Below, piece after piece: positions 1 through 64,000 of a stretch of DNA of 64,000 nt. The notes under the pieces were generated by a model that did not search any database, was not told the DNA's origin, and saw only the letters and a program-made list of their open reading frames with translations. This DNA comes from Hydractinia symbiolongicarpus (lineage: Eukaryota; Cnidaria; Hydrozoa; Anthoathecata; Hydractiniidae): assembly GCF_029227915.1 (NCBI RefSeq), contig NC_079887.1, forward strand, positions 8,680,001 to 8,744,000, given 5' to 3'. The position numbers were made by a program, and so were the translations under genes. Position 1 is the stretch's first letter; the number at the start of each line of letters is the position of its first letter.

Positions 1-3000
1 TCAAACCAATCCATGTAGACAACTATACTCTATACTGACAGATATTTTTGATGTGAGAGAAAGCAATATCTAAGGTCATAAAATGCTGTTACTACGATGG
101 TATGTAAAATATTTGGGGATTTATTTAGTTGTACACCCTGCTTTTGATGTTTATTGGCTTATGTCTATCCCAAGTAGCCATAGAAATTTTGCCAAAAAAG
201 GTGTATAAATATATCTAATTATTTGGTTATTTTTAAATTTGTGTTGCTTAAAACTAACTTTGTTTTTCGCCCCACTGTTAATAAATGGGGCAAGTATTTC
301 AAGAAAATAGTGATAGGTTCTATAGGCAACAGAAGTAGCTATAGACTTGAATAGTTTTGATAAGAATTAAAACAATTTATCTTTCTAGTAAAACTGTAAA
401 GAAAGAGAAGGTTTTGAGAAGAAATTGCTTTGTTTCCACTTTCGCTCACTCAGTTACCCCAAATAGCCAATAACCAAAAAGATACAAGGGGGTACGAAGA
501 AGTTTGTAAAACCTAGAGATCGTTATGGCAAATGTTTTCATTAGTATTTTTTAGGGAGGAGGGGTTTATATTATATTGGGAGTTCACTTTATATATATAA
601 AAAACACAATATAGGAAAAAAATACAATACGGTTTTACATGACTCCAACATCTGTCACTAATTTGAAAAGTATAAGTTTGCTCAAAAAAATCTAAATTTG
701 TATCTATTTTTTTATGGAATATTGACTTTGAAAATCTAAGCAGTTTATATCAACATTGGTAAAAAATGCTTTTATGTTGACTGATTCAAGGATGATTCAA
801 TTTTTAAGATTTAGAACGATGCGTCATTAAACACTGGTCGTGACCATATGCTTTCATTTTTATACCTAAGGTGTCGGTCTTTACATGTAGTAGGTTATTA
901 ATGTGTAGCTTCGAAACGTATTTGAAGAAAATATGTTATTATATGCTATTATAAGTATTGTATTTTGTAAGATATTGTCGTCATGATATAATTGAGTATT
1001 TGTTAAAAGACACTGTGTAATGATTATATAAGAAATTAGTTTTAAATAGGTATAAGATGTGCCGCTGCTAAGTAAAGGGCAATATGTAATTCATATGAAA
1101 TGAAAGTATTAGTTGCATTAAGAATGTAGGAGTTCATAGTGCAGGCATGATAAGAAGTTTTTAGACCAAAATAGAATTTCTTGCTGTATTACAAAGGCCA
1201 TAATATACCTGGCATGCGTTGCGTAGGCCATGATATACTATTCACCGCATGCTAATGGGGCATATGTGATATTTGAGCAAATATATTGACTTCTCTGATG
1301 CCTGCTTTAAAACATTGTAACTCCATTTTAACCCTTCTTTACTTTCATAAATTTTTATGGTTGAGAGGTCAAAATAAATTTATTTAATATTTCTTTAACA
1401 TTAGTAAGAGAAAAAAGCCATAATTTCCATTCGCTCAGGCGTTGCTGTCATTTGACATCTTAGATTTTGAATTACAGCCCTCCAGTTTCATTTATGGCCT
1501 TTGCTTTGCCTCAGTCATAAAAGACATTGTCAGGCAGTAAATTAAAACTGCGGGCCTCAAATGAACATTATATTATCAGCTGGTTTTGCCAATTATAATG
1601 CAAGTAGCAAAAATAGTTGTTAGAAACTAAAACAGAATGACTGTAAAACATATTTCTGTGCTCAATTAAGTCTACACCCAAACGGCGTTTACATTTGAAA
1701 AACGTGCACACAGGGTTCATAACAGGGTTCAGTGTTAACGAATGGGTTCTATGATTTACTGATAAGTTTCCTTTGTTTCAAGTTTTATCATAATCATTTT
1801 CTCAAAGTTTATGCTAAACTTTGAGATAATGTAAACCTTTGAGAAAATGTTTATGGTAAACCTTGATGAATAATCTTGATGATAATATTTTCCTTCAGGA
1901 AATAATAATTTTCGAATAAAAAGTGAAAAATGAAAAATATTGGCAAAATAATGACACTTTTATCGTTATAAATTTTAATGAGTAATTTATTTAGATTATA
2001 TTGTGCAAAATGAAACTTGAGTTCAGCTGCAGTTGAATCATTACCAAGATAGTTATTGTGAAACGCATACAACTGTTGGGTTCAATATTGCATGTTAAAA
2101 AAGTTAAAAATTTTAAGTTACTGTAAGTTAAAAAAGTAACATTGAATTTTTTTTACATTGATGGTAAATAACTTACAATAAATTACAATTGGAAGAATAA
2201 ATTAAAAACGTTAACTTTACTCGATTGGGTACTCAAAACATTTCAGAAATTGTTTTTTCTATCCGTGCTTGGTGTCTCCAGTCACATACAATTTCCTTAG
2301 ATCCAACCTTTGGTACAGTTTCACAAATAGTCTTAATTTTGAGACACTGTTTTTATAAATTTAATTAGTTTCAAGGGAAATAAAGTTACGAATCTGTAAA
2401 ACAATTTAATTAATTTTGCATTATTATATTAATCAAGCATACAAAGCCTATTTTCAAGTGCAATTGTATGTCTTTGATCCCCGTGAACATGACTTTCCAA
2501 TTACCATACACCAGTGTAACTTAACCACTAGTTATTTTACAGTAGAGAATAATGACTTTAGAAAGGATAGATGTTTAATGAAAAATACAAAAAAGATTAA
2601 AATATTAAAAAAATGCTCAGAGGCGATCTCTATATCAACTTTTGACATTTTTATTTTTTTTCCAAGAAACGACTGACCACAAAGATAAAAACAAAAGCAA
2701 AATAGAACAAAAAAACATTCCATCAAACTGAATGAACACATCTGCAAGTTGAACTATCCACTAGAGTCTAGCGACTCCTCTCCAATTTTGGGAAGCAATA
2801 GAGGGCGTCTTTTTTCATTGCGGATTTACCATTTTCTAGTAATATTCACTCTCGGGAAATCCTTTACACTAGTGTATTGTGACAAGTGTCACATATCATC
2901 TTTGTTTTAGCACCTTTTATATGTTTCGCTACCAAGAACAATGAATTTATTTTGTTTCTTTGGCGCGCCTTTATCACGTGTCCTAGTCTTTTTACGGTTG

Positions 3001-3784
3001 TATCGTCTTACGACTCATCACAAGTCAATAGGATTGACCCTCCCACCCACCCTTAGATTAGAATGATATTTGTAGGACATATATTGAGGAAAGAAATATA
3101 TACGGTATATTTTGTGTTAGATATTGTATGACAATTTACCTTCTTTTATACATTTGACAAATTAAGAAACTTCATGTCCTTTTTTCGCCACTAGCATTCT
3201 GAAATGTTAACTTTAGCAAACATTTCGTAAATACGTTGTATAACATATTGTTAATTGCTAGCTAGGATCGTTCGTTTTTCTTTAGCTTCTCTAGTGTGTA
3301 AAAAAAAAAGATTAAAATAACTGTGTCCACTCGGTTCTTGACTTAAGACGTGACTTAAGTCGTTTTTTCTCTCGCAGTTAAGTAATCGTTTTTTGTGCTT
3401 AATAACAGTGTTAATTTTTTCTGTGGTTTCTAAAGTTATTATCATGCGGTTAGTTGATAAAAAACGATTACATTTTTTCAAGTAGCACACACTCAGCTAA
3501 AGTGTCTTAAATAACTAAGTGCTTAAGGCTAACTTGCCACTTAAAAGCAAGCTAAAAGAAAAGAGAGGGCTTTGGATATATTTTTTTCCAAGTAAAAATG
3601 ATTTGTTCAGGTTAGTATTTTAAATATTTTGCGTGAATGTCAAATCTTTAATTATTAATTATTATTAGTCAATTATTATTACACCATTCAATATTTTGTA
3701 GAAAATCTTAATGTTAATGTCATATTCGCCGTCCGTCATGCAAAATGGTAATAGTGGTAGACACGAAATGCGGCAAATTAAAGT

Positions 3785-3823
3785 CGGGGAACCCGTGGAT
3801 TGATTTATGGACCACTGACTAGT
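3785..3823 (-). repeat. dispersed repeat fragment (ACTAGT..CCACGGGTTC type)
   Basis: Read on the minus strand, this stretch gives CTAGT, a short spacer, then ATCCACGGGTTCCCC. The same order of motifs recurs at 6108, 11424, 18961 and 51855 and at the ends of the duplicated blocks near 43.8 and 55.1 kb. It is most likely the eroded end of a high-copy, partly palindromic element. Confidence 0.4.
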
Positions 3824-6107
3824 TTTACATAGTCAGCCAAGTTTTGAACTTATAATAGCCAATTTGATGTCTTTAGAAATGCGCACAGCCTCATTTCAGA
3901 TTCCCTTAGAGTAGTTCTTAAAACAATTCGTATTCTGCATCCTCAAACAGTTTTAATGCTGAGGAGTAACTTTCTAACTAAGCAGGTATTACCGATGCGA
4001 AGAATAAGTATGATGAGCAAAATGTGGTGATCGCCGCACACGTGGATTTTTACAGGGATAATGACTAGTCCATTGTGTAATATCTGCGAAGATAGTGGCT
4101 ACAAATTGTAGTAGGCTGAGAAAAAAATTTCCAGGTAACAACTATTATTGAGAGATTTCAGAGATACATATGCAAATAGAGTCAAACTTATTTAAAGTTA
4201 GAAGTATGCCTTAAAACATATCTTCCAGTTACAAAGATATTTAAGCCAAATATACTGTATATCTACAATTTTAATTATCTGATATGTCTTTTTAAATCTT
4301 TTTTAATATATATTTTTAGGTGCAATATTTTTGTGCACTCTAATTTAAAATAAAAATAACTATAATATTTTTTTTAATAAATGTTGATGAGCAGACTCGC
4401 CGTTCCTTAAAAGTACCTTAAGTTCTTGCTTGTGACAAAATGATTGAGTAGATTTTTTTTTACTCCTTTATATTCCTTAAAACTTCATTTTTTATTTTTT
4501 GTAATGTATAGAGATTTTACGTATTTTGAAGGGGCTACGATTCAATAAGCTCAATCCCCGCACATTTTAAAAAATAGAATGTAATAAACGGACCACCCAC
4601 AAAAAGTCAAGGTGCAAGAAATGATTTAGAACCGCATCTATTATACTAATAATTACTTTTTTATCATAAATTTGCTACATTTTTATTTTAATTTTCTAAA
4701 AAATAGTATTCTTTTGGCGGTAAAATAAGCTACGGTCTGTAAAATATATTAAATATCTGTAAACCGTTTGTTTTGTCAGGGGAACCGACACACTACGATA
4801 ATAAAATATTATAAAATGCTATATAACTAGCTTCAAGAAGGTAATTAATACCTCTAAAAAGATTTTAAAGTCATTGTTGTTGCTTCGACTGGCTTTATGC
4901 GCAATCAACTCTTATGTTATGTTTCTATGATATAGCTAGCTAGCTTGCTAGTTCAAACAGTTTATTTTATTAGAAGCTTTGAGTTAAAGGCCAGGTAAGT
5001 GCTTACATGGAATAAATTATGGATATCCAATAAATGTAGGGGACTTTTCTGTTATTTTTAGTTATATGGAGGTTCCCAATATGATATTTAAGATGTTGTT
5101 TTTGTCCTTAGTAACTACAAACGTTTCGACCGCCATTAACTCGACTTTCGTGTAAGTCAACGAAGTCAAATTTGAAAAGCCGCTTCGTGGCCCCTTTAAT
5201 GCTGAACAGAAGCAATAACATGCTATTAGACGGGGTTTAAGGCAAGAACTGATTTGACAGGATTTAAGGTGATTATTTTCTGCGCTAGATTTTAGTACTT
5301 TTTGATTTGTTATATATACAATTTTTTATCTTATATTTCTTATATTTCTGAGACTAATTTGCAAAAACATTTTCTATCGGTGTTAGATTCTACCAAACTC
5401 AATTTCTGTTACAGTTCTTAAAGCACTGCTCTTAAGGTTCTAAAACTTCTTGAAATCTATCTGTATTCCTATGTATTTTCCACGGCCTAAGGACTAGTTC
5501 AAAAAATGGTATTTAGAAACTATCGTGTAGCCAAGTGATAAGGTTGAGTTCAAAATAAGGATCATTTAAAAGATGACGATTTTAAATGATCGTATATTTT
5601 AGCCTTAACTAAATTGCCGAAACTTACGTGCCAAAAACTTACATAGTACGTGCGTAATATATATTGATTTCAAGAAACTTTGTGTTTTCATTGAAATTAA
5701 CATAAAGAGGGCAACTAGGTTCCTTAATCAATGAATGACTGTTTGCCCCTTAACAAAATAGTAATTATTTGAGCTATTACGTGTTGTTGTTTTCAGAGTA
5801 TATTTATAAACACGCAATTTCCGCTAACGGATATTGCAATGCAATAAAGTTATTGTTTTAAGAGGAACAAAGGGCATAACCTTACAAACTTTTTAAGGGT
5901 GAAACTTTTAGTAAGAAAAATATCAGTTAGTAGTTTCCGTCGATTTTGGAAAGACCTTCACATTGCAATAGGTAACAACTTTTTAAAAAATTTATTTTTC
6001 TATGTTTGAATTTGTGTCTCATCCAGCATTGGGGTACAAGCATCTATTATAACAGCTATTATTCACAAACACTCAAAATTTCGTCTTTAGATATGTGCAC
6101 TTATTAG

Positions 6108-6140
6108 GCGTTGGCTCGTGGAAAAAATCCACGGGTTCCC
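6108..6140 (+). repeat. dispersed palindromic repeat, best-preserved core
   Basis: The core reads CTCGTGGAAAAAATCCACGGGTTC, an inverted repeat around an A/T-rich centre. It is the cleanest copy of the dispersed family seen five or more times in the window. No coding potential is present. Confidence 0.45.
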
Positions 6141-8336
6141 GGGTAAATTTTCGCCCGTTGTACATATTTTTTTCTTTTAGGTTTCGCACATTTTTGTCCG
6201 CTTCTTAGCATGAAGTAATAAAATTAATAGCGGAAAGTCCAAAAAAACCTGAGATGGAACTATTTTGAACAGAATACTACTATCAATACCATTTGAGATA
6301 CCGAATATTATTTCACTAGATCCATCTTTAGGCCTGTCGGTTTAATAATTATGACGTAATATTGGCTAGTGTAACCTTTAAATCTGTGTTTTACCTTTTA
6401 ATCCTGCTTTCAACTTTAATATCTATCATTTACTTAAGTGAAAGGTCTTTTATTATGTGTAAACGCAAATATTCTTCACTAATGTTATAAATCCATGGCG
6501 CCATGCTCAACGGAAACATATTACACACACGTTTTTGTTAACTGTTTTCACATACAGAAAAAACACACATAGTGGGCTTAGCTTAAAAAAACTTAATTAT
6601 AAAATTGATCAATTATGAAGTTAATCGACCATATAATTTGTTAATTCTTTCTACATGAATTGTTTCTCTTGCAACGCCATCGTTATTGTAGAGAAGCATT
6701 TAAAAGAGTTTGTAAAGAATAGAATATATTTTTAATCTATATATTATAAAATAATAACCTGTGATTTATTATTAGAAGGCTAAAGATTTGGTTTTATTAA
6801 ACTGGTTTGAAGATAAATCCGTTCTTTTTATCACTTCCGTTTAATATTGGCTGGTTTTATTAATTATATGTTATAAAGCCTATGGTAGAGGGGTGTTTGA
6901 TATAGATGAAAGATTACAGTTCAATGATAAATCAGAATGATAAGATAAATGTTAATATTTTTAAAGATGAAATATACCTACAGATAATTTTTTTAGTGAA
7001 ATTTGTTGTTTATCGAAGGGAGTGATAGTTTTTATATAAACACCCAACGCTAGACGCTACCAATGAAGTTATGACCTAATTTATTAAGCTGACATTTTTC
7101 TGCGGCTTTTTTAAGGATTCCTTTCGTTAGCGTTGAAACATTGCGTAAGAATATTTTATATTGTAATAGTTTACGACATAAGTATGGAAATGTTAAATTA
7201 AAGTTATTGTAGGGAGAACGACTATGAATTAATAAATATGATGCGAAACTTATAAAACAAAATCAGCTGCAAGATTATAAAGAAATTACTCAAAAAATTC
7301 CTTTTCTGTAATCGTTATCCACGGCGCCATATTTGCGAACGTGTTCAACATTCTCAGTCCTTGATGGTTTCCTGTTTTTCAAATTCTTTTAAAAAAACGG
7401 AAACCCCAAACTCTCGAAGCTATATTCTAAAAGAGGTGATTAATTACTAGAGAAGAATTGTGACGAGAAAGGGTAAAAGTTACAGAAAAAGGTTAGGGAG
7501 TATTAACAAAGGTGATTGCATTTACCAAATGTACCTACTTAAAATGCTTTGATAACAATGGAAAACGTAATAATAATTATCACACCCCTCAACGTATAAT
7601 TAAAATACTTAATAAAATGAAATAATTAATAAAATGTTAGTTGATTGTGTTAATGACATTTTCTTATTTATTTGCGTGATTCTGCCAGCTTGATTTTACT
7701 TCATAGAATTCAAATACTGACATTTGTTATTATTTCGTGCCGAATTCTGTCAAAGGTAAAATAAATTAAATTGTTTTATTCAATAAAATAGATGTATTCT
7801 AAAAGTTTTAAAACAATGTGGGTGGAAAAACAAATTAGCAGTAAATAAGAACTTACAATGTACATTTTTATAATTACCACAATGCAATTTAGTAACAAGT
7901 CGCTTGGGTGCATTCGCGTGTCATAAAATTTTCATCAATAAACAACATTTAAGTGAGTTAGTTTGTTGCCCGTGTGTTGCGATTATTTGCAAGGTGTAAG
8001 TTATTCCCGTGTATTCGTATACATGAGAAAGAAATTGAAGGATGAAACTCATATATTTGTTGCAAATGGTCCTATTAAATATATTCAAACTATGGAGGCT
8101 GTATTGATCACGTTACTCGTATTTTTCTTCTTTTGAAAATAATGGTAATATCTTGAGACTGTATTATTGACAAATTTTACTATTTTTTTTATTAAAATCA
8201 AATTTTCTACTTATTAATTTATTAAATTAATATTTTCTTGAAAAAAAAATGTGGTTAGGAATCTACGAAAATGTGTTTGGAAAATAATTAGGCACCCTTG
8301 GTTTGACTAAAATGTTTTATATATTCCCTTGTTTTT

Positions 8337-8352
8337 AGAGTTTTAAATAAAA
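8337..8352 (+). promoter_or_regulatory. acceptor-like site and 14-nt leader before the channel start codon
   Basis: A pyrimidine-rich tract ending TTGTTTTTAG at 8338 lies only 14 nt before the ATG at 8353. This is the layout expected either for a 5'-UTR intron or for an acceptor of spliced-leader trans-splicing, which is known in hydrozoans among others. Nothing in the sequence distinguishes the two. Confidence 0.4.
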
Positions 8353-11300
8353 ATGAAAATTCTATGTTTATATATCTTGTTCGGTATATTTATCCTACCA
8401 TCACATAGTTTCTCTGCCTTGTTTGAAAAACAATGCACAAATCGTTACGAATTTCGACATGATGTACCTCACATATTTCCTTACCTGAAAAACTGCACTT
8501 ATGTCAGACAACAGCACCCGATATGTGGAAAAAACATTGTCATATCGTATGCTGAGCATGCGCCGTACGTAACATTTAACCACACCACTGGCAGACCAGT
8601 AGGATTCTTACCAGGTAACTTCTTCATGTAGTTTATGACAACCAAATTGCCTACAACCTTTTATATTCTACGTATCTATAGGAGACAAGAAAAAACGCCA
8701 CATTAATCCAGTTTGTTTCATTCGTTTCAACTGAAGTAAAACAGTGAACGTTTATTTATTTTTTAAAGTTTGAGATGGAAGAAATTCGAAAGTTGGCAGA
8801 CCTGTACCAAAGCAGTCTACAGGCGTGCGTGTGAAAGTAATTTTTAGGCCAACCCGTGATTGGTAAATTTCTATTTCTCATTGCTCTAGGTATGCTTCGA
8901 TTGGCCATGGAAACGTGTTGTTACGGTTGTGCAAACTTAACTTTTATTGGTCCATTTAAAGCAGTAGACAAATTCTTTCAAAATGCAACCGTATTAATGC
9001 CGGTTGAGTCAGCTAGTAACAGCAAAAAGTTCGTTGGTATGGAGTATATTTCGTTTGTTGATGTTCCAGGGGTAAGTTTTCTGGCAAGAGAATCAACTGG
9101 AAGAGCTACTAAATTGACAAAACATCTTTTCAAATCTGTCATCAACACATGGCCGTTGTTTTTAACAGCTTTTTTAATGGCAATCATAGCCGGATGTGTT
9201 GTTTGGGTGCTGGTACGTAATACCTTCTTGTTTACTTCAAACAAAGCATGTATCAAGGCGGTCTTAAAGAGATTGAACGTCTACTCTCACTTAAAATGTA
9301 ACCTATTAACGGATTTGATTGAATGTTCACAATGAATTATGTGTGTTTTGGCGTTAACAAAAAAACTACACTTAGTTCTCTACTAAATTTGTTGCGAGTA
9401 TGAAAATAATTCAGATTAATAATTTAATTTAGAACACAGAACGCATTAATATTATCTATTGACTTTAGGATACCTGGTTCAACAGATACGAATTTCCTTC
9501 AAGCTTTCCACGAGGACCATTTGAAGGTTTTTGGTGGGCATTTGTTTCTATGACTACTGTAGGGTAAGTTAATGTTTTCGGATTAAATGAGATAATCGTG
9601 AAAATACATTTTCAAGAAAAATTGAGAATGAAAAGAGAGTTCAGTAAATTATTAAAAAGTTTAAAAAAATGTTATAAAAAGGGTTTTGTGAGTTTTCCAA
9701 AAAAAAAATTGTGCAAAAAAAGATATCAATTAAAGTTTATGTTGATAAGATAGATAAATAAGATAAGATAATTTTATTAATCAAAAATAGCTGTTCAGTT
9801 CAAATAATTAAATAAATTGGTAATATGAAGGGAGAAAAAAATAACAACAAAAAAACTATTTTTGAAGGCCACCCTTGGACGAGTACAATAGGCGGCACAG
9901 GACATACATAAACATATATAATCACCAGACAAATGAACCATGTGAGAATAAAGGGAAAATTTGTTACAAATTAATAAGAGGCAATAAGACACTTCTTTAG
10001 ATCACTTTTAAGACCAAAGTAATCTATAGAAACAAATTTTTTAGTCATTGATTTCTGTATCTTATTGCAGGATTTAATGGTGTTAAATCTAATAGAATTT
10101 TTACCAAAACAAACGGTATTCACAGTAGGAAGATTGATCAATCCAGCCTTTTCTGCACGAGTGCTCTGGGAATGGTTTGATTTCTGCATCTTATTCCAGG
10201 ATTTAATGGTGTTAAAACTAATAGAATTTTTACCAAAACAAACGGTATTGACAGTAGGAAGATTGATTAATCCAGCCTTTTCTGCACGAGTGCTCTGGGA
10301 ATGGTTGAAGTCAACCGCAAAAGTATTCTGGATAGTAGCAGGCGTTTTATCATGAAAGAGCTTATGCAAAAACAGAATGTTCTGACACTGGACAATATCA
10401 TTGAATTTGAGGATGTCCAGATTGCCATAGATGATACTAGATGATGCTCTTCGAGATTCAAAAGTCATTAGTCTGATAGCAAAATTTTGTAAAACAGCAA
10501 TACGATTAACATCAAGACTGTTTGGTTGACCCCAAATTTGATTACAATATTGCATTCGGGAATGAAAAATGTCATAGTAGACCAGGATAAGGACATTTTG
10601 AGGCACAAAATGACGAAGTTTAGCTTTTGGCTGACACAAATACTTGGGAAAAGCACTACAATAAAAAAAGCCGGAAGAACCGGCGTCAGAACGACGGGCT
10701 AAGTCAGCGTTAAGCAAAAGGTTGAGCGTTTTAGTGCAGGTATACCGTGTTACACAACCGTGGTCAGGGGTTTTGGTGCAGTTATAAGATATGTGACAAT
10801 TCCAGTAGTGCGCTAGCAGCAATTAAGCCTTCCCGCCATTGAACGTTTGGCTGCGCTGTAGTACATGTATACCGTATGTTGCAAATCCAGTAAAGCGCAC
10901 ATCACAATATAGCGTTTCGGATGTAATGGATGTTATAAAAAAATAACATTCTTAAAAATTTAGCCAAAATTTAAACGCGGGGTACCCGTTAAAGCAGAAG
11001 CAGTAGAAATGGCAACTTCGGTTTAAATGAAAACACGAAACAGCCCGTCGTTTACCTCGTCTAGCAAAAAAAATGACTTATCAATTTAATTTTACGGAAT
11101 AAGTTTAAGGTGAAGAGAGCAGAATGATAAATAATTATTTGTTGGAGATAAAAACCTTTTTACTGAACTGAATAATAAGGCAATAATATCAATACAAATT
11201 TATCAGAAGTAGAAATATCAAGAAAGGACCTTCAAAATGGCTACCACTACTCGCGCATCTCCCAAAAACCTCGTTATTAGCTAGAACTTCATGTTACACT

Positions 11301-14300
11301 CATGAATGGAATCGGCAAATAATATTAGCAGGATCATTATTTAAAATAGCGCATGAAGATAATGCAGCTTTTACTACATCCTTGGTTTTAAAAGTTTGCC
11401 GAAAAATCAAAGAAATAATACTGACTAGTTTTTAACCCGTGAGAAAATCCACGGGTCAGTCCGTCAAAAACCGATTGAAGATGACAGCAGCTATTTTAAA
11501 TAAGTAAAATGTGGGTATTGTTAATATGGATAATACACTTGTTCTCTCTTTCTTTAGGTATGGCGACCGTGCACCGAAATCGATAATTGCACGTTTATTC
11601 GCAGTGTTGTGGATTTTGTTGGGCATCACAATATTCTCAATGTATACAGCAACGCTGACATCAGCACTTTCAGCTAATGTAGAAGCTTTAATGAAAGAAC
11701 AAATAATCGGAACAACGGTAATATTAGTTGCGCGGTATCTATTTTGTCCTTAACCAATGTTTTTAATGTAAAAATAACACAGGTAGAAAGAAATCTGGAG
11801 CTAAAATTTTTATACTGAGTGAAAGGAAATTTAAATTATAAGTAGAATGACATTAAAAACACAATTCTTAAATAACTTCTTTTATTTAAATGCATAGAAG
11901 ATAATCTACTAAAACATCGATTTAATTATAGAAGACCTTGACTATAATATGAATACCACCACACTACATGCAGCAAAACTTCTACGTAGCAGATACCTTT
12001 CTTAAAGAACATTTTTCTTTGGAGTGCATGTAATGACTGTCAAATTTTCTTTTTCTCTCTATGAGGGACACCTCTTTTTAGCGGTCATTGTTTTAAAATC
12101 TTAATTTACATTACACCCTAAAATTTACCTCCCTGTAGCTTATTGGATTTGTGTTTTTTTGTTTTTTTGCCAGTTAATAACTTCTAATGAAAACAAAAAT
12201 AACATAGAGAAATCTTGCGTCAGCTTTACTGTTCGAAATGAAATAATTTATTGTCTAAGGGTATTTTTTACGGCAAAAACTGGTCTCTTGACGCAGTAGA
12301 GTTTTAAAGCAACTTTTGAAGGAAATTGTATGTAGCGGGCCAAACTTGCTAGAGGACACTTTGTAAAACCTTCTGCTACAAGTTTAAAATTAGGAAAATT
12401 AGTGCTCGAGCTGAAACCTGCGCAGATTTATACCGCAGTAAAAACTGCCTAATTCGTCTTAATTAATTAACCATTTCAATCGGGTCTTCTTTGCAACATT
12501 TTCACCGGGAACAGCAGCGAAACACATTAATATCGAAGGAGATGCTCAAATAAATATGAAAGTAGGCTTTCTGTTAACTGTCAACAATGTTTTAATAATT
12601 TACTTTAGGTGGCAGTATTAAATACTACGGCCGCCGGTAGATCGGCCGTTGTGCAAGAAGGAGCGGACGACAAGGGATATGGAAATATCAAAGAACTTAT
12701 GAGAGCATTGTTGAGTGGTAAAGTACAATGTGAGTCAACCAATTTTATCGGTAAAAAAAGTTTGTAAAATATGATCAAATCTTAGCTCTTGGTTGACCGT
12801 TTTTTTTTAAACCAATAATAATAAATAAAAGTTATTTTCAATTTTTTTTGTTGTGCAGCGGATTATGAATCAAAATGCTTAAAAAAATAAACTAAAATTT
12901 GACAATTTTAGTTAATAATTAGAGTTAGAATCCCTACATAAAATGGAAAATTAGTTCATACGCTTTGCAAGTACAATCTTTTTTATTCATTTAAGCCGGT
13001 AATGCCAATTTTAGGATATACTGGCAAGTAAAATACGATAGAGTACACAAACAAGTAACACTTTACTTCAGCCCAAACTTAAATTATGAACAACATTAGA
13101 ATCAAACCTCTGGTCAATGATGTTTTAAAAAGTGTATTTATTTTAAGCACTCGTCCCAATTGAACAGCATGGCGAAAAATTATAGTTTTCAGGAAATTGT
13201 CTTCTCTAAAGCGTGATAATGAATAACGAAGTAATCATCAAGATTTTGCTAACACCTAAATGAATCACAAAATATGATTTTTTCTTAACATTTTTCTAAA
13301 CTCTAAAAGATATTGTTATTAAAAATCAACTAGTTTCAGTATTTGTCGAATCTAAACAATGACTTAGAAAGCAGGACTAAAAATTGAATTCTCTATGGGA
13401 TGCGATCTCTGGTGGGAGGGTTAAATTCATTAGCAATTGGTTAATAAAGAATATTTAAATATTTTTTTAGCAATAGCCATCGATGATAACATAGTGGCCT
13501 ACCACATGAATTACCTCAAAGGACAACTCCCAGACATCAGGGAGCATCGACATGTCAACATTAAGCATAATTCGTACGGAATTGCAACTTCAGCCCAAAC
13601 TTAAATTATGAACAACATTAGAATCAAACCTCTGGTCAATGATGTTTTAAAAAGTGTATTTATTTTAAGCACTCGTCCCAATTGAACAGCATGGCAAAAA
13701 ATTATAGTTTTCAGGAAATTGTCTTCTCTAAAGCGTGATAATGAATAACGAAGTAATCATCAAGATTTTGCTAACACCTAAATGAATCACAAAATATGAT
13801 TTTTTCTTAACATTTTTCTAAACTCTAAAAGATATTGTTATTAAAAATCAACTAGTTTCAGTATTTGTCGAATCTAAACAATGACTTAGAAAGCAGGACT
13901 AAAAATTGAATTCTCTATGGGATGCGATCTCTGGTGGGAGGGTTAAATTCATTAGCAATTGGTTAATAAAGAATATTTAAATATTTTTTTAGCAATAGCC
14001 ATCGATGATAACATAGTGGCCTACCACATGAATTACCTCAAAGGACAACTCCCAGACATCAGGGAGCATCGACATGTCAACATTAAGCATAATTCGTACG
14101 GAATTGCAACTTCAGCCCAAACTTAAATTATGAACAACATTAGAATCAAACCTCTGGTCAATGATGTTTTAAAAAGTGTATTTATTTTAAGCACTCGTCC
14201 CAATTGAACAGCATGGCAAAAAATTATAGTTTTCAGGAAATTGTCTTCTCTAAAGCGTGATAATGAATAACGAAGTAATCATCAAGATTTTGCTAACACC

Positions 14301-16251
14301 TAAATGAATCACAAAATATGATTTTTTCTTAACATTTTTCTAAACTCTAAAAGATATTGTTATTAAAAATCAACTAGTTTCAGTATTTGTCGAATCTAAA
14401 CAATGACTTAGAAAGCAGGACTAAAAATTGAATTCTCTATGGGATGCGATCTCTGGTGGGAGGGTTAAATTCATTAGCAATTGGTTAATAAAGAATATTT
14501 AAATATTTTTTTAGCAATAGCCATCGATGATAACATAGTGGCCTACCACATGAATTACCTCAAAGGACAACTCCCAGACATCAGGGAGCATCGACATGTC
14601 AACATTAAGCATAATTCGTACGGAATTGCAACGACGGATAAGGAGCTGGCCGAGTTTGTAAGATCCTTCTTCGTGAACAATGAAGATCATAGAGCGACTT
14701 TGCAATCACATATTATGAATCATTATGGGGTACGTAGTATTCTGTTGTGTGTGTATATTTCTCTTATCTCACTTCTTGGCGTGGTTTAGGACACACAAAA
14801 TATATTGAAAAAAGGCAACAAATTTCGGAGCTCGTTCGCATAAGTATAGGTCATTTCAATCTAGATACACACAATTTTTATTGTTGATTTTAATCATTGA
14901 AATCGTTGAAGCAAGCAATTCACCTTGTTCCCTGGTAAATCATAATACCTGATTAGCTGGACGTATTTTATAAATGGTTAAAGCGGGACTTTGTAAACTT
15001 TTACAAATGCAATTTTTACGTAGGAAAACATACTTAATTTAAGGCAACGAGAAAAGAATTCTTTGGGTATATGATATGCTGATTTTTTGTTGTTAGATTT
15101 ATTTACTCTTCGCAAGACAATATTCCATTTCCCTGCAATTCGTGAAATATTGCTAGGCTCGGGGAAGTAAATCTTATTATTCAATAGAAATGTAATATCT
15201 GCTTATTATATTCACCTTGCGTACCAACATTGTATGAAAATATTGGAAAAGAATTTCGACATAGTAGGGAAAACAGTTAGAAAAACAAAAGTACTACAGA
15301 TTTGTTTCTAATGTCCTAATCAATCTGCTTATTTTTGTTTTGTTATTCCAGATACCCAAAGAAGTTGCACATGAATGAAGATATAAATTTATGCATTTAT
15401 TTTTTTAATTTAGATGAGATTTCACAAAGCAGAAGGAAATCAGGTTGATACAACGCAGTTTTTTTCAGCTGACTCTCCCATTTTCGTGGCAACAATTGTT
15501 GCGTTGCTCATTCTTGGTATTGTAACTATCATCCTCGGCTTAACTTGCAAATGGTACTTCAAACAAAACGAAAGCATTTTAAGAAAATGTATAAGAATTC
15601 AGGACAAGAAGGCGAAATACAAGGAACCAGGTAAAACATATTTAATTACTTTCTATAGGGCTGGATGCTGCGAATTGTCAATTTAATCTTTAGACTGGAA
15701 AAGGCATGTATTTATATACATGTAACATTTTTTTTGATCGTTAATTATTGTGTACTTTATTTCAATTTTAATAATTATAATACATTTAAAATTTTAAGTC
15801 ATGTATAGCAATACAATAGGAATAACGTTATCAATGATAGCTATTTTATTAAAGCTAGCTAATGCTGTAATTGTAAGATATTGAGCTACCTGCAAATGGC
15901 TGAACGACACACCAGTTACATCATGCTTGAAATTGTTAGAGAATGGTTTCCTTTCGACTGCATAATTCACGAAATTTCTTATTAGCATATGCGCACCTAA
16001 ACCAAGTATTACTGGTGAAATGCCTGTTAAAGAAGTATTCGGCGTTCTAAATATCTTGTTAGTAATATATTTCTGTATTTCTGTGATTAAAAAGAGAACA
16101 CTGTTTTTTTTTAGATGTTGAGTTGAAACCTATAATAAATCACACAGGAAATTTAAATGAAGAGTTCTTTAAAGAACTTGAAGAATTGAAAGCGAAATGG
16201 ATGGAACGCCTTCAAAATGAAGCCGTGAACGGAAATGGCAAAGCTCATTAA
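8353..16251 (+). CDS. ionotropic glutamate receptor-like channel with potassium-channel pore signature
   Basis: Eight exons join without a frame break: 8353-8614, 8890-9212, 9469-9563, 11558-11717, 12609-12729, 14515-14729, 15414-15630 and 16115-16251 (1530 nt, 509 residues). Order of parts: signal peptide (about 1-20), ligand-binding half S1 (60-165, with GRPVGF at 82-87), M1 (175-195), pore loop with FWWAFVSMTTVGYGD (216-230), inner helix with MYTATLTSAL (255-264, the counterpart of the iGluR SYTANL motif), S2 (276-412), M4 (415-435) and a basic cytoplasmic tail. The amino-terminal domain of typical animal iGluRs is absent, so the length resembles bacterial GluR0 and the rotifer receptor AvGluR1, which also has a potassium signature. 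By homology it should be a plasma-membrane tetramer, and the filter predicts potassium selectivity. The ligand is unknown: the usual S1 arginine after the PLT-like motif is not obvious. The splice junction between exons 3 and 4 falls inside the filter glycine codon. Functional assignment is inferred; the reading frame and motifs are seen. Confidence 0.88.
9740..10660 (-). mobile_element. 5'-truncated LINE fragment (C-terminal part of reverse-transcriptase ORF)
   Basis: The minus-strand frame across about 10620-9971 reads FVPQNVLILVYYDIFHSR, then QYCNQIWGQ, then a run with LDILKFNDIVQCQNILFLHK. This is the typical region after the catalytic domain of Jockey/CR1-like non-LTR elements. The catalytic domain and endonuclease are absent, so the copy is 5'-truncated and dead. 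An AGATAA-like simple repeat near 9748-9770 probably marks its 3' end. It lies antisense in intron 3 of the channel gene. The open frame continues to 10822, but that upstream part has no LINE resemblance and its first codon is TTG, not ATG. Confidence 0.7.
10050..10307. repeat. 129-bp tandem duplication inside the LINE fragment
   Basis: Two adjacent copies (10050-10178 and 10179-10307) differ by only a few bases. The period of 129 is a multiple of three, so the LINE frame is kept and a 43-residue segment containing NHSQSTRAEKAGLINLP is doubled. Confidence 0.85.
11424..11456 (+). repeat. dispersed ACTAGT..CCACGGG repeat fragment
   Basis: The sequence GACTAGTTTTTAACCCGTG followed by AGAAAATCCACGGGT matches the dispersed family seen at 6108 and 51855. 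It lies in intron 3 of the channel gene, about 100 bp before exon 4. Confidence 0.45.
13471..13588 (+). pseudogene. truncated copy of channel exon 6 (unit 1)
   Basis: The acceptor and the first 118 bases of exon 6 are intact, including the codons for IAIDDNIVAYHMNY. The copy then breaks at the unit junction after the codons for YGIA. If it were used as an exon, the frame would continue a few codons (TSAQT) into unit 2 and hit TAA, giving a receptor that ends inside S2 and lacks M4. No donor site is evident at the break. Confidence 0.8.
13993..14110 (+). pseudogene. truncated copy of channel exon 6 (unit 2)
   Basis: This is the second identical partial exon 6, exactly 522 bp after the first and 522 bp before the complete one at 14515. 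It has the same acceptor and the same in-frame stop just past the junction. Confidence 0.8.
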
Positions 16252-18395
16252 ATGCGCTCATAAAATAACTATCTTGTTGGTATTCCCCTGGCTGTTAGAT
16301 AGAGTATTGACGTACCAATGTTGCACTTTTTTTTGGTCAAGCCACAACTATTGGTTTAAAGTTGTGCATTTTTTTCTATCAAACAATTTGTACAATAGAA
16401 TATTACGGAGTTAAGTGTCGAAAAACAGTATTCTTTTGAGAAATGATATAAGGCCAAACAATTGCGTAAATCACGTCTAATATTCAAAAGTTTTAAATCA
16501 GCATATGTATCTATGTATTCTGTAAGAAATTATTTAATTTTTGAATTTTCGTAACTTGATGTAAGTATTTCTGGTGTTATAAGAATTTTTTTTGTAACGT
16601 GTATATATATACATATTATTTGTACGTTTTTTAAACATAACACTTAACGAATTTCACCGACTCGTTCGTCTAACTTTCATCTACAATCCTACTATTGTAT
16701 AGGAGTCTCTCAAAGCACAGTGGCACTAAACAGCGATTAAATCCCCGCTTCCAGAGTTTTGCCGCAGCTACCTCTAAAAAACATAAATTATCATAAACCA
16801 TTAAAATTGTTGACATCAGCAAAAAAATCACGTGACCCATACCGCACATGCGCAAACTATTTTGTAAAGTCTATACTCTAAAAGTTGTGTCCACTAGGAA
16901 AAAATGTGCTAGTAAAAATGTGTGCAAAGAAAAATTGGATACGATAACACAGACGCTAAGAATTTTGTTTAGTAGTCACTGCACATTCTCTAATGCTCCG
17001 GATGGTTTCCTTACACAATCAATGTGTTGCAACGCTGTCGTGGTGTATTCCAGCGCATTCGCAGTGGTTTACCATAGGTACAAGAATGTGCTATAATGCT
17101 GTTCGGGCAACACCATGGTTCGAGTATGTACCATATTGGATCATTTCCCAAATGATGTCTATCCGGTCTGCGAATTGTATACGGGCTTTCTTTAACGCAA
17201 GCAGCAGAAATGTGAACTACATTGTCGCCTATTGCCCGTACCCTATCATCTTCATAGGGCCTTTGACTGGTGCTATTCCGAGGATAAAAAGAAGGATTTC
17301 ATAATAATATAGAGCTAGGGATTCCCTGGAGTTGGTGGTAGTCAATATAATAAGCAATGAAACAACAATGCAATGATTGTAAAACGGTGCTTGATGTGTA
17401 TGACATCCGTCCCCCATCCTCTTCCCCCGGACCGAATAGAGTTGGGCAATGGAGAGACTGCACCCTGCCAATTTTCACAGCAAACAGCGCGATCCTGGCA
17501 TTTGACAGGGTATATGTTAAAGGCAAAAATTGGTACCCAACATACGTGGCAGAGTGTAAATACAAAGCAATACCACTGCATGGCACTAGCTAATTTAGCA
17601 ATTTCGACGACGATGACGAAGGGTTTACTTTTATATAAGCGGTTGGCCAGGGATGATGATTTACTGATGATGGGACATACTTCCAGAGCAGAAGCTTCCG
17701 CGGGCAGAAACTTTCGCGTTTTTCGTCTTTTTCGCCCTTTTTCGCAAAAGTTTTTGCCTTTGAAAATTTAAAACAGCAAACTGCATAGGCTTTTTCACGC
17801 GAAATCATAGCAAATTAAAAAAGGTCCCTCCCTGATATTCGTTCATATAAGAAAAGTAATGACACATGGATCGATATTATTATTACGTATACAATCCTAT
17901 CCTTTTCTTAGTCTATCAATCTGTTACAATAACTTTTGTCTCTTTTTTTTGTCATGATTAAAACTTCTCTATATATAAGTCGATATCAACAAAGATTTTC
18001 TGCTAGTAATAATGCTTTCACAAGAGATAAATATTTACAATTATGTAGAAATTATAGTGTTGATCAAAACTATTATACACGGATAAATAAAAACTATTTT
18101 AGCTCATACCAAAGTAAACGTTTTGATTATAACAATAATCCTGGTGATGCATAATATATTTCATATAGTTTTTCAAGATGGATTATAAAACATTCAAGAC
18201 GTCTATCAACCATAGGTGCGCAAAAGCGTAGTAAATCTTTGAGAGCTTTTTCTTTTTTACCTTGAACATCTCAAACTTCAACGAGATGTAGCATTCTTGG
18301 GAACTTCGGTCCGGCTTTAGATTGCCAAAATGTATTTTTGAACAACTTTGAAAAGATAATTATAGACATGTTGACAGAGACATTTAAATATTCCA
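16252..18395. other. unassigned region with an ORF-dense, less AT-rich patch at 16.85-17.8 kb
   Basis: Downstream of the channel gene, several overlapping frames on both strands are open between about 16848 and 17808, in sequence visibly richer in G and C than its surroundings. The most protein-like stretch is plus strand 17357-17593 (with QWRDCTLPIFTANSAILAF and KNWYPTYVAECKYKAIPLH), but I recognise no family, and the frames conflict. A further small open frame at 17936-18154 has no recognisable features. I read this as decayed mobile or exonic sequence, not as a gene. Confidence 0.4.
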
Positions 18396-18741
18396 GGATA
18401 CACTACAATATGCTAGAATTAAAGTTGATTATGTTGTCAGTGAGAATGTGTACATGCTATCAAGTGATATAAACCTGAGGATGGACACAGTGAACTATTA
18501 CAATGAGTATTTTCAAGTTTCTTTCACCCAATTAAACAAATGGACTGGGTTTAACATTACATCACACGAGAAAGATCGTTCATATATCACTATCAGCAAA
18601 CAGCCATTAGACAAAATTACTGTTGTACGATATGCATGGAAACAAGAACGGTGCTTGTTGAAGTTGTGTGCAGTGTACGGAGCTGGTAGAGATTTACCAA
18701 GTCTACCTTTAATCGCGTACAGTCCCTTTCTCGAAAATTAA
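18396..18741 (+). pseudogene. isolated SIAE last exon, joined to an upstream open frame
   Basis: From about 18510 the frame reads FTQLNKWTGFNITSH, then KQPLDKITVVRYAW, then LLKLCAVYGAG and ends PFLEN-stop. This is the last exon of the SIAE genes at 44.0 and 55.7 kb on the opposite strand. The other six SIAE exons are not found upstream, so the copy is a fragment. The original acceptor is degraded to TTTTCAAG. Upstream, after an acceptor-like TATTCCAG at 18395, the same frame stays open (DTLQYARIKVDYVVSENVYM), which could be chance or part of a chimeric transcript. The intact reading of the SIAE part suggests recent origin. Confidence 0.7.
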
Positions 18742-21700
18742 GTTAAACTTTTGACATTGCTATGTTATTAACATTTTCTTAATTTCTTTTGTGTGACTGC
18801 ACTTTTTTAGATTATTAATAATCAAAAATATTGCATCATTTATAAAATTTAATTATTCCTGGAAAAATACGCGGTTTGTCTGTCGCACATATTTTGGCCA
18901 GCACCATTTCATACAACATTGTTATAAAATAGCAAATCAGTTCTCATTTTGAACAGAATACGACTAGTTGATAGTCCGTGGGAAAATCCTCAGGTTCCCC
19001 AACCTTCCATATTCCACTCCTCAGATATCCGTCTGACACCCTCAGTTAACTCATTTCGTACATTCTTATTTTCATGACATAATAGTAAAATAAAACTGAA
19101 CTAAACCATCTTAAACAGGCAGACTATATTTTAATTTTCTACCGAGAAACGAGTGCAATTTTTCTCCTTAATATTGTGCAAAACCTGTATAATTCTTCGT
19201 TGATTGCCTGAAATAGGGTGCAAATACTTCTCCATAAGACAAGACATACCGTAAGGTAAAGTTTGTTAATAATTTTATGGATATATTATTCCCAGGATAG
19301 ATAAGAGTTAAGTGAGAATGGGCGCAACCCGCAAATTAGGCTTTACAGCGTTACAATCATCAGCATTATTATCATTCGGAGAGATCTATAGATACCAGAT
19401 TTGTTTCTATCAAAGTAAACCTGCAAAGTTGTTGTGAACGTCAACGAGGTTGGTTATACATTAAACCTTTATCAACTTAACCCCCCCCCCTAATGACTAG
19501 AAAAATTTCTTGCTAACTTAAATAAAAAAAATTCACAGAAATCACAAGGCTCTTTAAAGTTTGTTGAAAGTGAATCTAGATAGTCACATCATAGAAATAC
19601 AGCAGTAGAAAGCAATTACTTGCTTCTTTCTTTGAGAACAACAGAACTAAAAGTAAACAGCTTTACATCAAGGCGTACTCATTGAGTCAATGCTATAATT
19701 TTTATCAAATCAGGCCCATGACCGCCTTCTGCATTCAAAGGCGACACATAGTAAGAATAAATTTCCTTCCGTAATATTCCTGCTCAGCAACTTTTTCTTA
19801 ATTTTGATTCCGTTAACGTATATTCCAAACTCAGGAACTTCCAAATACTCAATAAGAAGTTTTGATTTCGCATATACCACTGTTATTAACTTTGATTTAG
19901 TACAGAACTATTCCTTAGCCCCTTTCGGTAAACACGTCTTATCTGATAGAAGCCAGGATTGAAGTACGGGTTGAAAACTCGTCGAAATTTGCAGAACCTA
20001 TTAAACAATGCGGTTACCATAAAGCATTAACATTGGGAGAAGTTGTTTATTTCCTTACATCCTTCTCCTAATAATTCCGTAATTCTAGGCAACTTTTTGT
20101 CCATGCCGAAGACGATTAAACAACGGCATGCGAGGTGGAAAAACAAGGCAATTGGGAGCAACAAAGATATTGATATGCACTATACCGTTTAATTACCACA
20201 AAGACCATGGTGCTTAGGCACATCGAGAGAGGGTAAAGCCTCGGTAAACACTCCTAGGCAGAGATTTTATTATTAACTCGAATGATGTTAACCCAGAACG
20301 AACTTTGTGTAGTTAATAAGAATAATGTTCTGCTTTAAGACAAAGTGCTAGTGTTATATACAGATGATTTCTGCATCGACAAATTCTCCTTAGGTGAGTG
20401 CCCCTGAATAAAAATTCAGGGGCACTTGCATTTAACGGCAAACGGAAAGTACTGTGCGAGTATTTTTTATCACGAAGGGGTGATCTGCCATCCATTTTGA
20501 AGGTGATGCAGTTTACGTATTACTATGTAGAGGTATTTTAGACACAAATTTCAATAGACGTGCGAAGTCATTATCATATATTTCTTTCACCACATATCAA
20601 ATAATATTTTCACAGAGAAATATGTGTACATCAAGTATAATATATTAAATAAACTGTGTTAGTAACAAAATTAAGAGGCATTGCATGTAAGCAAAGTGTA
20701 AGGAGTTCTGAATAACAAGTCTTTAAAGAACTCCTTCGATCCATCATTTCTTGCAGCACCTGGAAAGCTGATGTGCAAACTTATTTACACTTTCACATTA
20801 AATGCGACTTCACGCAGTCACTAAAGAAAATGTTTCAAAAAGAATTTTTAGGTCCTCAACAAAAGTTGACAACTTCAATTTACTTAGAGTTCTTTTGAAA
20901 TCGCTGGCATCTTTAAAATATTCGATAAAGATCGATTGTGACGTTGCATATCTTTTGACTGGTTTAGTAAACGCAGCTGATGTTTTTTGAAGGTTGCTTG
21001 TACTGTCGTCTTTGTATCCAATAATTTCTTTATCTCCTATTTTTTCGTCATCATGTCTGTGTCGCGTTGGCGTATGCTTTTTCTTAGCGCTTTGAAACTG
21101 CATTCCAAGTCTGTTTTGAACAAGCTGTAGCCCTATTGTTATCTGGTTTGTGATGAAAAAGTAAATAGAATCTCTTGCAACCTTTCTTCTTTTCCTAAGA
21201 CGGGTGCTCTCGGTGACTTTTACAAATCCATTACAATGCAAGATATGAGGAGGACAGACAATTGTCAGATTTGTGAAATGTCCCAATCCGTGTGACCAAT
21301 TTGTATCCTTTCCCAATGTGTTTAAATTCGCGGGTCTCTGTTCATCGTTTAAAAATCTAAGGGATCTACCGCTAGTCAGAGTTTTGGTTGCAATTAGAAT
21401 CACTTCTATTTTGTGTTGTCGAAACATGTCAGAGAGCGTTCGCCTAAACGTACTGTGTCTTTTTTAAGCAGTTTCTTGCAACCACTACCCTCTGAGTTTG
21501 TGAGAATTCCTTTTAAAATTTAAATAAATTTTCAATTTATAATGACTTTTTCCAGTTATTGCCTTGAACTGTGGAATGACACAGTTGATTCCCAATCTTT
21601 TTTCAGCACACAAAACATACTCCTGCAAGGCAATTTTAATTTTGTCGATCTCATCTTCTTGGAAATATAGAACATCTTTTCACCTTACTCGGGTTTCACA

Positions 21701-21983
21701 TTTAGAGCTGTACTTTGTAACATGCCTTGACATGTAACTGTTTAAACAGCTTCACTAACCCGTTACCTGTTTTAAAATCTTCAAGTCAACATTTAAAGTT
21801 TCATTAATCTTGCATATTTTAGCAAAAATACAGCTTTAGGACTTGTGGAACAGATTTTGGATTCACAACGGCTTCGGCACTGACTCTGATAAAAATAAAG
21901 AAATATGAATTGTATACTATTTAAATTTGATATGGAAATATAACAAAAAGTAAGACATCGAGACTTGATACAAAAAATACTAT
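18742..21983 (-). repeat. inverted copy (copy 1) of the U/SIAE duplicated block
   Basis: This stretch, read in reverse complement, aligns through long sections with 30.2-35.5 kb and 40.8-44.0 kb. Examples are the stretch next to the SIAE exon (AATTATTCCTGG near 18855 versus 43930) and the segment at 19700-20000 versus 32760-33050 and 42700-42910. The block resumes at 27486-27675 after the inserted retrotransposon. A run of ten or more C at about 19480 is a possible low-quality or slippage site. Confidence 0.8.
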
Positions 21984-22341
21984 TAATTGCTGACAACGCG
22001 CAGGGAAAAACAACAATAAAAACTGCAAGTTTGGCGGATATGAGGGGTCTCGGAGGATATGTGTGTACTGTATCTAATTGTAACAGAGGTCAACAAAGAC
22101 CACAACAAACTGTCTAAGACAGCTTCTCGTAAATGTAGTGTGGTCAACAAGGATCACATAAACAAACTGTCAATCAATATAAGTAAAACAAACTGTCAAC
22201 AAAGACAGGTTCTAAACAAACTGTCAACAAAGACAGGTTCTAACAAACTGCCAACAAGGACAGCTTAAGATTGATAGTTCATGAATAGCAAAATATTACT
22301 TAAGAATACCAGCATGAGTTTAAAATACACAACACACCCCC
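21984..22341 (-). repeat. Ngaro repeat B2 (outer)
   Basis: 358 bp, matching B1 (22703-23060) with one difference noticed (GACAGCTTCTCG here, GACAGTTTCTCG in B1). It carries short internal repeats of AACAAACTGTCAACAAAGAC type, which create a spurious 69-codon frame on the plus strand. Confidence 0.92.
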
Positions 22342-22500
22342 TCGACCCTGTCTTTCAGACCACATGAACGCAAAGTAAATATATATACAACGTATACAAA
22401 ATATATACATCTCCCGTGTATAAATGTCCTAAAAATATTCACATTGAATAAAACCTAATGAACTAAACAGTAAAAATGCCCTGACGGGATGGGTGGGCGG

Positions 22501-22702
22501 TAAAACCACAACTACTGTTGGCTAGCACGAGCGAAAGAGGAATCGTGGAGCGAGACCGTGACTAAAAGAGCCGAACGAACAAAGTGAAGATTGGAGCCCA
22601 GGCCTGTGAAACTAAGATGGCAACCACAGCTACGCGCTACCGTACTAACGCCAGTCCATGTCGTTTAGCAATTAACTAAAGTTAAGTAAACTTAACTACC
22701 TT
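22501..22702 (-). repeat. Ngaro repeat A2
   Basis: 202 bp, identical to A1 at 27284-27485 as far as I could read, and directly abutting B1. The B1-A2 junction is the copy of the circle junction expected for Ngaro elements. Confidence 0.92.
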
Positions 22703-23060
22703 TAATTGCTGACAACGCGCAGGGAAAAACAACAATAAAAACTGCAAGTTTGGCGGATATGAGGGGTCTCGGAGGATATGTGTGTACTGTATCTAATTGT
22801 AACAGAGGTCAACAAAGACCACAACAAACTGTCTAAGACAGTTTCTCGTAAATGTAGTGTGGTCAACAAGGATCACATAAACAAACTGTCAATCAATATA
22901 AGTAAAACAAACTGTCAACAAAGACAGGTTCTAAACAAACTGTCAACAAAGACAGGTTCTAACAAACTGCCAACAAGGACAGCTTAAGATTGATAGTTCA
23001 TGAATAGCAAAATATTACTTAAGAATACCAGCATGAGTTTAAAATACACAACACACCCCC
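22703..23060 (-). repeat. Ngaro repeat B1
   Basis: 358 bp copy of B2, lying between the end of the recombinase ORF (23141) and A2. Confidence 0.92.
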
Positions 23061-23140
23061 AAATTCCCCCACACCACCACACTTGACAAACTATACAAAA
23101 TGAAGAGGTGTGGTGACGCCTACGAGCGCCACCAACTAAA

Positions 23141-24120
23141 CTATAACAAAAATGAAGAAGGTGTGTGACGGCTCCACCCACGAGTAGGTGGCCCAGCGGT
23201 GCATAGACTGCGAGAAAGGCCAATGACCTGTGCATCATCGAGATGTAGATAGCGTCTATAGGCATCACTGGTCCACCTGCCTAAAATCTGGATAGTGCTG
23301 TCAGGCACCCCTGCAGATGCTGCTGCGGAGGCACCACCAATGCGAAAGGAATGTGTATTAATGTGTGGAATATTAGGCAAACACGAAGCCAGGAGGTTTA
23401 CTATGTCCTGACGAGTCAAAAATTTGAAGTCCTGGTAAGTGAAGAGTGGCCACCCTGGGCCGGGATGAACCGCTAAGAAACGGCGCATACACTGAACCGG
23501 GCAAACTGCGTTATTGTTAGCGCCAACCCTAATCTGACAACCAACACGAAAGGGATCTGTTTTAGACGACCGGATATGAACCAGCATGACGGAATTGTCT
23601 GCGGAAAATTGGATATCTCCAACCAATAAATCGGTGGATGGATCGAAGTGACGACTGGATTGATAAGTGTATTCAGAGCAGCGCAACAAGCCAAAGAAGG
23701 CCAAAGAGGTAGCAGCTTTGAAAAGTAGTCGTTCATATACTGTAGCTTGTAAAAATTGAATACGGTAATGAATTAAACACAAATTCTGATATGTAATTGG
23801 GTGCCTGCGCGGCCGGGTGAGACGAGCTCCTTGGACTCTTTTAATTCCTCGCAGGGTGTAACACAAGCGACTCATGTCTGCTATTCGAACATAGTTGCCG
23901 GCCATGATGGAGTGATATTGCAAGCCTGAGATGTAAACGCGAATGGTAGTGTGAGATACGCGTTGTGCCAAACTAGAAATGTAGCGAATTAGAATATCCT
24001 CGTTCAACGGCCAGAGAGGATGAGACCACCTATAACAAAATCGCTGATATGAGGCAACACCAGTGGAATACGTGGCCCTAGTAGTGGGTGCCAAAGCCTG
24101 AGATTGAAAGTACTGTGAGG
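23141..24120 (-). CDS. Ngaro tyrosine recombinase (integrase)
   Basis: The frame is open for at least 317 residues from 24094 (a TTG codon) and continues upstream to overlap the end of the RT ORF. No ATG is seen at the start, so expression by frameshift or from a spliced or overlapping message is likely. The catalytic set is visible: R in LLRCSEY (about residue 138), K near SSKTD (178), H and R in HSFRIGGAS (248, 251), W in LGRWTSD (274) and Y in YRRYL (279 or 282). All tyrosine-recombinase residues are present, so the protein looks functional. It integrates the circular DNA form of the element. The final residues run past the typical fold (SRHTPSSFLL). Confidence 0.9.
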
Positions 24121-25962
24121 CTATACTAAGATGGTCCAGATGGTTGGCTCGATTGGTGTGGGTGACTCGTCTGCGGACTGAAGGCGTTGTTTGAATCGAC
24201 GAACCTGTAACCGAGATAGAAGATCAGCTGCAATATTAGTATGTCCAGGAATATGTTGAAGCAAAATATTAATGTTCAACCGCGCCGTGAATAGAAATAA
24301 GTGGCGAATTAACGACATGATGTGTTTATCCCGCGATGTGCCTGAGCGCCACACATGAACTATGGACGCGTTGTCTGTGTAAATGATGATCTGCAGATTA
24401 CGCCATTCGCGACCCCACGTCCTAACCGCTGCTACAATTGCGAAAAGCTCCAATATATTAATGTGAAAGGAATGAAATGTTGGGGGCCATGGAGCACAGA
24501 ACCAACTATTGCGAAAAACAGCACCAAATCCTACCCCTGATGCATCCGTAAAGAGGCTAAGTGAAGCGGCTGTGATTGGGTCCCCTTGAATAAAACAGAC
24601 ACCATTCCAGCTAGGTAGAAAATCCACCCACCATTGAATGTCTAAGCGTGCCTCCCCATTTAATGTGATATGATGATTGAGTGATGCAACGGTGGTAGAC
24701 AAATCAATTAACCTACGGAGGAACATTCTGCCTAGCTTTACCACTTTGGCAGCGAAAGATAAAGAGCCAATCAAAGAAAGTAATTCTCGTTTGGTGCACT
24801 TCTTCCTACCAGACCAAACCAATAAAGCTTCGTGCAACTTCCTGTACTTATCCGCTGGCAAGCGAATGATTTGTTGCTGAGAGTCGATCTCAATGCCCAG
24901 GTAGGTTATAGTTTGTGAGGGTCCTGTGGTTTTTTCCTCCGCAATAGGGACACCCAGTTTAGTGCACATAGACTGAATAGATTCCAAGTAACTATTTACT
25001 TCTGCTGCCGACCTCCCACAAAGGAAGAAATCGTCTAAGTAATGGATCACAAATGGAATACCAAGCACAGTGAGGAAGATCCAACATAACAAATCTGCAA
25101 AACAGTTAAACAAGAAGGGTGAGGAGCGGCTGCCAAATGGCAAGCGAGTGTCCACAAAGTAATAACCCTCCCAACAGTAGCCTAATAAACCCCATTGAGC
25201 TGGTTTAACGGGGCAAAGGCGAAAAGCATGCTTGATATCAATTTTGGCTAAAAATGCTGTGGGACCCAACCCAGACACCAATTTTAGGGCATCGTCGAAG
25301 GTGGAATATCGCACTGAAAACTCTTCTTTGCATATGCCTTCATTAATAGCATTGCCTCTAGGTGAGGAGAGATCTAAAATTATTCTGTAAGAACCGTCTT
25401 TCTTAGGTACTGCACCTAAAGGTGAACAATGCAGAGGCGTAATTGGAGGGCTTAGAAAAGGTCCTGAGGTGTGGCCTCGCGCTAATTCTTTAGCAATTGC
25501 CTCCCACACTGATTGAGAATTAGAGCGTGCAGATAGTAGGTTGCGTGGCCGGGTAGCTGTGCATGGGCCATGAAAACCAATGTCAAATCCAGAAGACAAA
25601 CCAGAGATAATAAATGACACTAAAGACTGACAAGGGTGTTCCCTTAGCAATCTTTCAAAAAGAGCAACGTTGACAGGACATTGACAAGACACAGGCAGTG
25701 GATTTGGATTAATATTTGCGGACAACGGAACATTGTGAGGCAGGATGGGAGTCGCCGCAGTGTTTGCATTGGTGTGCGAAGCGACATTGTCGGTTCGTAC
25801 AGTGACCCTGTGCGTTGAAGTATCGACAAGTGGCGATGTTATCGACCTGTCCGACTGCACCTGTGTCAGCCCTACTGAGGGTCTGCGTGGCTCGAAAAGG
25901 CTGTGTGGCACGAAAGCGCTGTGAGGCGCGAAAAGGCTGGGGGGCACGAAAGGGCTGCCCAC
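24121..25962 (-). CDS. Ngaro reverse transcriptase / RNase H
   Basis: 613 codons, in a different frame from the gag-like ORF and overlapping it by 254 bp (25709-25962). The first codon at 25962 is GTG, so frameshifting from the upstream ORF is more likely than a fresh start. RT motifs: PKKDGSYRIILDLS (187-199), the first catalytic Asp in DIKHAFRL (242), LPFGSRSSPFLF (274-285) and YLDD (308-311). RNase H: D in FTDASGVGFG (473), E in NILELFAI (505), D in YTDNAS (530), D in AADLLSR (580). All catalytic residues are in place. It copies the element RNA and removes the RNA strand. Confidence 0.93.
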   Translation of the reverse strand: MGSPFVPPSLFAPHSAFVPHSLFEPRRPSVGLTQVQSDRSITSPLVDTSTHRVTVRTDNVASHTNANTAATPILPHNVPLSANINPNPLPVSCQCPVNVALFERLLREHPCQSLVSFIISGLSSGFDIGFHGPCTATRPRNLLSARSNSQSVWEAIAKELARGHTSGPFLSPPITPLHCSPLGAVPKKDGSYRIILDLSSPRGNAINEGICKEEFSVRYSTFDDALKLVSGLGPTAFLAKIDIKHAFRLCPVKPAQWGLLGYCWEGYYFVDTRLPFGSRSSPFLFNCFADLLCWIFLTVLGIPFVIHYLDDFFLCGRSAAEVNSYLESIQSMCTKLGVPIAEEKTTGPSQTITYLGIEIDSQQQIIRLPADKYRKLHEALLVWSGRKKCTKRELLSLIGSLSFAAKVVKLGRMFLRRLIDLSTTVASLNHHITLNGEARLDIQWWVDFLPSWNGVCFIQGDPITAASLSLFTDASGVGFGAVFRNSWFCAPWPPTFHSFHINILELFAIVAAVRTWGREWRNLQIIIYTDNASIVHVWRSGTSRDKHIMSLIRHLFLFTARLNINILLQHIPGHTNIAADLLSRLQVRRFKQRLQSADESPTPIEPTIWTILV

Positions 25963-27217
25963 TATATGCTAAATTTGAAGGTGCTGATTCGTTCCCAGCT
26001 GCTGACTCAGTGCGAAGAGGGCAACTTGATGCAAGATGTCCATAATTCCGGCACCGAAAACACATGACCTGCAGTGGGGCACTTCGGAGATGACGGTTAT
26101 AAAGATCGTCATCTACACGGTTCCATGACAAACCAGAATCAAAAGCCATTTGGTACCTAAACATGCGATCGTATGTCGACCATGCTGTAAATGTAAACTG
26201 TGAGACGAAGTCACACATGATAGACTGATAGTGTAAAAGCTCGGATGCACGATGTGGAAAGAAAAAGGTGAAGCACCGGATAAAATTATTCCATGCTAAC
26301 ATCCAAGATGAAAAGTCACTAACCTTAGGGCGGTTTGATTGCTTGGGAACTAACGCAACTGACGGGCTAGACCCACCGAGAACCTTAAACGTAAACTCGT
26401 CTGAAGATGAGGCAAAAGCAGGCAGTAAGCTATCAAAATTTACATACTCACCTTTTTTAACCTTGTCCAAAACGGCCTGAGGAAGTGCCGGCAAGGGAGC
26501 AGGGCGCGCTGTGGTTGCGACGGAAAACCCAACCTGGGCTGGACGAGGAAGACCCCCCTGTGGAAACTCACCCCCTTCAGAAAAAGGCTCAGACACAAAA
26601 TGGTGTACAATAGGAGTCTCAACAACAGAGTTAGTATTATAAGTGTCACCTGTCGCTTGATTTTGCTCTATTATGTCAGGAGCTCTTCCCGCGAGTCGTT
26701 CCCCCTCTTGACCCTCGAAAAATCGTCGCAATTCTCCTCTAATTAACTCTGTAACCACAGCTGTTGTAAGGATGGGCGACTCGACAACGTCGGTGGTCGA
26801 AGATGATGATGCCTGATGACCAGTCAAGACATTTGAAGACACAACTGTAGTTGACTCAACGCCGGTTGCTGTGTTGGTTGGCTGGCCGCGTGGGCGGAGT
26901 CTGGTCGACCTCGTGGCCACGTTGGTTGATGGAATAATTGGGGCCATACATGATGTAGTGGTCACCGACGTAGCTACCACCGAATGTGGCGGATTGTAGA
27001 ACGAAAACAGGCGACGAGCAAGTATTTGAGGCGATCCTGAGTCGATTAAATTTAGTGCATTGCACACTAATCGTAGAGTTTGAACTGGCAATGTGGTCCA
27101 TTCTGCCAGACTCTTTTTGTCTGCATCTGGCACTGGCAAGGCTACTCCAGAACGTCGTCGAACAGCGACGCAAAGAACTATCATTATCGTGAGGTACGTA
27201 AATCTAACAATAAACAT
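25709..27217 (-). CDS. Ngaro gag-like nucleic-acid-binding protein
   Basis: 502 codons from an ATG at 27217. A SAP-like segment (LPVQTLRLVCNALNLIDSG, residues 43-61, with LARRL following) would bind DNA or scaffold. A CCHC zinc knuckle, CX2CX4HX4C, starts at about 386 (CFRCRNYGHLASSC). Near the C terminus are a CX8CX4CX3H (CCCH) finger starting at about 464 and a second small knuckle (CKHCGDSH). Between them are five short repeats of the QPFRA type. Gag-like position and knuckles suggest packaging of the element RNA. The CCCH finger is an uncommon addition. The capsid part between 75 and 380 has no motif I recognise. Confidence 0.85.
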   Translation of the reverse strand: MFIVRFTYLTIMIVLCVAVRRRSGVALPVPDADKKSLAEWTTLPVQTLRLVCNALNLIDSGSPQILARRLFSFYNPPHSVVATSVTTTSCMAPIIPSTNVATRSTRLRPRGQPTNTATGVESTTVVSSNVLTGHQASSSSTTDVVESPILTTAVVTELIRGELRRFFEGQEGERLAGRAPDIIEQNQATGDTYNTNSVVETPIVHHFVSEPFSEGGEFPQGGLPRPAQVGFSVATTARPAPLPALPQAVLDKVKKGEYVNFDSLLPAFASSSDEFTFKVLGGSSPSVALVPKQSNRPKVSDFSSWMLAWNNFIRCFTFFFPHRASELLHYQSIMCDFVSQFTFTAWSTYDRMFRYQMAFDSGLSWNRVDDDLYNRHLRSAPLQVMCFRCRNYGHLASSCPLRTESAAGNESAPSNLAYSGQPFRAPQPFRASQRFRATQPFRATQTLSRADTGAVGQVDNIATCRYFNAQGHCTNRQCRFAHQCKHCGDSHPASQCSVVRKY

Positions 27218-27283
27218 CTTTCGTCACGTAAATGATTATTTGCGGAACCAATTAAAGGATAACAAAAGATTAAATAAACCGAT

Positions 27284-27485
27284 TAAAACCACAACTACTG
27301 TTGGCTAGCACGAGCGAAAGAGGAATCGTGGAGCGAGACCGTGACTAAAAGAGCCGAACGAACAAAGTGAAGATTGGAGCCCAGGCCTGTGAAACTAAGA
27401 TGGCAACCACAGCTACGCGCTACCGTACTAACGCCAGTCCATGTCGTTTAGCAATTAACTAAAGTTAAGTAAACTTAACTACCTT
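27284..27485 (-). repeat. Ngaro repeat A1 (outer 5' end)
   Basis: 202 bp matching A2 at 22501-22702. It forms the 5' end of the element (AAGGTAGTTAAG on the minus strand) and should hold the promoter. It lies 67 bp upstream of the gag-like ATG. Confidence 0.92.
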
Positions 27486-28369
27486 AATAGTTACCATTTT
27501 AGCAAAGACTAAGTCAGTAGCAACTAATACTACATATAGCTGAAATTCTATATCAGGATGAGCTCTTCTTCCAGTGTTATCATGATTGCTTCTGGTATCT
27601 TTAGATTTGATTTGTTTCAATTGGTAAAGACCGTGCTTTTTTTATAATAAAACTGCAGAGAGTGGGTGTATGAATTCGCACCGTCCACCATCGCGTTAAC
27701 AACAGCTTTACACCCACGCATTTTTTCAACACAGTTTTGCAGAAATCAAACAGATGAAAAAATATCGTGCCGAACAGCAAATATAACAACTTTTCCTACT
27801 ATTATTCTATGAACTTCACAGGTGGTAGGAGAATCTTAAATTTTCATTAAATTCATTTCTGTTTTATATTGCTGCATTGCAAATCATGTCGTGATTGCAA
27901 ATATAACATTTAATCCCATAAAATAATTCCATGGAAAATTAATGAGATTGAAAGACCACCATGGGGTGAAATTGTAAATTAAAATAACCGTAACAAGGTT
28001 ATAACAAAAACAAGTTCTGAGCCAGAAGTTTGCTGGTGGCGTAGACTTGTACCCCCTTCACCTCTACTCTCGTGCTAAAGAGCCCAAAATATCTACTAGG
28101 TATAAATGGTTAAAAACTGAAGCATAAGAAGGACATGTCATACATATCTTGTTTTTTCCGAAAGCGACATATTGTATGCCAATGTATCCAAATAACGTTT
28201 AAATATAAGATTAGGATTATTTCACGTGTTGAAAGCTGTTTCCATGGATCAGAAATACAAAACTACGAAATACCGAATCAACGAAACAACGATACTACGA
28301 AACTATAAAAACAGGAACAATTGAAACAAATTCATGATAAATTATGTGCGTCATTGTTAACCATCGACC

Positions 28370-29790
28370 TAATGACCCAATTAGATATTCCGTTGTCATA
28401 TCTAATTAATTAGGAAACAAACAGTACATTATTTTCCTGTTTTTTGTCCTTCCTTTTTCCTTTGTAATTGTAACTTTTATTTTTGGATAGTTAAAGTAAA
28501 TGCGTATCGCAATCGTTCATTTGATCGACGATGGCGCTTATATTCAAAAAAATTCCTCGAATGGGCCGCGTAGGAGTTTAAACTAGCGAGGCATCTATTA
28601 ATAAAATGATTTAACCAATTTTTTTATTTTTTTCTATCTGTAAAACAAATAAGGTTGTCCTGTTTTTAGGATAAAACTAGCAATCAATTGAATGTTTAAG
28701 AGTTCATTTTTTATTTAGATTTTGAAATTTCAGTAGTTCGCGTACTCCAGATCATTAAATATAAAACAAGCACCTCCTTTTAAAGTGAAATAGGCACTTC
28801 TTTTTGTGATGAATTACATTTCATCAAGGGACGCGTAGTTGATAGGGCCGCTTATTTTTGAAAACCTAAAACTAACTAGGCCATAAACAAAAGGAGCAGT
28901 TAATTAAAAAGAGAGATGAGCATTCTTACTATTGAAAACAATTATTTTCGTGTAAACACAATAAAACTACATAAATGACTTTTCCTTGGTTACGCAGTTT
29001 GGAATTGTAGACGAAATGAAACTACAAAAATAGCTTTTCATTGATTATGCGGTGGGGAATTTTGGTAACTTAGGTTGCTGATTCATTAAGCATCCTTCTT
29101 GCTAGATCACATTCTTGCCTGATCACGTTTTGAGACTTTAAGTAATACAAAATTTCTTTTTTGAGATAAAATCATTATAGCTACGCCTTTGCCTCTTGAC
29201 CTGACCAGCCAATTAGATTTTCAATTGTCATCATTTCCATAATGAGGAACATTATTTTCCTGTGTTTCCACCTTCTATTTTTGTCTTTTGTAAATTAATA
29301 TTGGTCAATTATGGAAATGCGAATAGTAAATCCTCAATTAATCGACCAGGGCGCTAATTATAAAAATTTTCCGCAAAAAGTGGCGGGCATTGGAGTTTAA
29401 ACGAGAGAGGTGCCAATTAGAGAAAATTATTTAGTCAATCTTCTATCTTTTCCCAACCGTAAAAAAATAAAAAAAATAAAAAAATTCGCTCTTTTGTTAA
29501 AATAAAGATCAACAGTCAATTGCACGTTTAAAAGTTTATTTTTAGTTAGATTTTAGTAGTTCGTCTACTTCGGATCCTTCATTTGTCATTCATTAAATTG
29601 AAAGAGGCACATCTTTTCGTAATAAACTTTTATTCGATCAGGAACGCGTAAATGATAAAGTCGCCTATTTTGAAATCCTAAAACGAGGTGGATCATAAAC
29701 GAAAGTAGCAGTTATATAAAAAGGGAGAGGGGCCTTCTTACTATTGAAAACAATTATTTTCGTTATACACAAAATGACTATGCAGTTTTT
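28370..29790 (+). repeat. diverged tandem duplication upstream of the U gene
   Basis: About 28370-28970 and 29190-29790 align in order. Shared elements include GTTTAAAC near GGAG, the GGGACGCGTA / GGAACGCGTA segment, CATAAACAAAAGGAGCAGTTA / CATAAACGAAAGTAGCAGTTA (split by small changes), and CTTACTATTGAAAACAATTA. The same pair occurs in copy 3 at about 39290-40060 and 40270-40770, so the doubling predates block duplication. It could carry regulatory sites of U. Confidence 0.65.
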
Positions 29791-29947
29791 GTACCTTTAG
29801 TTGCTTAAAGTAACACAGCACTCTTTCCTCATAGCTTAAACACACATGAGTAATGCGGACATATAAAACTTTTCCGCAGACCATATTTTTACAATTTAAA
29901 AAATGTAAAATTAGTTAATTTGATACACCCACTATCTGCAGTTTCAT

Positions 29948-29956
29948 TATAAAAAG
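29948..29956 (+). promoter_or_regulatory. TATA box of the intact U gene
   Basis: TATAAAAAG stands 80 bp before the U start codon, leaving about 50 bp for a 5' leader. The corresponding site in broken copy 1 is still recognisable on the other strand near 27645. Confidence 0.5.
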
Positions 29957-30035
29957 AGCATGGCCTTTACCAATTGAAACAAAATCAAATCTAAAGTTCA
30001 GACATCAAACCACTGGAAGAAGAGTTCATCCTGAT

Positions 30036-31275
30036 ATGGAATTTCATCTATATGTAGTATTAGTTGCTACTGCTTTGGTCTTTGCTAAAATGGTAACTAT
30101 TATAGTATATTTTGTATCCAGTTTTGATGTCTTATTTTTTTGGTATATTTCCATGTAATACACATTTCATAATTCCTTATTTTTTTCAGAGTCAGTGCCG
30201 AAGCCGTTGTGAATCCAAAATCCGTTCCACAAGTCTTAAAGCTGCATTTTTAGCCAAAATATGCAAGGTTGATGAAACTTTAAATGTTGACTTGAAAGAA
30301 TTTAAAAAAGATAAGGGATTAGTGAAGCTAATAAAACAACTACATATCAAGGCATTTTACAAAACAAAGACCAACTCTGAATTTGAAAGCCAAACAAGGC
30401 GAAAGGATGTACTATATTTCCATGAAGCAGAGGTCGACAAAATTAAAATTGCATTGCACAAGTATATTTTGTGTGCTGAGAAAAGATTTGGAATCGACTG
30501 TGTCATTCCACAATTCAAGACAACAACTGGAAAAAGTCATCAGAAGATAAAGATTTATTTAAATTTTAACAGGAATGCTTATAAAGTTCATAGGGTAATG
30601 ATCGCAAGAAACCGCCAAAATGTGACACTTAGTACGTTTAGGCGAACACTATCTGACATGTTTCGACAACACAAAACCGAAGTAACTTTAATTGTAATCA
30701 AAACTCTAACCAGCGGTAGATCTCGTAGATTCTTAAACGATAAACGAAGACCAGCAAATTTAAACATATTGGGAAAGGATAAAAAGTGGTCACACGGATT
30801 GGGACATTTCACAAATCCGAAAATTCTATGTCCACCTCATTTCTTGCATTGTAATGGATTTGTGAAAGTCACTGAGAGCACCCGTCTTAGAAAAAGAAGA
30901 AAGGTCGCAAGAAATTCTATCTCCTTTTTTATCACAAACCAGTTAACAAAGGGGCTACAGCTTGTTCAAGAAAGGCTTGGAATGCAGTTTCACAGCGCTG
31001 AGAAAAAGCATACATCAACGCGATACGAATATGATGACGGAAAAATAGGAGATAAAGAAGTCAATGAATACGAAGTTGTCAGTACAAGCGGCCTCCAGAC
31101 AACACCAGCAACATTTACTAAGCCAATCAGGAGGTATACACCGTCAAAATATATCGTTATCAACTACCATACAGACTCCAACCAGTCTAAAAGAAAAGTT
31201 AGTAAATCGGATGTGTCAATTTTTGTTGAAGACGTAAAAATTCTTTTTGAAACATTTTCTGTACTGACTGCGTGA
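30036..31275 (+). CDS. secreted protein U, unrecognised family (intact copy)
   Basis: Two exons, 30036-30092 and 30190-31275, join in phase 0 (donor ATG/GTAACT, acceptor TTTTTTCAG) to give 380 residues. Exon 1 encodes only a signal peptide (MEFHLYVVLVATALVFA). The mature protein begins near a CXXXC pair (Cys22, Cys26), with Cys44, Cys114 and Cys123 and two more in LCPPHFLHC, which fits a disulphide-bonded secreted protein. It is basic overall, with RKRRK-like clusters, and lacks membrane segments and obvious enzymatic motifs. An N-terminal CXXXC followed by an AFLAKICKVDE strand loosely recalls netrin (NTR) modules, a guess only. Copies at 20.8-27.5 and 40.8-41.5 kb are broken, so this is the only one in the window able to make protein. 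It lies in a block amplified with SIAE genes. Confidence 0.75.
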
Positions 31276-33983
31276 AGAAACATCTAATGTGAAATTATAG
31301 TAGGTGTAAATAATTTGCACATTAGCTGACCAGGTGCTGCAAAAATGATGGATTGAAGGAGTTCTTTAAAGATCTATTATTCAGTATTTTTTTTTACTTA
31401 TTTTTGTTACTAACATAGTTTAACTAATATATAATACTTGGTGTAGACATATTTCTGTGGGATAATATATTGTTCGATATGTGGTGAAATAAATATGTAA
31501 TAGTTGATATTGCACGTCTATTGAAATTTTGTCTCTAGAAAAACCCTATATAGTAATATCCGCATCTTGTTCACAATGGATGCCAGATCACTTCTTCGCG
31601 ATAAAAAATGTACGAGGGGTACTCTCTACTTGCCGCTAAAAGCAATCACCTTCTGAAGTTATTTTTAAAAGTTCAGTTTAAGTTTTTAATCGGGAACTTT
31701 TGACAGGCTTGTCTAAATTGAATCAAACCTAGCACACTTATAGTACGTCATAAGAGAAACAAAATGGCAGCAATAAATTATTGCTTATGTCAGCACTTTT
31801 TCTGTGACGTCATCGGGAGCGTAAAATTTGTTTAATATACCACTATATGCTTAAAATTCAATTAGTTTCGTTCGTGATCGAATTTTTGCGTTTAGTTTAA
31901 AGTTTTTAGCAGTCAAATAAAAGTTAGGCCAAAAATTGTCTGAAAATAAGTTTTGTCCCGAATTTTCGCTTAACATTTGAAAATATCGGGTAATCGGATT
32001 ATTCACGCAAACAAAATATTTCAGTAGATTTCCCTCGGCAAAATAAAGTTGTCTTGTAAAACTTTAAGGTCCTACGGACAATTCCAACGGAAGTTATCAT
32101 CTTTTCCCGGTTATAAGGAATTCACAGACATTTTTAAGGGCAGTTTCGAGTAATAGCCAATAACTAAAACTCTGAGAGGTAGGGTACCTTAATATTTGGA
32201 ACGGCATATCAGTGCACATCAATATTTTTATTGGTCCCAATTTCTACGTTTTCCCACGTCACGTGCCGTGATTTAATCGACTTCGACAACCACCGAAGAC
32301 TGGACTTTTGTTACCAAGTCGTCTAGAATTACAAAAGTAGAAAAACAGATATGAGGAGACGGGTGTAAGGAAAAAAAATAAATTTTCTCAATGTTAATGC
32401 TTTGCAATAATTGTACTGTACGTGATTTTGAAGGGGGCTACGGAACGGCTGCTTGTTTTCGACTTTAGTGACTTACACGAAAGTCGAGCTGATGGCGGCG
32501 AAGAACAAAAAATGGCTATTTTTCCGGCATGTATGTAATTTACAGACTCGAACATGTAGATATATCTAGAATTTTTATCTTCTCCACCTTTGGTCATGTT
32601 TTCATCCAGAATGAGTCTTGCTGAAATATTTCTTTGTAATATAGTTTTCAAAAAAAAATATTGAACCAGCGAGCAAAGTGCGCTGGTCTGTTCATTGCGC
32701 AAAACGCGTTTTCCAGATTTTTAGTATGTGCGCGGGATATATGGAGTGTGAGCATTTCAACCGGTTCGTAGCCTCTTTAACCCGGACTTTAATCCTGGTT
32801 TCTATCTGATACATGTTTACCGAAGGAGGCTAAGGAATCGTTCTGTGCTGAATCAAAGTTAATAACAGTGGTATATGCGAAATTAAAACTTCTTATTGAG
32901 TAATTGGAAGTTCCTAAGTTGAGATGTACAATTACAGAATGAAAATTGAGAAAATATTGTTGAACAGGCGTATTACTAAAGAAAATTTATTTTTACCCTT
33001 TGCCGCCTTTGAGTGCAGAAGAAAATCAGTCGTGGACTTGACTTGATGAAAATCATAGTTTTACCTCAATTACTACGCTTTGAGGTAAAGCTTTTTTTTT
33101 CTAAATTCTATTGATCCTAGAGAGAAACAAAGAATGGCTTTGTACTGCTATATTGCTATGTTGTAAGCTATCTAGATTTAATTTCAACAAATTTAAAAGA
33201 GCTTTTTTTTTCTGCAATTTCTTTTTTATTTGGGTTAACAAAAAATGTTAATAGCTAGCCAGCTGGTTGCTTTTTGTAGTTGGTAAAGGTGTAATGTATA
33301 ACCAATTTCGTTGACATTAACCACAACTTTGTAGGTTTACTTTTGTAAAATCAAATTTTCTGCCAATAGATACTTCTGGAATGATAATAATGTTGATTGT
33401 ATTTCAACACGTTATAAAATTAAATTGAAGTTCTTAAAATCTTTTAATAATATCGAAATAATTCTTTGAAATGATACTAATAAACGCAATTCGGATAAGA
33501 AAGAGGCACGGTTTATTTAGCGGTTAAAATACAAATTGTTTGTCAGAAAATTAGTAAAGAAATTATATTGCTGATAGAATAAAGTGGAAAATATTTGTGG
33601 CTCTATCAACATTGTGAAACCAACTTTAGTATATACACAAATTACACCTTAGCCAACCTGCTGGACACAATAATATACATAATATAGTTACCGATATCTG
33701 TTCTTAGAAGATTTTGTTTTGTAAAAAGTCGTTGAAGTATTTATAGCCATTATCGCATAACAGCTACAAAGTATTTCCAAGACAGATTTAACATTGTGAA
33801 ATTATTTCTTCTACAATGTTAAAAGTTACAAAATGATTTTACTAAAAATAAAACAATGTTTATTCCCATCGTTTTTAATGCTATTGTTTAGGTCAGAGTA
33901 ACAGGGCTAAACAAAACACCTGATATTAACTTCATCCCCAGACACCCTTCACCACTTGTAGAAAAAAACTGTCTCTAGTAACA

Positions 33984-34919
33984 TGTCTCGTTTGAGGGAA
34001 AAGTATTTAAAACAAGACATTGACAGCACAGCTATAGACCTACTTATGTCTAGCTTAAGGACTGAAACAAAAAAAAAAGTATAATACATTTCTTAGAAAA
34101 TGGAATAGTTGCACATCAGAAAATAACATTGATTACCTTTAACCATCTATGCCGAATGCACTTTGTTTTCTGTCCTTACTTTTTGAAGCAGTAAAATCCT
34201 ATAGTCCTATAAAAATGTCCTTAGTGCATTTTCTTCAATATTGCAGTTTGCTGCTTTTTCTTTTGGACAAACTACCAATTATAAAAAGATGTCTGAAGGG
34301 TCTCTTGATAAAAAGCTATTATTCCCAAGAAATAATTTTATATGGGATGTTTCTATCGTATTCAACTATTTCCGATCTCCACCACATTCAAAAGATTTAA
34401 AGCTAACTCTTTCAGGCACTCCTTAACACACGCTGTAAAAGAAACTGGAAAAAGGCCATTGATATAAATGATATGATAAACTTAGCGATAAGTTAGTTGT
34501 ACTTATTACTGTTAAACTAAAACTAACACGACATTCAAGGACACGGCTCCTTTACAGTTCACATCATTTAAGGAATTAAAGTTGTATGTCCTTTAAGATC
34601 TTAACTGTTATTTGATAGAAACAGCCGAGCTTCAGTCCTCGGAAAAGCTGTTTATAAATTCAATTAAACCGCATAACCCTGTCTTAAGGGACACTATCTC
34701 TAGATGATGTAACGGTATGTTGAGCAATTCTGGGGTTAATACGAACGTTTTTGCTTCACATTTGTCTAGATCTGATGCTAACGCTAAGGCCTCTAAGGCG
34801 AAAAACCGTGGTGTTGAGAGAATACTTAATTACGCTAGGTATTTGAGGGAAAATAATTTTGCTAATCATTACAACAAAAAAGTCATGAAAAGCAAAAAAA
34901 TACTCGAATTTTTGAGTTG
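33984..34919 (+). pseudogene. decayed tyrosine recombinase/integrase
   Basis: Plus-strand frames, broken by stops and frameshifts, read in order: MSRLREKYLKQDIDSTAIDL (from 33984), PNALCFLSLLF (34152), FPRNNFIWDVSIVFNYFRS (near 34320-34380) and then NSGVNTNVFASHLSRSDA with NYARYLRENNFANHYNKKV (34720-34890). This is the layout of the N-terminal SAM-like part and C-terminal catalytic part of eukaryotic transposon tyrosine recombinases. The middle (first catalytic Arg) is missing, and the catalytic GW segment is lost. A remnant of the same part survives in copy 3 at 43068-43150, so it entered before block duplication. The element type (Crypton, DIRS or other) cannot be decided. Confidence 0.65.
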
Positions 34920-35560
34920 AGGAATAGTTATCTTATATCGGTTACCGAAGTTATCGAATTTACGTCGATGTAGTTAGCGAACATAGACCAAAAAGACCAT
35001 AAACTGTTGCTATAGCCTTCTAAATGGTAAAATAATTGAATGTGAAGAAAGGACTCGCAAGAACGAGAAAATGACTGATATTAATATTGACATCTTATTA
35101 ACATAATCCGCTACAACTAGTTAACTCATTGGCGGTTAGAAATCTCACTTCACACTGAGGATAATTTATGAAACAAAATTTTCCTACCGAATGTGGTTTG
35201 ACGACCTATACTCTCATCCGCAGTTGCCTTGACCGCCTTGTGAGTAGACTTCCATCGCCGTGAAGTCTTATTTGTGGGTTGCGCTCATTCTTATTTAACT
35301 GTCATTTATCTCATAAAACTTTCAACAAACTATAAACTTAAGGTAAGTCTCATTTGATAGAAAAATATTTGTACCCTATTATACCCGATGAAAGAAGAAT
35401 TATAGGGTTTTGCACTGTGTAAAGGAAAAATAATTGTACTCGTTTCTCCGTCGAAAAAATAGCATATAATTCGTGTAGATTAACCTATAACAGTACGAGA
35501 AAACTCTATCACTTGTATTAAAAATTTGTTTATAAAAAATCTTGTAGGTCTGGCACAAAG

Positions 35561-38559
35561 TTGTCTTGCATTGTCGAATTTAATTATCAAGGAAACAATG
35601 TGACTTACTTAATAGACAAGACAAACTCTGGACAAAATGTTCTTATACCATGCTTGATTTTTTCAAAAGAATACCAAAGTTCATAGCTTCAGCTAAGCGT
35701 TGTTTAAATATTTTATTTAATACAAATCTCTCATTAGAAATTGAAAAAAGAAGAAAAATTCTTATGCATTAAGAGGGCTCTGACCATTATAAAGAATAAA
35801 ATATTTTGAAAATAAGAGACGTGAATACTAACTCTCGTAAAGTAACACAACATTGATCAGCTGAGACGAACTGAAAGAGTAGAACGTACATAAGATTGGT
35901 GGCAGATCTCCTCCACCTGTTTTAATGAGATTAACATACGATGCTTTAGTAAAAACTGAAGAATACATTTTATAATATGCATCTCATCTATCATGAAAAT
36001 TAAGCCAGCAAGTTTTGTTTGTGCTGAATGAAGCATAATAATTGCTTTTTAAAACCACATTTTTATGAAGACTTTCTTGTTAATGAAAACGAACATACAT
36101 AGGAAGAAAAAATATGCCTGTCAATTTGTTACATTACAATGACAAGTTAGGTATTGTGTAATAATAATATCCGTTTACGCAAGCACACAAGAATTAAGTA
36201 TTTGTAATTTAACACGGTAGTTTTCGAAAATGGGGCGCAGTGAGGAAATAAGAAGCACTAATTTCAGTAGTTTTGATTCTGACGTAATATAAAACTTTTT
36301 CCGCAAATAAGATAAGATATATTAAAAACCAATCATGTACAATTATTACTTCCTGAAGTAATTATATCGGACGTGCCACGCTTTTAGAGTTGTTACAAAG
36401 TTTGTCACTTTTCACACCATTTAAGAGCTTTTTTTTATTTTTCATTTCGTACTAAAGTCAATGCTGAAAGCATAATCATTACACATTTATAAAAGTAAAT
36501 TTTGAAAGAATTACATACATTTCAGGCTTTCACTTGTCAGCAAAGGAATAATTTTCAGTAGTAATGTGGTCCAAGAACTCTTTAGTTCCTATGTTATCTT
36601 TTTCCCCATATTTGTTTTAGCAGTTAACTATTTTGAAATTGTCTATAAATCAACTTGCGTTTCAGTTTCGTAACATATTTATTCTTCTTTTCTTCAGCGG
36701 AAGGTTATTCTAAGCATGCACCTACCGTTGTAGCACCTTCATAATCACTATATTGACTTTTCCACTTTTAAAACCCAATGTCGTCCCTTTATTAAACCTT
36801 TTCACCACCTCTCTATCACCTACTTACACAAATATTTGTACATTGAGAACAACTCTTACAACCCCAAACGAACTTGTCTGTTTGGTGTATAACAAATTTT
36901 TACATAAGCTGAAATGATCCAATCATGTTCACGTTTATTTGAATAGATATCATTAAAAGTATCTAAATGTTCCAAGCAAATTATTCTATATATAAATCAA
37001 TCAACACAATATTATGTAGTATCACGCGAAGAGTGTAGGAGAGTTTTAATTTTGACCACTGTAATCTATAATCTCTATAATAATAATGCCAATTGTCTGT
37101 TACACCGATGAGCATTCGCTTCTCAAATTCCATAACAATCTGAAACAAGTCACAAAACAGGGATATTTCTTCACGCCTAGCTTTAATCAAAAGTGCCATA
37201 ATTGACCATAATTGACCAAAATTGACCAACTCAATAGCCTGTGTTATGCATTTTATTTAAGCATATTGCCTCAACATTTATTGGGCGTGATTGCTATACT
37301 TTGGGGATACTTTGGAGGCTTAGCTAGATCATAAATATACATCACATTAAAACTTCATAAAACACAGAATAAGTTAAAGAAGCTATTGTTGCATACAAGA
37401 AAAACACAGATAACTTAAAGTAGATCAAAACAAAATAATTCAACAAACCCTTTTTATGATAAATATTAGCTTCTTATGATGCTCTCTTAGAGAATTAATT
37501 TCTAAGCAATAATTGTAAAAATGCTGAAAAAAGATCTAAAAGAAGGGCTCCACTTTTAAATTCAGTTCTCTGCTTAATTTTTTCCGTTACTTCTCTATAA
37601 AGTACTGTCCTAACTTTTATTTGTAGGAAATAACACTGGTAAACCGGGGTAAACATGTATTATGTAGTATTATGACTAAAAACGTAAACAAATCCTTGGT
37701 TACTTGCATTTGTTTTATAGTAGTTTTCAGCGTAACGCTACCCTTTAGGAAACCATGCGCGAGCAATGTATTGATACTTTTGCCGTGAACAACAAAAAGT
37801 ATTATATATTATATTTCTTGCTAAAGAGAATTAGTATATAAAACCAATTGCGGAAGCACAGTACTTTTAATTCAATCCATGTAAAAATTAATTGATTACA
37901 GGCACAAATTAGGATTTTTAATTATGTCTGTATAATTCATACTGTCCTTTACAAAAATTTCTAACAGAATTTTCAAAACAGTGGCTTACAAGGATAAAGC
38001 ACAAATAAAAAAGTAATTTCATACTGACACATACCATAAATTTTAATTAGAAATGTAAAAAAAAAGGTTGTTCAGGAGGAGTAAATTCTGAATCAAGATA
38101 TAAACAAGTCATTTTGGTAATAATGCATATCATCCTCTCCAACAGAAGTTTACACAAATGCAAAAATCAACTAGTTATCGAAACAAATACAAACGTAAAT
38201 AACTTAATTGTTTCTGCAATTGTAATATAGTCAGATCAATGTAAATATTGCGGAAAAATAAAATGTGGCTGCGCTAAATTCAAAAAAGGCGTATTGTGGC
38301 TGGTTTCATGCTAGCAAGGTACTGTCTTTATCGAGCTAATTATTTAAACTGGAAAAACAAACAAACTGTACATAAGCCTCGCCATAGTGTATTTTCACGC
38401 TCTTCCTAAATTACTTTTTCAAAGAATTTTTTTTAAAGAAAAAGTGTAAACTCCTGAAAAAGGGCATATGCAACACACTAACATATTTCATTTTGGTTTT
38501 GTATCAACTTTCGGTACTTATGACGGACACTTCATTTGAGAAAGTAAAAAAAGGCGTTG
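35561..38559. other. no gene seen
   Basis: AT-rich sequence between block copies 2 and 3. The longest open frame (36981-37229, minus) has no splice support or recognisable family. No repeat shared with the rest of the window was noticed. Confidence 0.5.
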
Positions 38560-40784
38560 CAGTTCACCAAATTAAACGCATTTGCGGCGTCCATCACCGC
38601 GTGAGCAACAGCTTTACACTAAGACATTTTTCCAACACAAGTTTGCGGATATCAAACAGATGACAAACTATCGTCACAAAAAGCAATTATAACAATTTTT
38701 TTGCTATCCTTCTATGAACTTCACATGTGGTAGTAGAATTTTAACTTTTTATCAAATACATTTCTATTTTTTATCGCTGCATTTCAAATCACGTGGTGAT
38801 TGCAAATATGACAAATAATCACGGAAAATAATTCTATGGGAAAATAGTGAGATTAGAAGACCACCAAGGTGTGAAATTGTAGATTAAAATAGACGTAACA
38901 AGATTCATAACAAAAACAGTTCTGAACCAGAAGTTGTACAGATGACGTGGACTCATTTCCCCTTCCACTATTGTCCTGAAGCGCCTAAAATACCAAGTAG
39001 GTGTGTGGTATATATGTTGTTTTTCTTCTAATGGCGACATATTGTATCTGCTGGTATCCAAATGATGTTTGGATATAGGATAAATATCAATATAAAGTCG
39101 TTTCCATAAAGCGGAAATACCGAATCAACGAAACAACGAAACTACGAAACTACAAAAACGGGACCAATTTAAACAAACTGAAGATAAATTAAATGCGTCA
39201 ATGTTAACCAATTAGAGAATGTAATTCCTTTATCATTGCAGCCTCTTGTTATATAACAGTTGTGCCACCAAGACAACCTTATCAGCCAATTAGATTTTCC
39301 ATTTTCATATCTAATTAATTAATTAATGAACAGTATACTATTCTCGTGTTTTCGTCGTTCCATTTTTTTCGGTTGTGATTATTGTAATTCTGAGTTTTAT
39401 TATTGGACTGTTACAGTAAATGCGTATCCTATTTGAGGGACTGGAGCACTTATATTTAAATCAAATCCTCGAATAGGGGAAGGGGGGAGAGGGGAGGCGC
39501 ATAGAAGTTTAAACGGCAGAGGCGTCTATTGGAAAATGATTGAACCAATCTTTTCTTATCTCATCCGTAAAAAAAAACAAAAAAACAGATCGTTCCTTTT
39601 TTGGCGTAAAATGAACAGTCAATTGAATGTTCAGAAAATCATTTTTTTAGTTACATTTTGAAATTTCAGTAGTTCATGTACTCCAAATCCTTAACTTGAA
39701 AAAGCACCCTCTTTTATAGTTATTAAAGTGAAGTCGGCAACTACCTTTTGTGTTAAGATTACATTCCATCAAAGGACGCAGAGATGGTACGACAGCTTAT
39801 TTTTTATTCACTTTATTTAACCGAAAATAAAAGCGTTATTGTCTACGTAATCTCTTTAAGACTTGGGACGCTATTCGATAAATAAAATTTAGTGAGTGGA
39901 GTCATCTTCGGTATTCTGTAATAAAATTATTTCTCATCAAAGGACCCGGAGATAGTAGGGCCGCTTATTTTGAAAACCTAAAACGAAGTGGGCCATAAAC
40001 AAAAGAGCCAGTTAATTAAAAAGAGAGAGGAGCATTCTTACTATCGAAAACAATTATTTTTGTGTACACAAAATGAAACTACAAAAATTACTTTTTCTTA
40101 ACTATACAGTTTGAAAGTTTTGCAGCTTAAACTGCTGATTCATTTAACACTTCTCTTGCTGGATCACATTCTTGCCTGATCCTTTTTGAGACTCTGAGTA
40201 ATACTTCTATTAAACAAAATTACTTGATTGAGTTAAAATCAGTGTGTCTACGCCTTCACTTTTTCACCTGATCGCTCAATTAGATTTTCAACTGTCATAT
40301 CATTTTCATAAAAAGGAACTTAATTTTCCTGCGTTTCGACTTTCTAATTTTGTGTTTTGTAATTAATTATTGCTTAATTATAGAAACTGGGAATAGTAAA
40401 TGCCCGATTAATCGACAGGAGAGGTTATTTCAAAATTTTTCTCAAATAGGGCGCACTTCGAAGTTTAAACAGGAGAGATACCCATTAAAAAATGATTCAG
40501 TTAATGTTTCTGTTTTTTCTATCCGTAAAAAAGTTCCTCTTTTGTTAAAATAAAAATTACCAGTCAATTAAATGTTTAAACGTTTTTTCCTAGTTAAATT
40601 TTGAAATTTTTGTAGTTTGCTTACTACGGATTCTTCATTGATAATTCATTAAATTAAAAGAGACTCTTCTTTTCGTTATAAAAGTTTATTCGATCAGGGA
40701 CGCGTAGATGATAAAGCCGCATATTTTAAAATTATAAAAATGAGGTATGGCCATAAACGAAAAGAGCAGAATTTAAAACAGGTA

Positions 40785-41539
40785 AGAGTTTAGTGAAGCT
40801 GATAAAACAACTACATGTCCAGGCATGTTACAAAACAAAAAACAACTCTAAATTTGAAAGCCGAACAAGGCGAAAAGATGTTCTATATTTCCATGAAGCA
40901 GTGGTCGACAAAATTAAAATTGCCTTGCACAAGTATGTTTTTTCTGCTGAGAAAAGATTTGGAATCGACTGTGCCATTACACATTCAAGACAATAACTGA
41001 AAAAAGTTATCAAAAGTTGAAGATTTATTTAAATTTTAACAGGAATGCTTACAACGTTCAAAGGGTAGTGGTCGGAAGAAACCGCTTAAATGTGACACTT
41101 AGTACGTTCAGGCGAACGTTATCTGATTTGCTTGGACAGCACAAAACAGAAGTAACTCTAATTATAATCAAAGCTCTAACCAGCGGTAGATCTCGTAGTA
41201 TTTTAAACGATAAGCAGAGACCCGCAATTTTAAATATATTGGGAAAGGATACGAAGTGGTCACACGGATTGGGACATTTCACAAATCCGACAATTCTATT
41301 TCCTCCTCATTTCTCGCATTGTAATGGATTTTTCAAAGTCACCAAGAACACCTGCTTAGAAAAAGAAGAATGGTTCGCAAGAGACTCTATTTACTTATTC
41401 ATCACAGCGCTGAGAAAAAGCATACACCAACTATAAAGACTCCAACCAGTCTAAAAGAAAAGTTAGTAAATCGGATGTGTCAATTTTTGTTGAAAACGTG
41501 AAAATTCTTTTTGAAACATTTTCTGTACTGACTGCGTAA
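40785..41539 (+). pseudogene. U gene copy 3, 5'-deleted and frameshifted
   Basis: Homology to U exon 2 begins at SLVKLIKQLHVQ. Exon 1, its promoter and the first 43 codons of exon 2 are deleted: sequence corresponding to 29720-30310 is missing. A frameshift lies near 40985. About 200 bp of the C-terminal part is deleted around 41405-41430, and the end VSIFVENVKILFETF..VLTA with stop is kept. No functional product is expected. Confidence 0.8.
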
Positions 41540-43067
41540 CGATATATCTAATAAAAAATTGTAGTCGGTGTAAATAAATTTGCACATTAACTTCTTAGGT
41601 GCTGCAAAAATGATGGATCTTAGGAGTTCTTTAAAGATCTATTATTCAGAATTCTTGTTTTTGTTATTTTTGTTACTAACTAATACTAACTTATATATAA
41701 TACTTGGTGTAGACATATTTCTGTGGGATATTGAAAATCTGTGTCTAGAAAAATCTTACATAGTAATATCCGCATCCCGTTCAAAATGGGTCATTTCTTC
41801 TTGATAAAAAGTGCTCGAGCAGCACTTTCTGCTTTCCGCTAAATATGACTGCATTCCGGAAGCTGTCTTTGAAAGTTCATTTTAAGTTTTTATTCGGGAG
41901 CTTTCATTCAGGGACACTTGCCCAAGGAGAAATTGTCGATGCATAAATCATCTGTATCTAAAACTAGTACTTTGTCTCAACTCTATTCGGTCCGGGGTAT
42001 CTCAAACATATTATGTCCAAGATGAATCAGACTAAGCACACTTATAGTACGTCATGAAAAAAACAATATGGCAGCAATAAATTTTTGCTTATGTCAGCAC
42101 ATCTTCGGAAGCGTGAAATTTGTCTAGTATTCTCCAATCTGCTAAAAATTCAACTACTTACCTTCTAGATCAAATTTTTGCATTTAGTTTAACGTTTCTG
42201 ACAGCAAAATAAAAGTTGTTTAACATATTTTACGGTTACATTGTTTGCATAAATTAAGGTCAAAAATTGCCCGAAAATTTTTTTTTCTTGATTCTCGGTT
42301 GAAATAAAAAAAAATCAAATAATCGGATTAATCAAGTGACCAAAATTCTCAGATAGATTCTCCTCGACGAAATAAAGTTGTCATGTAATTTTCAAGTCCT
42401 AGGGATAATCCTAACGGAATTCATTATATTATCCCAAATCATCCCAGATTTCACAGAGCTTCTGTGCGTATCAAATATTTTTATTGCTCCTAATTGCTTT
42501 ATTTATTTATTTATTAGTCTCTACCTTAAATAAAATAAAATAAAAAGTATACGTATTACGTTATTTAATCGACTTTGACAACCGCCGAAGACTGGACTTT
42601 TGATACCAAGTCGTCTAAAATTACGAAAGTAGAAAAACAGCTATTGTAAATTGATACTGTACTGTGTAATAGGTTCTACCAACTTCAACGAGACTTCAAT
42701 CCGGACTTCAATCCTGTATTCTATTCGATACAAAAAGTTTTTCAAATCGTTCTGTACTGGCTTGCAGTGAAAAATAATGATTTATGCAAAATTAAAACTT
42801 CTTATTGAGTAATTAAAAGTTCCTGAGTTTGGAATATACAATTACGGAATAGAAATTGAGAAAAGGTTAATGAACAGAAGTATTACTGATGTGTCGCCTT
42901 TGAGTGCAGATCGTGGACTTAACTTGATGAAAATTTAGGAAAGCAAAATTATGCGTCCTTTGAAATTTTACCTGTTACTTGACAAAAACAGGCGATCTTA
43001 AGTCCTGGTCAAAGCTGGTTATAAACCTGTCTTAATGGAGACAATTTCTCCATGGTGTAAGATAATG

Positions 43068-43160
43068 TTGAGCAATTCGGATATTATTAAGAACTTTTCC
43101 AATTCATACTCGTCTATATCTGCTGAAACCTGTGGTGTTAAGATCGCAATAACGAGAAAA
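43068..43160 (+). pseudogene. recombinase remnant in block copy 3
   Basis: The sequence beginning ATGTTGAGCAATTCGGATAT is the counterpart of 34717 onwards in copy 2, where the C-terminal part of a tyrosine recombinase is recognisable. Here it is shorter and more degraded. Confidence 0.5.
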
Positions 43161-44044
43161 TGACTTATTACCCTTTATATCTTATTAAAATATTCCACTA
43201 CAGCTAGTTAACTCCTTGGTGGTTGACATCGTTGGCTTGACCGTCCAGTGAGTAGACTGTCATCGCTGTGAAGCCTAATTTGCGCGTTGCGCTCATTCTC
43301 ACTTAACTTTCATACATCTTGGGAACAATTAACACATAAGATTATTAACAAACTTCAACTTAAGGTAAGTCTCGTTTAATGGAAAAACATTTTCACCCTA
43401 TTTCAGCCAATCAAAGAAGAGTTATACGGTCTTTCCACTGTATAAAGGAAGTATCATTGTACTCGTTTCTCGGTAGAAAAGAAAAATATAGCAAAACATA
43501 TAACTTATATCACTTATATTAAAAACTTATATAAAATTTGTAGGCATAGCACATAGCAAGTATACGTACATTAAATATCAACAATATCACTTCTTGTCCT
43601 TATATTTACCATATCTTTCCTATAATAATAACACATGTCGTCTACCTGTGTAAGATAGTTTAATTTAGCTATATTTTCAACCACCAACAGATTAACTTTA
43701 TTTTTATACAACCATGAAAATAAGAATGTACCAAATGGGTTACCGAGTAGGTCAGACAAATATATGAGGAGTAGTATATGAAATTTGGCGAACCCAAAGA
43801 TCCTTCCACGGAATATCGACCAGTCGTATCTTGTTTAAAATAAAATCCTATTTGCTATTATATGGCAATGTTGTATGATATAACGCTGACCAAAATATGT
43901 ATGACAGGCAAACACGTGTATTTTTCCAGGAATAATTAAATTATATAAATGAGACAATACTTTTGAGTATCTAAAAAAGTGCGCTCACATAGAAAATTTT
44001 AATTAAAAATGCAGAAAAAGTTAATAAAATAGTCATGCCAAAAG

Positions 44045-47000
44045 TTAAACTTCATTTTCGAGAAATGGACCATACGCAATAAAAGGTGGACTTGGCAAAT
44101 CTCTACTAGCTCCGTAAACTGCACACAACTTCAACAAGCATGGTTCCAGTTTCCATGCATATCGTACAGCAGTAATTTTGTCTAATGGTTGCTTTTTGAT
44201 AGTGATGTATAAACGATCTTTTTTGTGTGATGTAATGTTAAATCCAGTCCATATTTTTGAATGGTTAAAGAAAACCTAAGAAATAGAAACAAAACAAATA
44301 AAACGTAATAGAAAATTTAATAAATTATAACCAGAAAATGCTATAAAATATATTATAACAGTCAAAAAAAACTAAAATTATCTTTTTGAGGGGTGGGCAT
44401 AATTATCGAACTTATTTAGGAACAAAAAAAGTTCAACGACTACACAAACGCTCGAAAAAATATCACTAATACTAATTTGAAAAATTCTGGTATTAACAAA
44501 ATTCTCCGATGGGATAGATTGTACCTACTTTTACAGAAATAGTAGCTAGTCATTTAACTTTTCAGAAATACCATATAATTATGTCAACCGCTAGTTTATT
44601 AAGATCAAAACTAATTTCTAAGTGTCGGCACCAGATCAAAATTATCCTGATACATCATAAGCCGGTTTTTCAAAAAAGTAATTGTTCATCACTTTTTCAT
44701 TGTTCAGCTTTTCATTGTTCAGCTTTATAATGTAAAGATTCCCTAAAAAGTTTTTTATAAGTGTATATATCTTTATATTTTAAAAGTGTTTTAGTACAGC
44801 AGACGATCGTAATAATAAATACAGAAGTTAAAGTTGTATTGTATGTACCTCAAACCCAACATTTGTTCGAATTTCAATTCCAAATGTTCTCAGAGAATCT
44901 TTTTTGTAAATTACAGTCAGCACACACGTGTCATCACATTTTGTCGAAACCAGCACTTTTTCCATTATAGGACCTGTCCAATATGTTTCTTCATTATAAG
45001 CGATATTACGTGCACCCAAAACTAATCTATCAGCGATATCACTTTTATAGCGGGGGTGAACACCTGACAATGGAGATGCATCGTCAGGCAGGTCCATAGC
45101 GACGGCCATGAATGTTTTGAGCTGTTTTGGGTTTGGTACATACCCATACTCAGCCGTTTGTTTCCATCTTATTACTGTGTAGTTTGGATGTGGAGAATCA
45201 TGAGTACAAACAGAGATCTAAAATGATTCAAATGTGTGTGGTGATGTAGGAACTTAAGAATGACTGAGTGATCGTGTACTGGATTTATTTCACTTTAACT
45301 TTTATAGCCGGATATAATATTTTACTTACGTTAAAATGCAAAAGTGGGCCACGAGTAAAAAAATAACATGTTTTGGGATATACCTGAACAAATCCAAAGG
45401 GAAACATTGGGTCTGTACTTTTCTCAGTAGATTTGTACCATTTTTCTCTCCATCCGGCAATCATAGCTGGAAAGGTGCAGTTGTATGTATCTGGATTTGG
45501 AGTATTACTTTCTCCTTGGTACCAAATCACACCAAATATGCTGGTCTTTAATAATGGATATACCATGGCGTTCCAAAGTTGTGATGCCGAATTTGGATTG
45601 CTGGTAATATAAGTTTAACAATTAAGCTTTGGGACCAAGATTAAACATTTTCAGTTGCTTGCAGGAAAATTTTGTTTCAAGATTTCTAGCTCAACATGGC
45701 TGATAAAGCAACCTTTCTAGAATTGCAGCGACTGAGACCAACTAACTTTTTTTGTCGTGTATTTGTCAAGATGTTGATTGTTATGCACCAAGAGCAACAT
45801 TTTCTTTAATGCAACAAGAATTTGGTCAATGCGCATACTTTACTGTACGCAGCAATCGACCTTTATTATTTTGAACCCAATTGATGTTAATCAAGTCAGA
45901 CAGCTTTAACAGTACATCCTTTTTTATTAATTAATTAAGCAAAATTGATGGTCCTATTAGGCTATGATATACACACTCTCCTGAGGCAATGTTAAGCGAT
46001 CAGATATCAACTAAACTCATTTCAAAATTAGTCACAAAATAAGCTATCAGTAGACTTCTGATAGTGTAGGAATATGCCAAATAAAGCTAGACGAAAAAAA
46101 AAACAATAACAGTCTCAAATCTTTAGTGATTAGCATTAACCTACTTGCTAGACGCGTTACATCTTGCTAACATATCTGGTGACGACCAAGCTTCTATACG
46201 CGTGCCACCAAAACTAGAAGAGATTAGACCAATTGGAACATGATATTGATTAAACAATCGTCTACCATACATCCAACATAATGCTGAAAATCCTGACACT
46301 TTGCCTAGAAATAATACCAGTCCTTGTTAGAAAAAGCATTTATGGTACAATTTTTTATTTGTTTAACACTTAGAAAACGCTACTAGAGTTAAATTACGGC
46401 ACAGTGCCGAGAAAATATCGGAAATACTTTTTACAGTTTTTTATATTTCCGTTTACATATTTCCCAATCCGCAATATGTATGAGTATATCACTCATACAT
46501 ATTGCGAGAACCTAAAAACGAAAAAATATGACGATATTTTTCGAGATCAAGAGCGATATCTTGTTATCATATAAACCCCGCGTAAATCATTTTAAATTGA
46601 TATACTCGGCAGACTATTGTTCAATTTCAATAACGGTTTATGAAATTCAACAGCTAAAAAAAATTATGGAAAGATAACATATGTGGTCATGTCTTTTCAT
46701 TCATAATAGTTTTTTTTTAATTTATGATAAATTATGCGCGCAATGGTAATTGATTCAAAAGAAAAACAAAACTTGTTTATGTCAAGCCTGAATGAAATTA
46801 AATGAAAATAAATTTTAATGTATCATATTCATGTTAATTTAATACAAATCAGTTGAAGTGAAAGCTGTGAAAACGAAAACAATAACAACATACGGTATTA
46901 TAAAAAGAGAGGCATTTATATTCTACATACTTTATTGTCTTTAATAAAAAAAAGATTGGCAGGAAATTTTGAATTTTTTTAATAAAATAACAAAAAATTG

Positions 47001-49142
47001 AGTGAACAATCCTATTTTATTTTAGAAAAAAACAATAACACAGGATTTTAGAATAATTGGACTGTAAATATTTATGATTGATTGTTAGTTTGTTTCGTAA
47101 AAATAATTTATGTTTTTTTTCAAGAAAACAATAACCTTTACTCAGTAAGTTATTAACCAATTAGGAAAACAGTATCGGCTTTTTCCATGCTATTTCAGCC
47201 AATCAGAGAAAAAATATCAGCTATTTGCACGTTATTTCAGCCAATTATAGGAACAATACCACTTTTTGAACTGTAGAAATAAAGCATGGTAAAGTTTGCT
47301 CTTGTTTCTTGGTAGAAAATAAAAATATAGCATATATTTTGTGCAGATTATCCAATCACAGTGCAAGAGAAAATTTAACGACATGATAATGGTTTATAAA
47401 GTTTTTAAGATTTTTTCGCTCTTAGGTTATAAAAGTTACAAAAGATCATAAAAATAGTTTCTACAATCTGAGTCAAAATGTTAAAACAAGACAGCAAACT
47501 TTTAAATTTGTCACCACAAGTGATTGCATATGCTATTTCTATATCAGATTCACGCATTTCCAGAGTGGATATAAGACTTAGATTTTGGTTATTTTTAAAA
47601 TGGACTAATTGTTGCTGCCAGCATGGCAGTTTTCTACAATCTAAAAAGCAGATTATTTCGTAGTGTCTGCGTACTGGAGAATGCGACTATTTTTGAACGC
47701 TGTCGGAGCATTCACCGCGTGAAAATTTTCTCCATATTCGAAATGTGATGAGAAAACTGCATTTGTCTCACCATAATAATAGAGCATTTTTGCACGAATC
47801 TACTTACTTGATGTTGGTATGCTCCATTGAAGATGAATACTTTTCTTTTTTAACTCGTGTATTGTTACATTTGAAAAGTAATTGGCCACTGTAAATAATC
47901 GAATATTCGGATAGCTAAGCGCAAGATCCATTTCCTTCTCTGCTTTCATTGACTAAATATAAAAAAAGTAAGTTGAACTGAAAGCCTCTAATGAACTTTT
48001 TAATAGTTTAAGTTTCCGTTGGTATTTTTTCCTTTTTTGTCAAGTCTGTGTACGTGTATGTGGAATTTAAAGGTAATAATGGAATTTTTTTTTTTGACTA
48101 CGTTAATTCCTCAGATTACTCTAAAATATTAGGGACGGTTTTATAACTTTATAGATACTCATTCTCTGTTGACAAAAAAAAAGGTTTTAACGATATAAGG
48201 ATCACCACATGAACATGGCAGTTATGGTTTGTTAAATTCTTTGTTAACCTGGTGACATCATAAAGACAGTCATCTGATGCTCTGATTTTATTTACATATT
48301 TGCAAAAATATTAGACAAAATCGTTGTTCTTATGTTCTATTTACACTTCCTGATACTGTTATTTTAAGTAAAAGTTATAATATTATTTTAGAGGCTACCA
48401 ACTATAAATAACTGTTCCTTTTTAATATCTTAACATTAGCGTACTGAAGCCCATTTGAGTTGATTTTAACTTTACATTTTTACTCAAAAACAGTGAATGT
48501 TACATGCGTCTGTAGAAAAACCAAGGGCACTGCGTACTTTAACAAAAAATCTCATCAGATGAAAGACAAAATATAGTCTTACGCTTGACGTAAAAAATGC
48601 CATGTTACTTTGACCACTGCAAAACCATACATCACCAAACAAAATATCACGCAGACGAATGGTTTCACCGCCAACATTTGATTTACAAATAATATCATAC
48701 GGTCCTCCGGCTTTGTGAGGTTCCAGCGCTATTTTCCATACGATAAAACCACGTGAATCTAAAGTACGAACGTAACATACAGGAAAGCGAGGTACAAGAT
48801 AGTAATATGTATAAACATGGATATACGATAACAGTATATGTTTGTATATCTATGGTACAAATGATTTTACAAACTTTGAAAGAACGCTAATATTGTTAAT
48901 GCAAATAACTACTAACCTTTGAATGTTTTAGTGTGATAAGTTTGTCTTTCGCTTGTCTTCGTATGCTTTACTGAAACGCTTATGGTAGTATAAGTATCAC
49001 TGTATCCCCACAAAAATGCGCGCTGTGGCGACCTTTGTAGCACCATGTGATCTGCATAGTGATTGGCAAAGCGAAATGTTGCATAATTATCACACAGAAC
49101 GCTCGAGATCATTAATAAAACGGTAACACTTATTTGAAACAT
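44045..49142 (-). CDS. SIAE: sialate O-acetylesterase, gene A
   Basis: Seven exons read right to left: 49142-48917, 48758-48583, 47952-47808, 46304-46145, 45600-45384, 45217-44849, 44275-44045 (1524 nt, 507 residues, close to the usual SIAE length). All junctions are GT-AG and in phase. A signal peptide (1-17) precedes the SIAE start (FRFANHYADHMVLQR). The SGNH-type nucleophile is Ser126 in FCSGQSNM. Conserved SIAE stretches follow: GLISSSFGGTRIEAW, GVIWYQGESNT and DLPDDASPLSGVHPR with the catalytic His362 candidate. The enzyme removes O-acetyl esters from sialic acids in secretory or lysosomal compartments; whether this animal makes sialic acids or uses other acetylated sugars is open. The start was set at the MFQISV ATG because the frame further upstream begins with TTG. 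The gene is convergent with block copy 3, which carries a broken U gene. Confidence 0.93.
46471..46505. repeat. perfect 15-bp-arm hairpin in SIAE gene A intron 3
   Basis: GCAATATGTATGAGT, a five-base loop ATATC, then the exact reverse complement. It lies in the intron between exons 3 and 4 (46305-47807). It is not present at the corresponding place in SIAE gene B. Confidence 0.7.
47150..47385 (+). repeat. dispersed CCAATCA-type repeat in SIAE gene A intron 3
   Basis: Contains ATTTCAGCCAATCAGAGAA twice in variant form, then CTTGGTAGAAAATAAAAATATAGCA and TCCAATCACAGTGCAAGAG (quoted in short pieces). The same order of pieces occurs at about 35390-35510, 43400-43520 and 54836-54975 within block copies, and in reverse near 19130-19230. 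This copy is outside the blocks, so it is an independent insertion of a short interspersed element of unknown class. Confidence 0.5.
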
Positions 49143-50269
49143 CTCCTGCGACAACTTTTACCATGGAAATTACTTTTTGTCTGTCTTCACCAAATCTTAA
49201 TGAAAAGTTTTCCTTTGATGAAAGTGTAACTGTGCATGTTTATATTTTAAACTACACGTTGTTATTCTTAATATTTTGTAACTGGAGATCTTTATGTCGC
49301 TGACAGAACATGTTGTCATTTATAGATAAATCTAAGTAATCATCCGCATTAGTTTTACAAGGGTGATGAATAGAATGGGAAATGAACATACCACTTGCTG
49401 AGTGTTTGCTTTAGCTTTTGCGCTATAGATCCTATGTCTTCTTGTAATAATAGCTAATGTACATTTTTAATCACGAAGGCGCACCTTAATGACGTATTAC
49501 AATGGATATGAAAAAAGATAACGTGTTAAATTACAAATAGTAGATTGTTAAGTATTGGTTAACCTTTGTACGCCAGGGGATTCATAGGAGACGACACAAG
49601 TCTTATCATTGACAATCTGATACTTTTTAATAATAGGCCTAAGACTTAACAAAAAGCATAATGAAGATTAAGAATGAACATTCACATTAAATTTGGAGGA
49701 AGATATCATTTTTGCATCTATTTTCATCATTTTTAAAAGATAAAGCTTCATAATCTAAATTGAGCACAAACACCACATGTTTTCCAATCAAAAAAAATTT
49801 TTTTTGCGGAACGGAACCGACATGAACAGAACAGAACAAAAAAAAATTCTACTTGTAATTTTCAAATTTTATAATATTACGCACATTATTTTACAGAAAG
49901 TAAACACACGCAATTCTCACGAGAATATAATAATCTGATTGGCTAACTAACTTTTCATCTGTTGTTTCGACACAGAACACCAAACAAAAAGTTTAACTCA
50001 ACTTTCTTCTTGCCGAGACGGAACGGGCACGAAGATTTTTTTCATTCCCCTGATGTAAGCAATTTGAGTACGCATGCAACATTATATAAGCTTTTATTAT
50101 ACTGTAAGTGTAAGGAATTGTTATCATTGTTGTCAAAATAAAAGAAGTTATAGTTTACTATTTTCCCTTCATGCGCTTACACAGTCTTAAGATTTTCACA
50201 ATAATTTTTTGCAATTCTTTATATCAGGATTCCTTGATTTTAAAATATTCTAAAAAATCAACCATAAAT
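49143..50269. other. 5' flank of SIAE gene A
   Basis: The first 700 bp align with the flank of gene B (59357-60000), for example the GGGGATTCATAG and GACGACACAAGTCTTATCATT segments and ATTGAGCACAAA. The shared flank should include the promoter, but no TATA box is clear. An ATG 22 bases before the start codon opens an overlapping upstream reading frame in both genes. No other gene is seen here. Confidence 0.5.
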
Positions 50270-50930
50270 GTTACATCCCTGTTTGGCAGCATTTGTTAAA
50301 AACATTCGGGAATGCTATAAAATAACAAACCAGTGCATGACAGGGTAGTACAGGGGAAGCTTTTGATATCAACAAAATTTTTAAGTAGCGTATCGAAATG
50401 CAGCGATAGTGTTCTTTAGTGTCAGATACTAAAAATACTAAATCTCCCTGTTGGCGCAAACAGACAAACACTGACCGCTGGCCAAACTTTCGTATTCTTG
50501 AAAGAATATCATCTCTTTTGTCCTAAAATCTTGTTCAAATTAGTATTAATATTTTTGATTTCCTCTTAAAAGTTGTATCGCTTTTTATACTTTGCATTTT
50601 ACTGCTTTCGCACACATAACCTGCATAAAAAGACAAAAATATAATACGCAATAACATGAAAAACACTTAACAAAAAAAATAAAACATGATAAATGGAGAA
50701 TTAAAATTACGTTTATATCAAAAGAAAGCTGCAACCACATCTGTCGAGGTAAAAAATGACTCTTCATATTTTGGAGCCATTAGATTTGTCATGTTACGAA
50801 AAGCTCGCACAAATGATAAAGAGCAGGTAAAAAATTCACGAAGTTTAATGATGTCATGTAGCTAAATCAAATTCTGAAAAGAAGGACTCCAAAAAAAGTT
50901 TAAATTAAAAAACGCTGCATGGTTGTGATA
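50270..50930. repeat. repeat X, copy 1
   Basis: Aligns with 63350-63880. Both contain GATACTAAAAATAC / GATACTAAGAATAC, then CTCCCTGTTGGCGCAAACAG, then TTCGTATTCTTG and later TTACGAAAAGCTCGC. In copy 2 an SIAE last exon follows at once. Here a TIR element intervenes, so X is part of the tandem SIAE duplication unit. Confidence 0.7.
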
Positions 50931-50935
50931 CTCAC

Positions 50936-51748
50936 CCCAGCGAGTTAAAAAGACGTTGCATGTGACGTTGAATGGATTTTGATTTTGCGTTATTATTGAA
51001 AGTTTTTTTGAAGGTTTTTCCAACGTCTATTCCACGTCAAACAACAATGTCTTTTAAATGTTGAAACAGCGTCTTGCAATGTCTAATCAACGCCGTTTTA
51101 ATGGTGTTTAGAAATTCTCTCGGAGCCGTTAATCAATTTCTATTCAACTTTGAACAACGTCTTGTGACGTTTAATCAACGTCGTTTCTGTATTGTTCAGG
51201 AATGTTCTCGCAACTGCTATTATACTCTTTTCCAACGCTCAAGCAACAGTTTAGAATCAATCAATAATGTCCACGCATTCTCTCCCCACCATAATCCCGA
51301 CGTTTTTACAATAAAAATGGCATAAATGTATTTCAGGACCATACTCCTGAAAAAACATCCACATTTTTAGTGAAATCAAATTGCTAATATTCTTATGAAA
51401 TTTTCCCGCAAATCCCGACAGGGTTATTACAAGAGTTATTATTGTTTATTAAACTATAATTTGATAATGTTGATATTATTTCAGGTTGAAACAAGAGATA
51501 GGAAATAAGGTTAAAAGGATGTTGATGATGCGATGGTTGAATTTAGGCCAAGAGTAACGTTAAAGGCAGGTTAGATTTACGTCGGTCGCATCAATGTTGT
51601 AAACCCAGCGTTGAAAAAACGTTGGATTTCTGTCAGTCGCCTCAACATTGTGAGCCCAGCGTTAAAAAGACATTGAATTTAGGCTTGCGACTTCCTAACC
51701 AGAAATCAACGTCAAAAAAAGTTGAATAAACGTCGTGTGCTCATTGGG
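50936..51748. mobile_element. non-autonomous TIR element with AACGTT/GACGTT-rich ends (813 bp)
   Basis: Begins CCCAGCGAGTTAAAAAGACGTT and ends in the reverse complement of CCCAATGAGCACACGACGTT, so the termini are imperfect inverted repeats. Inside are many ACGTT and AACGTC motifs on both strands and partial direct repeats (51060-51220). No transposase frame is present; the longest frame is 83 codons of low-complexity type. It interrupts the X-SIAE duplication unit. Target duplication is not clear. Confidence 0.65.
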
Positions 51749-51854
51749 ACTGAGTTCTTAAGTTTAACTATTAGTCACTTATATTATTTTTTAGGCCTTG
51801 TACTTCCAAGAGCCTTAAACATTTGCTATTACTTGTTTTATGAAATCCTTATAA

Positions 51855-51892
51855 TACTAGTCGTTGGCCAGTGGAAAAATCCACGGTTTCGC
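51855..51892 (+). repeat. dispersed ACTAGT..CCACGG repeat fragment
   Basis: Reads ACTAGTCGTTGGCCAGTGG then AAAAATCCACGG, the same family as at 6108 and 11424. Confidence 0.45.
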
Positions 51893-52116
51893 TCTTCTTT
51901 TTTATACCGCATTGCGTGCGTCTCCATCCGCACCGTCTTGCAGTACCATTTTGTGTGACAGATGTAGAATTCCCTTAATCATAATATGTTCGATAAACCC
52001 CGGTCGAATAGGGTTATAAACATTCTATAGAAGATGTTTTGAAAAATATTGTAACATGGGTAGACCCTTGTGGGTAAACATTCAGAAATTATTATTATAT
52101 TGTATGTTGTGTATTT

Positions 52117-52240
52117 TCATACCTATATCAAACCCAACTTTAGTCCGAATTTCAACACAAGCGGTCTCACAATTTTTTAAACATTTTTACTTTGTCCACT
52201 ACAGGACATATCCAATATGTTTCGTCGTTGTAGGCGATAT
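52117..52240 (-). pseudogene. decayed SIAE exon 6 fragment
   Basis: The stretch matches the 3' half of SIAE exon 6 (44849-45217, 56467-56835): the exon end with its donor (ATCAAACCCAACTTTAGTCC against CTCAAACCCAACATTTGTTC) and the segment ACATATCCAATATGTTTCG coding for part of EETYWTG. A piece of about 70 bp between them is deleted, and substitutions destroy the frame. It is the remains of a further SIAE copy between genes A and B. Confidence 0.65.
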
Positions 52241-54329
52241 TGTGTTCAATGTAAAAGGAGCTTTTGGAAAGTGTTCATGTTCAGACATTTTTGTTCTCTG
52301 GAGATTTTTATCCCTTGGTTGGTAAATTTCTGCATCGGAATTCCTTAGGCGAGGAGGTGTAAAAATGAAGGAATTATTGCTTTACGGCGAGAAGGTTGTT
52401 TTTACTCTCCAACACGCCTTAACTTTTTTTAATGTTTTCAGTATATTAGATTGAAAAAGCTAGTTGAAGAAGAGCTTTTTCATAACAGACTGTTAAAAAT
52501 GAATGCAGAAAGCTAATTGTTATTGTACTTAAGCCCGGTGACCAGATTTTTCGTCATTGTGGAAGAGTTTTTTCTCAATTAATAGTTGTGTTGTTATTAG
52601 AAGCACAAACTTGGGATCTGGTTAAGGTCAGTGATGAAAATAAACAACTCTTTGAATAGTTATTAAACAAAGTTTGTTGAGTCGAAGCTCATGGTAAAAT
52701 ATATATATTTTTTTTAATCCAATTCATCAGGAGACTGTTTACACAACTCAGTATCTTGACTTCAATAGCACTTTTCTTTCACCCTTTGTTTTATTCCAAG
52801 TACTGTTGTTTTTTATTGACTTTTAAAAAGCAATAGAAATAATTTTATATCTGAGAAAAGTTTATTCAGATTTTCCTTGTTCCATTCTGTGACATAACTT
52901 TTTCTCCTGAGGAGGTATCTTACAAGACATGATCGCTATTTCCGTAAGCACTTACCTTGTCAAGAGTAATAAAATAACAAATAATACGTTTTACCCACAG
53001 CTCAGCTTGTTACGGTTTCAAACTTTACGCAGTGTATATTGTCGCGCCCATCTACTTCATAGAAATCAGCTAAAAATTTAAGTTTGTTAAGTAGGTGTTT
53101 TTAAGTCAGGCGCAGACTTTAAGCCATTTCATTACACCCCCTTGTTCCATGTTACAACCTTCTTAAACGAAAGTTACATTTTCCAATTTCAGCCTGCAAA
53201 AAGCAGAAAATCTCCTTTCTAATTTTTCTTTCAGAGTTCAAAAGAAACTTGAGTTTATCCCTACGATTAAAAAAATATCAAGAAACCTAAATAAAAATAT
53301 GGGCAATAACGTATATACGTCTTTTACAACTTTCATAAATGTTAAATCTTTAACTACTTCAATTACTATATCTCATCCGATCAGACATAAAAACAATATC
53401 ATAGTATCATCAGGAAAAATCATACCTTTAATGACATTAAGAAAAGATAACTTTATGGCTAGTTACAGAGAGAAGGCTAAATCTTTAGCAAGTGAAGAAC
53501 ACAGACCTAACTAGAAACTTGTTTAAACCTGATCACTCACTTTTCCAAAAAGAAATGAAAGATCATGGCTATGTTATTCACCTAGTTCATCTTCCTTATC
53601 CTGATCTTTTTATATTCTTATTACTGTCCATGGCTGGTGTAACCATTTGATTCATCTAGTCATGCTGAAGAAGCCTGAGGTTGGCAGAAACGGCAAGAGT
53701 TTATAAATATTGGAATATATTCAAAATTGCCTCAATTTATTGTAGTTAAATCCTTCTGGCTTACTTTTTAAAAATCATGACCTTGATTTTTCTTAAATTC
53801 TTAAAGGTCTTTCTGTTATTATTGCTTTTTAATTGATAAACATGTAAGCATAGCTTTTTGTGAGATTACTACTTTTAACTTTTAACAATATGATAGATAA
53901 GGTATAGTAATGTTACTTATAAAAAATATTCTTAGAAGATTTTCTTATAGGTGAGCGTTTTTTTTCGTCAATTTTTATGATAATTAAATAAACCAGAAGA
54001 CAATTTCCGGCGATATTTAAACCTGCAGAGCTCAGAATAATGGAAGTTTCTGAAAGTTTTAAAACTTCTACCAAACTAACGTTTTTCAAAAAATATTCAC
54101 TGAACATTTTTGTTTTCATCTGCATTCGACATATCTATGTTGTCTGCCATTTCGTCCATACAACTGATTATTCAATTTTAGATACAGCCACATATTTTCA
54201 TAGTATTCAATTGTTTTGTTCATATTCCTCGATTTCTTTACCGTCGTCAGCATCTGATAGCATCGTTGCCCAAGTGCCAAGAAGGTGATTCTAATTTATT
54301 GTGTTAGGTGGAACGTACAAACATTTACT
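52241..54329. other. no intact gene; possible decayed ORF at 53.3-53.65 kb
   Basis: A plus-strand frame at 53299-53514, followed in another frame by a stretch reading NLFKPDHSLFQKEMKDHG and HLVHLPYPDLF (about 53520-53625), looks like degraded coding sequence, perhaps mobile, but I recognise no family. The rest is AT-rich without features. Confidence 0.35.
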
Positions 54330-55690
54330 TGAAATTTTGAGTTGAGAAATAGTTGCGTGTTATCCAATATCTGTTACCGAACTTATACAGTTTACAGCGT
54401 TGTTGTGGTTGTTATTGCTTGCAGACCAAAAAGAACATAAAGTCTTGCTATAGCCTTGTATATGGTAAAATATTTTGAATGTGAATAAAGGGTTCACAAG
54501 ATCGAGAAAATGACTCATATTACAATTGATATCTTATGAACATATTTTGCTACAGCTAATTAACTCACTGGCGGTTAATTGTGACATCTCACTTCACTCT
54601 CAGGAGTTTGGAAATAACTTATGATATAAAATTTCCCAAATGTGGTTTCTCCACCTCTACTTTCATACATTGTTGCCTTGACCGTCCAGTGAGTAAGCTA
54701 CCACTGCTGTGAAGCTTGATTTGCTGGTTGTCCACATTGTCACTTAAACCTCATCCATCTTGGGAATAACTTACTCATAAAAGCATCAACAAACTTCAAC
54801 TTAAGGTAAGTCTTGTTTGATGGGGAATTATTTGTACCCAAAATCAGCCAATCAAAGAAGAATTGTACGGCTTTTGCAATGTATAAAGAAAAAATATTTT
54901 CACTTATTTCTCGGTAGAAAATAAAAATATAGCACATATTTCGTGTAGATTGGCCAATCACAGTGCGAGAAAAGCTACTGGTTGTATAAAATTTTGTAGA
55001 TAAAGCAGAAGGTAACCGTAAAAGAAATATCAGCAATACAATTTCTGGTCCTTATATTTACTGCTTTATGTTAAAAAAACCTACGAAATAGGATACCCGA
55101 GTATGTTGGACGGATCTCTGAGGAGTGGAATATGTAAGGCTGGCGAACCTGAGGATTCTCCCATGGACTATCAACTAATCGGTCCGCTATTTTGTGGCAA
55201 TGTTGAATGAAATAACGCTGACCAAAATACGTAATACCGACAAAATACCGACTGATAGCCTTGTAGTAGAGCGTTCGCTTTCAGTGCGGGAGGTCTTGGG
55301 TTCAAACCCCGGCCGAGTCATGCCAGAGGCTATAAAAGTGTGAATCTATCCTTTCTGCTTAGCGCTCAGCATGAGAATAGGATTGATATCTTAGGCGGTT
55401 GTCTAGTTGAGCGATTGCTGTGCTTCCACGACTTTCGTAGCTCAAATGGGAGCTTTAAATGCGCTAGGACCCCCTTCGCAGGACCCTCGTTGATAGCAGT
55501 ACCAATAGGAACTGAAGAGGCTATCCTGGGTAAATAATAGTAATAAATAAATAAATAAATAAAATACGACAGGCACACCCACTTAGGAATAATTAAATCA
55601 TATAACTGCGACAATATTTTTTATTATACATAATCTAAAAAAAGAAAATTTTATTTAAAAATATAGAAAATGTTATTAAAGTAGTCATGT
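54330..55690 (+). repeat. partial copy 4 of the U/SIAE block (3' end only)
   Basis: From about 54335 it aligns with 34915-35560 and 43140-43960 (for example GACCGTCCAGTGAGTA and CTTAAGGTAAGTC), then runs through a SINE insertion to the 3' end of SIAE gene B at 55697. The U gene itself is absent from this copy. Confidence 0.75.
55255..55560 (+). mobile_element. tRNA-derived SINE with (TAAA)n tail
   Basis: A pol III box A-like TAGTAGAGCG (55271) and a box B GGTTCAAACCCC (about 55298-55309) stand at normal tRNA spacing. They are followed by a non-tRNA body containing GCGCTCAGCATGAGAATAGG and a tail of AATAAATAAATAAATAAA. It is flanked by AAAATACCGAC on the left and AAAATACGAC on the right, a probable target-site duplication. 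Block copy 3 has the empty site near 43900. The element would need a LINE partner for movement. Confidence 0.8.
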
Positions 55691-55696
55691 AAAAAG

Positions 55697-58600
55697 TTAA
55701 ACTTCATTTTCGAGAAACGGACCATACGCGATAAAAGGTGGACTTGGTAAATCTCTACTAGCTCCGTATACTGCACACAACTTCAACAAGCATGGTTCCA
55801 TTTTCCATGCATATCGTACAGCAGTAATTTTGTCTAATGGCTGCTTTTTGATAGTGATATATAAACGATCTTTTTTGTGTGATGTAATGTTAAATGCAGT
55901 CCATTTTTTTGAATGGTTGAAATAAACCTACAAATACAAACAAAGCAAATCGTTTTAGAAAACGTAAAAAGAAAATTTAATAGTTTAGAAAATGCCAGAA
56001 TTTTTTTATAACAGGCAAAAAAATTAAATTATCTTTTTGAGCGATGATCTTTAACGTCTACAAAAATACTTGAAAAATACTTCTAATATTAATTTAAAAA
56101 ATTCTGGGTATTAATAAAATTCTCTGATTGGATTAGAGTGTACCTACTATCACAGAAATGGGAGCAAGACATTTAGCTTTCAGGAATACCGTATAATTAT
56201 GTCAAACATTAGTTAATTAAGACGAGAACAAATGTCGAAGTGTCAGCAATGGATAAAATTTATCTTGATGCATCATAAGCCGGCCTTTCCAAAAACTAAT
56301 TGTTCATCACTTTGTTTCTATCATTTTTTTTATTGTTTAGATATAATGTAAAGATTTCCTAAAAGATCTTTATAATTGTACATATCTTTATATTTTACAA
56401 ATGTATTTTCAATACAGCAGACGATCGCAATAGTAAATACAGAAATGAAAGTTGTATAGTATGTACCTCAAACCCCACATTTGTTCGAATTTCAATTCCA
56501 AATGTTTTAACCGAATCTTTTTTGTAAATTACAGTCAGCACACATGTATCATCGCATTTGGTTGAAACCAACACTTTGTCTATAATAGGACCTGTCCAAT
56601 ATGTTTCTTCATTATAAGCGATATTACGTGCACCCAAAACTAATCTATCAGCGATATCACTTTTATAGCGGGGATGGACAGAAGAAAATGGAGAAGCATT
56701 GTCAGGTAAGTCCATAGCAACGGCCATAAATGTTTTGGGTTGCTTCGGGTTTGGTACGTACCCATAATCAGCCGTTTGTTTCCATCTTATTACTGTGTAG
56801 TTTGGATGTGATAAGTCATTTCCACATACGGAGATCTATAATGATTCCAATATGCGTGGTTATGTAGGAAGTTAAGAATGCGTGAGTGGTTGGATATTGG
56901 ATTTATTTTACTTTAACTTTCGAAGGCAGGTATACTGTCTTAATGCCGTTAAAATACAAAAGTAGGCCACAAGTAAAACGATAACATGTTTGGGAATATA
57001 CCTGAACAAATCCAAAGGGAAACATTGGGTCTGTACTTTTCTCAGTAGATTTGTACCATTCTTTTCTCCATCCAGCAATCATTGCTGGAAAGGTGCAGTT
57101 GTATGTATCTGGATCTGGAGTATTACTTTCTCCTTGGTACCAAATCACACCAAATATGGTAGTTGTTAATAATGGATATACCATGGCGTTCCAAAGCTGT
57201 GATGCCGAATTTTCGTTGCTGGTAAAGTAAGTTTAACAATTAATTACCAATTTAACATTTAATCTTCGGGACCAAGATCAAAAATTTCAGACGCGTGCTG
57301 CAAAGTGTTTTTGCAAGGTTTTTGGCTGTACAGGGCAGATTACTTATTGGTTTTCTAGAACGTAGTGACAGAGGCCATTTAATATTTTTGAATTGTTTTT
57401 TACAGTGCATTTAGCAAAATGTTGACCCAGGCAGGGTGCTTTGTTATTTCAAAACCAGTTCGTGTTAACCAACCATCTTAAGTCAGACAGCTTTAAAGGG
57501 ACATACTATTTTATTTATTTATTTATTTCTTTAGCGGTTTTTTTGGGCCATGACATACATATAGTCCTGATGCAAGGTGATCTGATATTTTCTAAACATA
57601 TTCAAAAGTTAGTTACAACGTAAGCTATCGGTAGACTTCTGATAGTGGTGTAAGAATATCCCAAATAAAGCTAGACTTAAAAAAATAACAGTGTAATATC
57701 TTTAGTGATTGGCATTAACCTACTTGCTGGACGCGTTACATCTTGCTAACATATCTGGTGACGACCAAGCTTCTATACGCGTGCCACCAAAATTAGAAGA
57801 GATTAGACCAATTGGAACATGATATTGATCAAACAATCGTCTACCATACATCCAACATATCGCTGAAAACTGTGATAGTGTTCCTAAAAATAATATCAGC
57901 CCTTTTTACTACGCTACTAGAGTTTAGATGCCCCTAAATAATGGAATATGATTTATTATTTTTGAGAAATTCTTTTATATAGTTTAATGCTAAAATGGGA
58001 TGTTAGCTGGAAGAACTCTGGATGATTAATAATAAAAGATCCTTAATCTGTTTTTTATTATTTCTTGATGGTAACTTCGATTGTGCCTCTCCATGATATA
58101 ATGAATAAGTAACCTAAAACGTAACGCCTTTAATATAAAATATGCTGCTAAGTATTCACCGTTTGAAGCTCTTGTCCGTACTTGAAAAATAACAAGAAAC
58201 TGCCTTTGTCTCAACATTCTTATCCTGATATATAGAACTTTTATGAAGAAATGTACTCACTCGATGTTGGTAGGTTCCATCGAAGAGGAATGCTCTTCAT
58301 TTTTAACTCGTGTATTGTTACATTTGAGAAATATTCATCTACTTCGAATAATCGAATATGAGGATAGCTAAGCGCAAGATCCAATTCGGTCTCTGCTTTC
58401 ATAGACTAAATGTAAAAATTAATAAGTGAAATAGAAAGCTCTTAATGAAATTTTTTATAGTAAGTTTTTTGTTGGTGTGGTTTTCTTTTTCTTTAAGTCT
58501 TTGTACGCATGTGGAATTTGAAGCTAAAGATGGAACATGTTTTGATTACGTCACTTCCTGAGATTACTCGAAGATATGGAGTGCGGTTTTCTAACTGCTT

Positions 58601-59356
58601 AGATATTTATTTTCTATCGAAAAAGAGATAGTTAAAGGATTTATCGATTTATAGATGACAAATTAAACATTGAAGTTATAGTTCTTACTGAGAAACATCA
58701 TGAGAATGTTACATACTTCTCTAGAAAAAACAAGTGCAGTGCGTACTCTAGCAAAAAATCTAACCAGATGAAAAACAAAATATAGTCTTACACTTGACGT
58801 AGGAAATACCATGTTACTTTGACCACTGCAAAACCATACATCACCAAACAAAATATCACGCAGACGAATTGTTTCACCCCCAACGTTTGATTTACAAATG
58901 ATATCATACGGTCCTCCGGCTTTATAAGGTTCCAGCGCTATTTCCCATGCGATAAAACCACGTGAATCTAAAGTAAGAACAAAAAGTAAAAGCAAGGTAC
59001 AAGGTAATAATGTGTATAAACATGGATATACGATAATAGTATATATTTGTATATCTATGGTATAAATGGTTTTACGAACTTTAAAAGATTTTCTAGAACG
59101 CTAATAATTTTTATATAGTTAACTACTAACCTTTGAATGTTTTAGTGTGATAAGTTTGTCTTTCGCTTGTCTTCGTATGCTTTACTGAAACGCTTATGGT
59201 AGTATAAGTATCACTGTATCCCCACAAAAATGCGCGCTGTGGCGACCTTTGTAACACCATGTGATCTGCATAGTGATTGGCAAATCGAAATGTTGCATAA
59301 TTATCACACAGAACGCTTGAGATCACTAAAAAAAGAGTAAGGCTTGTTTGAAACAT
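55697..59356 (-). CDS. SIAE: sialate O-acetylesterase, gene B
   Basis: Seven exons: 59356-59131, 58967-58792, 58405-58261, 57883-57724, 57218-57002, 56835-56467, 55927-55697. Every exon has exactly the same length as in gene A (1524 nt, 507 residues), with conserved GT-AG sites. Signal peptide MFQTSLTLFLVISSVLC, nucleophile in FCSGQSNMVF, then GLISSNFGGTRIEAW, GVIWYQGESNTPD and DLPDNASPFSSVHPR. Introns are shorter and diverged from A. Within the mature part of exon 1, the base differences I found (three or four) are all silent and the protein is identical, suggesting selection on both copies. Same predicted role as gene A: O-acetyl ester removal from sialic acids in secretory or lysosomal space. 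Confidence 0.93.
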
Positions 59357-60531
59357 ATTCTGCGACAACTTTTACCATAGAAATAACTTTTGTCTGTCTT
59401 TACTAAATCTGAATGGGAAATTTTTCTTTAATGGAAGGTTATATTTCAAATGATGTTTATATTTCGAACTGCATGCTGTTATTCATAATATTTTGTAACT
59501 GGAGCTTTCTCTCTCGATATCAAGTAAATTGGCTAATAAACCCATGCAATCATGCGCATTAGTGTTACAAAGGTGATGGATATGAAGGGAAATGAACACC
59601 TGCTGACTGATTGCTGTAGTGATTGCTTCTACTATTTGTAGTTGATGTATATTTTCAATCACAAAGACGAAACATAATGACGTATTTCAATGTATGTGAC
59701 AATAAAATAGCGGTAAATTACAAAATAGTTAATTTTTCAAGTATAGTTGAACCTTTGTAAGTCAGGGGATTCATAGCAGACGACACAAGTCTTATCATTG
59801 ACAACCTGAGACTTTTACGGTATACATCTCCAGTTTGTTATTTTCTTTTGCTTAAGTTATGTAGTAGATTGAAGACTTGATAATACGCATAATAAAGATT
59901 AGGGATAAACTTTCACATTAAGTTCTAAATTGAGCACAAAAACCACATTTCTCGTCTCTTCTCCACTTAGAAAATATTTTTCGCAGAACGAAACGACATG
60001 AAAAGAATAGAACAGGAAATTTGCTGCTGGTAATAAACCTTTTTCAATATCGCTCTTTCATGATCAGTCGTGGCAGCGAAAAATCAAAATATTGCACAAA
60101 TATGAGGTTAGTTGAGGTAAAGTTCGGGACACCAAGATTTTACATCCTGTTCTGACCTTAGTTATTAACAAATGTTTATTTTATAATTTCCAGCTGGGAT
60201 ATTTGAAGAATTGTAGTGGATAAAAGTATATAGAGGATGTTTATTGATAATAAGTGTTTATTTATGGCAACTTTAATGTTGACTTGCTAGCTAGTTATCC
60301 TACAAACAAATTTTTTTGTACTCCCTCAAAAAGCTTACATTTTATACTGTAAGGTCTAATATGTTTACCTAGTTTACTAAAACTTTTAAAAAACACATAT
60401 AACTTAGGTTAATTATTTTCCTAAAAAGGTTACCCAAATTTTCATCCTAGCTAGATATCACAGGTAGGATGTTATAGCTAGCTATGCATACAGGGATGAT
60501 GTGCTGTCCAGTACGTATAGTTATTATTATC
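59357..60531. other. 5' flank of SIAE gene B
   Basis: About the first 650 bp align with the flank of gene A, including the upstream ATG 22 bases before the start codon and the segment GACGACACAAGTCTTATCATT (59778). Beyond about 60000 I see no feature. Confidence 0.5.
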
Positions 60532-62374
60532 CCCAGTAAACACGAGACGTCTTAAACACGTCTTTAAAACGTCTTTGAAAGACCAGATGAGACGTCTCTA
60601 AGACGTCTTTGACCCGTCTAAAAGCGTAACGCCTAAAGACGTCTTTAAGAAACGTAAAAAATACGTCTTTTTGCGACGTGTTAAAGACGTTTTAAAGACG
60701 TTTTTGAGACGTTCCCGTAGGTACCAAAACGTATTAAAAACGTCCTTATTTAGTCTCTTTCAAACGTTATACTGCCAAGGCAGCCCTGCTTCAAATAATT
60801 TTAGCCTATGGGTGTTAGGATTTTAGTAATTTTAATTCTGATGGAGGTGTCACAAATCAAAACAAAAAAAAAGTTAAGAAAACGATGATGAAGTATTTAA
60901 TAGAAACTTGATATTTATATCATTTATATAAATAAACAGTTTAATAAGAATAAAATAATATCACATACAAGCTTTTATATAAGCAACAACAACGAAAACA
61001 AATTCATTAAATACTTTCGGAAACTTTTCTTGTTCTAAAAGATGAATGTTCAATGAGCAGCAGATAAGCAACAATCAAGCATTTGAAGCTGTTTTGGTTA
61101 TAAAAAAGCGCACATGTATAACACAAAATATACAGTGTAATACTACAAAAGTAAAATTGTTGACCATGAACAATAACAGTTAGTATCTTTGAAGGTTGTC
61201 TTGAACAACAGCGTCAATTTATTTTCGCCAATCACTAACACTTCGGTCTGAGCTCTGCTTGTAAAATATATCTGTCATATTGTGCACGTTGGATGATGTG
61301 TTTATTCTTTGAAGATATATTCCAAACAACCCTTTAATAAAATGCATTTCAGTCATTACGCCAATATATAAAGTAGCTACTGTTTTTTTTTTCAATACCA
61401 AACTTTATAGGTCTAAAACTTTAGAACATGTGTGACGTGCAATTGAAGGGGAAGGTATAGTGAAGCTAAAACCAAGCATTTAAAGTATTATTTTCCCAAG
61501 TATTGATGAAAGCTCCCCTTGATTTCAAACTGGCCTGAAATAACTCGTAAGCATAATCTTCCGCGTGAAGACCAAAGATCGCAAATGTTTCTGCCCGAGA
61601 AAGTACAAAAAATATCTAAGATACTTACTTTTAATCAGCAAAATAGTTTCTTTATTGTCCATTCATACCTCGGATAAATACAGCCTTTTTTGCTTTACTA
61701 TTTACTTGTTGTTTTATGGAGCACATTATTCTTTTTTGTTCAAAAGTAAACGTCAAATGCAACATTTGTTGAAATAGAACGATGTTCTTTACAAGTTTAT
61801 TCTATGCGGTCTTTCGAACGCTGTTTTTATTGTAAAATGTATCCTTTTTTGGACAAATTTAATTCGAATTTTTGGCTACCTCTGTATAAAAAATTCTGAA
61901 ATATCAAAAACGTTTATTTCTACGCCAATAATTGCGAATGGGCAAAGAAATAACGTAGTTATTTATTTCTTGTGAAATTATCTTTAAAACGTAAAGAAAT
62001 GATGACATTCATTTCGAACGAGATTATACTTGTCTTACAGAGACCAAATAAAGACGTCTTTAAGACGTTTAATTCCAACGGGATTTTACTGGTCTTACAG
62101 AGACCAAATGACGACGTCTTTGAGACGTTTCTTTCGAACGAGATTTTACTGGTCTTACAGAGACCAAATAAAGACGTCTTTGAGACGTTTCTTTAGAACG
62201 AGATATAACTGGTCTAACGGAGACCAAATAAAGACGTCTTTAAGACGTTTCTTTTGAATGAGATTTGACTCGTCTTATAAAGACGTCTTTAAGACGTCTT
62301 TTTCTGGTTGAGAGACGTCCGAACGAGTTAGAGACAAGAAACGACGTCTTTAAGACGTCTTTGTGTTTACTGGG
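60532..62374. mobile_element. foldback-like TIR element built of AGACGTCTTT repeats (1843 bp)
   Basis: Left end CCCAGTAAACACGAGACGTC, right end the reverse complement of CCCAGTAAACACAAAGACGTC. Both arms (about 60532-60780 and 62010-62374) consist of repeated palindromic AGACGTCT and its variants, so the single strand can fold extensively. The middle (60.8-61.95 kb) is AT-rich and has no transposase. The right arm contains a regular 60-bp tandem array. It is non-autonomous. Clear target duplication was not found. The terminal CCCAG(T/C) resembles the element at 50936, suggesting the same superfamily. Confidence 0.75.
62005..62300 (+). repeat. 60-bp tandem array in the right arm of the foldback element
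   Basis: Four to five units with an exact 60-bp period, each with GGTCTTACAGAGACCAAA followed by GACGTCTTTRAGACGTTT and a TTCGAACGAGAT-like spacer. Because 60 is a multiple of three, the array gives repetitive open frames of 74-75 codons (LLVLQRPN..DVFETF), which I regard as non-coding. Confidence 0.9.
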
Positions 62375-63349
62375 TCACACTCCCCAGGTAATATGCTTTT
62401 ATCTTCCCATTTAAATACATATATAATAATAACATATTTTTGGCTCAACCCTCAACTGAACTCAGTTATCACAAATTGTTTACTGTTCCGGTTTTTCTAT
62501 TCAAATTTATATTAGCAGTGCAGGTTTATCATTTCTTAAACATGTTACAGAAACTTACATCTGCCATACCAACCACAAATTGTCTGTTGGTATGGTGTCG
62601 GTTCTGACATTATAATTTTTTTTCAGTAGATGAAGACACCTCTGAATTTGCTTCTGTTCTTACGAAAATGTTTTTGTCACAGGTCACACTTTTACATAAG
62701 TAAAAATATTTAGTAGGTGTAGTGTTGCTCTATTCTCTAAGAAAATAGATTTATAATTCTTAAAATTGCTCCATTTTTCTTTAAAATAAATTTGAAAGAC
62801 CAAGATTAGGCCTCTTTCAACTATTTCGATGAAGACAGTGGTAAACATATGTTGTCTGGATTATCCTCGGAAAAATAAACAAAGTCTTTTATTAGTTGTA
62901 AGACCATTTATATATATTGAAAACTTTCTTATTTTTTTAAGCCACCAGGTTAAGTTATCGTGGTAAATCGATCTAGTATTAAAGATATGTTTCCTATCGC
63001 TGCCCAGCTTAACTGACCAAATATGTTGGTACATTGAAACAACGTGTGGCTTGAAGCAAATCATAACTTGTTTATTTACTTAACAATTCTCTTGGTGTGT
63101 AAAGGATTCAGTTTCTCCCCAAAAAGTCTATTTATTATTATTTAATTAAAATACATAGTTTTCTTTACAAGAAACCTGTTTTCATTTCACAGTAGAATGC
63201 TTAAATTCGGGAAATAAAGAATAATACAAAAAATTTTAATCCTATTTTAATTTAATAGTTATAAAATAAAAAAGTAGTAATCACGACACTTCGGCCGTTC
63301 GACGGTTATTTCAAGTAAACAAGTCCTAATACAATATGTTTAAATATAC
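62375..63349. other. no gene seen
   Basis: AT-rich spacer between the foldback element and repeat X copy 2. The only longer frame (62861-63064, minus) has no support. Confidence 0.5.
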
Positions 63350-63880
63350 AGAACAGGGAAAGTTTCGATATAACCAAGATTTTATGGTAGCTTTAGGATC
63401 GAGATGCAGCGGTAGTGGTATTTAGTTTCAGATACTAAGAATACAAAACCTCCCTGTTGGCGCAAACAGACAAACACTTATTACTGACCAAAATTTCGTA
63501 TTCTTGGAGAAAATTGTGCAAATAAGTATCAATATTTTCGATTTCCCGCCGAAACTTATATGGCTGTTCATACTTTTATTTTACTACTATCGTATTCATA
63601 TCCTTCAGAGAAAAAACAAAAGTGCAATACATTATAAAAGACAGTTTACAAAAAAATAGAACATAAAATACGAAGAATTGAAGTTACTCTTTCTACGTAC
63701 GAACTAACCCTTCATATTTTGGGACACATTCGATTTCTCATGTTACGAAAAGCTCGCTTAAATGATAAAACGCAGAAAAAAATTCACGAAATTTGATTAT
63801 GTCTTAACTAAATCAGATGCTGGAAATAAGAACTTACAAATAAAGTTTAAATTAGAAAAACTTTCTTTTAAGAGAAAAAT
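63350..63880. repeat. repeat X, copy 2
   Basis: Homologous to 50270-50930 (shared CTCCCTGTTGGCGCAAACAG at about 63451). It lies directly downstream of the next SIAE gene, which begins 24 bp further right. Confidence 0.7.
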
Positions 63881-63903
63881 TAAGAACATGGTAATATTAA
63901 GAG

Positions 63904-64000
63904 TTACGGAAACGGACCGTATGCAATGAAAGGTGGACTTGGTAAGTTTCCTCTAGCCCCGTACACTGCACACAACTTCAACAAGCACGGTTCTTGTTTC
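63904..64000 (-). CDS. SIAE: sialate O-acetylesterase, gene C (3' end only, cut by the window edge)
   Basis: The last 97 bp of a terminal exon read KQEPCLLKLCAVYGARG, then NLPSPPFIAYGPFP and a TAA at 63904-63906. The frame is intact and close to genes A and B, but it ends with FP instead of FLENEV. The remaining exons would lie beyond the window, so whether the gene is functional is unknown. Confidence 0.85.
   Translation of the reverse strand, partial: KQEPCLLKLCAVYGARGNLPSPPFIAYGPFP

Follow-up and report, generated by a model that had tools for sequence, protein, structure and literature searches.

The window, by which we mean the whole 64,000-nucleotide stretch of Hydractinia symbiolongicarpus DNA analysed here, carries on its forward strand a predicted gene of eight exons at positions 8353-16251 (chr13:8688353-8696251). 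Its seven introns are all GT-AG, and its joined exons (1530 nt) encode a protein of 509 amino acids followed by a stop codon. A custom spliced aligner with the window protein as query returned identical exon boundaries, in an alignment that ends before the stop codon, so that the intact eight-exon frame described in the initial annotation was confirmed both by exon joining and by spliced alignment. The exons, and a tandem repeat that reaches exon 6, are as follows.

8353-8614, forward strand: exon 1, signal peptide (residues 1-22) and the first part of S1, with HAPYV at 8557-8571
8890-9212, forward strand: exon 2, remainder of S1 and M1 (9156-9212); CCxxC at 8916-8930 and the place of the missing arginine at 9000-9032
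9469-9563, forward strand: exon 3, pore helix and initial part of the filter (TTV-GG, 9553-9563)
11558-11717, forward strand: exon 4, remainder of the filter (G-YGD, to 11567), M3 with SMYTATLTSAL (11637-11669) and start of S2
12609-12729, forward strand: exon 5, S2
13065-14630, forward strand: 522-bp unit in three copies that differ by at most one base and carry the 5' part of exon 6
14515-14729, forward strand: exon 6, S2, with the acidic residue D325 at the iGluR E705 place (by eye) and an SYGI stretch
15414-15630, forward strand: exon 7, last part of S2, then M4 (15480-15536)
16115-16251, forward strand: exon 8, cytoplasmic tail and stop codon

Hydropathy peaks at residues 3-21 (signal), 177-195 (M1), 235-264 (M3) and 415-433 (M4), and the TTVGYGD filter occupies residues 224-230, the codon of its first glycine being interrupted by intron 3 (1,994 nt). 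The protein thus has a signal peptide followed by the order S1-M1-P-M3-S2-M4 by which the iGluR superfamily is recognized. Every element named in the initial annotation was found in the frame, and the amino-terminal domain that it had described as absent has no place in this plan.

The 522-bp repeat, on which the initial annotation is silent, raises the question of whether the gene still works. Copies 1 and 2 lie inside intron 5, where they leave two incomplete starts of exon 6, and the complete exon is reached from the third copy only; the repeat could therefore disturb splicing and make this a non-functional copy. Against this stand the one full exon 6 that is left, the whole frame and the intact state of every splice site; the repeat itself may have arisen recently or have been introduced by the assembly. 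We consider loss of function very improbable.

Nor is the gene an isolated oddity, a view ruled out by its family, which numbers at least 42 loci in the same genome (18 intron-bearing and 24 single-exon). The signature [TSA][TS][VI]G[YF]G[DE] is kept in all 42, with conservative changes, and because it stays constant while the third positions of the filter T, T, V and G codons use all four bases across these loci, the family filter is evidently under purifying selection. Separately, dN was below dS in each of the seven tested pairs of single-exon relatives (pairs that exclude the window gene), S1, M1 and M4 are all present in 35 of the 42 models or frames, and 16 of the 18 intron-bearing loci have an intron within the filter glycine codon. 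The K+-filter loci outnumber the 24 other Lig_chan places in the genome, both counts being lower bounds. Of the roughly 24 canonical iGluR loci, 14 were retrieved, and none of these 14 carries a K+ filter. Among the long-open-frame matches, L117 and L118 are Kv channels; L008 and most of the others are not.

Both Ion_trans_2 (E 1.7e-14) and Lig_chan (E 5.9e-8; 33.1 bits, the cut-off being 30.8) matched the window protein above their cut-offs, and the pore, judged as sequence, stands far beyond chance. All 11 family members picked for alignment A1 matched both domains at E<=0.1; in the family, Lig_chan fell under its cut-off in L019, L023, L027 and L110, and L024 had no Lig_chan match at E<=0.01. 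Whole-protein PDB matches were headed by KCNQ and other K+ channels, and the best 60 of 445 PDB matches of the whole profile were all K+ pores. The former would suit a gene model in which a common Kv-type channel had been wrongly fused with exons foreign to it, yet the protein has no S1-S4 voltage sensor, only one hydrophobic segment (M1) preceding the pore besides the signal peptide, and Lig_chan matches the family but gave no match at E<=1 in two genuine Kv channels from Hydractinia itself. Moreover, mis-joining is largely refuted because most of the 24 single-exon relatives carry S1, M1, pore and M4 in one unbroken frame. We rejected this reading as scarcely credible.

Outside the pore, S2 shows kinship to bacterial GluR0. 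The best PDB match of the S2 profile is bacterial GluR0 (Slr1257; E 1.7e-4), and hhalign aligned S2 with bacterial GluR0-like S2 at probability 96.9 (E 1.6e-10). S1 aligned with its bacterial counterpart at probability 82.2 (E 1e-5) over 34 columns only, a crossed control (S2 against bacterial S1) scored probability 36.9 (E 3.6e-4), and the S1 profile had no PDB match up to E 10. In the M3 gate region, SMYTATLTSAL agrees partially with SYTANLAAF. The nearest prokaryotic relatives found are GluR0-like. Hence, the proposal that this is an iGluR-type receptor carrying a K+ filter is strongly supported by Pfam, by the S2 profile and by conservation of the filter across the family, while the K+ selectivity and ligand gating that the initial annotation had joined to it are properties that we infer.

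Phylogeny with GluR0, AvGluR1 and animal iGluRs had been suggested as a check; the trees built here cover the pores of the family, bacterial relatives, canonical iGluRs and Kv channels. A quick tree of 78 rows (L123 and L131 being lost by the cut rule, L130 left out, and 23 of 80 bacterial frames used) gathered the 42 family rows in one fork with support 86. In a careful tree of 76 rows, from which cK_L024 and iG_L129 had been removed as long branches, all 41 family rows fell on one side (97/90), with the bootstrap unsettled and a long-branch warning for iG_L128. The best careful tree set the family and Kv channels on one side at weak support (77/2), and neither a bacterial affinity (p 0.38) nor one to canonical iGluRs (p 0.16) was rejected. 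The pore tree does not decide between nearness of the family to GluR0, to Kv channels and to canonical iGluRs. Beyond what the initial annotation could show, the comparisons add at least 42 loci, single-exon relatives, GluR0-like nearest prokaryotic relatives and a missing S1 arginine.

That arginine, Arg485, which binds the alpha-carboxylate, is absent from S1 of the window protein, where PVESASNSKKF stands at its place. Because many bacterial sequences escaped a strict arginine pattern (43/80), we used a relaxed motif. Among sequences with an S1 piece it was found in 13/13 canonical iGluRs and in 63/78 bacterial relatives, the latter too low a count because some miss by one letter; in the family it was found in 4/40 members, at least three of these four being misplaced elsewhere in S1 or before it and L137 being the remaining one. 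At the place of E705, which meets the alpha-amine, the window protein has D325 (aligned by eye on S2), and by a simple pattern 13 single-exon members have Asn instead of Asp/Glu. With the arginine missing from the window protein and from nearly all of its family, an ordinary amino acid is probably not the ligand, and because of the same loss the binding site may be empty.

An empty site would fit a K+ channel of the same descent whose ligand half binds nothing, acting as a constitutive leak or an obligate partner subunit with S1 and S2 kept for assembly. The missing arginine motif, the short and diverged S1 and the Asn of the 13 single-exon members all speak for it. However, the window protein retains its Asp at the E705 place, S2 keeps its profile kinship, and a 42-locus family with a conserved filter would resemble a receptor repertoire more than a leak channel. 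We regard this alternative as unlikely, though deserving of real weight.

Protostome IRs lack an amino-terminal domain, have lost glutamate-binding residues and include single-exon expansions. The Hydractinia family resembles them in having no amino-terminal domain, a lost binding residue and both intron-bearing and single-exon groups (described in part in PMC2924276), which would favor an IR-like chemosensory receptor whose TTVGYGD pore is not strictly K+-selective and is hence excitatory. Conservation of the filter in 42/42 loci counts against such a reading, as do GluR0 and AvGluR1, which carry the same signature and are described as K+-selective in excerpts of PMC12332018 and PMC12226733, and we judge it improbable.

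The reading that we favor, with moderate confidence, is an inhibitory ligand-gated K+ channel of the GluR0/AvGluR1 kind, expanded in this hydrozoan to at least 42 loci and with the amino-acid arginine lost. By analogy, the window gene product would be one subunit of a tetrameric channel, in which an extracellular ligand would shut the S1/S2 clamshell and closure would open the M3 bundle; K+ would then exit the cell, and the ligand would therefore inhibit. Since the arginine for alpha-amino acids is lost, the family probably senses something else, such as an amine, a peptide or an environmental chemical. Weighing against this reading are the Lig_chan scores under the cut-off in several members, the short S1 alignment with its crossed control, the lost arginine itself, the K+ pores that head the PDB matches and the undecided pore tree. 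As the window gene is one of dozens alike in the genome, Hydractinia may use such receptors for switching cells off rather than on.

More tentatively, and with more doubt than conviction, we propose that these loci form a hydrozoan K+-filter iGluR superfamily that is neither canonical iGluRs nor IRs, having kept or regained a GluR0-type pore, lost amino-acid binding, split into intron-bearing and single-exon groups, and come to serve as inhibitory chemoreceptors or as neurotransmitter or peptide receptors. A 42-locus family in a laboratory hydrozoan whose genome and cell atlas are published would open ligand-gated K+ inhibition by way of an iGluR scaffold to direct testing, and it would supply living material for the old question of whether GluR0-like K+ channels gave rise to animal iGluRs. 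PMC12464821 describes an enrichment of glutamate-receptor GO terms in a neuron type B. Such proteins might also fall in a blind spot: a 2018 survey (PMC6307864, section 13) kept sequences only if the first reciprocal match was a glutamate receptor and at least four SYTANLAAF residues were held, and because of these demands proteins with K+-channel-like pores could have escaped it.

Among known systems, GluR0 of Synechocystis (Slr1257) and the GluR0-like channels of bacteria share with the window protein the S1-M1-P-M3-S2 plan, TTVGYGD and the S2 profile match, whereas GluR0 has two transmembrane domains only (per excerpts of PMC12332018), unlike the window protein with its M4, and the S1 arginine motif is common in the bacterial relatives and rare in the hydrozoan family. 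Canonical metazoan iGluRs have the same S1-M1-P-M3-S2-M4 order and a SYTANLAAF-like stretch; those retrieved from this genome differ from the family in both filter and S1 arginine, as counted above. AvGluR1, from the rotifer Adineta vaga, is likened here by description rather than by sequence: it too joins an animal iGluR plan to a K+ signature, it is the sole K+-selective animal iGluR named in the excerpts of PMC12332018 and PMC12226733, the latter calling it highly atypical, and it is opened by glutamate and hydrophobic amino acids (PMC12226733). By the account of Croset et al. 2010 (PMC2924276), IRs are not reported in Cnidaria. Compared by description, the K+ filter sets the Hydractinia family apart from the protostome IRs that it otherwise resembles.

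Joining of eight exons (8353-16251, plus strand) across seven GT-AG introns yielded 1530 nt encoding a 509-residue product, and a spliced aligner recovered the same exons with this protein as query. From N to C terminus, the protein comprises a signal peptide, S1, M1, pore loop, M3, S2, M4, and a short tail, bearing out the intact frame and signal peptide-to-M4 plan described in the initial annotation, whose TTVGYGD filter and inner helix with TATLTSAL are both present in the joined protein, and which rightly noted the absence of an amino-terminal domain (none within the 509 residues). The window itself is most probably positions 8,680,001-8,744,000 of chromosome 13 in the HSymV2.0 assembly. 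The membrane features of the protein are as follows:

Residues 177-195: M1
EGFWWAFVSM-TTVGYGD: pore loop
SMYTATLTSAL: M3 stretch
Residues 415-433: M4

Pfam matches to Ion_trans_2 (1.7e-14), Ion_trans (2.5e-9), and Lig_chan (5.9e-8) all exceeded their cut-offs. As controls, two of this genome's own Kv channels matched Ion_trans at 3e-28 and 4.6e-52 and gave no Lig_chan match at E<=1; a K+ pore by itself therefore does not explain why the window protein matches Lig_chan. Genome-wide, Lig_chan gave 51 matches, 25 of which (at 24 places) lay outside the K+-filter family; 14 of these 24 places served as canonical iGluR controls, and none of the 14 carried a K+ filter. What weakens the Lig_chan evidence is that, within the family, the score lay under the cut-off in L019, L023, L027, and L110 and no match at E<=0.01 was obtained in L024.

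Part of the gene is repeated: a 522-bp unit that includes the start of exon 6 occurs in three copies (13065-14630) with at most one mismatch, which may stem from recent duplication or be an assembly artefact, and splicing into the first or second copy would cut S2 short. Separately, the window holds these other elements:

9971-10822, minus strand: long open frame in intron 3 of the gene
23141-27223, minus strand: retroelement (Pfam RVT_1, E 1.7e-15)
20810-21463, minus strand: frame with the common stretch STFRRTLSD...
30106-31275, plus strand: the same
40951-41436, plus strand: the same
18388-18741, plus strand: exon-like frame from duplicated sets
44828-45217, minus strand: the same
48484-48849, minus strand: the same
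56395-56835, minus strand: the same
58663-59100, minus strand: the same

The intron 3 frame resembles, by eye, the terminal part of an ORF from a non-LTR retrotransposon and contains a 129-bp tandem duplication (10048-10306). The frame adjoining RVT_1 had a phage-integrase match under the cut-off (E 0.0011), an arrangement that we take to be that of DIRS/Ngaro elements. Two of the three STFRRTLSD frames were tested against Pfam and gave no match, as did three of the five exon-like frames, which by eye resemble sialate O-acetylesterase.

The searched genome (480.9 Mb, 76 contigs; 482.9 Mb and 84 sequences for published HSymV2.0 in the available text of PMC10411563) contained 85 places matching the window protein and 47 matching a single-exon relative. 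The filter could be read at 42 loci, 18 with introns (the window gene among them) and 24 single-exon. This is a lower bound, with about 20 weaker matches outside the count; three other weaker matches that were retrieved, L025, L117, and L118, look like ordinary Kv channels. Across the 42 loci, the successive residues were T (40; A and S once each), T (41; S once), V (41; I once), G (42), Y (41; F once), G (42), and D (41; E once), with all four bases represented in the third codon position for T, T, V, and G. This constancy of residues over variable third positions shows that the filter is maintained by selection. dN/dS was 0.19-0.42 in seven pairs of single-exon relatives, some of which share members, with dS saturated for L008/L109. 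S1 (>80 residues), M1, and M4 occurred together in 35/42 models or frames; L015, L017, L018, L019, and L026 are incomplete where automatic models or retrieved pieces end early, and L112 and L138 where the frame itself is short. Full-length alignment (A1) covered 11 sequences, the window protein and 10 of the 17 other intron-bearing models. An intron splits the first filter Gly codon in 16/18 intron-bearing loci (donor GT in 15, GC in L015) and is lacking there in L009 and L022. Eight single-exon K+-filter receptor-like loci cluster at 7.74-7.85 Mb of contig C13, and some 0.8-1 Mb separates them from the window gene; one of them, L138, has a frame of just 283 aa, and two weak matches with a stop at 7.81 Mb may be a broken ninth copy.

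At the start of another contig, C2, we observed two mitochondrial COX1 copies spaced 15,842 bp apart:

C2:9924-11264: mitochondrial COX1 (L148)
C2:25766-27106: mitochondrial COX1 (L147)

In these copies TGA reads Trp, and AGA stands at places where we expect Ser. The gene order, trnM-nad2-W-I-Q-C-Y-cox1-L2-cox2-K-D (nad2 and cox2 by eye), is of crustacean type, and both copies probably come from DNA of brine shrimp eaten as food, joined to the chromosome during scaffolding. The mtDNA of H. symbiolongicarpus is 15,471 bp with tRNAs for Met and Trp only (PMC10411563, available text).

Against solved structures, a profile of 13 S2 pieces matched bacterial GluR0 best (Slr1257, 1ii5/1iit; E 1.7e-4), followed by a bacterial iGluR homologue (0.007, short match) and then a phosphate-binding and an arginine-binding protein; the S1 profile had no match up to E 10, and with a whole-protein profile K+ pores ranked first. 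A prokaryote genome scan returned at least 498 relatives, the best 80 of which all carried TTVGYG in frames of 282-416 aa, which is no independent finding because the scan used that peptide as its criterion. What carries weight is the resemblance of these best relatives to GluR0 and not to other K+ channels. Both bacterial relatives tested by Pfam had SBP_bac_3 and Lig_chan, and one of them (L062) matched AMPA and NMDA receptors over S1 and the pore (GluA2, E 2.3e-18), extending to S2 for NMDA 1. Kinship of S2 (probability 96.9, E 1.6e-10) and of part of S1 (82.2, E 1e-5) was supported by profile-profile comparison with the bacterial relatives; of the crossed controls, one was clean (0.3) and the other not quite (36.9, E 3.6e-4). 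A tree built on pores grouped the Hydractinia rows together (support 86 with 42 rows, 97/90 with 41) and left their placement among bacterial GluR0, Kv channels, and canonical iGluRs unsettled.

According to the available portions of PMC12332018, PMC12226733, and PMC3483616, GluR0 and a rotifer receptor are iGluRs with a K+ signature or K+ selectivity, and the initial annotation likewise names potassium signatures for both. 'Potassium' does not occur in the main text, as available, of a metazoan receptor survey (PMC6307864), under whose filters K+-filter receptor genes could drop out. The main texts of PMC11067881 and PMC11876637, on the genome and cell atlas of Hydractinia, contain none of the terms 'glutamate receptor', 'ionotropic', and 'potassium channel'. 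By title or abstract opening, in literature mostly without subscription journals, we found no cnidarian K+-filter iGluR family, and as far as that search reaches the family is undescribed.

Finally, we considered what might open such a pore. In iGluRs, closure of an extracellular S1/S2 clamshell pulls M3 open, an S1 arginine fixes the carboxylate of the amino-acid ligand, and E705 takes its amine. By analogy, S1 and S2 would here form an extracellular clamshell whose closure opens M3, and K+ passing via the pore signature would hyperpolarise a resting cell. A relaxed S1 arginine motif was found in 13/13 canonical (all those with an S1 piece), 63/78 bacterial (an undercount), and 4/40 family sequences, where L014, L140, and L143 are wrongly placed and the position of L137 is unsettled. 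Since this carboxylate-binding arginine is missing from the window protein, we infer a ligand other than an ordinary alpha-amino acid. The main rival reading is an empty binding site, as in a leak channel or partner subunit. At the E705 place the window protein has an acidic residue, Asp325 (placed by eye in the S2 alignment), and 13 single-exon members have Asn (simple pattern). The family parallels the protostome IRs, which also combine lost binding residues with intron-bearing and intronless genes and which were not found in Cnidaria (available text of PMC2924276).
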